A stretch of 64,000 bases of DNA from Cinnamomum chago (taxonomy: Eukaryota > Streptophyta > Magnoliopsida > Laurales > Lauraceae). Below the pieces are notes generated by a model that saw nothing but the letters and a program-made list of their open reading frames with translations, was not told the origin of the DNA and did no database searches. Location: assembly GCA_038049695.1 (NCBI GenBank), contig CP142452.1, positions 52,534,501-52,598,500 of the forward strand, read 5' to 3'. Of this stretch, positions 1 through 64,000 are shown in pieces (position 1 is the stretch's first letter; each line of letters begins with the position of its first letter). The position numbers and the translations under genes were made by a program.

Positions 1-113
1 GGAAAGAGAAAGAGGATGAATCATTCCTTCACCAACGGTCACTTCCTCTTGACTGCTCTTTTCTGGAGGCTCATCAGCGTCCCCTGACATCTCTTTAACA
101 ATGGTGGGAGGGA
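1..113 (-). pseudogene. C-terminal part of plant-mobile-domain-like ORF (element K)
   Basis: Read on the minus strand, these bases continue without a stop, and in frame, the ORF that is interrupted at 31214. The reading passes from the 31214 side (...DSEV) into PPTIVKEMSGDADEPPEKSS. The 5-bp duplication AGGGA at 109-113 and 31214-31218 shows that the two pieces were contiguous before LTR A1 inserted. The tail is acidic and Ser/Glu-rich, looks disordered and has no recognisable domain. The ORF has not ended at base 1, so its true C-terminus lies outside the window. The link to the upstream part is seen directly; the function is not known. Confidence 0.7.
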
Positions 114-1324
114 TGTCGCTACCCCGAACCGGGCCTATCGGACTAATCCGGGATCGGGACTAATTGGTGATTGAGATTGGTTGGTGAGATGTTAGGTGAT
201 GAGTGTAAAGTGTGCACATTTATTTAATTTCCCACAGGTGTCCGCGGTGAGGATATCACAACCATATATGAACTGTTAGTTTTATAGTCTCAACACTAAG
301 TAGATGATGTAATAAATTGATTAATTTCTTTATTTATCAATACAATCATGCTTTCCTTTCATGAGATGAATGGTGTTTAATTATATGCTTGCACATAACC
401 AATACGAATGACATGATGGTTCATGAGATGAACCGGAGTCCACAAGTATACTAGATGTAATACATGTGCATAGATGAGATCCACATACAGGAGATATGTA
501 TTGCAAATCTTATACTTAAATATCTTTGCAACCAGTGATGAGATTGGGCATCTCATCAGACAAGGTTGCAGCACTTTGATCACTATGAGATAGTGTGATT
601 TGTCTCGGTCATCGGAATGTAAGATTCTAGATCATGGTGCTGGTACATTTGTTGTATTGAACGACCATGAGAAGCACCTTATATACACTGTCTTTACTTT
701 AATGTCTGCTCTCATAATTCCCTAGCAGTAGGCTCATAATCCTGAGACATTAATGAACTCAAGTTTCTATCTATTCATTTGCTTTGAGTCACCAATGAGT
801 GAGGCCAATTGTAGGTCAACACCTCGGTGATTTGGATACGTGGTAGTAGAGCTGTGGAAACATTTAATGGTCAAGATGGAATCTATCTTTAATATCCCCT
901 TGTGCCAATTAATGGATTTATCATTGGTAAGTGCGCACCCATTCCAATTAAGAGTAAATTGGATTGGTACCAAATGATCATTATAATTAATTGGGGCTCA
1001 AGGATAATAAGATATGGATCTAATTTGGTGGACAGGTCCAATTGATCTATGGATATAGATGGAGGGGCCTACTTGTGGTAATTGGGAAGTTTAGGGTCTT
1101 CATTGTAATTTATTCCTAAGACTGGAGTTCAATTGCATTTATATAGTGGAGTTATTTGCAATTAACTGTGGGCCCGGATTGCACATGAGATGTGGGGTCG
1201 CGTGTCCCAGTTGGAGCCAACTTTCTAAGGAATCTCTAGTTGTCCCCACGCTAGCCCAAGTTATTAGAAAGATACTAATTCTAGTAGAATTCTAAAAGGA
1301 AATAGAAAGCTGTTATTTCTATTT

Positions 1325-1483
1325 GAAGTGAGACTTCTAATAGTGGTAATAGTAAGTTACTAATTATTAATGGAAGTAAGACTTCTATTTTAATTAGAAA
1401 AAGAGAAAGTTACTAATCATATTTGAAGTGAGACTTCTAATTGTGATTTAGTATGTTTCTAATTATTGTAGAAGTAAAACTTC
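1325..1483 (+). repeat. Four hairpin motifs GAAGT-NNN-ACTTC upstream of TATA (E1)
   Basis: GAAGTGAGACTTC at 1325, GAAGTAAGACTTC at 1373, GAAGTGAGACTTC at 1425 and GAAGTAAAACTTC at 1471. Each is a 5-bp inverted repeat with a 3-nt centre, spaced 46-52 bp, and the set ends about 35 bp before the TATA box. E2 keeps the same arrangement. Confidence 0.8.
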
Positions 1484-1517
1484 TATTTCAATTAGTAGGA
1501 GGAGGTTGCTTAAGAGC

Positions 1518-1524
1518 TATAAAT
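1518..1524 (+). promoter_or_regulatory. Putative TATA box of LTR E1
   Basis: TATAAAT lies in the 3' third of E1, at the position expected for the U3/R boundary. The equivalent TATATAAA occurs in E2 at 5595. Confidence 0.55.
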
Positions 1525-3649
1525 TAGAGGAGGAGTGCCTTGGATGTCCCTATGCACAATTCCACTATTGGAATTCACGCCCAAGCCTAGGATTGTGCAA
1601 GTGTTGCACACTTCTCTTCCTCTCCCTCTTATAGTTCTCTTCTAGTTTCCTTTAGGGTTTTCTCTTGGAGATTCCACCATCTTCTTGAGAAAAGAGAATC
1701 TGATACGGGTCATAGCGTGGAAGATCAAAAGGTGTTGGAGATTCTGATTTGATTAGTGAAAGTGTTTCATAATCAAAGAAAGTCACAACTTCTCCATTAG
1801 AGCACTACCAAGCTCCAAAGGTATAATCTACATCCTTTTATGTTGTAGATTTCATGGTTGCATGTTTAAGTGTTGTTTTCTATCTTCTAGATAAGTTATA
1901 TTGTTGTACAAGATTTATGAGTTTGAGGGATTGCATCCTTAATTGGGTTTGTTGCCTTCTAGATAGTTGATCCATGCATCAAGTGGGTCAAAAGTGTTTG
2001 AAACCTATCTGAATGGCCCACCTATTTCCAACATGAACATTTCGGTTAAGTGCGGAAGCGTATAGCAAATCAAATATTCAAACAATCTCTAGTCATAAAG
2101 ACAGTAACACAAGTATAATACTGTATCAGAATGAGCAATGATCATTAGCATGTTTCCCGAAAGTAAGTTAAAGTTTATACAAAAGATCATTTAATTATAT
2201 TCCCAAAAATAGAGGCCAACAAAGGCCAATAAAAACAAAATACCAATCCCCAAAGAATGGTTAAATAGTTTCCCAAAATGTTACGTCTCTCGTAGCAACC
2301 AAGTGTCTAATTGACATCATCAGCATGCCACTCAACTAGGCGCTGCGATTCACTGACTGCCTCCTCAAGCTCCTCCTCGGGATAGACAATGTCTGGACCT
2401 GAGTAGGAAAGAGTGGGTCAAACACAACGGTTTAGCAAACGGGTGAAAAGACATAACAATAAAACATAACAAATACATTTACCTTTAAAAGCATTTAAAC
2501 CTGTTCGATCAATCATTTTCATAAAAGAAATGAATCATTTATTGAAAATATAGTGTAGTGTAAAATATATACGGGTATCCAAGGAAATCGAGAAACAAGC
2601 AAGATGGCAACCACACGAAGCTAAGTCCTCTATCACTAAAGTGACAGAGCAATAACTAGGCACTGATCTCAATCACTCGAGGTGAGGAGAAACAGTGGAT
2701 CTTATAAATTCATATACATATACTATACATGACCACGGTAGCGAGCCGGGCATCGGGAACCACAGTAGCAATCTTTGGCATCGAGACAAGACCACAGTAA
2801 TAACCGGGTAGCGGGATCCAAACTGCAATTGGCGGGATAAGAGGGGGATCTCCAAATCAGTGGATCAAGCTGACAAGGTTATCCAAGCTTAGTGGTGCCG
2901 ACTCATAGGTCAAATAACAAATCGAGACGTGTGCAAGTAAATCAAGTGCAAGTAAATAAACGTGTGGGGCAAGAATGCTCAAAGCATAATTTTCATTTCA
3001 TGTGGTGCAATGCACTTCAAGACAAGTAACTGTTACAAGTGTAACTTTAATGCTTTCGGGCAAACAAGTCATGTAATGTAATGCTTTCGGGAAAACAAGT
3101 CATGTAATGTAAGTTTCGAGAATAAAGAAATACAATGAACTATTACAATTTCGGGTGAAATATCGGTTTCAAGTTTTATTTAAGGTAAATAGGGGTCCCG
3201 TATGTCGATTGTAATAATGACTTGGTACTCCTTGAGTTTGAAGACATTTTGGGCTCCTTATACGCTTTAGGATTTTCAAAACATTAAATGAGCCTGTAGA
3301 TAGTATCAGATAGTACGATTAAAAATCAAAACTATAGACAACCCAATCCTAAGTACAATATTAATCCTGAAGCATCGCACAACCTATTCAGTCATCGAAA
3401 GGGGATAGAATTCGTGATACCAAAAGAAACAGACTTCGTGCATAGATATAAAGGGGTATCCCATTGTCCCGTACCGTTCAAGATTGAATTAGATTGGATT
3501 CTGATGCAACCGGAATAACCGTGAAGAACGTCGGCTCAAGACATCCTCACATATAGTCAAATAAGTCCAAAAAGGGTAACCAAAGTCCCACCTAAGTCCA
3601 TCCAAAAATAGGGTAAAAATCCCTTCCAGCAAGGAATTTGCAGTTGGCT

Positions 3650-3831
3650 CGGTCGACCTAGTCAAGGCCCGGTCGACCCTATACACAGCACCCCCGGTCG
3701 ACCTGAGGAGGTAAGGTCGACCTGGTCCCTGTGTGCCCAGTCGACCGAGCCCATGGACGGTCGACCGGCAATTGTAACTGAAATGGGGTAAATAGTGTTT
3801 TGGTCAGGTTCCCTGTGTCGCCAGTCGACCG
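3650..3831. repeat. GGTCGACC palindrome cassette in LTR A1
   Basis: Seven copies of the palindromic core GGTCGACC, or the variant AGTCGACC, lie within about 180 bp in otherwise AT-rich LTR sequence. The same motif occupies the matching place in A3 but is replaced by unrelated palindromes in A2 and A4. Confidence 0.9.
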
Positions 3832-5708
3832 CGTGCACTGCGGAACAGAACCCAGGTTCTGTTCTGCAGTGAGATGGGTCCTTCTCTTTTTACCTCCTTT
3901 CAACACATAAACAACCAACAAAGAATAGAGATAATGAAAACTATAAACCAATGTTTTCAAGACATTAAATGAGCTAGCAAGATTCATTATGAGCATTTAT
4001 TTCAACAATGCAAATCAATAAAAACATGAGTAAAATCACTTAAATTTCATCAAATCATTTATAGCTCAAAACATCTAATCATCCACTTTCCTTAGGTCCA
4101 AGCTAGGAAAACCAAGCCTCTAATCACCTCTTAAGCTTAAGATCCAAGCTACAATAAAAAAACTCCCAAAACAAACCCTAAAATGGGTCAAACAATGAAT
4201 GAAGAAGATAGAACTCACAATAATGAAAATGAAGCTTCTCAAGGACTAGAAGAATACAAATCTAGAAGATGGAGAAGATTGCTTACTTGGATGACCTTCA
4301 AATGGCAAAAGTTATCTCAAAGAAGATCTTGGAATGGGAGGTTTTCTATGTTAGTTTTGATGGTCTCAATACCAAGGGTATATGATGTAATAAATTGATT
4401 AACTTCTTTATTTATCAATACAATTCATGCTTTTCCTTTCATGAGATAAATGGTGTTTTATATACTTGCACATAACCAATACGAATGACATAATGGCTCA
4501 TGAGATGAACCGGAGTCCACAAGTATACTAGATGTAATACATGTGTATGGATGAGATCCACATACAGGAGACATGTATTGCAAATCTTATACTTAAATAT
4601 CGTCACAACCAGTGATGAGATTGGACGTCTCATCTGACAAGGTTGCAGCACTTTGATCACTATTAGATAGTGTGATTTGTCTCGATCATCGGAATGTAAG
4701 ATTCTGGATCATGGTGCTGGTACATTGGATGTACTGAAGGACCATGAGAAGCACCTTATATACACTGTCTTTATTTTAAGGTCTGCTCTCATAATTCCCT
4801 AGCAATAGGCTCATAATCCTGAGACATTAATGAACTCAAGTTTCTATCTATTCATTTGCTTTGAGTCACCAATGAGTGAGGCCAATTGTAGGTCAACACC
4901 TCAGTGATTTGGGTACATGGTAGTAGCGTTGTGGTAACATTTAATGGTCAAGATGGAATCTATCTTTAATATCCCCTTGTGCCAATTAATGGATTTATCA
5001 TTGGTAAGTGTGCACCCATTCCAATTAAGAGTTAATTGAATCGGTACCAAATGATCATTATAATTAATTGGGGCTCAAGGATAATAAGATATGGATCTAA
5101 TTTGGTGGACAGGTCCATTTGATCCATGGATATAGATGGAGGGGCCTACTTGTGGTAATGTGGAAGTTTAGGGTCTTCATTGTAATTTATTCCTAAGACT
5201 GGAGTTCAATTGCATTTATATAGTGGAGTTATTTGCAATTAACTGTGGGCCCGGATTGCACATGAGATGTGGGGTCGCGTGTCCCAGTTGGAGCCAGCTT
5301 TCTAAGGAATCCCTAGTGGTCCCCACGCTAGCCCAAGTTATTAGAAAGATACTAATTCTACTTGAACTCTAAAAGGAATGTTACTATTTCTATTTGAAGT
5401 GAGACTTCTAATAGTGGTAATGATAAGCTACTAATTATTAATGGAAGTATGACTTCTATTTTAATTAGAAAGGAGAAAGCTACTAATTGTTGTGAAAGTG
5501 AGACTTCTATGGCAACTAGTAAGGGAGAAGTTTACTATTTTGTAATGAGAGTTAAACTTCTATTTCAAATAGGAAAAGAGGTGGAATGGAAGGCTATATA
5601 AAGAGGAATAAACCCCTCTTGGTCGTGCATAATACATATACCAACTTCAGTCCCTTTGTGCAAGAGTTGTACAAGTTCTCTTCCTCTCTAAGTTCTCCTC
5701 TCTTTCAC

Positions 5709-7634
5709 TGTCACGCCCCGGGACCGAGGCCCTGATAATCAAGTCCTTAATCCGGGGGACGTGGCGCGACGGGTTAGAAAATTCCGCCCACACACGCTAA
5801 TTATTTTCCCACAGGATTCTGCGGTGAGGATTCCAGACGATCCATCACAACCAATTAATCGAATTCACAACAAATAATAATATGCGGAAGCTTGTAGCAA
5901 AATGAAAACCAAACGAGATAGAAGATAATTGCACAAACTATGTATCAAAAGAGAAATATTTAAAGGGTATAACCCAAAGTTAGTTAAAGTTGTGAGGATC
6001 ACAAAAGTATATTTAATTTATACATCCCAAAAGAAGACCGATGAGGTCATAAACTAAGTTCCCAAAATGTTATCCCAGCTCAAATTCCAACACGACATCT
6101 AAATGACATCGTTGGGTTGCCACTCGCGCTCCACTGGCGGCTCTACCGCGTGCTCCGCCTCAAAATCTGCGGGTCCGACATCTGACACCAAACAAAAGAG
6201 TATCAGACACGACGGTCTGGCAAGTGAATAAAGCATATGAGGTATACAAGTTTTATAAATGTCATGTTTAAAATTGAAATGAAACATATATAAAGAGTAA
6301 ACCAAATGAACCAAATCTATACAAATGAAAGAATTTCATAGTTTAAATGTTTCAAACTAACTGACAAATAATCGAAATATTGGCAAACCACATGTAGCTA
6401 TATTCTCCTATTACTGAAGTAACAAGAGCACATAGACAAATAACAGTTGCCATATAAAATGGCCGGAACAGACAGACAGAAGTCGTTGCCACTACTCGTG
6501 AGACCGGAATACAGAACCGTTGCCATGGCCGGAGCAAACAAACAGAATCCAAACTGCAGTTGGCAAATAATTTTAAGATCTCAAGCCGGGTTATCAGCCC
6601 AACTAGGTGACCTAAGCTTAGTGGTGTCATTCAAAACCAAAACCTGAATTAATACAAATCAAATCATAGTAATACATTTCCAAAATCGATAAAAGGAACT
6701 ACTCCAGACAAATACATACTGACAAATTCGAACGAATCAGATGAGTAGCCTTACCGATGTTTCCAAATGTGGCAAACCACTCAAATCTATTTCAAAACAA
6801 TTTGTAGAAAGTATACAAATTTTCTTAACTTGGAATGAATTAATGTATAGTGGTTTAATGGCTTACCGCGGGTAGTCTTGACATACACTTAATCCCTTAA
6901 TGTCGATAATATAGGCGGAGCTTGGTGCCACTGAAGATCTCCGACAATTAAGGATATAAAGTGTATATTAAGACTTGAATAAATTTCCCGATTAATTCTA
7001 ACATCAAACAATTCCATCATTTTTCCCATTTAAATTCCATGATTTACGGTAATTTGATTCAATGTATACATCTCATACTACTATGCTTCAATGGGTTTAA
7101 ATGGGCTTCAAATAGTGGGGAAAAAGGGCTGGAAAAAGGGCTGAAATGGGCTGGAAAATAGCCCTGAAATGGGCTGAATTGGGCTGGATAACAACCCATA
7201 AATTGGGCCTGAAATGGCCTAGAAAATAGCCCAGAAATTGGGCCTGATATGGGCTGGAAAACAGCCCAGAAATTGGGGTAGAAATCAGCCCTGGAATGGG
7301 CCTGAAATGGGTTGCAAAACAGCCCAGAAATTGGTCTGGAAATGGGGTTGAACGGGCCTAAAACAGACCTGAAACGGGCCAGAAAACAGCCCAGAGAAGG
7401 GCCTGAAAACAACCCAGAATTGGACCTGAAACAGGGGCCAGGCCCACTCGGTTCAGTGCAGGAAATCTGCACTGTTTCTTCCTTCCTTCTTGTATCCAGA
7501 ATTTATTCACCTCTCAATGACACAAAACTGAGTGCAAAACTTCTGTAATTATCTCCATTAAACTCCCAACATCTCATTCATTCCAACTATCTATTAAGAC
7601 TATAAAACACAACTAAATCACATGACTAAGTGTG
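5709..7634 (-). mobile_element. LTR fragment I (gypsy-type, related to A)
   Basis: Starts TGTCACGCCCCGGGACC at 5709 and reads as the complement of an LTR 3' end. Stretches such as the block around 6210 (the complement of the 'ccagaccgtcgtgtc' region) and the 'aagcttagtggtgtc' region at 6612 align by eye with A LTRs. The opposite end is missing: the sequence passes into the F LTR near 7634. No TSD was found. Confidence 0.6.
7088..7446. repeat. Short-repeat cassette 'gggcctgaaatgggctgg / aaaacagcccagaaatt' in LTR I
   Basis: About ten degenerate units of roughly 35 bp combine GGGCCTG, TGGGCTGG and CAGCCC, so GGGCT and AGCCC alternate as inverted repeats. This keeps the minus-strand frame open (137 codons), but as a low-complexity repeat and not a gene. 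It is the LTR-I counterpart of the palindrome cassettes in the other LTRs. Confidence 0.75.
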
Positions 7635-8311
7635 TGGGGTCTATTTGTAATCACGGATTTAGGTGGGGCCATTCCCCGATTTCGGTTTACCCCTGGTCTC
7701 GGTACCCCCCAAGGTCGGCCACAGCGCCATCTCAGAAAAACCATGGAACGAGTCTCGGTGGCTACGTCACGAGTTTCAACCTCGGTCTCAGCCCCTAGCC
7801 CGATCTCGGCCCCTGTCACTCAGCCATAAATGCAGCCATAAATGCACTGCCGTGACGGAAACGGCGAGCTGACAAACAGAGTGGGCGCCGGACCTAGATA
7901 AGGGGCACGCCTTATCTAGGGGTCGTGTCCGTAGGTATGGGATGATGGTCCGATGGGACATTCCCTTTTCACCTACCCCCACTCAGGATATAAGAGTACA
8001 GACTGATAGGACTTCTGTCCCTTCTTGGGGACAGTCCAATGATGACTTTCACGTTTATATATTGCATGAAGGAGAGCCATGTAAGGGACGCACAATCTCT
8101 CCCTCCCAGAGCCCTCCTTCTCCGTTCTTTTCAGTTCTCACACTGACTTAAACATCGGAGTGCCTTCGGCTACATATAGCCAGGGGCTCTGACTTTTACC
8201 TTCCCTTTTTCAGGTCATCGGAGGCTCAATCATTTCCCTTTATCTCCCCCAAGATCTCCATCAAGAGCTTAATCCCCCAACAACCAAGTCCGTAATTTTT
8301 AGGCACTTACA
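7635..8311 (+). other. 3' part of the 5' LTR of element F
   Basis: Ends ...GGCACTTACA immediately before the PBS. A possible TATA box (TATAAG) lies at 7989. The 5' start (expected TGAAATTGAAGCCC, as at 19889) is absent, so the left part of the LTR is lost. The exact left limit is uncertain. Confidence 0.65.
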
Positions 8312-8312
8312 G

Positions 8313-8331
8313 TTGGCGCCGTCTGTGGGAA
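8313..8331 (+). promoter_or_regulatory. Primer-binding site of element F
   Basis: TTGGCGCCGTCTGTGGGAA follows the LTR end by one base. This is a common PBS of plant Tat/Retand-type gypsy elements, complementary to the 3' end of a host tRNA. Confidence 0.85.
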
Positions 8332-8366
8332 CAGGATTTCCACCAAAAACCAAACCTGCAAAACCC

Positions 8367-8525
8367 ATGCCTCCGAAAACCAGACACGGCGGCAGAGGGT
8401 CTTCAAAGTCCGGGAGGGCCTCGTCCTTTCCTCCGGAACAACCCTCATTTCCACCATTTTTGCAATCAGAATCGCAGCCTCAGCCGACCCAGTCAGTACC
8501 TCCAGTGCTGCCCACTGGCGTTTGA
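8367..8525 (+). pseudogene. Gag N-terminal fragment of element F
   Basis: ATG at 8367, 36 bases after the PBS, opens a 52-codon frame (MPPKTRHGGRGSSKSG...) that is basic and then Pro/Ser/Gln-rich, as expected for the disordered start of a gypsy Gag. It meets TGA at 8523 just before foreign LTR sequence. The rest of Gag resumes only at 14296, so the gene is split by about 5.8 kb. The start is supported by its position directly after the PBS. The product would have been the structural particle protein. Confidence 0.6.
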
Positions 8526-8545
8526 AAGATAATGCATTACAGATC

Positions 8546-10496
8546 TGTAATCATATTACAGAGGACGTCCATGGCTGATCTAGTTTTCAAAAACTGATAC
8601 TAATCTGATTTTCCAGCCATGAATCATGCATAAAAAACTCCATGAAATCATAATCAACATGTGTACAATTAAAGGAGATACTAGAAGGCTCTTACCTTGA
8701 TGATATGTAGACTTCAAATCTCTGAAATAAAGGATCCAAAAGGCTGAACTCAGACTGCAATCAGCAAACAAGTTGCTGGAATTTCCTGCAGTGGAGTTGC
8801 CTTTGATCTTCTTCTCTATTTCACTTCCCAATCTGATTGGGCTTTGATGGTGGGATCTCAAACTAGGTTTCTCCTTCTTGTTTCTCTTGATCTTATGTGA
8901 GAAAGACCAGACCTGATGTGCTTCTTCCTCAAGAAGAAAAACGTGGACCAGCCCAAGGTGAAATCTGATGTGCAATAAGGCAATGCAACTATGGACGTCC
9001 AAGAGACTATGTGGCTGTTTTCTCTTTCTCCAATGTATCCCACACCCCAAGTAGTTTCTCCCCCCTTTTCTTAATATGTTGCACGCCCAATATGAAAAGG
9101 GATCAGCTATATATAATGCTGATTTCTTGGAGAGAAAGTATCTTGAAAGAACTAGGAAACCAAGGAGAAAAACTAGGAACTTTCCATAAAAAGAATAAGC
9201 AACCAGCCACATGGATGTCCACCCTTTCCCTTTCTAGTTTAGTTTCCAAAATTAATTAGAAAGCTACTAAACTTTAGGAACTTGCACAAAAAGAAATCCT
9301 TCCAAGCAACGGGACCTACACAAACTTGGGACCCAATTACTAGGGACCACATTGACTAGTCCACACACTATGGCCCATGCATCAAATAATTTATCTAGAG
9401 TTGTAATTCATGTATGCCAACATGGGCCTATTTGAATTTAAACTCAAAATTATTTCTCCACACATTTAAACAATTTAGGAAACCTCGCCAATATGGGAAA
9501 GTGACTAGAGAAGGGACCAAAAGACATATTTGCCCTTGGCTCCCAAAATGACCAAAATGTCCATGCTAAACCCATAGCAACATTAAGACCATTTTAACCT
9601 TAACTCATTCCACTAGAGAGTTATGGTTGCACTCCAGGGACAAATATTAAATTGCATATCAAGCTCATCATAAACTAACGATTGTCTTTGACCTACCAAG
9701 TATAATGACCACAATGCCCCTCCATGTAACATCCATAATCAAGTAGGTTAACCGATGTACTATATACCTTCTTGATTACATCTCAACCTTAGAACTTCAT
9801 ATCCTTGACCTAATCATCATCCGGATATCATTCTCTTGATCCAGGGAGCGACCCACAAGTTCAATATCCATATGGAACATCCATATACTAAGATCTTAGA
9901 TTCTGATGATTAATCGGATAATTCTAAGGGGACGATCATTCCATCACACGATGGCATAGATTCCATATTGCATTTGCACGTCCCAACTAATCAAGCCCGA
10001 GTACCCAAAACACAGAGCTGTTGACCCATGAACAGGATCTCACCCATAGTGAATTAAAGTACAAGAACTCGACTTCGTCAGTTCATCCACAAATGCTCAA
10101 GATTAAGAGCACTGGTCACTCAGTAGCAAGAGGTGATTTGATCTCTCTCTGTGATAGTACTATTTTAGAGATCACACCTACAAATGGTCCTGTTCAATGC
10201 ATGACACATGCACTAATGAGATAAATCTGGAAAAGCCTCCCGTGACTTAGGTAAGTCACCCTGAATACAGGAGAGTATCTCATTATAACTTATACCAAGA
10301 TGAAGTGCCCAACTCCATCTCTCAGTTATGAACAAGTTTATTGTTTCAAGTGTCCATGACTCAGACCTTACTGTGTGTAGCCACTACACACCTAAGTCAT
10401 TACTAGAAAACAATGGGCCTTACACAACCATACATATACACAAGTATTAAGAGAAAGATGTCATTCCATTAAATAACCAATAAATATCCAGTAACA
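8546..10496 (-). mobile_element. LTR-like segment J, unclassified
   Basis: No gene is seen. The segment is bounded by TGTAATC... at 8546 and ...AGTAACA at 10496, so in minus orientation it reads TGTTACTGG...TTACA, the shape of an LTR. A minus-strand TATATATA box lies near 9109-9116. AGAT occurs one base outside each end, which could be a 4-bp TSD, but the fit is imperfect. A 210-codon minus ORF at 8580-9212 has no recognisable protein features and is not called. A 16-bp perfect palindrome ATTACAGATCTGTAAT spans the left boundary. Confidence 0.35.
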
Positions 10497-11156
10497 GAGA
10501 TGTGAGTGCAGTCAGTGGGCCCACGTTAGAGGCCTTCTTCTCCTTCATTTTGTTTTTCCTGCAACTGTGCTGAGAAAATGTTTTCATTCTCTTCCATTTC
10601 CAGCCACCTTCTCTCCTCTTGCATGTGTACCTCTTGAGTGCTACTTAGAGATTTGACTTCATAAATCTCCTCTCCTCACCTCTAGCTTCCCATTGGTACT
10701 GTTCTTGAAGAAAATCAGCTGGAACCACCTTCTTCTCCAAGTCTTTCTTCTTGCTTAGAGCTGTGAAAGGTTAGCAATGGCTTCCCCTCTTGAAATCTTG
10801 TTTTTTTTAGACCCTTTAAGACTCTTTTATCATGCATGTAAAAGAGTTTCTTGAGAGCTCCTTTCTATTTCAAATTGGGTGGATTTTAGTGTGTTCTTCT
10901 TTTGATTTTTTTGGTGTAGATTGGAGCCGCTGTATTTGAGAGTTTCTTAGAGTGGTTTGTGACCCTTTTTGGAGTAAAGGCAAGTGAATAAATGGATATT
11001 GGATTGCATACAATTAAATTTGTGTTTCTTTTTCAAGGTTTGATGTGAAATTGCTATTTCATTTATTCATTGCCTTTGGCTATTCAAGGTGGATCTCATA
11101 AGGGTTTTTGTACTCAGTTTATGTTCAGATTTCTGCATGTTTTTGCACTCAGTTAA
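10497..11156. other. No gene seen; LTR-like leader sequence
   Basis: AT-rich, with pyrimidine-rich stretches and phrases ('ggcaagtgaataaatgg' near 10979) that resemble the transcribed part of A-type LTRs. Probably a diverged LTR fragment. No ORF over 60 codons, PBS or polypurine tract was recognised. Confidence 0.3.
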
Positions 11157-14100
11157 TGTAAGACCCCGACCCGAGTGAACCCGATTAGTGCTAATTAAGT
11201 TGCGTGTTAGTGCTAAGCTTGATTAGTGATTTCTGGTTAAGTTGGGTTTGGATTAGCTTTGATTATGGTTTCGGGCTAATTCGATTGTCTTGATTTGTTT
11301 TGGTAGCTTGTGGGGCCCTTTGGGGGTTCCCTTTTCGGCTTTGTATTTTCTCGAGGAATTTCCCGATTTATTGTGGATTATGTTTTTGGCCCGTTGCATG
11401 CATCTTGTAGATCTCAACAACTTTCATGTTAATCCCGTATTCAGTCGAGATCCCGAAACCCGATTTTCATAGCCTAAAGGGCAAAACAGTCATTGCACAC
11501 CAAGTCTGTACCCAAAACTCGATATCCCCGAAACCCGCGAAACATGTACCTTTTGGAAACTAGATATTTCGACGATCATTTCTTCCTTCTTCGTCGAACC
11601 CATCCGAGGTCCCGAAGTAGATGATTTCAGCTAATATAGTTCCTTAAGTTGTGGGACCCAAGCTCCCTTTGTTAACAAAAGAGAACCCATCTCTTCTTTC
11701 TCATTCACTCTCCATTCTTGTTCCAGCACCACTGAGCCTAGGGTTTGCTCTTGTGCTTTTCTTCTTCTTCTTCTTGTTTCTTCATCCCCAAGCCACACCT
11801 AGGGCTCATCAATCAAACATTGGAGATCACCAATCACTCCCTCATCTCTCAAGCTTTCCATTGGTACCATTTGTGAGGAGAACTCTCCATTCCAAGACCT
11901 TCATTGAGCTTACGATTGCCATTAGAGGACCTTCAAGGTAAGTGATCATTCTCATCTTCTAGATTTGTTGTCTCCTAGGCCATGAGGTACTACATTTGCA
12001 TTATTGTTGGTTTGTTCATTGTCATTCCTTGTGTAACCCATTTTAGGGTTGTTTTTGGGATTTTTGATTTGTAGCTTGGCTTTGAGCAATAGAGGTGATA
12101 AAAGGCTTGATTTCAACTAGCTTGGACTAGAGGCAAGTGGATGTTTTGATCTTTATAAGTTCCATGATTTTTTTTGGTGTTTTTCACTCATGTCTATTTA
12201 TTACATTGCTTTGACATAAATGTTCATAATGGAGCTTTGGTAGTGCATTCATGGTATTGCATTTATGACTTATAAGTGTAGTAATGAATGGCATTTAATT
12301 CTTCTCTTGTTTATACCCAAAGTACTCTATGGTGAAATGGTTTCCTTCTTTCTTTGTATGGAATGGGATGTTGATGAAGGAAGTGATGCATGAACAATTA
12401 TGGGAGCCTTGGGAGAAGTGTAATTAGATGCATTGGAGGAGCTTTTAGCTCAGTTTTGTGTCAAGGATTAAGTAAAAGTGAGGAGGATGGTTTTGAGGAG
12501 GAAAGTGACTCAAAAATCTGAACACAGCGGGTGATTCCCGCACTGGCGGTCAGCCTGCGGTCACCCGGCGGTTAGCCGCTTGGTGACTGGCGGCTAACCG
12601 CCAGCTAGCCGAAATGTCACGGTGGCTTTTCCAGAGAGCACACTTCTTCTCCTCAAAACTCAATCAGCTCCACGGTTGGCCAGCGGCTAACCGCCGAACA
12701 CATCAGCGGCTAACCGCCAGCTAACCGCACTTGGCGGTCAGCTTTCCAGTAAGCTGCATTTCTGCAGCCCAGCCGCGGTCAGCCAGTGGCTAGCCGCCCA
12801 TCCCAGCGGCGGCTAACCGCCAGGTAACCGAAATTCCCCAGATTTCGAAAAGCTCCCCGCTCGAACGAACTCTCCGGTTCGTTCGAGCGTTGAGCTTTGT
12901 CAATCGAAGGGGATTCACTAGGCATTGCTTGATGCCATCCGAGAAAGAAACCATATCACAAATATGTCATTCGAAATTTTGGAAAAATCGTAAGAGTGCA
13001 TAAGGAGCCCGGAATGTCTCAAAACTCAAAGAGTACCAAGTAAGGGCTATAATAGACATACGGGACCCCTATTCACTTAATTGGATTTCTAAATTGATAT
13101 TTTACCCGAATTTCATTATAGTGTATTTTTCACCTCATTCCCAGGAATTTCATCGCATGACTTGTTTTCTCGAAAGCTTTGGAGCTACAATAGTAACAGT
13201 GAATTGCCCCGAAATGTATTGCCCGATATGGAAAGACAGTGTGCCCTTGAGCACCCCCGTTTTACCGTTTATTTACTGTACTTGAATACTTGATATGCCT
13301 CGATTGGTTTTATCCTATGAGTCGGCATCACTAAGCTTGGATACCTTGTCAGTCTGATCCACTGACATGGAAATCCCTCTCCCGTCCCGCCAGCTGCAGT
13401 TTGGATCCCGATACCCGGTCTAATACAGTGGTCCCGTCCCGATACCCGGTTCCCTACCGTGGTCCCGTTCCCGTATAATTATATTGTATATATGTATACG
13501 TTGTTTCTCCTCACCTTGTGTGACAGAGATCAACGTCCCGTGATACTGTTGTCACTTTAGTGACAGAGGACTTAGCTTTATGTGATTGCCACCTTGTTAG
13601 TTCCCGAATCCTTGGATACCTGATATGTTTTATATTGTTTACTTGTTCATCGCAAATGATTTATCTATTTTATGAGAGTTCTTGCTTAACTCAGATTTAT
13701 ACGCTTCGCCAGAGATTTTCTTGTATTAGATATTGTTGTATCCTTGCTTTCTCTTGCCAGACCGTCGTGTCTGACCCTTTGCTTTGGTACTCAGGTCCCG
13801 TTGTCGGCTTCCTTGAGGAGGAGCCGGAGGAGGCGGTAGGCGCGCCGCAACCTCTAATCGAGTGGCTTGCTGACGATGTCATGTAGACATCAGATTGCTT
13901 TGAGAAGCGTAACATTTTGAGGGGAACTATTTAACCATTCTTTTGGGTTGTTGTTTTGTGTACATTGGCCTTTGTTGGCCTCTAATTTTGGGGAATGTAA
14001 CTAAATGATATTTTGTCTAACTTTAACAACCTTTGGAAACATGCTATAAATCATTGCTCATTCTGATACAGTATTTTAGTCTGGTGTTATTGTTTTTATG

Positions 14101-14295
14101 ACCAAGGATGGTTTGACTATTTGATTTGCTACATGCTTCCGCATTTAACAGAAATATTCAATTATGGTTATGATATCCTCACCGCGGACACCTGTGGGAA
14201 ATTAAATAAATCATATGGTATTATTAAGCAGTTGTGGATCATCCTAACATCAATATTAGTCCCGATCCCGGATCTCTCGGTCCGGGGTCGCGACA
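11157..14295 (+). mobile_element. LTR A2 (family A), full length
   Basis: 3139 bp from TGTAAGACCCCGACCCGAG to ...GGGGTCGCGACA, a complete A LTR in plus orientation. Flanking pentamers GTTAA (11152-11156) and GGCGG (14296-14300) do not match, so this is not a simple solo insertion. The right flank is Gag-coding sequence of F, the left flank is unrelated. It carries a GGC(G)GTTAGCCGCC-type cassette at 12541-12830 and runs of CCGATACCCGG/CCGTGGTCCCG minirepeats at 13390-13470. Short ORFs inside are not gene-like. Confidence 0.85.
12541..12889. repeat. Palindrome cassette (GGCGGTTAGCCGCC type) plus 13-bp hairpin in LTR A2
   Basis: Repeated GGCTAACCGCC and GGCGGTCAGC in both orientations from 12541 to 12830. 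Then at 12858-12889 there is a perfect 13-bp inverted repeat CGCTCGAACGAAC / GTTCGTTCGAGCG with a 6-nt loop. The B LTRs at 49551 and 61121 carry the same GGCTAACCGCC motif. Confidence 0.85.
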
Positions 14296-14760
14296 GGCGG
14301 CAACCTCATGGCGATCCGGATGAGGGACAGTGAGAGTATCACTGCATTCGCCAGGAGATTCTGGACGATATACAGCCAGATCACCGACGCCAATGATGAC
14401 ATCGCCATCATGTGCTTCCGGCAGGGCTTACTCCCAGGAAACAAGCTCCGAAAGGACCTAGTCTGGTCCCCTGTGACCACGATGAAAGCGCTGATGGCAA
14501 GGGTGAACCAGTACATCGAGCAGGAAGAAGATGAAGCTCATGGCAAAGAGCGATTCGGGCTCCCCCAGAAGAACCAAGCTTCCAAAGGAGAGGGAATGCC
14601 CCCCAGGCAAAGGCCAGACAAGAAAAGGGGTAAGGAGACCAGTTCGGCATCTTTCCCAACCTTCGTCTCGGGCAGCAGCAAGAGGCCGAACTTCCAGCCC
14701 CCCGGGCCTACAAACGATCCTTACAGGGCCGTCAATGTCGTCTTCAAAGAGCCTATTTAG
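14296..14760 (+). pseudogene. Gag capsid region of element F
   Basis: The frame beginning just after LTR A2 reads ANLMAIRMRDSESITAFARRF, then CFRQGLLPG, the retrotransposon Gag pattern of the Tat lineage (residues about 1-75). A basic, Pro/Gln-rich linker follows, ending in NVVFKEPI. An in-frame TAG at 14758 separates it from the zinc-knuckle region, which continues in the same frame. The N-terminal half is missing because LTR A2 abuts it. Gag would form the particle that packages the RNA. Identification is confident; the gene is broken. Confidence 0.85.
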
Positions 14761-15700
14761 AGACTCATGAACAAAATCAAGGCAGAGCCCTACTTCCAGT
14801 GGCCAGAGCCAATGAAGGGTGATCCGTCCACCCGGAACCGAAGTAAGAACTGTTCCTGCCACAGGCAGCACGGGCACATGACTGAGGACTGCATGGCTCT
14901 GAAGTCCCACCTTGAAAGGCTCATCAAGGACGGGCACCTCCGGGAATACATCAAGGAGGAAGAAAGAGTCAACCAAGCTCAGCAGCATACCCCTCCCGGT
15001 GACGATCAGGATAGCGACGAGCCAGCAGGTATCATCAATGTCATTCACCTGGCTCCCCCTCCAAGTGAGGGAAGTGTCCAATCTCGGTCAAAGGCGAGGA
15101 AGGCTGCCCATGGCAAGCAGGTGATGTCAGCTGAGCTGGAGAGCGCACCAAAGAGGGCTACGAAGGAAAAGCCCAGGATCTGGTTCTCAGACGACGACCC
15201 GAGAGGGGTCCAGCTCCCCCACAACGATGCCCTCATCCTTACCCTGCGGCTCAACAATTATACTACGAAGCGCGTCCTTATATACCCAGGAAGCTCAGCC
15301 GAGATCATCTACTTTAGTTGTTTCAAGCAGCTCGGCCTGACCGAGTCCGATCTACAGGAAGCCCGCGTCCCTTTGATATGGTTCAGCGCCAAACCGGTAT
15401 ATCCCAAGGGAAGGATTTCGCTTGAAGTCCGGGTAGGGGGCTCTACGAAGAGGGCAGACTTTATGGTGGTAGAAGCACCGTCCCCGTACAATGTGATCCT
15501 GGGGCGAAGTTGGCTGCATGCCATGGAGGCAGTGCCCTCCACCCTCCACCAGAAACTCAAGTTCCCATTAGAGAAGGCTGGAGGAGCGGTCGAGATAGTG
15601 ACCGTGTGGGGAAATCAGCAGATGGCCAGGGAGTGCCTCATGGTCGTGGCACCCGGAGAGACGGAGCCAAAGCAGGTGCATATGGCCGACCTCGAGGCCG
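14761..15700 (+). pseudogene. Gag zinc-knuckle tail and aspartic protease of element F (active site lost)
   Basis: Continues the Gag frame after the TAG. Near 14845 the motif C-x-C-HRQHGH-x-TEDC is the atypical zinc knuckle of Tat Gag proteins. After an acidic linker the protease begins near 15226. Its flap and hydrophobic strands (ILTLRLNNY, VILGRSWL) are present, but the active site reads IYPGSSAEI where the family has IDPGSSAD. The catalytic Asp codon is TAC (Tyr) at 15283-15285, which should abolish cleavage of the polyprotein. The frame continues into RT without interruption. Confidence 0.85.
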
Positions 15701-16870
15701 AGATCGAAGATGTCGGGCGGACAGCGGGGCAGAAGAGCATAGAAGAGCTCACCGAGGTCAGAATAAATCCCGAAGACCCCGAACGCTACTTCCTATTGGG
15801 TAGCCAGCTCCCCGACAATGAGAAGGCCGAGCTACTGGACTTCCTACTGCAAAACAAAGACGTCTTCGCTTGGACTCCATATGAGATGCCCGGGATCGAC
15901 CCCGAGGTCATGTGTCACCAGTTGAATGTTAATCCCGGACACAAACCCGTAGTGCAGAAAGCCCGCAGAACAGGAGTTCCCCAAACAGAAGCAGTGATGG
16001 AAGAGGTGGATAAACTCCTTGAGGCCGGGGCAATCCGTGAAGTACACTATCCAGAGTGGCTAGCTAATACAGTAGTGGTAAAGAAGAAGAATGGCAAGTG
16101 GAGGGTCTGCGTGGACTTCACCGACCTCAACAAAGCCTGCCCCAAGGATAGCTTCCCCCTTCCAAAGATCGATCAGATGATCGACGCCACCTCGGGACAC
16201 GACAGAATGAGCTTCCTAGACGCATACCGAGGCTACCACCAGATCCCACTGCACAGGCCTGATGAGGAAAAAACAGCATTCATAACACCTCGGGGCATCT
16301 ACTGTTACAAGGTGATGCCCTTTGGGTTGAAAAATGCCGGTGCAACGTATCAGAGGCTGGTCACGAAGATGTTTCAGAACCAGCTCGGGAAAACGATGGA
16401 AGTCTACATTGATGACATGGTGGTCAAGTCCAAGGAGTCGTAGGACCATCTGACGGACCTACGCCAGACATTCGCCGTCCTCAGGAAGTTCCAACTCAAA
16501 CTAAATGCTTGAAAGTGTGTGTTTGGCGTCGGCTCTGGCAAGTTCCTAGGAAGCCTGGTGACCTGGAGGGGAATTGAAGCTAATCCGGAGCAGATTGCAG
16601 CTATCCAGGGTGTCCAGAGCCCGACCTCGGCCAAACAAGTCCAAAGACTCACGGGTATGGCTGCTGCACTAAATCGCTTCATCAGCCGAGCTTCGGACAA
16701 GTGTTGTCCTTTCTTTCAGCTCCTGAAGAAGAATTCCAAGTTTCAATGGACCCCTGAATGTGACTTGGCACTGGAAAAACTCAAGGAGTACCTCTCTTCA
16801 CCGCCACTATTGTCCACTCCATCACAAGGCGATCTTCCTATCTTTACCTCGCAGTCTCGGACCATGCAGT
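15701..16870 (+). pseudogene. Reverse transcriptase of element F
   Basis: RT spans roughly 15780-16760 in one frame. Landmarks include GAIREVHYPEWLANTVVVKKKNGKWRVCVDF, then FLDAYRGYHQI, MPFGLKNAGATYQR and the catalytic box YIDDM at 16405-16419 (both Asp present). Defects: TAG at 16441 soon after the box, TGA at 16510, and a frameshift near 16830-16850, where the frame ends in a stop while the true reading (LAVSDHAVSSVLVRE) continues in another frame. The enzyme would have copied element RNA from the tRNA primer at 8313. Confidence 0.9.
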
Positions 16871-17312
16871 GAGCTCGGTGTTAGTTCGAGAGAACGACAA
16901 GCAACAACACCCTATCTATTACACCAGCAAAACCATGCTCGACGCCGAGACCAGATATCTGCCACTCGAAAAGCTAGCATTGGCACTCATTAGCGCCTCT
17001 CGCAAGCTCTCCCATTACTTCCAGACACACACGGTGGTGGTCATCACGGAATTCCCACTCAAATCCCTTTTCCGCAAGGCGGACTTTTCTGGCCGAATCT
17101 CCAAGTGGGCCGTCGAACTGGGTCAATTCGATATCCAGTATCAACCCAGGACGGCAATCAAAGCACAAGTCATGGCGGATTTTATCGTTGAGTTCACCTC
17201 TCCAAGTTCGGCACCAACCTCACTCGATACCGAACTAGGGGGCGATAGGTGTATGAAGGCAGTAGAGCCCGAGGCCGAAGAAGACCGTTCTTGGGAGCAG
17301 TTCCTGAAGTAG
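16871..17312 (+). pseudogene. RNase H domain of element F (gypsy-type)
   Basis: The frame starting before 16869 reads SVLVRENDKQQHPIYYTSKTMLDAETRYLPLEKLALALISASRKL...HTVVVITEFPLKSLF, the usual gypsy RNase H core following RT. It goes on through FDIQYQPR and MADFIVEFT, the connection to the second RNase H. It ends at TAG 17310, which is in frame with the next domain. RNase H removes RNA from the RNA-DNA hybrid during reverse transcription. Confidence 0.85.
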
Positions 17313-17690
17313 GCCTGGAAGGTCTTTGTGGACCGATCCTCTACGTCCAAAAGGGCTGACGCCGGCATAGTCCTCCAGTCTCCAGAAGGCCTCGTCATCG
17401 AGCAAGCCCTGACCCTGGATTTCAAAGCCTCCAATAATGAAGCAGAATATGAAGCACTGATTGCAGGTCTCGGTAGCGCGAGAATACTGGGGGCACGTCA
17501 GTTAGTAGTCTTCAGCGACTCTCAGCTGGTGACAAACCAACTAAGCGGGGAATACCAAGCCCGAGATGAAAGGATGGCAGCCTACTTAGCCCACACAAAA
17601 CAGCTCCTCTCCCAGTTTGAGAAAGCGGAGGTGAGGCAAGTCGGTCCAACTGCCACGCAGACGCCCTGGCCAACTTGGCCTCGGCCGTAG
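17313..17690 (+). pseudogene. Second (archaeal-type) RNase H domain of element F
   Basis: After TAG 17310 the frame resumes as AWKVFVDRSS...AGIVLQSPEG...LDFKASNNEAEYEALIAGL...LVVFSDSQLVTNQLSGEYQARD. This is the additional archaeal-type RNase H that marks the Tat lineage: the first Asp (FVD), the Glu of NEAEYEAL and the Asp of FSDSQ are all present. The usual Gly after VD is Arg. Near 17645 a frameshift moves the end of the domain (HADALANLASA) into the next frame. Confidence 0.85.
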
Positions 17691-19019
17691 AAGCAGGGAA
17701 AAGGAGGACAATTGATGTGGAGGCATTGAAAAAACCAAGCATAGAGCTCCTCCCACCTCGGCAGGTCCTTTGCGTCAGCCTCGGTCCGAGCTGGATGGAT
17801 CCAATCACAGCATTCCTAAAGGAAGATAAACTCCCTGAAGACAGGAATGAAGCCCACAAGGTCAGAATGAAAGCAGCTCATTTTTTGCTATCCCCAGATA
17901 TGAAGCTCTACAGAAAGTCCTTCACAGAACCGTATCTCCAATGCGTTCACCCAAGCAAGGTGGAAGACTTCCTCTTTGAGATTCACGAAGGAATCTGTGG
18001 AAGCCACATCGGAGGAAGGTCACTGGCCTACAGAGCTATCAGCCAGGGCTATTGGTGGCCCTACATGCAGAAGGATGCCCAGCTCTACGCCAGAAAATGT
18101 GAAAAATGTCAGAAGTTCTCCCACTCCTTGCACCAGCCAGCTCAGGACCTAAGTCCTCTCTCCAGCCCATGGCCCTTCGCCCAGTGGGGACTGGACATCG
18201 TGGGTCCTCTTCACCGAACTCCAGGAAACAAAAGATGGTTGATGGTGGGTATTGATTACTTCACAAAATGGATAGAGGCTGAACCCTTATCCTCCATCAC
18301 CGAGCATGACACGAAGAATGAACATCGTCACAAGGTTCGGAATCCCCAGAGCACTGGTCTCGGACAACGAGACCCAATTCGATTCGAACTTCTTCAAAAA
18401 CTTCTGCCAGAAGCTCGGTATCAGGAACCTCTACCCAACTCCGGCCTACCCACAGAGCAATGGGCCAGCAGAAATCTCAAACAAAGTGGTATTGAACGGA
18501 CTGAAAAAGAGGCTTGATAAGGCTAAAGGCAGATGGGTGGAAGAACTACCAAGTGTTCTTTGGGCATACAGGACCACCCCGAGACGGTCCACTTCGGCAA
18601 CTCCTTTCTCTCTGGCACACGGAATGGAAGCCGTGATCCCTCTAGAAGTCGGTCTCCCGACCTTGAGGTCGGATCTCTTTGATTAGGGACAGAATGAAGT
18701 GAGCCTCGCCAAAGAGCTCGACCTGGCTGAGGAACGAAGAGAGGCGGCGTCAGTACGCTTGGCCTCTTACCAACAGCAATTATCCAAAGGGTACAATCAA
18801 ATGGTCAAAGAAAGGAGGTTCTCAGTTGGGGAACTCGTCTTAAAAAGGGCGCTTCCAGCAGATAAAGATCCTAACGAGGGCAAGCTCGCACCAAACTGGC
18901 TTGGCCCCTTCAAGTTTATCTCGGTCTCCGGGAGGTCGGCCTACAGACTGGAGAGCATGGATGGCAGAGAATTGCCCCGACCATGGAATGTTGCACACCT
19001 CAAGAAATATTACTTCTAG
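17650..19019 (+). pseudogene. Integrase of element F
   Basis: HHCC zinc domain at about 17975-18125 (FEIHEGICGSHIGG ... RKCEKCQKF). The catalytic core has the first Asp in WGLDIVGPL (18194-18196), the second in SDNETQFDS (near 18362) and Glu in NGPAEISN (18471-18473), so D-D-E is intact. The C-terminal domain ends GKLAPNWLGPFKF...YRLESMDG...WNVAHLKKYYF with TAG at 19017. A frameshift near 18300 separates the first Asp from the rest, and TAG at 18684 interrupts the C-terminal part. Integrase inserts the cDNA into chromosomes. Confidence 0.88.
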
Positions 19020-19079
19020 ATGTACTCAAAATGATAAATCAATAAAGAAGGACCTTGTGGAAGAAATGTGCCTTATATC

Positions 19080-19740
19080 TTTTGAGTTATGAGAAAGGCT
19101 CCAACTCTCACGCCAGCCTCTTTGAGTTCGGTCGTAGGGCCAACTCCTCAAAGGCTTCGGCTCTCACGCCAGCCTCTTTGGGTTTGGTCATAGGACCAAG
19201 GCTCCGGCTCTCACGCCAGCCTCTTCGAGTTCGGTCATAGGACCAACTCCCCAAGGCTCCGGCTCTCACGCCAGCCTCCTTGAGTTCGGTCTGAGGACCA
19301 GCTCCCCAAAGGCTTCGGCTCTCACGCCAGCCTCTTTGGGTTCGGTCATAGGACCAAGGCTCCGGCTCTCACGCCAACCTCTTTGAGTTCGGTCGTAGGG
19401 CCAACTCCCCAAAGACTTCGGCTCTCATGCCAGCCTCTTTGGGTTCGGTCATAGGACCAACTCCCAAAGGCTTCGGCTCTCACGCCAGCCTCTTTGGGTT
19501 CGGTCATAGGACCAAGGCTCCGGCTCTCACGCCAGCCTCTTCGAGTTCGGTCGTAGGACGAACTCCCCAAAGGCTTCGGCTCTCACGCCAGCCTCTTTGG
19601 GTTCGGTCATAGGACCAACTCCTTAAGGCTCCGGCCCTCGCGCCAGCCTCTTTGGGTTCGGTCATAGGACCAACTCCCCAAGGCTCCGGCCCTCGCGCCA
19701 GCCTCTTTGGGTTCGGTCATAAGACCATCTCACGAAATTC
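19080..19740 (+). repeat. Tandem repeat of about 55 bp in the 3' region of element F
   Basis: About twelve units of roughly 47-57 bp, each containing 'gctctcacgccagcctctttg' or a close variant, then 'ggttcggtcataggacca'. They lie between the integrase stop and the polypurine tract. Hypervariable tandem repeats in this place are known for Tat-lineage elements and can seed satellite DNA. Confidence 0.9.
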
Positions 19741-19875
19741 GGCCTGCCCCCGAGTTCGGCCCAAGACCCCTGGAGCCACCAAAAATGTTCACCAAAGATA
19801 AGGGCATGACCCCGGCTCTCCAGCAACAGGGCCGTACCTCCGGGTGTAAGTCCAAAACTAACCTTCCTAAGGGAC

Positions 19876-20085
19876 TCACCTCGGGGGCATGAAATTGAAG
19901 CCCAGCCATTGGTCAAGAGGCAGCAAGGCCTGCCATCACCCAGTCTGGTGAACTCGCCAACCTAGGCCATTTGGGAGATCCAGGAACCAAAGGGGGTCTT
20001 TACCGACCTCGGCCACTTGCAAGTTTTGGTCGCATTTTGGCATCAGAACATCCATACCACATTGCAAGAAAAGAAATAAATAAGT
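19876..20085 (+). other. Polypurine tract and start of 3' LTR of element F
   Basis: CTCGGGGGCA at about 19879-19888 is followed by TGAAATTGAAGCCC, a plausible LTR start. About 190 bp later the sequence returns to LTR E2 (GTGGAAGATC). The 3' LTR is therefore truncated, or lost by a deletion that also removed about 70 bp of E2. Confidence 0.6.
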
Positions 20086-20690
20086 GTGGAAGATCAAAAG
20101 GTGTTGGAGATTCTGAATTGGATAGTGAATGTGTTCATCATCAAAGGAAAGAACTCAAATTCTCCATTAGAGTGTTAGGGATTTTGTATTTGCAATTTGA
20201 TGGATGCATTTGCATTTTCACATCATTTGAGTTCACACACTTGCTTTGATTTAAAATATCTTGAAATCTTGATTTAATACATGCATTGCTTTTAAAAGTG
20301 GTAAAAGTTTTGTTTTATGCATGTTTTGGTTTTATACTTGGATGCATTGTTTTTAGTATTCAAACTCTTTTGAAAACCTAATTCTTTGTGCTTTATATTT
20401 GGAAAATCATTTGAGAAGATAGGTTTGTGCATTGCATACTTTCATCATTTTCAGAATCATTTTTGTATGCATTGTTTTTGAAAAAGAGTTTTATCAAATC
20501 AAGCTAGCCTTTGGTTGTAAAGTTTCAAATCATTTTAGGCTCTTTGTGTTTCATGTTTTTAAACATCTTAGATTGATCTAAAACATGTTACCAAGCTTGA
20601 TTTAGTGGCCCAAAAATCCTCCCAAAGAAATACCTTCAAATGTGCAAAAGTTGGAAATTTTGCAAAAGGGGAGTGACCTGGCAGTGTCGC

Positions 20691-20830
20691 CGGTCGACCG
20701 AGACCTGCTTCCCGGTCGACCGGGACCACTGTCGGTCGAGTGGACAGTTTCTGAACTGTAACATGCCAACGGTCAGAAATATGACCGTTGTGCTTTCTCG
20801 GTCGACCGAGACCTGTGTCTAGGTCGACCG
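20691..20830. repeat. GGTCGACC palindrome cassette, LTRa of G
   Basis: Four CGGTCGACCG/AGGTCGACCG sites plus one GGTCGAGT variant lie directly upstream of TATATATAT at 20857-20865. A 60-codon ORF crosses the block in all three LTRs, but it merely reflects the repeat. Confidence 0.9.
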
Positions 20831-21024
20831 AGGACTAGCTGTTGGGCACTTTTTGCTATATATATGAGTTCTTTCCTTTGCCAAAAGTTGGGAATTTTAA
20901 GGCCCTCCTTGAGGGGTTTTGAGGCAAATAGAAGGGAAATGAACTAAGGGATGAAGGGTAGCATTAGGAAAGCTAAAACTTGGATTAATGAAGTTAAATC
21001 TCCAAGTAGGCTTTACTTTCCTTA

Positions 21025-21630
21025 ATCATATGTTTTCATGCTTTGTTTTATTTTTGGTAAATCATTTCTAGCATGTTAAACTATGTTTGTGTTGTGTCCT
21101 TAACATGTTTTATGTTTTGAGTTGATTTATTGTTTTGGATACAACACCATATGATTCAATCCAAGTAGTACTTAATCTTTGGTAAATCTAAGTAGATCAT
21201 GTTAATGAAAGAACCTTTGAAATTATATGTAACATGATTCCTATACTTGGTTGAATCTTTGGTTGTTGTTTTTCCATCATAAGAAAATCACTTTCAAAAC
21301 TATCTTATGTTTTGGACTCAACTTCTTTACAAATCATATGTTTTCATGTTTTGTTTTATCTTAGGTAAATCTTTAGCAACATGATAAACTATGATGTGTT
21401 GTATCCTTAGCATGTTCTATATTTTGAATTGATCTATTGTTTTGGATGCATCACCATTGATTCAATCCAAGTAGTACTTTATCTTTGGTAAATCTAAGTA
21501 GATCATGTTAATGAAATATGTAACATGATTCATATACTTGGTTGAATCTTTGGTTGTTGTTTTTCCATCATAAGAAAATCTCTTTCAAATGTATCTTATG
21601 TTTTGGATTCAACATCTTTACAAATCATAT
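21025..21630 (+). repeat. Tandem duplication of about 300 bp inside the G LTR
   Basis: Two consecutive units, each starting ATCATATGTTTTCATG (21025 and 21333), repeat the 'gattcaatccaagtagtact' and 'ggttgaatctttggttg' blocks. The same pair occurs in LTRb (from about 23475) and LTRc (from about 28788). Confidence 0.85.
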
Positions 21631-21635
21631 GTGTA

Positions 21636-22622
21636 GTTGAGGTTGGCTTCACGTTTGAATTTGATTTCACTCATTCTTGCACTTTAATAGTCATATTTAT
21701 TGTTTGAATGAAATGATTTTCAAAACTTACATAGCATATGATTTTCATAGTTATATTGATTGATGCTATGTTTAGTAAACCCCATTTCATCATGGATAGC
21801 TCTAATTTGGATGTTTCCTAATAGTTATATTTTTAAATCCATTTTAGAGTGATTGATTTAATAGTCTTATCCTTAAATCTCAATTGGTATTCTTTGTTTT
21901 TCCAATTGATATCCATGATTGCTTTTCCCATTGACCTTGCTTTCTTTTGGCAATTTGATCATATGAGCTTTATAGTTAAATGAATCTAATCATTTCCTTG
22001 AAGTTGACCCTCACTTGGTTAAACCATCTACTTCTTGAACCAAATAGTTATATCTTGTCAAATGTTTGACAAAAGAAGAGAATGGATTGAGGGGGAGTGT
22101 AAACCTTCATAGGAAGTATTAGTTTTGATCAAATTGACCCTTGGATTGCCTTTGAGCCCTTAGAGACTACTTCCATACATGATAGCCTGTTATGTATTTC
22201 ATTTTCGATTTCATTTGTTAACAGGTGCTACTAAAGGTATTTTCCTTATTTCATGTGTGTAGGTACCTTTGCAATTTAATGTCAAAGGGGGAGAGAGTTC
22301 GAGTACTCAAAGATCTCCTATTCTTCAAAGGGGGAGAGTACCAAAGGGAGAAAGAGGCATGGTCAAAGGGGGAGAGCAAATAGAAGAAAGAAAGCTTGGA
22401 GCTAAAGAAAATGCTTGGTCATAAAGAGGAAGATGAATAGAAAGCTTGAAGTTTGATCAAGCACCAAGCATCAAGAAGATTGAAGAAAAGAGCCCAAGAG
22501 CCCAAGCTAAGAGAAGGAGCATCCAAGAAGATTTCAAGACTTGTCCAGCTTAGGGGGAGCTGAAGACTAAGTGTGTAATTTCTATGTTGAGTAAGTTGCC
22601 ATCAAATTGCAAAGGGGGAGAT
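21636..22622 (+). other. 3' part of G internal region (first, truncated unit)
   Basis: Matches 26948-27935 apart from its left end, which is fused directly to LTRa with a TA overlap. So the first unit of the array has lost the 3' end of its LTR, its PBS and the 5' two-thirds of its internal region. No ORF seen. Confidence 0.85.
22270..22622 (+). promoter_or_regulatory. Cluster of polypurine-tract-like sites before LTRb
   Basis: CAAAGGGGGAGA or close forms occur near 22283, 22317, 22364, 22549 and finally at 22611-22622 next to the LTR. The last is the expected plus-strand primer; the others may serve as extra priming sites. The same cluster precedes LTRc at 27597-27935. Confidence 0.65.
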
Positions 22623-23140
22623 TGTTAGGGATTTTGTATTTGCAATTTGATGGATGCATTTGCATTTTCACATCATTTGAATTCACACACTTGCTTTGAT
22701 TTAAAATATCTTGAAATCTTGATTTAATACATGCATTGCTTTTAAAAGTGGTAAAAGTTTTGTTTTATGCATGTTTTGGTTTTATACTTGGATGCATTGT
22801 TTTTAGTATTCAAACTCTTTTGAAAACCTAATTCTTTGTGCTTTATATTTGGAAAATCATTTGAGAAGATAGGTTTGTGCATTGCATACTTTCATCATTT
22901 TCAGAATCATTTTTGTATGCATTGTTTTTGAAAAAGAGTTTTATCAAATCAAGCTAGCCTTTGGTTGTAAAGTTTCAAATCATTTTAGGCTCTTTGTGTT
23001 TCATGTTTTTAAACATCTTAGATTGATCTAAAACATGTTACCAAGCTTGATTTAGTGGCCCAAAAATCCTCCCAAAGAAATACCTTCAAATGTGCAAAAG
23101 TTGGAAATTTTGCAAAAGGGGAGTGACCTGGCAGTGTCGC

Positions 23141-23280
23141 CGGTCGACCGAGACCTGCTTCCCGGTCGACCGGGACCACTGTCGGTCGAGTGGACAGTTT
23201 CTGAACTGTAACATGCCAACGGTCAGAAATATGACCGTTGTGCTTTCTCGGTCGACCGAGACCTGTGTCTAGGTCGACCG
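23141..23280. repeat. GGTCGACC palindrome cassette, LTRb of G
   Basis: Same block as in LTRa, here in the intact middle LTR, directly upstream of its TATA sequence. Confidence 0.9.
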
Positions 23281-24968
23281 AGGACTAGCTGTTGGGCACT
23301 TTTTGCTATATATATGAGTTCTTTCCTTTACCAAAAGTTGGGAATTTTAAGGCCCTCCTTGAGGGGTTTTGAGGCAAATAGAAGGGAAATGAACTAAGGG
23401 ATGAAGGGGAGCATTAGGAAAGCTAAAGCTTGGATTAATGAAGTTAAATCTCCAAGTAGGCTTTACTTTCCTTAATCATATGTTTTCATGCTTTGTTTTA
23501 TTTTTGGTAAATCATTTCTAGCATGTTAAACTATGTTTGTGTTGTGTCCTTAACATGTTTTATGTTTTGAGTTGATTTATTGTTTTGGATACAACACCAT
23601 ATGATTCAATCCAAGTAGTACTTAATCTTTGGTAAATCTAAGTAGATCATGTTAATGAAAGAACCTTTGAAATTATATGTAACATGATTCCTATACTTGG
23701 TTGAATCTTTGGTTGTTGTTTTTCCATCATAAGAAAATCACTTTCAAAACTATCTTATGTTTTGGACTCAACTTCTTTACAAATCATATGTTTTCATGTT
23801 TTGTTTTATCTTAGGTAAATCTTTAGCAACATGATAAACTATGATGTGTTGTATCCTTAGCATGTTCTATATTTTGAATTGATCTATTGTTTTGGATGCA
23901 TCACCATTGATTCAATCCAAGTAGTACTTTATCTTTGGTAAATCTAAGTAGATCATGTTAATGAAATATGTAACATGATTCATATACTTGGTTGAATCTT
24001 TGGTTGTTGTTTTTCCATCATAAGAAAATCTCTTTCAAATGTATCTTATGTTTTGGATTCAACATCTTTACAAATCATATGTGTATTATTGTTTTAAAGT
24101 TTCACAACTTGCCTTACTTTGATAGGAATATCACTTTCAAGTTGTATTTATAATTACATATGATTTGTCCCCTCTTTTCAATCAAATCTATTTTTATGTT
24201 TTGAGCTACATGTTGATTTGATTGACATCCCTATGCTTCACATGTTTAGAGCTAATTAATTTCATACAACTTGTAAATCTTTGATCTCATTAACAAGTTG
24301 TTACTTTTAACATGTGATTAGCATTTCCTCAATCATAAATGTTTTTGAGCTAAAACTTTCAAAAGCCTTAGGCATACATTTATGAGCTTTCATTTTCAAA
24401 ATGATTGAGGACCACACACACACACTTCATGTACTTTCATCTTTGCATTCATAGTGTGAGTGTGTATTAGTTTTTCACTTCCATATCCGCCTAATTAAGA
24501 GGCATTGTAATGAGCTTAATAGAATCTCCATCAAGTGTATGTTAGACACTAATTTAGTGAGATAACCAACCTATGGTTGAAGAGGTTATTGCTTAGCCTA
24601 TAAAAGCATAGTGTATAGGTTGATGTTAAGCCTTGAAAAACATCATTGTAAAGGTTATTGCTAAGCCTTGGAAAGCATATTGTAAAGGTTATTGCTTAGC
24701 CTATTGAAAAGCATAAATAGCGGAAATCCGGTGGGGTGTTGGTTCACAAGATGGTAGTGGATGTAGGCATTGAGGCCGAACCACTATAAATACTTGTGTG
24801 ATGGTGATTGCTTTGTGGTGATTCTTTTGTTAGCTTCCGCATCTTGTATGATTAATCATCACTTGTGACTAGTTTGTTTTAAAGAAGTTAAATTTGTTAA
24901 AATTGGTCATAATTGGAGCTCACCCTATTCACCCCCCTCTAGGGTTTGGATCCCCATGGACTTACAAG

Positions 24969-24979
24969 TGGTATCAGAG
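24969..24979 (+). promoter_or_regulatory. Primer-binding site of G
   Basis: TGGTATCAGAG two bases after the LTRb end (...CTTACA at 24966). It is complementary to the 3' end of initiator tRNA-Met, the usual primer of plant copia and many gypsy elements. Confidence 0.9.
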
Positions 24980-25112
24980 AGGGTTACTCCATTTTAGGGC
25001 TTAACAACCCGGAGTTGATCCTTGCTAGATTAGAACCCTAGTGTTGTGATTTATTGCATATCTTTTTGATGATTTCCACTATGATTGAAAATGAATTTCC
25101 CTAGCCTCATTG

Positions 25113-27370
25113 CACCACTCTTAGTCTTTTTCAAGTTATATCTTTAAGAGTTGGTGAGTCCTCAAAGTGTTCTCTCAAGGACATCCTTTTCAAGACCTTA
25201 GGTGAATCTTCATTGGTACACATTTAGACTAGCCTTAAGGCCTTGATCCTCCCTAGACCAACCTATTCTTTTTAGTTATATCTATTTGTTGGTCTTGTTA
25301 CATTTGCATTTTGTTGCTTTATAGTCACATCTTTTAAAATGCAATGTTTCTTTGTGATCATTTGATTTTGTATTCATGAACTTCTAAGTTATATCTCATG
25401 GTTTTCAAAATCCTTTGATTGCAATACTTTCATGATGGATTTGCATTTTGTTCAAATAGTTATATCTCTTGTAATGCTTATCTATTCATGATCAATTGAT
25501 TATGATTGCAAATGCTTTCATAGCTAGTTTTTTCATGATCAATTGATGTTGGAAAATCATTTGATGTTTGTCATAGTTAGATCCTTTTTGTAAATCAAAT
25601 GATTTGAATCTATTTAAGTTTTCCATTGTTTTTCAAAGTTATATCTCTTGGTATGGAAACTTTGTGAGTGTCTATTGTTTTACAATTTGAAAATTTTACA
25701 ATAGTACACTCCTTGTTTTTCAAATTCACTTGCTCTTAATTCTAAATGATTCTTTATTGGAATTTCATATATTGAAGTGATTTGAGAAACTTTGGAAAAT
25801 GTTCTAAGCTTTATTGGTTGTATTTATAGAAGCATTTTCCTTGAATCTATTTCCTTGTGCCTATTTATGATTATATCATTTGGAAGGAAATATTTTTTTT
25901 TTACAAACAATTTGCATCTTTGCTCATTTAGTTACATTCTTTATGCAAATTGATTTTGATGTCTTACATTGCTTGGTTGGATATGGTTTCATTGATTTGC
26001 ATGTTTGTGCCTAACTTGGTATATTCTCATTAATGCATTTTAATGATTGTTTATGTGCTTTATAGTAAAATCTTGTTTTTGAGCTTTTTAAGTACATATG
26101 TGATTTTATGTGCTAAGTTCATTTGGTTTAAACCTCATATCCATTGTCCATTGCATTGTAAGCTTAGTACATTTGCTAAGAGTGGAGATGTTGCATGATA
26201 GATTGCTACCCTTAACTTCATACCTTCTTGTGCTTAAATAGTTATATTCTTTTTTGATGATTGGTATGAGTTAGATCTTGAGTGTGATTGATCCTCTCTA
26301 TGCAAATGTCAAATCGTTCTATGTATGGTTGTGTTATTTATTACTTTTGTAGAAACCATACTAGAACTAAAATCCATCCTCTATGCTCTCTAGTCATATC
26401 TTTTTGGATGGTTATGATGTTGATTCATGTAGATTCTCTTGGTATCATCCTTATACATGTTTCAACTTCATAAGTAGTGATCTTAATCATATGAAACTCT
26501 TTGAAATCCATTCCTTGCATTTATGATGGTTGATGGATATCTTAGTAGTTGAATTCATATGATTTAGTCACTTTGGAAATTGCATGCATTTCAAAGTTAT
26601 ATAATTTTGCATTGCAATTTACCTTGTTCATCACTATGCTTATTAGTTATATCTTTAAAAGTGATAAATATGCATTTATGATGCTTGATGGAACTTTGTG
26701 TTTGCCACATTCTTGCTCTTTATCATGTTATCAAATTCAATTGGTTTCAATTGGTAAAATTTTCAATTGATTTGATTTCTTGTGAATGTGATAAACCATG
26801 TGTACATTGGTTTGAACTTGATAGTTATACATTTGTTCCATGTCACACACCATTAGCATCATAATTTTCATGTTGCTACCTTCCTTGCTCTTATAGGTAT
26901 ATCTCATGACCACCATGTTTATGTGTTCATAATAGTGGTTGGTTATTAGTTGAGGTTGGCTTCACGTTTGAATTTGATTTCACTCATTCTTGCACTTTAA
27001 TAGTCATATTTATTGTTTGAATGAAATGATTTTCAAAACTTACATAGCATATGATTTTCATAGTTATATTGATTGATGCTATGTTTAGTAAACCCCATTT
27101 CATCATGGATAGCTCTAATTTGGATGTTTCCTAATAGTTATATTTTTAAATCCATTTTAGAGTGATTGATTTAATAGTCTTATCCTTAAATCTCAATTGG
27201 TATTCTTTGTTTTTCCAATTGATATCCATGATTGCTTTTCCCATTGACCTTGCTTTCTTTTGGCAATTTGATCATATGAGCTTTATAGTTAAATGAATCT
27301 AATCATTTCCTTGAAGTTGACCCTCACTTGGTTAAACCATCTACTTCTTGAACCAAATAGTTATATCTTG
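25113..27370 (+). repeat. Array of stem-loops with conserved AGTTATATCT loop motif (G internal)
   Basis: About 23 occurrences of AGTTATATCT or near variants (AGTCACATCT, AGTTACATTC, AGTCATATCT) lie 50-180 bp apart. Most sit between inverted arms that differ from module to module. Examples of arm pairs: 25255-25262/25288-25295 (8 bp perfect), 25554-25565/25594-25605 (12 bp perfect), 25616-25626/25653-25662, 25794-25801/25833-25840 (8 perfect), 25849-25856/25884-25891 (8 perfect), 25908-25917/25943-25952 (10 perfect), 26218-26224/26263-26269 (7 perfect), 26577-26587/26609-26620, 27042-27050/27076-27084 (9 perfect), 27114-27125/27150-27161. The motif always lies in the loop. No ORF is present. 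Function unknown; a protein-binding or packaging role is a hypothesis. Confidence 0.8.
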
Positions 27371-28453
27371 TCAAATGTTTGACAAAAGAAGAGAATGGAT
27401 TGAGGGGGAGTGTAAACCTTCATAGGAAGTATTAGTTTTGATCAAATTGACCCTTGGATTGCCTTTGAGCCCTTAGAGACTACTTCCATACATGATAGCC
27501 TGTTATGTATTTCATTTTCGATTTCATTTGTTAACAGGTGCTACTAAAGGTATTTTCCTTATTTCATGTGTGTAGGTACCTTTGCAATTTAATGTCAAAG
27601 GGGGAGAGAGTTCGAGTACTCAAAGATCTCCTATTCTTCAAAGGGGGAGAGTACCAAAGGGAGAAAGAGGCATGGTCAAAGGGGGAGAGCAAATAGAAGA
27701 AAGAAAGCTTGGAGCTAAAGAAAATGCTTGGTCATAAAGAGGAAGATGAATAGAAAGCTTGAAGTTTGATCAAGCACCAAGCATCAAGAAGATTGAAGAA
27801 AAGAGCCCAAGAGCCCAAGCTAAGAGAAGGAGCATCCAAGAAGATTTCAAGACTTGTCCAGCTTAGGGGGAGCTGAAGACTAAGTGTGTAATTTCTATGT
27901 TGAGTAAGTTGCCATCAAATTGCAAAGGGGGAGATTGTTAGGGATTTTGTATTTGCAATTTGATGGATGCATTTGCATTTTCACATCATTTGAATTCACA
28001 CACTTGCTTTGATTTAAAATATCTTGAAATCTTGATTTAATACATGCATTGCTTTTAAAAGTGGTAAAAGTTTTGTTTTATGCATGTTTTGGTTTTATAC
28101 TTGGATGCATTGTTTTTAGTATTCAAACTCTTTTGAAAACCTAATTCTTTGTGCTTTATATTTGGAAAATCATTTGAGAAGATAGGTTTGTGCATTGCAT
28201 ACTTTCATCATTTTCAGAATCATTTTTGTATGCATTGTTTTTGAAAAAGAGTTTTATCAAATCAAGCTAGCCTTTGGTTGTAAAGTTTCAAATCATTTTA
28301 GGCTCTTTGTGTTTCATGTTTTTAAACATCTTAGATTGATCTAAAACATGTTACCAAGCTTGATTTAGTGGCCCAAAAATCCTCCCAAAGAAATACCTTC
28401 AAATGTGCAAAAGTTGGAAATTTTGCAAAAGGGGAGTGACCTGGCAGTGTCGC

Positions 28454-28593
28454 CGGTCGACCGAGACCTGCTTCCCGGTCGACCGGGACCACTGTCGGTC
28501 GAGTGGACAGTTTCTGAACTGTAACATGCCAACGGTCAGAAATATGACCGTTGTGCTTTCTCGGTCGACCGAGACCTGTGTCTAGGTCGACCG
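28454..28593. repeat. GGTCGACC palindrome cassette, LTRc of G
   Basis: Third copy of the block seen at 20691 and 23141, with TATATATAT following about 25 bp downstream. Confidence 0.9.
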
Positions 28594-31213
28594 AGGACTA
28601 GCTGTTGGGCACTTTTTGCTATATATATGAGTTCTTTCCTTTGCCAAAAGTTGGGAATTTTAAGGCCCTCCTTGAGGGGTTTTGAGGCAAATAGAAGGGA
28701 AATGAACTAAGGGATGAAGGGGAGCATTAGGAAAGCTAAAGCTTGGATTAATGAAGTTAAATCTCCAAGTAGGCTTTACTTTCCTTAATCATATGTTTTC
28801 ATGCTTTGTTTTATTTTTGGTAAATCATTTCTAGCATGTTAAACTATGTTTGTGTTGTGTCCTTAACATGTTTTATGTTTTGAGTTGATTTATTGTTTTG
28901 GATACAACACCATATGATTCAATCCAAGTAGTACTTAATCTTTGGTAAATCTAAGTAGATCATGTTAATGAAAGAACCTTTGAAATTATATGTAACATGA
29001 TTCCTATACTTGGTTGAATCTTTGGTTGTTGTTTTTCCATCATAAGAAAATCACTTTCAAAACTATCTTATGTTTTGGACTCAACTTCTTTACAAATCAT
29101 ATGTTTTCATGTTTTGTTTTATCTTAGGTAAATCTTTAGCAACATGATAAACTATGATGTGTTGTATCCTTAGCATGTTCTATATTTTGAATTGATCTAT
29201 TGTTTTGGATGCATCACCATTGATTCAATCCAAGTAGTACTTTATCTTTGGTAAATCTAAGTAGATCATGTTAATGAAATATGTAACATGATTCATATAC
29301 TTGGTTGAATCTTTGGTTGTTGTTTTTCCATCATAAGAAAATCTCTTTCAAATGTATCTTATGTTTTGGATTCAACATCTTTACAAATCATATGTGTATT
29401 ATTGTTTTAAAGTTTCACAACTTGCCTTACTTTGATAGGAATATCACTTTCAAGTTGTATTTATAATTACATATGATTTGTCCCCTCTTTTCAATCAAAT
29501 CTATTTTTATGTTTTGAGCTACATGTTGATTTGATTGACATCCCTATGCTTCACATGTTTAGAGCTAATTAATTTCATACAACTTGTAAATCTTTGATCT
29601 CATTAACAAGTTGTTACTTTTAACATGTGATTAGCATTTCCTCAATCATAAATGTTTTTGAGCTAAAACTTTCAAAAGCCTTAGGCATACATTTATGAGC
29701 TTTCATTTTCAAAATGATTGAGGACCACACACACACACTTCATGTACTTTCATCTTTGCATTCATAGTGTGAGTGTGTATTAGTTTTTCACTTCCATATC
29801 CGCCTAATTAAGAGGCATTGTAATGAGCTTAATAGAATCTCCATCAAGTGTATGTTAGACACTAATTTAGTGAGATAACCAACCTATGGTTGAAGAGGTT
29901 ATTGCTTAGCCTATAAAAGCATAGTGTATAGGTTGATGTTAAGCCTTGAAAAACATCATTGTAAAGGTTATTGCTAAGCCTTGGAAAGCATATTGTAAAG
30001 GTTATTGCTTAGCCTATTGAAAAGCATAAATAGCGGAAATCCGGTGGGGTGTTGGTTCACAAGCCGGTAGTGGATGTAGGCATTGAGGCCGAACCACTAT
30101 AAATACTTGTGTGATGGTGATTGCTTTGTGGTGATTCTTTTGTTAGCTTCCGCATCTTGTATGATTAATCATCACTTGTGACTAGTTTGTTTTAAAGAAG
30201 TTAAATTTGTTAAAATTGGTCATAATTGGAGCTCACCCTATTCACCCCCCCTCTAGGGTTCGGATCCCCATGGACTTACATAGAGAACTACAAAGCTCCA
30301 AAGGTATATCTACATCCTTGTATGCTGTAGATTTCGTGGTTGCATGTTGATGTGTTGTTTTCTATCTTTTAGATAGTATATATTGCTGTACATGATTTAT
30401 GATTTTGAGAGATTGCATCCTGGATTGGGTTTGTTCCCTTCTAGATTATTGATCCCTGCATCAAGTGGGTCAAAACTTTTTGAAACCTGTCTGGAAGGCC
30501 CACCTATATTCCAATATTCTTCACAAATGGTATCAATGGGTAGCCTTCAAGATGAGGAAGAGAATGATGAACTCTATTTTGATGTTGGTGCAAGTTTGGT
30601 GGGAGATTGAGATGGAGAGAGCAAGAAGAAGAAGAGAAAAGTTGCAAGAAACCCTAGGTTCAAGTGTTGTACTGGAATAGGGAAATGGAAGATGGGTTTT
30701 CCTTATATAAGCAATGAGAATGGGCCCCACCACTTAAGAAACTCTTTGGGCTGAAATCATGTCTTTCGAGATCTCGAATGAATTCGACAAAGAAGGAAGA
30801 AATGATCACCAAAATATCTAGTTTCCAAAAAATATATGTTTCACGGGTTTCGGGGATATCAAGTTTTAGGTACAGATTTGGTGTAAAAAGACTGTTTTTC
30901 CCTCAAGGATAGGAAATCAGGTTTCGGGGTCTCGAACGGAAATGGGATCAACATGAAAGTTGTCGGGATTAACGAGACAAATATTACGGGATAAAAACAC
31001 AAATCAAAACAATTCCGAAAATTCCCCCAAGTAAACGCAAAGTCATAAAAGGAACCCTCAAAGGGCCCACTAGTCACCAAAGCACTCAAAATTCCCCAAA
31101 ACTATATCAAAAGTTATTCCTAACCAAACTTAGTCAAAGACTACTAATCACGCTTAAGACTAACACATGACTTAATTAACACTAATCGGGTTCACTCCGG
31201 TCGGGGTGTTACA

Positions 31214-32466
31214 AGGGACTTCTGAATCAAGAGAGTCATCGTGTTGTCTCTTATTACGGCGTTGTCCTCTCTTCCTCTTGCTCCTATGGACCGGTTTACT
31301 CGAAGTACCCGTCCCATCATCAAAGTCAGGACCTTCGCCTGACTCCTCACCAGATGGTCTGCTCCTCCCAATGGACTCCAAGGAAGCCTTCATTCGTTCC
31401 GCTTGCATCAAAGCGTCGATCTCGGCCTTCTCCTCTTTTAGTTGTCTCAAGACCTCACCAGGTATCTCTTGTACAGATCCAGATCTAATGACGTCATGTT
31501 TATCGAGAAAGTCTATCTTGTGTTTCTCACCAGCAAGGAAGGCCAGAACCTCCTCTCGGCGGACTCCATCTAATCTACCAAGATCATTCCCAGAAGATTG
31601 TTTCACATCAAGCTCCTTCTTGGAAAGCCCCTGGTACACTAAAAAGCTCTTTACGAACCACTTCGTAAAGCCAGCAGTCCGGAAAGTGGGCAACTCAGGA
31701 TAGGAAATCATGGCGATAGTGTCCTCCGCACTGTAAAAAGCCCATGCATTCCTCCCATCCTGCAAACCTCCAAAATGCTTCACCATGCTCGAAGGCGCTC
31801 CAACAATGCCTTGAGAGAAGTTCAACTGCAGCGCATAACGTGAGGGAACATACGGCTGGATATCAACAAAAAGATGTCTCCGGTACACCATCGTACCAAC
31901 ACGTATGTTAAAAAGCCACCTCTTTTTCGCGTTTGTCAAAGAATAGTGTCTTCCCGAACCGGCTCTGGTGGAATCACGGGAAACACCAAAATCAACAGCC
32001 TTCTTCCTCAAACCTGGAGAAATTTCACTAAAGATTACCCAATCTCGACGTCCCTGAACCGTCGGATCCTCAAACGGGAAGACAAAAAAGATTTGGAAAC
32101 GGTTGTCCCTCTAGCCAACTGAATCATGAAAGGGTCATCATCCTGCGCAACTCCTAACCGAAGGAAGCCGGGACAGTGGTATACATACCACGAATAGAAA
32201 ATATGGGCTGAAAACACCCTGTTCATAGGGAGCCCAAGCCGAACAAGAAAAGCAGCAGCCTGCAGTTCGGTACACAAATAGGAGTAAAGAGCAGACACCA
32301 AAGCAAGCCGCTCTCCAAACTCCATCTGACAAGCCGGAAAAATACAATGCGGCCTGATGTGCGTACCATCTCCTCCAGCAAAAACAGCCTCACTCAACCA
32401 GTAGGTGAGGTAAACAGCAAGATCAAACCAATCTCATCAAATCTCCGCAAGCTTGAAAAGGGGCTC
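31214..32466 (-). pseudogene. Plant-mobile-domain (aminotransferase-like) ORF of element K, antisense
   Basis: Two overlapping minus frames make one protein. Frame one (32450-32035) reads DWFDLAVYLTYWLSEAVF...HIRPHCIFPACQMEFGERLALVSALYSYLCTELQ, the pattern of plant mobile domain (PMD) proteins. A single-base shift near 32105 would join it to frame two, which runs WVIFSEISPGLRKKAVDF...VDIQPYVPSRYALQLNFSQGI. That last stretch resembles the PMD 'PYxPHRVAxQFGxxQ' motif. A charged tail with a basic KRKRGQRRNKR stretch follows (possible nuclear signal), continuing at 1-113. Stops precede frame one near 32440. PMD proteins occur as host genes in silencing pathways and as extra ORFs in gypsy elements. 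Here the ORF lies antisense to its element's LTR. Confidence 0.65.
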
Positions 32467-33079
32467 TGTCACGCCCCCAAACTAGAACCTCGGGGCGCGA
32501 ATGGGATTAAGGGTAATAATATTTTTCTTTCTCCCAAGATCCGCGTGAGTGAAGACGACACATTCCAACACACTCTAAATATTTTGCGGAAGCTTTCGTG
32601 GCGTTACAACCCGGAGTCCGTGGCCATCGGATTCCACGTCGCACTCAACCTCTAGCATATAGCTATTATGTCAAGAACCATATCAGACTGGAATAACCAT
32701 CACAACAAAGTACAGAGCTGACAGCAACAGGATATTACATTCTCATATGTGTTCAAGTTACAATTATCAATGTACATTAATTAAGAGTCCCAAGAAAAGG
32801 CAAATAAAAGCCACAACAAGCTAATAACCACTACCCATGTGTGACGCAACTCCGATGTCAAGCTCAATGTCTACACGACATAGCCGACAAAACAACCTGC
32901 AAATCATGGCTCCACAGCCAAAGAAAGCACTCATCTCGGGACGAAGAAGTTTGGACCTGAGTACCAAAAGTAGTAGGTCAAACACGACGGTCTGGCAGGT
33001 GGATGAAAATATACTAAATATGCTGAGAATTAAAACATATGATAATTCATGTCGTTTAATCAAAGGCTGCATATAATCA

Positions 33080-33650
33080 AACGGGTGGAAAATCGTGGAT
33101 CTCTGACAAAACATGTATTCGTTTAAAGCATGAGTTAAACATGGAGATCTAACAAAACATATGTTCATTTACATCATCTATCAAAGCATAGATATTTGAC
33201 AATCGGGTGTTCGTTTAAAACATGTGTAAATATAGAGGTCAGACAAAACAAACGTTCATTTGAAACATATGTAAAAGCATGAGTATTCGACAACCCGGGT
33301 ATTCATTTAAAGCGTGTGTAACCATAGAATCTGACAAAACAAATGTTCATTTGAAACATATATAAGAGCATGAGTATTTAACAAATCGGGCATTCATTTA
33401 AAACATGGGTAAACATAGGGATCTGGCAAAATAAGTGTCATTTAAAACATATTTAAAAGCACGGATATTTAACAGATCGGGTATTCATTTAAAACATGTA
33501 AAAACATAGGGATCTGGCAAAACAAGTGTCATGTAAAACATATTTAAAAGCACGGATATTTAACAGATTGGGTATTCATTTAAAACAAGTAAAAACATAG
33601 GGATCTGGCAAAACAAGTGTCATGTAAAACATATTTAAAAGCAAGTGTGT
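33080..33650 (-). repeat. Tandem repeat of about 90 bp in the B solo LTR
   Basis: Units alternate 'aaaacatatgtaaaagcatgagtatt' with 'gggtattcatttaaaacatg'. This is the same repeat as at 50787-51600 in reverse orientation, with fewer and more diverged units. Confidence 0.85.
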
Positions 33651-34650
33651 GTACAAGGAACGGGAAACAACATAACAATAACTGAATTTACCATGGAAAA
33701 TATTAACACCTGTTTAAATAATAACTTTCATAAAAGAAATGAATCATTTACCGGAAAACAAATAAGCAATATAGGGTATCCAAGGAATCGGGAACTAGCA
33801 AGATGGCAACCACACGAAGCTGAGTCCTCTATCACTAAAGTGACAGAGCAATAACTAGGCACTGATCTCAGTCACTCGAGGTGAGGAGAAACAGTGAATC
33901 TCATAAATACATATACATATACTAGGCACTGATCTCAGTCACTCGAGGTGAGGAGAAACAGTGGATCTCATAAATACATATACTATACATGACCACTGTA
34001 GCGAGCCGGGCATCGGGAACCACAGTAGCAATCTGCGGCATCGGGACAAGACCACGGTAATAATCGGGTAGCGGGATCCAAACTGTAGCTGGCGGGACAA
34101 GAGGGGGATCTCCAAGTGGGTGGATCAGACCAACAGGGTTATCCAAGCTTAGTTGTGCCGACTAATAGGTCAAATAATAAATCGAGACATATGCAAGTAA
34201 ATCAAGTACAATAAATAAATGGGCAAGACGAGGGTGCTCAAGGGTACACTGTCATTTCATGTGGTGCAATGCACTTCGAGTCAAGTAACCATTTCAAGTG
34301 TACATCAATGCTTTCGGGAAAACAAGACATGTATTATAAATCTCGGGATCAATAAGGTACAATAAACAATTGGAATTTTGGGTTCAAGATCTATTTGAAG
34401 TGAATAAGGACTCCGTATGTCAATCTAATAAAAATCTGGTATTCTTTGAGTTTGGGGACATTCCGGACTCCTTATACACTCCGAACTTTCAAAACTTCAA
34501 ATGACATCCGCGTGATATGGTTTCTTTCTCAAATGGCCTCATACATTGCTTAGTAAATCTCCTTGACATAGAGGGGTTCCCAATGAATAGTCCCAATACG
34601 TTGAAATAGTTCATCATTGTCCCAAACATGGCCTTTAACCAACAAAGCTC

Positions 34651-34913
34651 ATCGCTAGAGCGAACCGGAGAGTTCGCTCAGTTCGCTCGAGCGAGGAGCT
34701 ATCTGGAATGGTTGTCTGGGTGGGTTCGCTCGAGCGAAGTTGAGGTCGCTGTAGCTAACTCATTGGGTCAAGCGAAGTTTTTAGTGCGCTCGAACGAACG
34801 ACTCTCTGGAACAGATTCTGGGATGTCCGCTCGAGCGACCAAGCTACTGGAATGCTCCGAACCCTTTTCTGGACACTTCGCTCGAGCGAAGTGTCATGTT
34901 CGCTCGAGCGAAC
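34651..34913. repeat. CGCTCGAGCGAAC palindrome cassette in the B solo LTR
   Basis: Repeated TTCGCTCGAGCGAA-type palindromes. The block and its flanks (for example 'gctactggaatgctccgaac') match the cassette of LTR A4 at 57721-58013, although A and B are different LTR families. Confidence 0.9.
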
Positions 34914-36463
34914 TGTCCAGAAACTGATTCCGGACCAGTTCAGCTCCTCTCTATCTCTTCCTTCTACAACCTCTTTTTAGCCACTTTTATACATCAAATG
35001 AGGAGTCTAAAACTTCATTCAAATAACATCAAATCTTTCACCACATCCATCCCATTCTCCTCCATCAATATCACATTCAATACAAGGAAAGAAAGAAGGT
35101 AACCATTACACACAAGAGTACATTTGAGATAAAACAAGGGAAAATTAAATGCTATGAACCAATACATCTCTATGACAATAAATGCACTATCAAGGCTCTT
35201 CATGAGCATTCATTTCAAGTCAAAGTAATAAATAAGCATGTATGGAAAAACAATAAAATCAACCACATTTCTATAAAACCATATGAACAAACTTTGACCA
35301 AATAAAATGCATACATTTCCAAGAGACTTAACAAGAGAGAAAGACCCATTAATATGCATTTTCGAAATCAATAGAAATGTGGCAAGAAGCATATGTGAAA
35401 ACATGTATCAAATTATCAAGAACAAGCAATAAAATTTAGGATTTTCTCATCAAACTTGATGACATTCAAACCATCCATTTATCCACTTGCCTTGGGTTCC
35501 AATTAGCTAATCAAGCTCTCCAAACATTCTCAAGCAACCCTACAAGCAAGCCAAAAACCCCCAAAAACAAACCCATTTAGAACCCTAAAATGGCAATTCA
35601 AGAAAGACAAGGAATGGGCTCAAACCAAACTAGGAAATAGAACTTAAGGGAAAGTCATAGCTCAACAATAGAAGATGGAAAGAAGTCCTTACCTCTAGGG
35701 CCATTAATCAACAAGAAGAAGCTTGAAATAGGGGCTGCCCACCTTGGTTTTGCACAAAAATAACATCCATGGGAAGCTAGAGAGATGGGGAATAAGATGG
35801 CATGGTTGAGTTTCCAAATGGAAAGGGTTTCCCCCATGAATGGGGAGGAGAAAACAAGAAGAAAAGGGAGGAGAAGCTCAGTTGCAAAGCTCCCCCTTTG
35901 GGCTGCAATGAATGAGTAAGAAGAGGGGAGAGTTATCTTTTTATAATGAGTGGGTGTGGGCCCCACCACACTTAAAACTTGCCAAGGGTAAAACATCAAT
36001 TTCTGGGCCTCGGATGCAATCGACGAAGAAGAGGAAAATGTTTCTCATAAAATCTAGTTTTCAAAAAGTATAATTTTTGCATGGTTCTAGGATCTCGAAA
36101 TTTGGGTCCAGATTTGGTGTGAAAAGACTGTTTTGCTCCTAACATTAGGAAAGTAGGGTTTTGGGGTCTCGAACGGGAACGAAGTCAACACGAAAGTTGT
36201 AGAGGTTAACAAAATAAGTCAAACGAGACCAAAACAAGAATTATCAAAAATTTTGAATAATCTCCCAATCACGCGCAAGGTCATTAAAAGAACCCCCAAA
36301 GGGTCCCACTAATCACAAAGGCACTCAAAACACCCCAAAACTAGTGAAAAACCATTCTAGCTCACAAGCTCAGCCCAACAAACACTAATCCCACTAAAAT
36401 AAACTAATCCACAAATAAAACAACACTAATCCAGGAAATTAGGGGTCGGGTTCTCACAGGCTC

Positions 36464-37374
36464 AACATTGTTGCGAGCTCCAAACTCCAAAACTTGCAAA
36501 GCTCCTCAAAATCCAGCAAGATCAGGAAAGGGCTCAACATTGCTACGAGCTCCAAATCCCAAAACTTGCAAAAGATTTTCAGGTACGTATCATCATGCTC
36601 CCAATCAATTTACTAAAAATCATGCATAAAAAAAAATCACCATGCATTTGATGCTAGGAAAACTTTAACCAAAGTTTGACCAATTCCAACCCAATTTGGT
36701 CAAAACCAATCAAACTTTGTCAAATTCAAAATTCATGTTGACTTGGCCTAGAAACTCTAGCCTTCTATCTTGATGCATAAAAAAAAAAAAAAAAGGAGAA
36801 AGAAAAATGCATAAACATCTTGGATTGCATAAACTTCATTATCATGGTGAGCAAAAAAAAAAAGAAAAAAAACAGAGAGAGAAATCTCTTCAAAAAAAAA
36901 AGAAGAGAGAAGAAAAAATTTAGCCAGCAGGCCGTGGCCCACTGCCACGTGGCAGTATGGCCAGGTCCGTACGGACCTGTCCGTACAGCCAAGAAAAAAA
37001 AAGTGCAAAAAAAAAAGCGTCAGCAAAAAAAAAAGAACAGTAGCACGTGAAAAAAAAAAGAAAACACGTGGAGAAAAAGAAAAAGAAAGAAGAAAAAAAA
37101 AAGAATTTCTACTTCTACATGGAGTTTCTTGTGAAGGAATAAAACTTACTTGAAGCCATGGATAGAGAAGAAGAAAGAACTAGAAGATTCTTGAAGAAGA
37201 AGAAGAGTTCTTGATCTTGGAGCACTCTTGAAGACTTTTGCAAAAAGAAAGCAATAAGGGCAAGAGATCCAACCTCCTTTGCTTTTATAGAGGAGAGCAA
37301 ACCAAAAGAAGAAACAAGGAGAAAATCAAGGAGGTAAGTGCTAAAAACTAGCAACTTTCCCAAAAGAAATGAGA
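36464..37374 (+). other. Internal 3' region of element K: 72-bp repeats and purine-rich tract
   Basis: No intact gene. Two 72-bp units start GGCTCAAC (36459 and 36531), and a third degenerate one lies at 32427-32466. On the minus strand this is a 24-residue repeat (QVLEFGARNNVEP type) upstream of the PMD frame. From 36779 to 37100 there are about ten A-runs of 8-15 bases, with a 16-bp palindrome AGGTCCGTACGGACCT at 36963-36978. 37100-37374 is purine-rich with nothing recognised. Confidence 0.55.
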
Positions 37375-37580
37375 TTTTAGATATTCTCTCTTAAAAAGAA
37401 GATTCTTTGAGAAATTCTCTCCAAAAAGAAAGGGAATGAAATATTCTCTCACAAAGAAAGATACTTTGAGAAAATCTCTCCCAAAAACAAGGAAGCATGA
37501 GAGATTCTCTCCAAGTAAGGATATTTCTAGATGTTCTCTACCCACAAGAGATATTTTTAGATATTCTTTACAAAATGACA
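37375..37580 (+). repeat. Tandem repeat of about 31 bp
   Basis: Seven degenerate units centred on 'gatattctctc...aaaagaaag', spaced 29-33 bp. The minus frame stays open across them (GREYLKISLLGENL-like repeats), but this is repeat-driven. Confidence 0.75.
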
Positions 37581-37861
37581 TCATATGAGATCTAAGCCAT
37601 CTCCAAAGCTTAAGATCCCATGGGTTAGCCCACATGAGTCAGGTTTGACCACCTAGGCACTAAAAGGGGCTTCCTATCAAAAATCTCCTTTGCCAAGAGC
37701 ATACAAAATGGTTTCATGCCTCTCTTGAGTCGATTGAACCATTCAAAAAAAAAAAAGCCTTGTGAGTTCCAAAAAACCAAACCATCCAACCTCATGAACC
37801 AAATTAAGCCAAAATCTTTAAATTGACAATCCACAAAAAAACCAAACTCTGGTCCCCCAAA

Positions 37862-38150
37862 CTCGCCACATAAAGCTTGTTACGTCACAAGGCCAAAACC
37901 AAAAAGAAATCCTGACCCCCTGGCTCGCCACATACAGCTTGTTAGGTCACAAGCTCAAAACCAAATCTGACCCTCCAATTTGCCACATACAGCTTGTGGG
38001 GTCACAAGGTCAAAATCAAAAATCAAATCCCGACCCCCTAACCTGCCACATACAGCTTGTTAGGTCACAAGGTCAAAAACAAAAAAATCATCTTGACCGC
38101 CTAATGCGCCACATACAGCCCTTAGGTTCACAAGGTCAAAAGGAAAACCC
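37862..38150 (+). repeat. Tandem repeat of about 60 bp before the K polypurine tract
   Basis: Five units starting 'cgccacatacagcttgttaggtcacaaggtc' at about 37865, 37926, 37982, 38045 and 38108. The location between the last ORF and the 3' LTR matches the repeat-rich 3' region of Tat-type elements. Confidence 0.9.
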
Positions 38151-38358
38151 AAAATCCAAAACGCGAATCCAACTCCCTCATGTCATTTTCAAAACTTTGC
38201 CTTGAGATGGTACGTGATCCCTCTCAGTACCATAAAATCCCCTTGGAAACTCAAAAGGCTATAAAATAAATGCTCAAAGACTCTTGGTCAAGTCAGAAGC
38301 TCTCCTTCAAGTTTCTCTTTAAGGCACATCGACTCCAAAAGCTAATCATCGATGTACC

Positions 38359-38371
38359 TCAAAGGGGCATT
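38359..38371 (+). promoter_or_regulatory. Polypurine tract of element K
   Basis: TCAAAGGGGCATT lies immediately before TGTTGACAC, a common plant gypsy LTR start. It fixes K in plus orientation. Confidence 0.8.
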
Positions 38372-38518
38372 TGTTGACACAAAAAAAAAGTCACTTTGCC
38401 TCTTTAACATTAAGAAGTCACATGAAGCCGCGTCCTACCACAAAACAAGCATTGCTGCTTCAAGCATCAGATCCTGTCAGAATCAAACAAAAACTGCAAG
38501 ATCCTTCAAGACAGCCAA

Positions 38519-39170
38519 AAAAGGGGTTCACATGAAGTTTCGGGTCATTCCAACATCATTTGACCCCCCCAACTTCACTCCTCCGACAGCCAAACAGGCG
38601 CTTTTGGAGGTGACGGCGTCGAAGACATCAAAACTTCGATCAGAGCCTACGGATGGTCTCAAAATACCTCCAAAGGGCTCCATGTCAAATTTCAAGTCAA
38701 ACCGACAACGTTTGACCCTCCATCAACTCTCGAGCAGTAAAATCAAGCCTCTCGGCGGTGAGAACCACCGAGGCCATCACTCATCAAACGGAGCACATGG
38801 GCACCTTCAACATTCTTCCAAAGGGTTGCACGTCAAATTTCAGGTCATTTCGACAATGTTTGACCCGACTTTGACCCTCCGAAACAAAATCAAGGCTACT
38901 AGCGACGGAGCACCCCGAGACCATGACATCCAAATCGGAGCCAACGGATCATCTCAAAATGACTCCAATAGGCTCCCTGTCAAATTTCAAGTCAATCGGA
39001 CATCGATTGACCGCACATCAAAGCGCGGCATCTTCCTCGAGGCAAAATCAAGCCTACTGGCGACGGGACCCCACACGGCTTCAAAGCTCAAACAAAAGCC
39101 CATGGTTGGTCCTATCTACTTCTAAGAAGGCTTCACCTCAAATTTCAGGTCATTTCGATATCTTTTGTTC
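38519..39170 (+). repeat. Tandem repeat of about 150 bp in K LTR
   Basis: The phrase 'tcaaatttcaagtcaxxxcgacaxcgtttgacc' recurs near 38530, 38685, 38832, 38980 and 39138, spaced 147-158 bp. Between the repeats lie variable CG-rich segments. Confidence 0.8.
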
Positions 39171-39387
39171 TAGTTTCGACTCTTGACGGAAAATCGGTTA
39201 CAAAGTCTTCGGCTTTTCCAAAAAAATAGGAAACTTTGTGCCCCGATTTTTACGGCTTCTCATCAGATTTTCTTCAGGAGAATCAAACCAGTAAATGAGG
39301 AGAAATGTCAAGAAAAATGCAAGAGAAAACGGCGTCGAAAAAGACTAAAGAACGACCGAGAAACGGCGACCAAAAGGGGAGAAATCA

Positions 39388-39507
39388 CCATGGTCGGCGG
39401 CGGCGACCATCGCCTATGGTTGCCGGCGACCTTGGCCCATGGTCGCCGCTGGCGACCCGAGCCCATGGTCGCCGGCGACCCGAGCCCATGGTCGCTAGTG
39501 ACCATGG
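39388..39507. repeat. CCATGGTCGCCGGCGACC palindrome cassette in K LTR
   Basis: Four to five alternations of CATGGTCGCC and GGCGACC within 120 bp form nested palindromes. Confidence 0.85.
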
Positions 39508-40178
39508 AAACTGGCCTGTTTTCCACCCTCTTTTCGCATTTCGGGAGTTCCAGCCCCTATGATTTCCTGAAAATCCGATTCTTGATGCTCAAAATCAACT
39601 GATCTCCATCGACATCTCGGTTCCACCGTCAAGAGTATGAAATCATCATTGATCGCTCCAAGATCATCAACCGGCTGACCAAAAAAGTGCACTTTCTGTC
39701 CGACCAATCAAGAAATCAATAAGACAGATGTCACCAGCCCGCCGCTATCAACCAATGTCTGAAGTTGCATCGCCATCCAACATCAAACAACATGAAAATC
39801 CATCGGCGATCATCACAAGAAGAATTCCAAAAGACGCGGTACGGCCCGCGACTCTTCAAATGCCCTGGCGACCACTTAATGCCATTAATTGACCCGTTTT
39901 ATGACAACTTAATGCGGTCATTAATCCATTATTTTGGACGGCCCAATTAGAATCAAGCAAATGGGAGTTACAAATTCAAGCAATCATAGCATTAAAACCA
40001 TGAAACTCCCCTCATCATGGAGATTAAGGGCGATTAAATGCCAATCATCTCCCACCGGCCAATCATAAGCCAAGAAAAAGGAGTTACAAAATTAAGAAAT
40101 AAAATCTTATAACTCCTATCATCATGGAGGATCAATGCCATCAATGCTCACAAACCCACCTTAAGGCCATCAAAAGCC

Positions 40179-40185
40179 TATAAAA
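40179..40185 (+). promoter_or_regulatory. Putative TATA box of K LTR
   Basis: TATAAAA in the context 'aagcctataaaatgaggg', about 680 bp before the LTR end. Confidence 0.6.
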
Positions 40186-40863
40186 TGAGGGTCATTCCAA
40201 GGAAGAAGGACCCTTGGACTCGTCCAAAAAAATTCAAGAAAACTCTGAACAATTCTCGAAGAAACCTTGCTACTCTGCTACAAAAAAAGCACCACAAGGT
40301 GATCGAAGTCCCTTGGGGGGGCCACCCCCCAAGGTCTCCTCTCTCCTTCTATCCAACATGGCCTAAACACGGCTCTTCAGCCCGTTTACTCATTTTTTTA
40401 TTGGATATAGGACCTCCCCTTGGTCTTTATCTTCTAAACAAACTGAGGTCCAAGCCAAGCCAAAGAATCGAAGCACCAAGCGTTCTCATCTAAAGACGAT
40501 GGCGAAGTCCATACATGACTTGCGACCGTCGATATGAACGAGTCCCCACAATCTCCTGAGAAGTCAGATACATTTTCTTACTTTTCTTTGTATTTTGTAT
40601 TATTTGTAAAGAGAAAAAAATTGCATCTCTTGTCTTTCTTCATTGATAAGATTTGTAAATCGCCTTTCACGGCACAAAACTGCCTTCTACGGCACAAAAA
40701 TCGCCTTTCACAGCAAACAAGATGAAATCGCCTCTCACTACATTTAAAAAATTGTCTCTTTCTTAAAATATATATAAAATGGAAAGTTAGAAAAAAGAAT
40801 TGAGTTCCTTTCTACTTGTGAAGGTGAATCTCCGGATCACCATTTCAAATTCCAAGTAGAACA

Positions 40864-40979
40864 GAAAATCTGGCATACCCGTACAAAAAATGTTGATGAC
40901 CTCGCTTTTACTCCTCCGCCATGTTCCCGGCAGCCCCAGGGGTGGGAAGGAGAGGACGAAAGGTCGGAGCCCCCATCAG
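40864..40979 (+). other. PBS and truncated leader downstream of K LTR
   Basis: TGGCATACCC at 40871 resembles the PBS (TGGCAYRCCCAGTGGGAC type) of Ogre-like elements. An ATG follows at 40921 with about 19 codons (MFPAAPGVGRRGRKVGAPI). The sequence then changes abruptly to RNase H of element C. So this LTR has a polypurine tract on its left and a PBS on its right, as the middle LTR of a tandem array would. Confidence 0.5.
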
Positions 40980-41786
40980 TTGCGGCGGTCGGAGTGGACT
41001 TCAAACTTCTCTCCATAAAGATAGTGTCTCCACATTTTCAACACAAAGACAACCACCGCCAACTAAAGATCATGGGTTGCATAGTTCTTCTCGTGATCTT
41101 TCAACTGCCGGGATCCATAAGCAATAACCTTTCCCTCTTACATCAACACACAGCCAAGTCCAACATTCGAAAGATTGGTAAAAATAGTAAAACAACCGCT
41201 TTCGAAAGGTAAGGTAAGGACTGGTACTGTAGTCAACCTCTTTTTCAGCTCTTGGAAACTGGCCTCACTTGATCTGTCCACACATACGGCACATTTTTCC
41301 TGGTCAACTTCTTCAATGGTGACCCAATCGACAAAAATCCTTGCACAAACCTCCGGTAATACCCTGCCAATCCCAGAAAGCTTCTAATTTCTGACACATT
41401 CTTCATTCTTTCCCACTTCACCACTGCCTCAATCTTGGACGGATCCACTGACAACCCTTCTTTGGAGATGATGTGCCCCAAAACTGCTACTTGTTCTAGC
41501 CAAAATTCACACTTATTGAGCTTCGCATACATCTGGCTGTATCTTAGAAATTGTAGTGCTATCCTTAGATGTTTTTCATATTCTTCCTAGGTCTTGGAGT
41601 ACACCAAAATATCATCAATAAACACTACTACAAACTGATCCAGATACTGTGCAAATATCTTGTTCATCAATGCCATGAATACTGTTGGTGCATTAGTCAA
41701 CTGAAGTGGGTTCACTAGAAATTCATAGTGTCCATATCTCATCTGGAAAGTTGTCTTTAGTACATCTGATTCTCTGACTCTCAGCT
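40980..41786 (-). pseudogene. RNase H and C-terminal RT of Tekay-like element C
   Basis: On the minus strand, from 41786: [25 protein letters not shown]..., then [15 protein letters not shown] with the catalytic Asp pair at 41611-41616. Then KCEFWLEQVAVLGHIISKEGLSVDPSKIEAVVKW...SEIRSFLGLAGYYRRFV, typical gypsy RT thumb. The RNase H part (VIAYGSRQLKDHEKNYATHDL ... FVLKMWRHYLYGEKFEVHSD) ends at 40980, where K sequence begins. Stops: TAG at 41587-41589 and 41063-41065. Integrase and chromodomain are absent. The N-terminal RT continues at 44911 across solo LTR D. Confidence 0.88.
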
Positions 41787-44700
41787 TGTAAGGCCCGCGA
41801 CCTTACTGGGTCGGTTGGGCCCAACAGCAGGCCCATTGACCCATTTATTTAGTTATTATTTTAATTAATAATTTTGCTAGATATTTAACTGGGTTTAGAC
41901 CTTGAACGAGCTTCTTTGAGCATTGGAATAGTGTCTGTAAAGTTTCGTGCGATTTCGAGCGCGTTTAACCTAGCTAGGGGGTAGTTTGCAAATTAAGGAA
42001 AATTTGAGTGTTTTTCCGGAAAATCCCAATCGCCGTGATTATGGGTTCTTTGGAAATTTCTCGTCGCACTGATCATTTTTGTCTCTTGGCTCATTGCGAT
42101 CCGATGACCAGAAACCCTTCAAATGATCCATTCCTCATCCAGACCCACTTAAGGGCATTAAGTCTTTTCCCCTTCTCTTCTTTTTAAGTAGGGATTAGCC
42201 CTAATCCCTTTTCATTCTATGCAATGGATGTTCTATAGCCTCTTCTTCTTCCTCATTTCTCTAAGTTCCAGAACTCTCCCCGGAAGAGACCATCTTGAAG
42301 ATCAGAGCCACTCATCTTCTTCCTCTCGATCTCCTCTCTCTCTTGATCCTAGTTTGGGTAGGCCTTTCTCATTTTCATCTTTTTAATCACCTTTCCTTGT
42401 GATAGATTTAGGCCTGATCTTGATCTTTTCATTTCCTTTCCTCTCCTCTGCATTTTAGGTTATGTTTGGTTAGGATAGATCCTGGTTTTCGTGGTAGTAG
42501 GGCTCCTCCTCGAGTTTTCCCCACTTTCCATCTTTTTGGTTGAGGCAAGTAGATCTGCAAATTATAATATAACATGAATGCTTTGTTTTATTTATTGATT
42601 TTGATTAAATGATAGAATACCCAAATGCCAAGCCGTTTGGATTTTAATTTGTAGAATAACATGTTAGATTAGGTTTTGGTAATCGCCTTGATTTAATTTG
42701 TAAGTGATAATTTTAGATTTGATGTAAATGGATGGAATGGATTGTTGGGGGAGCATGGTGGCTCAATCTTGTGCAGGTAAATCCCTGGAAGGGTTTAAAA
42801 TGGAGTAGGAATTGGTATGGGTTGATGAACAGTGAAAATTGGGTTTTTGCATTCGAATGTTCAAACACTCCTTTGAATGTTGGAACCTGCAGATGGTAGA
42901 CTGGTGATGAACGTTCGAATGTTCCTCCTGAACGTTCAAACGGTGGCACATTCGGGTGATTGGCGTGGACTTTGGACTTTCGAACATTCTTCTTTAACTA
43001 TCGAACTCTGGACCTCTCGGGCATCGGGAGTGAGACGTCGAACATTCAACCGTTCCTCCCTGACGTTCAAACATTCGACTCCTCGGGCGATGTTGGCCTA
43101 GAGTGAGAGTTCGAACTCTCCCTCCAAGAGCTCGAACTCTTGGTACTTGACTGATATTTGGACAGATTTCCAAAGACCATAACTTTCGAACGGTGCATTG
43201 GATTTTTTGCTAGCCATATACCGTTGGAAAGCTCTTGGAATGTAGAATCCAATGGTACATGTTTCGTGAAAACTAGAGATCAATAAGTGAGGTAAGGATT
43301 GAGATTAATAATTTAGACCACTTTTTGTTGGAAACAAGGCTGTTAACCTAGGTTTGGGCCTTAGACATTGGAAACCATGAACCCACTCTCATATGACCAT
43401 GAATAGGGTTAAAATCATAGCACGTGGCTTGGTGTGCTTAGATGGGGTTGTCTAGGAATTCGTGTACTACACATGGGGTGACCGAATGCGTATGGAACTG
43501 AATCAATTGATGCTTAACATGATTGTACACCGAGAAACTTCCTTAGAAACATCGTTAATCCAATTTTCACTCGTACTCCGTTAGGCCATGTGAGGTACAG
43601 GGATTGACAACATGTACCTAGGTTGGATTGTAATTCCTCCTTGACTTATTAATTGTATCCATTGAATTCGTTTCCTTGTATACTCAATTGGCATAAAACA
43701 CTTCTCTAATTATGAAACATAAATCCTCGTAGATTAGGACTTGGACCTGACTTAGAATGTACCTTAGAACCCCATGTCATGTAAGGATGAACATGACTGG
43801 CTAATGTATAAGGGATTATCGTGTGGCTTGACTTGTTTAGTAATGTCTTGAATGAGATAATCCCTATGATCATGTCTTGTGTATTGAGTTAGCCAGACTT
43901 GCTTGTCTTGGTTTTTCCATTGTGTCTACACCACTTCATTATCATTTGCATCTCATGGGCAGCTACAGTTTGGGGTTTATTGATGGGCCCGCTACTCGGA
44001 CATCAAGGTGGGCAGTCGGCTTTGGACGGCGTCCATGGCGTTGAATAGTTGGGAGTGGGCTCGGACCGTGCTACTATTCCCAGGACCGGGAGCTAAGATC
44101 CCCTTGGAGCCGGACTTTGGTATCAGTAGTCTGGATTGGATTGTTACTGGTACCCCGTGAGGTGGCTAGGACATCCCCGGAGCCTCCCTCTTGATTCTTG
44201 CATTGCATTGCATGGTTGGTGGTGATTGCTAGTTGATGTTAGGTTCCATTTATTGCTTCTGATGATTATTACTCATGTTGTATGCCTAGTATCATTCCCT
44301 TGTATTCTTATGATCTTGTATTTGTCTTTAATTCTTACACTTGATGCATGTTATGTTTACTGTATTTTTCTTATCTATTGCTCAACATGTCGTTGACTTG
44401 TTCCTTGGTGTGCAGACCCCTCAAGTGATTACTACGAGGAGCCAGCAGGTGAGGAGATCCTTAACCAACAGAGGAGGAACGAGAGTGGCGTGCGTATGAC
44501 GTAGAGTAGCGTCATCATTCCCGGCACGAGAGAGATTCACCTGGGGCATTCTTGGATTTTTATATACATTCTTTTATTTATCCCTTGCTATCGTACCTTT
44601 TTCTCATTGACTTTATTCATTCTATGGTTGTAGCTATTGGGATTATATTGTAAATAATTTAACTCCTTGATTAGTCTTAACTTGCTCCATTACAACTTTA

Positions 44701-44910
44701 ATTTTAATGAGATTATTATTCATTGTTGATATCCATATATGGTTTGAATTGTATAAATTCCGCGAATGGTTATATTTATGAGGTTTGAAATGCATTATCC
44801 TCACAGCGGACTTACAATCCTTGGGCCTAAAGGACAAAAAAATTTAATTAGCCCTAAATTTCACTCCCCGAATCCGGTTAATTCTTTAATCGAGTTCGGG
44901 GGACGTGACA
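41787..44910 (+). mobile_element. Solo LTR D
   Basis: 3124 bp, TGTAAGGCCCGCGACC...GGGGGACGTGACA, flanked by CAGCT (41782-41786, 44911-44915). Removing it restores an uninterrupted RT frame (...GYHQL | RVRESD...), which independently confirms the boundaries. It contains a TTCGAACGTTC-type cassette at 42850-43140. No ORF. Confidence 0.95.
42850..43140. repeat. TTCGAA-centred palindrome cassette in LTR D
   Basis: ATTCGAATGTTC, GAACGTTCGAATGTTC, GAACATTC and GAGTTCGAACTC forms recur about every 20-40 bp. All centre on TTCGAA or AACGTT. Confidence 0.85.
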
Positions 44911-45795
44911 CAGCTGATGATAACCGGATCTCAAATCTATCTTCGAAAAATATGAAGCACCTTGTAACTGATCAAACAGTTCATCTATCCTTAGCAATGG
45001 GTATTTGTTCTTGATAGTTACTTGGTTCAATCTTCTGTAGTCAATGCACATCCTCATCGAACCATCTTTCTTTTTTACAAACAAACTGGAGCTCCCCATG
45101 GCGAGATACTAGGTTTAACAAAACCTTTGTCTAACAATTCTTGCAATTGTATCGTCAATTCTCCCAATTCTGCCCATCCTATAAGGTGCAATAGAAATCG
45201 GAGCGGTCCCTGGTAATAACTCAATGGTGAAATCAATTTCTCTGGTGGGTGGCAATCCTGGAATCTCTTCTAGAAAAACATCCGAGAATTCCCAAACAAT
45301 AGGGATCTCCTCCACCCCTTGGGACCGTTTATCCTCTGTGATAAACGCCAAATAAGCTTCACATCCATATTTCAAAAGTCTATCAGCTTTCAATGCTGAG
45401 ACAAACCCCCCATGAGGATCCCTCCTTTCTCCCTGAAACAATACACTTGCCGATGTCTCATTTAGTTTAAAGGTGAGGGTCTTATGGAAACAATCCATCG
45501 TAGCGTGGTATCTTGCCAACCCATTCATTCGTAGGATGATATTGAAGTCATGCATCTCCATTAAAATGAGATTTGCCCGTAACACCACTTCTCCTATTAG
45601 AATTGTGCAACTAGGATAAAAAGTTCTACATGCAACTTGTTTGCCTACTGGAGTAGCCACAGTCAAAATAAATTCAAGTTCTCTCACATGCACATCAATC
45701 ATTTTAGAAAACTCAGGGGATAGAAGTGAGTGTGTAGAGCCAGGGTTAAATAAAATTCTATCTTCAATTCCACAAACAAGGAGTGTACCTTCCAC
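44911..45795 (-). pseudogene. Protease and N-terminal RT of Tekay-like element C
   Basis: Minus frame from 45795: GTLLVCGIEDRILFNPGSTHSLLSPEF. This is the retropepsin of Tekay-type elements (family LFDPGSTHSFIS), with the active-site Asp replaced by Asn (AAC, complement near 45749-45751), so it should be inactive. It continues through MHDFNIILRMNGL and IPGLPPTREIDFTIELLPGTAPISIAPYRM, the RT entry. A frameshift near 45170 and another near 45077 break the link to [56 protein letters not shown] (45090-44911). The rest of RT follows at 41786. Confidence 0.9.
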
Positions 45796-46373
45796 TACAT
45801 TGCCCGTTGCCTCTGCATTAGCTCTATTGACTGCATAAATTTGCCCTCGTAGTTGTGGCCTGTTCTGAGCTTGCTGCTGCCTTCCCTGTGGAATATTCCT
45901 GTTATGTTGCGGGGGACGCTGATTTTGATTATGTCCCTGTTGTTATTGTGGTCTATATTGTTGCTATGGTGCTTGTTGTTGAGGTGGTCTTGCTTGATTC
46001 TGGACAATCGATGCATTCTGAGGTGGTACCGGGCACTGTGCTCCTTGGTGTTGCTGATTTTGCCAATTTGGTCCTGGATAATCTCTCATCTGATGGTTCA
46101 TCGAACCACACATGAAGCATGCTCTTGTAATGGTACGGCACTGGGTACTCTCATGGTTCTTCCCACAGTGGATACAAACTATCTAATTCTGAACATTCTG
46201 TTCTGGCTTATTCCTTTTATTCGGCTGATTCCTTTGTTGGTGGTTCTGTTGGTAAGCCTGACTCTTTTCCTGAATTCTGAGGATCTTGTTGTTCAAATTT
46301 TCAAATTTGTAAGCCCTCTGGATAGCCTTTTCAAAAGTTGAGGTGGCACAACTCCCGTAGCATCCCTCTCTAT
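45796..46373 (-). pseudogene. Gag C-terminal region with zinc knuckles, element C
   Basis: Minus strand from 46373: ...FEKAIQRAYKFENLNNKILRIQEKSQAYQQ, then two knuckles. The first is CIHCGKNHESTQC (C-x2-C-x3-H-x4-C). The second is CFMCGSMNHQMRDY, whose last Cys has become Tyr. A Gln/Asn/Pro-rich linker leads into protease. Two knuckles in this arrangement are typical of Tekay/Del chromovirus Gag. Stops occur between segments (near 46177 and 45961). The N-terminal half of Gag lies at 62287-63048 beyond the B array. Confidence 0.85.
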
Positions 46374-46605
46374 TGTGAGAACCCGACCCCAAATTTCCTG
46401 GATTAGTGTTGTTTTATTTCTGGAATAGTTTCTTTTAGTGGGATTAGTGTTTGTTGGGTTGAGTTTGTGAGCAAGAATGATTTTTCACTAGTTTTGGGCT
46501 GTTTTGAGTGCCTTTGTGATTAGTGGGACCCTTTGGGGGTTCTTTTAGTGACTTTACGCGTGATTGGGAGATTATTCAAAATTTTCGATAATTCCTGTCT
46601 TATTG

Positions 46606-47811
46606 TTCGTCAGTAAGGAATGTGAACAGCATATCGAGACCCAATTACAGTTGCTCGTGTACCGTCAGATGGTTCCTCAGGTAAGTAAGTGTAGATTTTT
46701 GGATAAACTTGGATTATTTTCCTAAGTCAGAAGACTCCATAAGCCGAATAAGTGGTGGACTTTATGAGATTTGAGGTGATTTTCAGTGGTGTAGCTACAA
46801 GAAGACGTGAAAAGTTAGAAATTTCGCAGATATTGATGAACTTTTGTCGGATAAGTGTTAGATGGTTTTCAATGATTACAGAATGATGGTGAAGTCGATT
46901 TAGCAGGATGTATCAGTGGATGGTTAAAAGCATAGGAAACTAGTTTTCAGCAGCAGTGTAGAGAGAGTTGTATGTGGAACTGATTGTTACCTGATCACAT
47001 GATAGAGAAGATTTAGTGGACTTTACCGACTTGTAGAACATCGGTTTGGGTAGAGTACAGATACAAGCAGGAGAATCATCACCTATGGACAATGACAGTT
47101 GAAAGATTCAGAGAAGAATGAATTTGACAGAAGCACACCTCACGAAGTTTGGACATGTGGAGTAGCATGATAGTTAAGGTGTTAGCAGGTCTAGTCAGAG
47201 CTGGAAACCTACAAAGTTATGAACCGTGTGTTTTCAATGAGCAGATAGAGTGAGTGAAGTGTTCAGAGGACCGTCCAAACGTTTGATTGAATCAGCTTGG
47301 CATATGAAGGAGTGGCAGGAGACTTAATTTCGACAACTTTGACAGAGATGACAGAAGAGTACCGAGGACTGAACGACATTGCCTAAAGTAAGAGACCTCT
47401 AGTAATACTCAGCGTCACCAATTTTCTGAAGCCAAGGACAGATAGAAGGACAAGGCAATCTTTTAAGAGTTAGAGATTTCTGGGATTTGAAGAGTTTGTC
47501 AGAAAGCTATTCGGGAATTTTCAACAAGTGCAGCCATGTGGTGAAGTAGACCCAGCAAGATACGAGGCATTGGAAGTTAGGTTTCAGCAGCCGACTACAG
47601 AAAGGATCTATACTTGAATGTCTGACAACTGTTGATAGTTGACCGAAGAGTTCTACAGCGAGGATGACCCAGCGAGTTCAAGTGCTTCCGAGAGGACCAA
47701 TTTGGAGTAGTCGTTTGAGGTTTTGTTTTTAAAGTGTGGGATTAATGTCCCCACTTGTTTTTGGGTTTGTTTAGTTCATTTGGAGGACCAAATGTTCTAA
47801 GGGGGGGAGGA
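46606..47811 (+). other. B internal region, first copy (truncated)
   Basis: Starts at 'ttcgtcagtaagg', equivalent to about 52608 in the second copy, and runs to the polypurine tract AAGGGGGGGAGGA at 47799-47811. It is fused at its left to LTR1, so the PBS region is missing. No ORF over 60 codons. Confidence 0.85.
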
Positions 47812-49550
47812 TGTGAGAACCCGACCCCTAATTTCCTAGATTGGTGTTGTTTTATTTATGAATTAGTTTCTTTTAGTGGGATTAGTGTTTGTTGGGTTGA
47901 GTTTGTTAGCTATAATGGTTTTTCACTAGTTTTGGGGAGTTTTGAGTGCCTTTGTGATTAGTGGGACCATTTGGGGGTTCTTTTAGTGACTTTGCGCGTG
48001 ATTGGGAGATTATTCAAAATTTCCGATAATTCTTGTTTTAACCTCGTTTGACTTAGGTTGTTAATCTCTACAACTTGCGTGTTCACTCCGTACCCATTCG
48101 AAGCTCCGAAAATCAGTTTTTCCAGCCCTGGGGGCAAAATCGGTCTTTTCACATTGAATCTGGACCCAAATTTCAAGATCCCAGAACCATACCAAAATTA
48201 TACTTTTTGAAAACTAGATTTTATGAGAAACATATTTCCCTTCTGCGTCAATCGCACCCGAAGACCAAAAATCGATGTTTTAACCCTTGAAATCCCAAAT
48301 TTTCCATTATTTTGACCCCTTTGACCAAAAAGTTGACTTTTTCTGTGGACCCCAGAAGTATGTCAATATTGACCTTGTTGGAAACATAATCTTATACCGG
48401 ACACTTTTCATGTTTTAAGTTTCTTGATCCGAGGTCTGGAAAGCCCTCTAATTTCCATTGCAAGTTCTACTTAGTGTGAACCCCACCTCCACTTATTATA
48501 TAACACCACCCTCTCTTTCTCCATCATTTTTCCACTCTCCATCGACTGCAACTCTCTAGCTACAGTACCAGCAGCCATCCTTCTTCTTTTTCTTCCATTT
48601 CTCTTGCTCTAATGTAACCTCCAAGCCACCAATCCGACGAGGGAACTCCAGCAACTTCTTCCCCTTCACCTCTTCTCTCGTTTGACATCATTTTCGTGGG
48701 AAACCAAGGGGGGCAGCCCCTATTCCAAGCTTCTTCTAGTTGATTGATGACCCTAGAGGTAAGGACTTCTTTCCATCTTCTATTATTGAGCTATGGCTTT
48801 CCCTTAGGTTCTATTTCCTAGTTTGGTTTGGACCCATTCCTTGTTTTTCTTGATTTGCCATTTTAGGGTTTGTAATGGTTTATTTTGGGGGTTTTTGTAG
48901 AGATTGTTGATCTTGAGCTTGAGAGTGTGATTAGAAGCTTGGTTTGCTAGTTTGGACCCAAGGCAAGTGGATGAATGGGTTGTTTGAAAATTTATATGTT
49001 TTATTGAGAGATCTTGACTTTTCACTAATGATTCTTAATGTGCTTTATCTATTCTTTTTGCAGTGGTTTCTATTGCCTTTAAAGATGCATATTGATGAGT
49101 TTATTTCTCTCTTGTTCATACTTGGACATGTATGCATCATGTTGTCAAGATTTCAAATGGTTTCACATAAATGAGTTTTCTCTACCTTGAGATTGATTGT
49201 GAGTGGAAAGAATGGATAGGGAGAAATTTGAAATGAGGAGAATGGAAGTATTGAATGATGCATTTGAGGAGCTTTTTAGCTCATTTAAGGTCTTGAAAAC
49301 ATTGGTTTATATTTTTTTATTATTTCTTGTTAATAGCTCAATGGATCCTTGTGATTAGTGGGTTTCTTCTCTCTTTGGTGATTGAATGTAAAGAGATGGA
49401 GGTGTTTGGGATGGATGTTTGTGAAATTCTGATTGTGTATGGGAGGAGCTTTTAGCTCATTTTATTGTATGAAGATGAATGGGTATGAAGGGAAATGGTT
49501 TAAAGGAGAAAAAGGGCTCAAATATGGTTACAGAAGGGCTTCTCCGCACC

Positions 49551-49774
49551 TGGCGGTCAGCTGGCGATCACCTGCCGGCTAGCCGCCTGGTGACTGGAGG
49601 GTAGCCCCTGATAACTGAAGGCTAGCCCTTGATAATGGAGGCTAGCCGCCTGGTGACTGGAGGCTAACCACCAGATAACCGCACAGCCGCGATCACTTTT
49701 CCAGAGAGCTTCATTTCATTCCCAAAGGCGCGGTCAGCCACACGGTTAACCAGCGGCTAACCGCTAGCCAACCG
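49551..49774. repeat. GGCTAACCGCC palindrome cassette in LTR2 of B
   Basis: Interleaved GGCGGTCAGC, GGCTAGCCGCC and GGCTAACCGC in both orientations. The same cassette type is in LTR3 and in LTR A2. Confidence 0.85.
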
Positions 49775-50786
49775 AAAACACCCAGAAACCCTGAAATGAA
49801 TAGAAATGAAGAGAAATGGAAGGGGTTTCCATCCCAATCATTCGTGAACCCTTTTAGAGAATGATGGGGACTGTTCATCGGGAGATACATACGAAGCCCG
49901 TTTAAGAAGAAAACCACGTCACAAAGATTCATTGAAGTTTTGAATTCACAAAAGTGTATAAGGAGCCCGAAATGTCTTCAAATTCAAAGAGTACCAAGTC
50001 TATATCGAAATTGACATACGTGATCCCTATCCACCTTGAACTAGTCTTGAATCCCGATACTTGTCCTGAGATTTCAAAAGTTTTATAGTATTTCATTGTT
50101 CCCGAATTTATACTTCATGACTTATTATTCCCGAAAGTATTGAAAGTGTATTTGTAATAATTGCTAGCCCCGAAATGTATTGCATGACATGAAACGACAG
50201 TTGTGCCTTTGAGCACCCCCGTCCCGCCCGTTTATTTACTTGTACTTGATTTATTTACACATGTCTTGATTTCTGATATTTGACCTATGAGTCAGCACCA
50301 CTAAGCTTGGATAACCTTGTTAGTCTGATCCACTCACTTGGAGATTCTCCCTCACGTCCCTCCAGCTGTAGTTTGGATCTCGATGCCCGGTTTATTACCG
50401 TGGTCCCGTCCCGATACAATGCTCGCTCCCGTGGTTCCCGATACCCGGTTCGCTACCGTGGTTCCCGATGCCTGGCTTGCTACCGTGGCCCCGTCCCGTA
50501 TTATTATTATGTTTATATGTATATTTCGTTGAATCTCCTCACCTCGTGTGACTGAGATCAACGCCCCGATATGCTCTTGTCACTTCGGTGATAGAGGACT
50601 TAGCTTCGTGTGGTTTCCATCTTGCTAGTTCCCGATTCCTTGGATACCTTACATGTTTTATATTGCTTATTTGTTTTCCAGTAAATGATTCATTTCTTTT
50701 ATGAAAGTTATTATTTAAACAGGTGTTAATATTTTACAAGGTAAATTCAGTTATTGTCATGTTGTTTCCCGTTCCTTGTACACACA

Positions 50787-51600
50787 CATGTTTCAAATGA
50801 ACACTTGTTTTGCCAGATCCCTATGTTTACACATGTTTTAAATTAATACCCGATTTGTTAAATATCCATGCTTTTACATATGTTTCGAATGAACATTTGT
50901 TTTGCCAGATTTCTATGGTTACACACGCTTTAAATGAATACCCAGTTTGTCGAATACTCATGCTTTTACATATGTTTCAAATGAACATTTGTTTTGCCAG
51001 ATTTCTATGGTTACACACGCTTTAAATGAATACCCGTTCTGTCGAATAGTCATGCTTTTACATATGTTTCAAATGAACATTTGTTTTGCCAGATTTCTAT
51101 GGTTACACACGCTTTAAATGAATACCCGTTCTGTCGAATAGTCATGCTTTTACATATGTTTCAAATGAACATTTGTTTTGCCAGATTTCTATGGTTACAC
51201 ACGCTTTAAATGAGTACCCAGTTTGTCGAATACTCATGCTTTTACATATGTTTCAAATGAACATTTGTTTTGCTAGATCTCTATGGTTACACACGCTTTA
51301 AATGAATACCCAATTTGTCGAATACTCATGCTTTTACATAAATTTCAAATGAACATTTGTTTTGCCAGATTTCTATGGTTACACACACTTTAAATGAATA
51401 CCCGGTTTGTCGAATATTCATGCTTTTACATATGTTTCAAATGAATGTTTGTTTTGCCAGATCTCTATATTTACACATGTTTTAAATAAACACCCCATTG
51501 TCAAATATCTATGCTTTTATAGATGATGTAAATGAATATATGTTTTGTTAGATCTCAATGTTTAACTCATGCTTTAAATGAATACATGTTTTGTCAGTGA
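50787..51600 (+). repeat. 93-bp tandem array in LTR2 of B
   Basis: About eight units, each with 'catatgtttcaaatgaacatt' and 'tttgttttgccagat', then 'acacacgctttaaatgaatac'. Starts of the first phrase fall near 50877, 50966, 51061, 51153, 51248, 51336 and 51430. Absent from LTR3 by deletion; inverted copy at 33080-33650. Confidence 0.92.
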
Positions 51601-52240
51601 TCCACGATTCTCCACTCGTTTTAATTATATGTAGCCTTTGATTAAATAACATTAATTATCATATGTTTTAATTCTCAGCATATTTATTATCTTTTCATCC
51701 ACCTGCCAGACCGTCGTATCTAACCCACTACTTTTGGTACTCAGGTTCAGACTTCTTCGTCCCGAGATGAGTGCTTTTGTTGGCTGTGGAGTCATAGAAA
51801 GCAGGTGGTCTTGTCGGCTATGTCATGTAGACATTGAGCTTGACATCGGAGTTGCGTCATAAATGGGTAGTGGTTTATAACTTGTTATTATATGGCTTTT
51901 ATTAGCCTTTTCTTGGGATTCTTAATTAATGTACATTGATAATTGTAACTTGAACATGTATTGGAATGTAATATCCTGTACTGTCAGCTCTGTACTTGAT
52001 TTTAATGGTTTACTCCAGTCTGATATGGTCCTTGATATAATAGTTATATGATAGAGGTTGAGTACGACGCGAAATCCGATGGCCACGGACTCTGGGTCGC
52101 AATGCCCCGAAAGCTTCAGCAAAAATATTCAGAGTGTATTGGAATGTGTTGTCTTCACACATGCGGATCTTGGGAGAAAGACAAATATAATTATCCTTAA
52201 TCCCATTCACGCCCCGAGGTTCTGGTTTGGGGGCGTGACA

Positions 52241-53577
52241 GACTGGTATCAGAGCGGGCAGGTTTCTAGGAAATAAAACACTCTAGGAACCTTAAGACGT
52301 GTGGTGAGGACTCGTTTTCTTTTGTCTAGTTATTGTTTCTATGAGTTCGTGTTTGTTTTCTTCTAGTGGGGGAGACTATCTTTGTCTCCTTTTCTTGTCC
52401 TTGTTGTTAGAGAATTTGGGGGACCAAATTCCTTTCTAGTGGGGGAGAATTTAATGTCTCCGCACCCACATTTAGTACCTTTTCCTTGTTTTTGCGCCAG
52501 AGAGTCAGAGTTTTGTGGACTTAGCACATGTTTCTCGAAGGACATTGGCAGATTTTTCTACTTTTAGTTGTCACAGATGGAGCTAGAGAAGGAATTTGCA
52601 ACCAATTTTTCGTCAGTAAGGAATGTGAGCAGCATATCGAGACCCAATTACAGTTGATCGTGTACCGTCAGATGGTTCGTCAGGTAAGTATGTGTAGATT
52701 TTTGGATAAACTTGGATTATTTTCCTAAGTCAGAATACTCCATAAGCCGAATAAGTGGTGGACTTTATGAGATTTGAGGTGATTTTCAGTGGTGTAGCTT
52801 CAAGAAGACGTGAAAAGTTAGAAATTTCATAGATATTGATGAACTTTTGTCGAATAAGTGTTAGATGATTTTCAATGATTACAGAATGATGGTGAAGTCG
52901 ACTCAGCAGGATGTCTCAGTGGATGGTTAAAAGCATAGGAAACTAGTTTTCAGCAGCAGTGTAGAGAGAGTTGTATGTGGAACTGATTGTTACCTGATCA
53001 CATGATAGAGAAGATTTAGTGGACTTTACCGACTTATAGAACATCAGTTTGGGCAGAGTACAGATACGAGCAGGACAATCATCACCTATGGACAATGACA
53101 GTTGAAAGATTTAGAGAAGAATGAATTTGACAGAAGCACACCTCACGAAGTTTGGACATGTGGAGTAGCATGACAGTTAAGGTGTTAGCAGGTCTAGTCA
53201 AAGCTGGAAACCTATAAAGTTGTGAACCGTGTGTTTTCAATGAGCAGATAGAGATGAGTGAAGTGTTCAGAGGACCGTCCAAACGTTTGATTGAATCAGC
53301 TTGGCATATGATGGAGTGACAGATTTCCAAGTCATTCACCTCGAAGATTTTGCATTGGCAGGAGACTTAATTTCGACAACTTTGACAGAGATAACAGAAG
53401 AGTACCGAGGACTGGACGACATTGCCTAAAGTAAGAGACATCTGGTAATACTCAGCGTCACCAATTGCCTGAAGCCAAGGACAGATAGAAGGACAAGGCA
53501 ATATTTCAAGAGATAGAGATTTCTGGGATTTGATGAGTTTGTCAGAAAGCTATTCGGGAATTTTCAACAAGTGCAAC
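52241..53577 (+). other. B internal region, second copy, 5' part
   Basis: No gene recognised. It holds the leader after the PBS and about 970 bp homologous to 46606-47530. A 'gggggagaatttaatgtc' purine-rich block lies near 52442. It continues at 59799 after the nested A3/A4 insertion. Confidence 0.85.
52244..52255 (+). promoter_or_regulatory. Primer-binding site of B
   Basis: TGGTATCAGAGC three bases after the LTR2 end, complementary to initiator tRNA-Met. It fixes plus orientation. Confidence 0.92.
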
Positions 53578-54782
53578 TGTAAGACCCCGACCCGAGTGAA
53601 CCCGATTAGTGCTAGTTACGTTGTGTTTTAGTTCTAAGCGTGTTTAGTGATTTTGGCTAAGTTTGGTTTGGAATAGCTTTTGTTTTAGTTTTGGGCAATT
53701 TTGAGTGCTTTGATAACTAGTGGGGCCCTTTGGGGGTTCCCCTTATGACTTTGCATTTACTTGGGGGATTTTTCGGAATCGTCTTTAATTGCGTTCTTAT
53801 ATCGTTTCATTTATCTTATTGATCCCTACAACTTTCATGTTGATCCCGTTTCCATTCGAGGCCCCGAAACCCGATTTACTAGCCTCGAGGGGCAAAACAG
53901 TCTTTTTACACTAAACCTGTACCCAAAACTTGATATCCCCGAAACCCGCGAAACATATACTTTTTAGAAACTAGATATTTTGGTGATCATTTCTTCCTTC
54001 TTCGTCGAATTCATTTGAAGTCCCGAAAGACATGATTTCAGCCCAAAGAGTTCTTAAGTAGTGGGACCCATCCTCATTGCTTATATAAGGAGAAACCCAT
54101 CTCCCATCTCCATTTTCCAGCACAAAAGGCAGCCTAGGGTTTCTTGCAACCTTCTTCTCCTTCTTCTTGCTCTCTCCATCTCAATCTCCTACTAATCTTG
54201 CACCAACATCAAAATGGAGATCACCATTCTCTTCCTCATCTTGAAGGCTATCTTTTGATACCATTTGTGGAGAAACCTTTCAACTTTGAGACTTCCTTTG
54301 AGCTAGCTTTTTCCATTTGAAGGTCATCCAAGTAAGCAATCTTCTCCCTCTTCTAGATTTGTGTTCTTCTAGCCCTAGAGAAGCTCCATTTTCATTATTG
54401 AAAGTTCTATCCTTTTCATTCTTTGTTTGACCCATTTTAGGGTTTGTTTTTGGGGTTTTTGCTTGTAGCTTGGAGTTGAGCTTAAGAGGTGATTAGAGGC
54501 TTGGTTTTGCTAGCTTGGACCTAACGCAAGTGGATGATTAGGTGTTTTGAGTTTTAAATGATTTAGTGAAACATTTATGAATTTTTCATGCTTTTATTGA
54601 TTTACATTGTTGAAATAAATGCTCATAATGCATCTTGCTAGTTCATTTAATGTCTTGGAATCATGAATTTATAGCTTTCTTATCTCTAGTCTTGTGGTGG
54701 TTGTATAAGTGTTGAAAGGAGGGAAAAAAAGAAGGACCCAGCCCACTGCAGAACAGAACCTGGGTTATGTTCCGCAGTGTAC

Positions 54783-55000
54783 GCGGTCGACCCCACGGGG
54801 GCTCGATCGACCGGCGACACAAGGTCAGGCTCCCTGGGAGCCTGACCAAAACACTGTGCACCCATTTCAATTACAACTCCTGGTCGACCGGCCATGGGCT
54901 CGGTCGACCGGGCACACAAGGACCAGGTCGACCTGATTTTCTCAGGTCGACCGGGGCTGCTGTGTACGGGGTCGACCGGGCCTTGACCAGGTCAACCGGG
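54783..55000. repeat. GGTCGACC palindrome cassette in LTR A3
   Basis: Seven or so GGTCGACC sites. Some have decayed to GGTCAACC (54989), the change expected from deamination of a methylated CpG. Confidence 0.88.
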
Positions 55001-56228
55001 CCAACTGAGAAATCCTTGCTGGAAAGGATTTTTACCCTATTTTTGGATGGGCTTAGGTGGGACTTTGGCTACCCTTTTTGGACTCATTGGACTATATGTG
55101 AGGAGGTCTTGAGCCGACGTTCTTCACGGTTAGTTCGGTTGCATCAGAATCCAATCCAATTCAATCATGAACGGTATGGGACAATGCGATATCCTCCTTA
55201 TATCTATACACGAAGTCTATTTCCTTGGGTATCGCGAATCCTATCCCTTTCGGTGACTGAGTAGGCTGTACGGTGCTTCAGGATTAACATCATGCTTAGG
55301 ATGGACTGTTTATAGTTTCAATTTTTAATCGTACCATCTAGTATTATCTATAAGCTCATTTAAAGTTTTGAAAATCGTAAAGAGTATAAGGAGCCCGGAA
55401 TCTCTTCAAACTCAAGGAGTACCAAGTCATTATTATAATCGACATACGGGACCCCTATTCACCTTAAATAAATCTTGAAACCAATATTTTACCGAAATCA
55501 TAATAGTTCATTGTATTCCCTCATTTCCGAGATTTACATTACACGACTTGTTTTCCCGAAAGCATTGAAGTTACACTAGTAACAGCTACTTGTCTGAAAT
55601 GTATTGCACCACATGAAATGGAAATTATTCCTTGGACACCCTTGTCCCGCCTGTTCATTTACTTGCACTTGATTTACTTGTTCCTGTCTCGATTTGTTAA
55701 TTGAGCTATGAGTCGGCATCACTAAGCTTGGATAACGTTGTCGGTTTGATCCACCGACTTGGAGATCCCCCTCCCGTCCCGCCAACTACAGTTTGGATCC
55801 CAATGCCCAGTTTATTACCGTGGTCCCGTCCCGTATATTTATATTGTATATATGTTTTTCGTTGAATCTCCTCACCTTGTGTGACTGAGACCAGTCCCGT
55901 TACACTCTTGTCACTTTGGTGATAGAAGACTTAGCTTTGAGTGATTGTCATCTTGTTAGTTCCCGATACCTTGGATACCTTACATGTCTTATCTTGTTTA
56001 TTTGTTTCCTAGTAAATGATTTATCTCCTTTATGAAAGTTCTTGCTTAAACAGATTTCTATGCTTTCCAAGATATTTCTTTTATTATATGTTGTTGTATC
56101 TTTTCACTCTCTTGCCAGACCGTCGTGTCTGACCCATTTTCTTTGGTACTCAGGTCTCGTTGCCGGTTACCTTGCGGAGGAGGCGGTAGGTGAACCGCAG
56201 CCCCTAGTTGAGTGGCATGCTGATGATG

Positions 56229-59200
56229 TGTCGCGACCCCGAACCGGCCCCCACGTGACTGATCCGGAGTCGGGACATTAGTGGTGATGATGATCCACAT
56301 CACATCTGTTTAAATGATGACATACATTTATTTAATTTCCCACAGGTGTCCGTGGTGAGGATATCACAACCATAAATGAATATTTCTTTTAAGTGCGGAA
56401 GCATGTAGCAAATCAACTAGTCAGACTGTCTCTAGTCATGAAAGCATTAACATCAAGTATAAAATACTGTATCAGAATGAGCAATGAACTATAGCATGTT
56501 CTCCAAAAGTAGTTAAAGTTTAAACAACAGATCATTTAGTTACATCCCCAAAAATTTGAGGCCAACAAAGGCCAATATAAACAAAACAGTAATCCATAAG
56601 AATGGTTAAATAGAACCCCTCAAAATGTTACGCCTCTCTTAGCAACCCGATGTCTACATGACATCGTCGGCACGCCACTCGACTAGAGGTTGCGGCTCAC
56701 CTACCGCCTCCTCCGGCTCCTCCTCAAGGTAGCCGGCAACGGGACCTGAGTACCAAAGCAAATGGGTCAGACACGACGGTCTGGCAAGAGAGTGAAAGAT
56801 ATAACAACATATAATAAAGGAAATATCTTGAAAAGCATAGAAATCTGTTTAACCAAGAACTCTCATAAAGTAGATAAATCATTTGCTAGAAAACAAGTAA
56901 ACAAGATAAAACACATAAGGTATCCAAGGAATCGGAAACTAACAAGATGGCAATCAAATAATACTAAGTCCTCTGTCACTAAAGTGACAACAGTATAACG
57001 GGACGTTGAACTCAGTCACACAAAGTGAGGAGATTCAACGCAAATCATATATACAATATAAATATACGGGACGGGACCACGGTAGCGAACCGGGTATTAG
57101 GACGGGACCACGGTAATAGACCGAGTATCGGGATCCAAACTGCAGCTGGCGGGACTGGAAAGGGATCTCTAAGTCGGTGGATCAAACCGACAAGGTATCC
57201 AAGCTTAGTGATGCCGACTCATAGGTTAACCAACAAATCGAGACATATGCAAAATACATCAAGTTCAAGTAAATAAATGGACGGGGCAAGAATACTCAAA
57301 TGCATAACTTTCATTTCATGTCGGGCAATACTCTTCGGGACAAGTCCATGTTACTAGTGTAACTATCATGCCTTCGGGAAAACAAATCATATAATATAAA
57401 TCTTGGAATGAAGTGAAACAATGAACTATAACAATTTCGGGTAAAATACTGGTTTCAAGATCTATTTAGTGTATAGGGGTCCCGTATGTCGATTATAATA
57501 AAGACTTGGTACTCCTCGAGTTAGAAGACATTCCGGGCTCCTTATGCACCTTGAAGTTTCAACACTTCGAATGAAATCTTTGTGATATGGTTTCTTTCCA
57601 CGAATGGCCTCATACATTGTTTAGCAATTCTCCTTGCCATCGCGGGGTTCTCAGAGAATAGACCCAAACATTGAAATAGTTAAACATCGTCCCAAACATA
57701 GCCTTGCCCAACGGGGCCTCTCACTCGAGCGGACTGGAGAGTTCGCTATAGCGAGTCGCTCTCTGGAATGGCTGTCTGGGTGGGTTCGCTCGAGCGAAGT
57801 TGAGGTCGCTCGAACGAACTCATTGGGTCGAGCGAATATTTAAATGCGTTCGAACGAACAACTCTCTGGAATGAGTTCTGGGATGTCCGCTCAAGCGACC
57901 AAGGGTGCGCTCGAGCGACCAAGGGTGCGCTCGAGCGACCCAGCTACTGGAATGCTCCGAACCCTTTTCTGGACAGGTCGTTCGAGCAAAGTGTCATGGT
58001 CGCTCGAGCGAACTATCCAGGAACTGATTCCGGGCCAGTTCAGCTCCCCTCTATCCCTTCCTTCTACAACTCCCTTTTAGCCCCTTTTCTACATCAAATG
58101 AGGAGCGTAATACTTCAAGCAAACTACATCAAATCCTTTCATCACATTCATCCCATTCTCTCCTCCATCAATAACACATTTAATATAAGAAGGAAAGAAG
58201 AAGGACACCATTTCACATAAGATACATTTGGAACCAAACAAGAAGAATTAAATGCTATGAGCTAACATATCTTTAATGACCATAAATGCATCCTTTAATA
58301 CTCCATCAAGAACATTTATTTCCACAATGAAAATCAATAAAAGCATGAGAAGATCATTAATGTTTCACCAAACCATGTAAAACCCAAAAACACTCCAATC
58401 ATTCACTTGCCTTAGGTCCAAGCTAGCCAAAAATCAAGCCTCTAAACACTTCTTAAGCTCACTTCCAAGCTACAATCAAAAATCCCCAAAACAAACCCTA
58501 AAATGGGTCAAACAAAGAATGAGAATGATAGAACTTTCAATAATGCAAATGGAGCTTATCAAGAGATAGAGGGACACTAATCTAGGAGATGGGGAGGGTT
58601 ACTTACTTGGATGACCTTCAAATGAAGAAGGCTAGCTCTAGAGAGGTCTCAAGGTTGTAAGATTTCTCCACAAATGATATCAAGATGAAGCTTGTAAGAT
58701 GAGGAAGAAGATGGTGATTTCCATTTCAAGTTTGGTGCAAGATTAGTGTGGGTTGGAGATGGAGAAGCAAGAAGAATAAGGAGAGTTGCAAGGAAACCCT
58801 AAGCTCTCCTCTTGTGCTGGAACATGAAGAAGGAATGGAATGAAGAGTGGCTTCCCTATGTTAACAATGAGTTGGGTCCCACTACTAAAGGCACTAGTTG
58901 GGCTGAAATCATCTCTTTCAGGACCTCGGATGAATTCGACGAAGAAGGAAGAATTGATCGTCGAAATATCTAGTTTCCAAAAAGTGTATGTTTCGCGGGT
59001 TTCGGGAATATCAAGTTTTGGGGTACAGATTTTGTGTGCAATGACTGTTTTGCCCTCAAGGCTATGAAATCGGGTTTCGGGATCTCAAACAGGGACGGGA
59101 TCAACGTGAAAGTTGTATGGAATAACAATACCAATAAAACGGGATTAAAACCAAGAATGCAAAAATCTCCGATAAATCCTCAAGCACATGCCATGCCATA

Positions 59201-59369
59201 AAAAGGAAAACCCCAAAAAGGGTCCCACTAATCACAAGACAACCAAAACTCCCCAGAACTATAACAAAAGCTATTCCGAATCCAACTTAGCCAAAATCAC
59301 TAATCAAGCTTAGAACTAACACGCAACTTAATTAGTACTAATCGGGTTCACTCGGGTCGGGGTTTTACA
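56229..59369 (-). mobile_element. Solo LTR A4, minus strand, inside A3
   Basis: 3141 bp. In minus orientation TGTAAAACCCCGACCCGAG (complement at 59369) to GGGGTCGCGACA (complement at 56229). Flanked by TGATG (56224-56228, 59370-59374). An A LTR has therefore inserted in reverse into another A LTR. It carries a CGCTCGAGCGAAC cassette, not the GGTCGACC cassette of its host copy. Confidence 0.96.
57721..58013. repeat. CGCTCGAGCGAAC palindrome cassette in LTR A4
   Basis: Palindromes around CTCGAG recur across about 290 bp. Sequence and flanks closely match the cassette of the B solo LTR at 34651. Confidence 0.9.
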
Positions 59370-59798
59370 TGATGTCATTTAGATGTCTGGTTGCTACAAG
59401 AGACGTAACATTTTGGTAAAAACTATTTAACCATTCTTTTGGGTTATTGTTTTGTTTATATTGGTCTTTGTTGGCCTCTATTTTTGGGGAATGTAACTAA
59501 ATGATCTTTTGTTTAAACTTTAACTTACTTTTGGGAAACATGCCAATGATCATTGCTCATTCTGATACAGTATTTTATACTTGATGTTGTCTTCATGACT
59601 AGGGATAGTTTGACTATTTGATTTGCTACATGCTTTTGCACTTAAAAGAAATATTCGTTTATGGTTGTGATATCCTCACCGCGGACACCTGTGGGAAATT
59701 AAATAAATGTATGGTATTATTAAACTGATGTGGTACATCATTAGATCCCTATCCCGGACTGGCTTAGTAGGGGCCCGGTCCGGGGTCGAGACAGCAAC

Positions 59799-60075
59799 AA
59801 TGTGGCAAAGTAGACCCAGCAAGATACAAGGCATTGGAAGTTAGATTTCAGCAGCCGACTACAGAAAGGATCTATACTTGAATGTCTGACAACTGTTGAT
59901 AGTTGACCGAAGAGTTCTACAGCGAGGATGACCCAGCGAGTTCGAGTGCTTCCGAGAGGACCAATTTGGAGCAGTCGTTTGAGGTTTTGTTTTTAAAGTG
60001 TGGGATTAATGTCCCCACTTGTTTTTGGGTTTGTTTAGTTCATTTGGAGGACCAAATGTTCTAAGGGGGGGAGGA
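59799..60075 (+). other. B internal region, second copy, 3' part with polypurine tract
   Basis: Homologous to 47535-47811. Ends with AAGGGGGGGAGGA (60063-60075) directly before LTR3. Confidence 0.9.
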
Positions 60076-62281
60076 TGTGAGAACCCGACCCCTAATTTCC
60101 TGGATTGGTGTTGTTTTATTTATGGATTAGTTTCTTTTAGTGGGATTAGTGTTTGTTGGGTTGAGTTTGTTAGCTATAATGGTTTTTCACTAGTTTTGGG
60201 GAGTTTTGAGTGCCTTTGTGATTAGTGGGACCCTTTGGGGGTTCTTTTAGTGACTTTGCACGTGATTGGGAGATTATTCAAAATTTCCGATAATTCTTGT
60301 TTTAACCTCGTTTGACTTAGGTTGTTAATCTCTACAACTTGCGTGTTCACTCCGTACCCATTCGAAGCTCCGAAAATCAGTTTTTCCAGCCCTGGGGGCA
60401 AAATCGGTCTTTTCACATTGAATCTGGACCCAAATTTCAAGATCCCAGAACCATACCAAAATTATACTTTTTGAAAACTAGATTTTATGAGAAACATATT
60501 TCCCTTCTGCGTCAATCGCACCCGAAGACCAAAAATCGATGTTTTAACCCTTGAAATCCCAAATTTTCCATTATTTTGACCCCTTTGACCAAAAAGTTGA
60601 CTTTTTCTGTGGACCCCAGAAGTATGTCAATATTGACCTTGTTGGAAACATAATCTTATACCGGACACTTTTCATGTTTTAAGTTTCTTGATCCGAGGTC
60701 TGGAAAGCCCTCTAATTTCCATTGCAAGTTCTACTTAGTGTGAACCCCACCTCCACTTATTATATAACACCACCCTCTCTTTCTCCCTCATTTTTCCACT
60801 CTCCATCGACTGCAACTCTCTAGCTACAGTACCAGCAGCCATACTTTTTAGCTCATTTAATGTCTTGAAAACATTGGTTTATAGTTTTCATTATTTCTTG
60901 TTAATAGCTCAATGGATCCTTGTGATTAGTGGGTTTCTTCTCTCTTTGGTGATTGAATGTAAAGAGATGGAGGTGTTTAGGATGGATGTTTGTGAAATTT
61001 TGATTGTGTATGGGAGGAGCTTTTAGCTCATTTTATTGTATGAAGATGAATGGGAATGAAGGGAAATGGTTTAAGGGAGAAAAAGGGCTCAAATCTGGTT
61101 ACAGAAGGGCTTCTCCGCACCTGGCGGTCACCTGCCGGCTAGCCGCCTGGTGACTGGAGGCTAACCGCCAGATAACCGCACAGCCGCGGTCACTTTTCCA
61201 GAGAGCTTCATTTCATCCCCAAAGGCGCGGTCAGCCACACGGTTAGCTAGCGGCTAACCGCCGAACCCATCGGCGGCTAACCGCTAGCCAACCAAAAACA
61301 CCCAGAAACCCTGAAATGAAGAGAAATGGAAGGGGTTTCCATCCCAATCATTCGTGAACCCTTTTAGAGAATGATAGGGACTGTTCATCGGGAGATACGT
61401 ATGAAGCCCGTTTGAGAAGAAAACCATGTCACAAAGATTCATTGAAGTTTTGAATTCACAAAAGTGTATAAGGAGCCCGAAATGTCTTCAAATTCAAAGA
61501 GTACCAAGTCTATACCGAAATCGACATACGGGATCCCTATCCACCTTGAACTAGTGTTGAATCCAGATACTTGTCCTGAGATTTCAAAAGTTTTATAGTA
61601 TTTCATTGTTCCCAAATTTATACTTCATGACTTATTATTCCCGAAAGTATTGAAAGTGTATTTGTAATAATTGCTAGCCCCGGAATGTATTGCCCGACAT
61701 GAAACAACAGTTGTGCCTTTGAGCACCCCCGTCCCGCCCATTTATTTACTTGTACTTTATTTATTTACACATGTCTTGATTTCTGATATTTGACGTATGA
61801 GTCGGCACCACTAAGCTTGGATAACCTTGTTAGTCTGATCCACTCACTTGGAGATTCCCCCTCCCGTCCCGCCGGCTGCAGTTTGGATCCCGATGCCCGG
61901 TTTATTACCGTGGTCCCGATGCCAGCTGCAGTATGGCTTTTATTAGCCTTTTCTTGGGATTCTTAATTAATGTACATTGATAATTGTAACTTGAACATGT
62001 ATGGGAATGTAATATCCTGTATTGTCAGCTCTATACTTGGTTGTAATGATTTACTCCAGTCTGATATGGTCCTTGATATAATAGTTATATGCTAGAGGTT
62101 GAGTACAACGCGGAATCCGATGGCCACGGACTCTGGGTCGCAACGCCACGAAAGCTTCCGCAAAATTATTCAGAGTATAATGGAATGTGTTGTCTTCACA
62201 CACACGGATCTTGGGAGAAAGAAAAATATAATTATCCTTAATACCATTCGCGCCCCGAGGTTCTGGTTTGGGCGCGTGACA
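60076..62281 (+). mobile_element. LTR3 of array B (internally deleted)
   Basis: Same start and end as LTR2 but lacking two blocks. One spans the part after the TATA region (LTR2 about 48575-49290, join near 60843). The other includes the 93-bp tandem array (join near 61930, at 'gccagctgcag'). TATATAA at 60761. Cassette at 61121-61293. Confidence 0.9.
61121..61293. repeat. GGCTAACCGCC palindrome cassette in LTR3 of B
   Basis: Shorter version of the LTR2 cassette, with GGCGGTCACC, GGCTAACCGCC and CGGCGGCTAACCGC. Confidence 0.85.
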
Positions 62282-62286
62282 TCTAT

Positions 62287-63048
62287 GATTAGGTTAAGTA
62301 CTTCAATGAATTTTGCAATCTTCTTCTGAGTGGTGTTTACTAACTCCGAAGCATATCTGGACAACCTTTCAAACTTAGTGAGGTATTCGAGAACTGTCAT
62401 GTTTCCTTGCAGAAGCTACTGGAATTCTATTGTCTTCTGCCTCTTTACATGAGTGGGTACATACTTGTCACCAAACTGCCTCTTGAAACTAGCCCAGGCC
62501 TCTGCATTTGCCATGGTTCTATACTCTTCCCTGACTGTCTTCCACCATATGTCTGCTAAACCAGTAAACAATGACGTTGCAAGTTTCACTTGTTCTCCTC
62601 CTGTGCATTGGAAGACTTCAAAGATGTTCTCTATATGCTCTAACTAATCATCTGCAGCTAATGGGTCCTTTGTCCCAGCAAACTCTTTCGGAGCTCTCTT
62701 CCAAAATCGTTCAAACAAAGCATTTGGGTCATGTTCCTTTTGATTGATGACAATTTGTGGGCCTGCTGGTTGAGCTGGAATCGGTTCAGGCCTCCTTTCC
62801 AAGACCTCTAGCAACTGTCTTTGCATCTGTGCTAACTCCCTGGCATGATCTTCATCCTTCTTAAGCATTTGTTCTTGTAACCGAGCTTGATTCTCATTGG
62901 CTTGATGTTGTTGATCAAGCATGGCCTGCATCATCTGTTGAAACTGATTCTGCATGGTGTTATCAGGAGTATCTTCCTCAACTAGCCCAGTGTGATCACT
63001 ATTGCTGGAGGTGGGATTGTCGTTTACTGGTCTCTTACGAGGTGGCAT
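62287..63048 (-). pseudogene. Gag N-terminal and capsid region of Tekay-like element C
   Basis: Minus strand. ATG at 63048 (MPPRKRP...), about 145 bases after the PBS, starts a frame with a Gln-rich coiled-coil-like stretch (QNQFQQMMQAMLDQQHQANENQARLQEQM). Capsid motifs follow: NALFERFWKRAPKEFAGTKDP, a TAG at about 62644, IENIFEVFQC, LFTGLADIWWKTVREEY, a TAG at 62416-62418, then MTVLEYLTKFERLSRYASE. This matches Tekay/Del-type Gag. It is cut at 62282 by the B array and continues at 46373. Confidence 0.88.
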
Positions 63049-63193
63049 AATGCTGCAAAACAAGATGTTAGCACATAATAATCAACTAGAGGGTCACACA
63101 TTGCTCACACGATTCTAGCTAACGAAAGGTCTAATGGATCCTCGCCACGTCCTTAGGATTTCTAGTTTCTTTTAATTGCCTGAAACATGTCTC

Positions 63194-63205
63194 GCTCTGA
63201 TACCA
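63194..63205 (-). promoter_or_regulatory. Primer-binding site of element C
   Basis: GCTCTGATACCA is the complement of TGGTATCAGAGC (initiator tRNA-Met), three bases from the LTR end at 63209. It proves minus orientation. Confidence 0.93.
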
Positions 63206-63208
63206 ATC

Positions 63209-63278
63209 TGTCGCGACCCGGACCGGGTTACCGACCTAATCCGGGATCGGGACATGATTATTTGGATGATGAATGATT
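63209..63278 (-). other. 3' end of the 5' LTR of element C
   Basis: TGTCGCGACCCGGACCGGG at 63209 is the complement of an LTR end. These 70 bases resemble the ends of A1 and A4 (ATCCGGGATCGGGAC), linking C to LTR family A. The LTR is interrupted at 63279 by L. Confidence 0.75.
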
Positions 63279-64000
63279 TGTTAGGTTTTTGTTTGTTACT
63301 AATTTGATGGATTCACTATCACTTTCACCGTCATTTAATCACACACTCATGCATCTTAGTTTGGACTTTGAAATCTAAGTTTCTAGCTTGCATTTGCATT
63401 TGATTTTCAATTGATTTAATCATTCATGTTTTAGAACTTAAAATTCACTTTTGAAAACCTAGTTCTTCATGCATATTTTTGGAAAATCGAGTTAGACATC
63501 TAGGTTTGTGATTTGCATACATTCCTCTTTTTTAGAATCTTGTTATTATGCTTAAATCACACTAGCCATGAGTTCCAAGTTTTATCTTTGAAAAATTGCA
63601 ATTTCTGCAGGAACTCATCCCATGCCAATTTACCCGGTCAACAACCCCTGCACCCGGTCGACCAAGCCAACTAGCTGTTGGGATTTATGGCCATTATACC
63701 CAGTCAACCGAGCCCTATCCAGGTCAACCGGGGAAACTAGCCGTTGGCTAATGTGACTGTTGGGCCCGGTCTACCCGAGGGTCATGGGGTCGACCGAGCC
63801 AACTAGCCTTTGGACTGTCTTTTCTATAATAGTCCATTTCATTCCTTTCTTTCTTGAGGCTTGTTGAGTAAATCTTTGGAACCATTTTGAAGCCTAAGGA
63901 AGGGGAATAAGCTAAGAAAGCTAAAGGGCTATTGGAAATCAAAATGTTTGATATTTAAAGGTATATCTTTCAAGTTTAGATTGATTTCCATTCCATTTAA
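63279..64000 (+). mobile_element. LTR L, diverged relative of the G LTR (runs off the window)
   Basis: Starts TGTTAGGTTTTTG, then tracks the G LTR at lower identity: 'aatttgatgga' and 'cttttgaaaacctagttctt...ttggaaaatcg...taggtttgtg'. It carries a GGTCGACC/GGTCAACC cassette (63633-63800) and a possible TATA box (TATAATAG, 63835). The right end is outside the window. Confidence 0.75.
63633..63800. repeat. GGTCGACC/GGTCAACC palindrome cassette in LTR L
   Basis: Six sites, several decayed to GGTCAACC or GGTCTACC. The block also shares 'aactagctgttggg' with the G LTR cassette. Confidence 0.85.

Follow-up and report, generated by a model that had tools for sequence, protein, structure and literature searches.

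A hairpin array with a common loop motif and module-specific stems in the internal region of a seemingly non-autonomous LTR retrotransposon

How gene-less LTR elements are recognized by their helpers is, to our knowledge, an open question. It is raised by a locus of Cinnamomum chago, lying within a 64,000-nucleotide stretch of DNA that was analysed as a whole (the window), in which an array of hairpins stands at the usual gag-pol place of an LTR retrotransposon, here called element G. What does this array consist of, and what might its hairpins do?

Architecture and coding content of element G

Element G is an LTR retrotransposon arranged as a directly repeated block, i.e., a truncated LTR (A) with a partial internal region, a second LTR (B), a full internal region and a third LTR (C). 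The LTRs span TG to CA, and a single 5-base target-site duplication, TAGAG, brackets the whole block (20168-30285). The features of the block, in window positions, are the following.

20168..20172, + strand: target-site duplication TAGAG, left
20173..21633, + strand: LTR A, truncated, fused directly to internal sequence matching 26947 onwards (junction 21633/21634)
21634..22622, + strand: partial internal region of unit A, with 0 differences from 26947-27935
22623..24966, + strand: LTR B (TG...CA)
24969..24979, + strand: primer binding site TGGTATCAGAG, at the start of the internal region
25113..27394, + strand: hairpin array in the usual place of gag-pol; 32 hairpins by motif-blind tiling
27400..27935, + strand: 3' segment rich in purines, containing several tracts of the AAAGGGGGAG type; the last adjoins the 3' LTR (polypurine tract)
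27936..30280, + strand: LTR C (TG...CA), hairpin-rich
30281..30285, + strand: target-site duplication TAGAG, right

The primer binding site is one that we take to belong to the initiator methionine tRNA. LTR A differs from LTR B at 4 and from LTR C at 3 of 1461 positions, LTRs B and C differ at 5 of ~2345 positions (one difference being an indel), and the 989-base internal stretch common to both units is identical. Given LTRs so nearly identical and an identical internal stretch, the insertion must be young, and the copies of element G within the window (99.7-99.9% identical) are therefore uninformative on compensatory change. Close to the LTR end there is also a 34-base tandem repeat of 3.8 copies, at 24583-24715 and 29896-30028.

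A preliminary description of this DNA had held that the internal region is without an ORF, and this was borne out. The longest stop-to-stop frame in 24967-27935 has 74 codons. Eighteen frames in that interval reach 45 codons; five of them were scanned with Pfam and yielded no match above the curated cut-off, the two weak matches seen (E 0.54 and 0.027) each falling under its cut-off. A protein-coding array was ruled out on these two grounds, i.e., the lack of any frame above 74 codons and of any Pfam match above cut-off in the five frames scanned, no coding remnant having been found by either. Element G seems to be a non-autonomous LTR retrotransposon.

Two further identities were considered for the array. 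A known RNA family was rejected, the window matching nothing in Rfam at gathering scores, as was an ordinary tandem repeat, Tandem Repeats Finder listing none within the array. In a search for relatives by exact LTR-boundary patterns, two patterns were unmatched in viral contigs and one in prokaryote contigs, where a plant element is not expected. In the neighbouring interval 14767-18517, reverse transcriptase and integrase zinc-binding domains occur in two frames; for the first frame (Gypsy), the best two of 120 listed relatives were from Persea americana, with 66 and 62% identity.

Hairpins, loop motif and arms

The description of the internal region as an array of stem-loops was confirmed, and the hairpin array is real and far beyond chance. 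Motif-blind hairpin tiling of the array gave 275.5 with wobble pairs allowed, compared with 118±14.6 in shuffles, and 217.5 compared with 89±14.5 when only Watson-Crick pairs were admitted. Span-limited RNA folding of the + strand gave -497 kcal/mol against -374±12.7 in shuffles (z -9.7, and z -11.3 without G·U), with z -8.3 and -9.9, with and without G·U, for the - strand. A Gypsy coding stretch, folded in the same way as a control, gave z values between -0.01 and -2.0. When 20 modules were folded singly, 17 had z values of -1.5 or below and three were near zero (25616, 26625 and 26799). Elsewhere in the window, the 80-base windows of 38352-40500 fold better than their shuffles, with a mean z of -1.12 on one strand and -1.17 on the other, and surpass those of the array in this.

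The loops of the array range from 14 to 38 bases in size. Of the 32 Watson-Crick hairpins found by tiling, 22 held a motif with up to three mismatches wholly inside the loop, as opposed to 4.2 of 24.1 in shuffles; the other ten did not. The hairpin modules and the form of the motif in each are given below.

25113..25156, + strand: hairpin, 11 bp with one bulge, loop containing AGTTATATCT at 25134
25255..25295, + strand: hairpin, 8 bp, AGTTATATCT at 25274
25300..25347, + strand: hairpin of 12 bp containing a single bulge, AGTCACATCT at 25323
25435..25485, + strand: hairpin with internal loops, AGTTATATCT at 25458
25554..25605, + strand: hairpin, 12/12 bp, AGTTAGATCC at 25575
25616..25662, + strand: hairpin of 10 bp containing a single bulge, AGTTATATCT at 25637; not better than shuffles in energy (z -0.18)
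25794..25840, + strand: hairpin of 13 bp containing a single bulge, motif degenerate (GGTTGTATTT at 25816)
25848..25892, + strand: hairpin, 9 bp, degenerate motif GATTATATCA at 25869
25905..25956, + strand: hairpin, 10/10 bp core, AGTTACATTC at 25930
26212..26274, + strand: long-looped hairpin of 12 bp containing a single bulge, AGTTATATTC at 26240
26374..26411, + strand: hairpin, 6 bp, AGTCATATCT at 26392
26577..26620, + strand: hairpin of 12 bp containing a single bulge, AGTTATATAA at 26595
26625..26670, + strand: hairpin, ~10 bp, AGTTATATCT at 26645; energy no better than shuffles (z -0.31)
26730..26776, + strand: hairpin of 13 bp containing a single bulge, motif degenerate (TGGTAAAATT at 26752)
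26799..26849, + strand: bulged hairpin of 11 bp, AGTTATACAT at 26823; not better than shuffles in energy (z +0.45)
26977..27027, + strand: hairpin, AGTCATATTT at 27002
27042..27084, + strand: hairpin, 9/9 bp, AGTTATATTG at 27062
27108..27168, + strand: hairpin with internal loops, AGTTATATTT at 27136 (z -3.4)

On the + strand of 25113-27370, AGTTATATCT occurs seven times exactly, 11 times with at most one mismatch and 19 times with at most two, the corresponding means over 200 local dinucleotide shuffles being 0, 0.28 and 3.7. The - strand of the same interval has no exact match, none with at most one mismatch and eight with at most two; since AGTTATATCT is near-palindromic, some 2-mismatch matches on that strand are expected. 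Expectation-maximisation (EM) lists 34 motif sites at a posterior above 0.3. The count of around 23 copies previously given is reached when 3-mismatch variants are included, as among the 34 EM sites, but the plain count with at most three mismatches (37, compared with 28.1, sd 4.9, in shuffles) is not clearly above chance. The motif keeps one orientation, with 11 sites on the + strand versus none on the - strand at one mismatch or fewer, and 36 versus six by weight matrix (PWM).

For alignment, 23 anchors were chosen by eye from the 34 EM sites after the hairpins had been seen; 11 sites were dropped, six of them with a posterior of at least 0.9, and three were kept at 0.69-0.83. When these 23 were aligned on the motif, identity between modules extended over columns -10 to +12, i.e., ~23 bases or about the length of a loop, with mean identities of 0.43, 0.74 and 0.46 in the three parts of the loop, conservation figures from picked anchors being biased upward at the motif itself. 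Two core columns were invariant across the 23 sites, which had been selected by that core. Identity in the arm zones of the same anchors was at chance (0.290 and 0.296, compared with 0.306 by composition), and MAFFT applied to ten modules aligned the loops and not the arms. The computed ensemble leaves the motif less paired than its comparison set, 356 overlapping 10-mers similar in composition (0.60 versus 0.39). Loop-loop kissing through the near-palindromic motif was rejected, there being no covariation (self-pairs 2.70, compared with 2.67±0.05 with columns shuffled).

That the stems differ from module to module, with each left arm fitting its own right arm, was evaluated by finding the best Watson-Crick stem round each motif and then exchanging right arms among modules, which preserves composition exactly. 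Over all 34 EM sites, own arms scored 14.8 and swapped arms 9.0 (z 9.5, none of 50000 permutations as good), in agreement with the preliminary description, whose six perfect arm pairs are all present in the sequence. The 19 sites with at most two mismatches gave 17.6 and 9.7 (z 8.3, 0 of 50000), the 11 with at most one gave z 5.1 (0 of 50000), and the seven exact sites gave z 4.5, with 11 of 50000 permutations equally good. A Watson-Crick stem score of at least 16 was reached at 18 of the 34 EM sites, 15 of the 19, 8 of the 11 and 6 of the 7, and by 5.5, 7.6, 5.5 and 4.8% of swapped arms in the same four sets. Under two looser scorings of the 19 sites, z was 3.7 and 5.2.

The 23 picked anchors behaved similarly (z 9.9), 18 of them scoring at least 16, compared with 8.1% of swapped pairs; the five below 16 are at 26064, 26895, 27176, 27287 and 27359. 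When the halves of the array were taken apart, z was 5.7 for 11 of these anchors and 5.9 for the other 12. The arm signal is centred on the motif, being lost within ~12 bases of anchor shift and returning near 50-60 bases, the module spacing, and inverted arms scored 18.1, as against 7.0 for a mirror repeat and 11.5 for a reversed right arm. The motif lies towards the 3' side of the loop, as had been proposed: a closing pair 7-15 bases before and 1-8 bases after the motif gave z 9.9 with the range so imposed, and a wider range gave 8.0. Shuffled sequences, the control that had been suggested for the arm pairs, held far fewer motif-centred pairs and motifs than the array.

Matching arms were also counted elsewhere in the window. 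In a joint search for motif and arms, with a weight matrix whose training on the array favours the array in the site count (36) and leaves the share with matching arms as the fair figure, arms matched at 20 of 36 sites in the array, three of eight on the + strand of LTR C and nine of 222 outside element G (both strands). Among sites with at most two mismatches, the corresponding figures were 15 of 19 in the array, 9 of 23 on the + strand of the rest of element G, where repeated LTR copies are counted separately, and 8 of 58 outside it.

Proposed loop display and the competing explanations

Modules that have a loop in common, and arms that are complementary yet unrelated, leave two explanations: selection keeps the loop on display, or the arms are rewritten by some process to which the loops are not subject. 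Our tentative preference is for the first: the array may be a multivalent loop-display scaffold in the RNA of element G, perhaps for a helper Gag. On this reading, some 25-32 short hairpins occupy the place of gag and pol in the internal region, most of them presenting the same single-stranded loop of ~23 bases with its core AGTTATATCT towards the 3' side. The stem would merely display the loop, and its sequence could vary provided that both arms match. The string of hairpins would form a multivalent platform on which one single-strand-binding protein finds many similar, individually weak sites. That protein would most likely be the Gag or nucleocapsid supplied by an autonomous helper, and through it the RNA of element G would be packaged in preference to host mRNA. 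Gag would be the likeliest ligand because a gene-less LTR element must be packaged in trans and, by analogy, because viruses with dispersed packaging signals share such a design (PMC6281560, in its accessible part). Template switching, in reverse transcription or in replication, would perhaps create and repair the arms, with selection acting on the loop; reverse transcription would offer opportunities for such switching.

We infer selection on the loop, action in RNA, a protein ligand, packaging and template switching alike. The fuller proposal, that genes have been wholly replaced by a repeated RNA ligand capturing a helper Gag many times, its stems renewed by template switching in reverse transcription and its loop kept, which would make it the counterpart among retrotransposons of dispersed packaging signals, is doubtful and somewhat unlikely as a whole. 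The array gives a concrete candidate for helper recognition, i.e., one loop displayed about two dozen times on free-standing modules of ~40-60 bases. The array would, in addition, amount to a natural experiment on the renewal of RNA stems, the arms being unrelated between modules and the loop common.

Several observations count against loop display. Blind 80-base windows of the array had a mean z of only -0.69, similar to that of the - strand and the LTR and weaker than that at 38352-40500, and three of the singly folded modules were near zero. Stems that had drifted in RNA through compensatory changes would be expected to contain many G·U pairs, yet no sign of a G·U preference was seen in 18 good stems, in which G·U is no commoner than chance mismatches. 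Watson-Crick pairs fill 234 of 260 scored positions; the mismatches, few in number, are 4 G·T, 3 A·C and 19 of other kinds. Isolated mismatches in the tiles divide into 4 each of G·T and A·C for the array, and 3 and 1 for the LTR. When one pair class at a time was tolerated, z was 7.6 for G·T, 7.2 for C·T (the placebo), 9.7 for A·C and 9.6 for A·G; because C·T lowers z equally, the drop with G·T can be attributed largely to the T-rich sequence and is read only as an absent G·U signal.

The LTRs are as dense in hairpins as the array, a point absent from the preliminary description. Their tiling gave 230, compared with 96±11.6 in shuffles, mostly without the motif, so hairpin density is untied to the loop site, which also counts against loop display. 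In 1-kb tiles, all ten between 20 and 30 kb had z values of 3.3-8.9; elsewhere 9 of 53 exceeded 3 (up to 5.7), the rest lying between -2.0 and 2.9. No convincing common loop motif was found within the LTR, a shuffle having outscored the real sequence at one width. Hairpin richness thus appears to be a trait of the element, and the loop motif mainly internal. The earlier suggestion of a repeated RNA site accordingly stands in part: a shared loop with free stems fits a repeated single-strand binding site, but the missing G·U preference and the equally dense LTR hairpins count against stems kept by selection in RNA. Two LTR hairpins have a layout similar to that of the array modules.

29092..29165, + strand: LTR hairpin, related loop AGGTAAATCT at 29126, 20/21 pairs; its diverged duplicate at 28787-28850 has one C-G to T-A double change
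29417..29458, + strand: LTR hairpin, related loop AGGAATATCA at 29437, 8/8 bp

The LTR also holds a diverged duplication of ~310 bases (28787-29104 and 29095-29412, 86% identity). Eight pairs are changed among its nine hairpins: three pass between A-T and G·T, four break to T·T, and one is a double change from C-G to T-A, with no A·C. The pair changes in this duplication lean towards wobble tolerance.

As a separate observation, GC-rich palindromic words (around GTCGAC, GGCTAACC and CTCGAG) form clusters, often as inverted pairs, that differ by place, in the LTRs and elsewhere in the window.

Palindromic-word clusters: 28453-28486 and 28560-28595 (with copies in LTR A and B); 54784-54957; 12565-12829; 49547-49764; 61125-61293; 34646-34920; 57781-57987
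Palindromic-word cluster, by word count alone: 3652-3824

Partly homologous elements seem to carry different palindromic words, and these may be a candidate variable palindromic cassette.

The explanation that competes best with loop display is a neutral origin, in which an old tandem repeat of a hairpin unit keeps having its arms remade by polymerase template switching, so that they fit within units and not between them, with nothing bound; we consider it rather unlikely. Stems that are almost purely Watson-Crick (the 234 of 260 positions above) would be expected of it, as would LTRs of the same element that are equally dense in hairpins without a convincing common loop, and template switching, which may have made the array stems, is reported to create and maintain perfect hairpins (PMC8794818, accessible portion). 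However, a neutral repeat should not retain a 10-base core while the sequence past the loop is at chance. The motifs also hold one orientation, though template switching can invert spacers (PMC8604942, as far as its available text extends), an argument that is weak for loops of 14-38 bases since the inversion concerns short spacers only. The excess of both 5'G-C3' and 5'U-A3' pairs that marks intrastrand switching is, moreover, absent as a whole: the counts are 39 versus 52 and 111 versus 92 in the array (p 0.21 each), and 36 versus 66 (p 0.004, in the opposite direction) and 86 versus 97 in the LTR, so that only 5'T-A3' in the array leans that way.

A site acting at the DNA level strikes us as distinctly unlikely. 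It would take the form of cruciforms in integrated DNA, which the preliminary description also named, or of folded single-stranded cDNA, and its ligand would be integrase, the replication machinery or a chromatin protein of the host. Watson-Crick pairing without an excess of G·T is what such a site would show, and the - strand folds nearly as far from shuffles as the + strand (z -8.3/-9.9 versus -9.7/-11.3). On the other hand, a cruciform site does not need its loops in one orientation, and extrusion from duplex DNA is costly with long loops and AT-rich stems; both points leave single-stranded cDNA untouched. A host-directed decoy, whose loops would occupy a host RNA-binding or silencing factor or stabilize the untranslated RNA with no link to a helper Gag, is improbable: many similar sites per transcript would be sponge-like and stems of 6-15 bp are short for Dicer substrates, but the window has no Rfam match at gathering scores, Rfam being the only route by which host factors were looked up.

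Comparison with known systems

Retrozymes are marked by a hammerhead ribozyme; element G was rejected as one, no hammerhead match being present in the window (Rfam, gathering scores). Dispersed packaging signals, of which STNV and parechovirus provide further examples, have small loops in viruses, whereas the loops of element G are larger (14-38 bases) and its sites fill a region without a coding remnant. The viral protein is moreover known, whereas that of element G is putative. As in element G, the dispersed packaging signals of RNA viruses, MS2 and others, consist of many stem-loops on one RNA whose sequences vary round a common recognition motif (PMC6281560, from the part available).

Perfect arms like those of element G can be produced by template switching in one step, without wobble intermediates (PMC8794818, same portion), but this process predicts no shared loop in one orientation, and its pair bias is absent as a whole here. 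The tandem arrays of TRIM/Cassandra elements have the LTR-internal-LTR-internal-LTR layout also seen in element G (PMC7215508, in the text accessible); element G differs from them in lacking a 5S domain (no Rfam match at gathering scores) and in the length of its LTRs, 2.3 kb where theirs are short.

Dependence on helper proteins is assumed for LARDs and TRIMs, whose RNA secondary structures are described as well conserved, and a LARD such as Sukkula is, like element G, an LTR element with a sizeable internal domain without coding capacity (PMC7215508, in the same text). LTRs, a primer binding site, a polypurine tract and a target-site duplication are all present in element G, as is a large internal domain without gag, pol or env coding (longest frame 74 codons; five of 18 frames scanned with Pfam). 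A further LARD trait is an internal domain conserved between copies and species; the copies of element G compared here are those in the window, which are near-identical. A periodic hairpin array with one loop motif and module-specific stems is a feature of element G that does not appear in the accessible text of PMC7215508. No report of a gene-less LTR element combined with dispersed shared-motif stem-loops was found in one open-access library, a scope outside which older subscription-journal papers on LARDs fall. Gene-less LTR elements with structured RNA (LARD and TRIM; PMC7215508, accessible text) and dispersed shared-motif stem-loops in viruses are already known separately. We class element G as LARD-like, with an internal architecture that is new.
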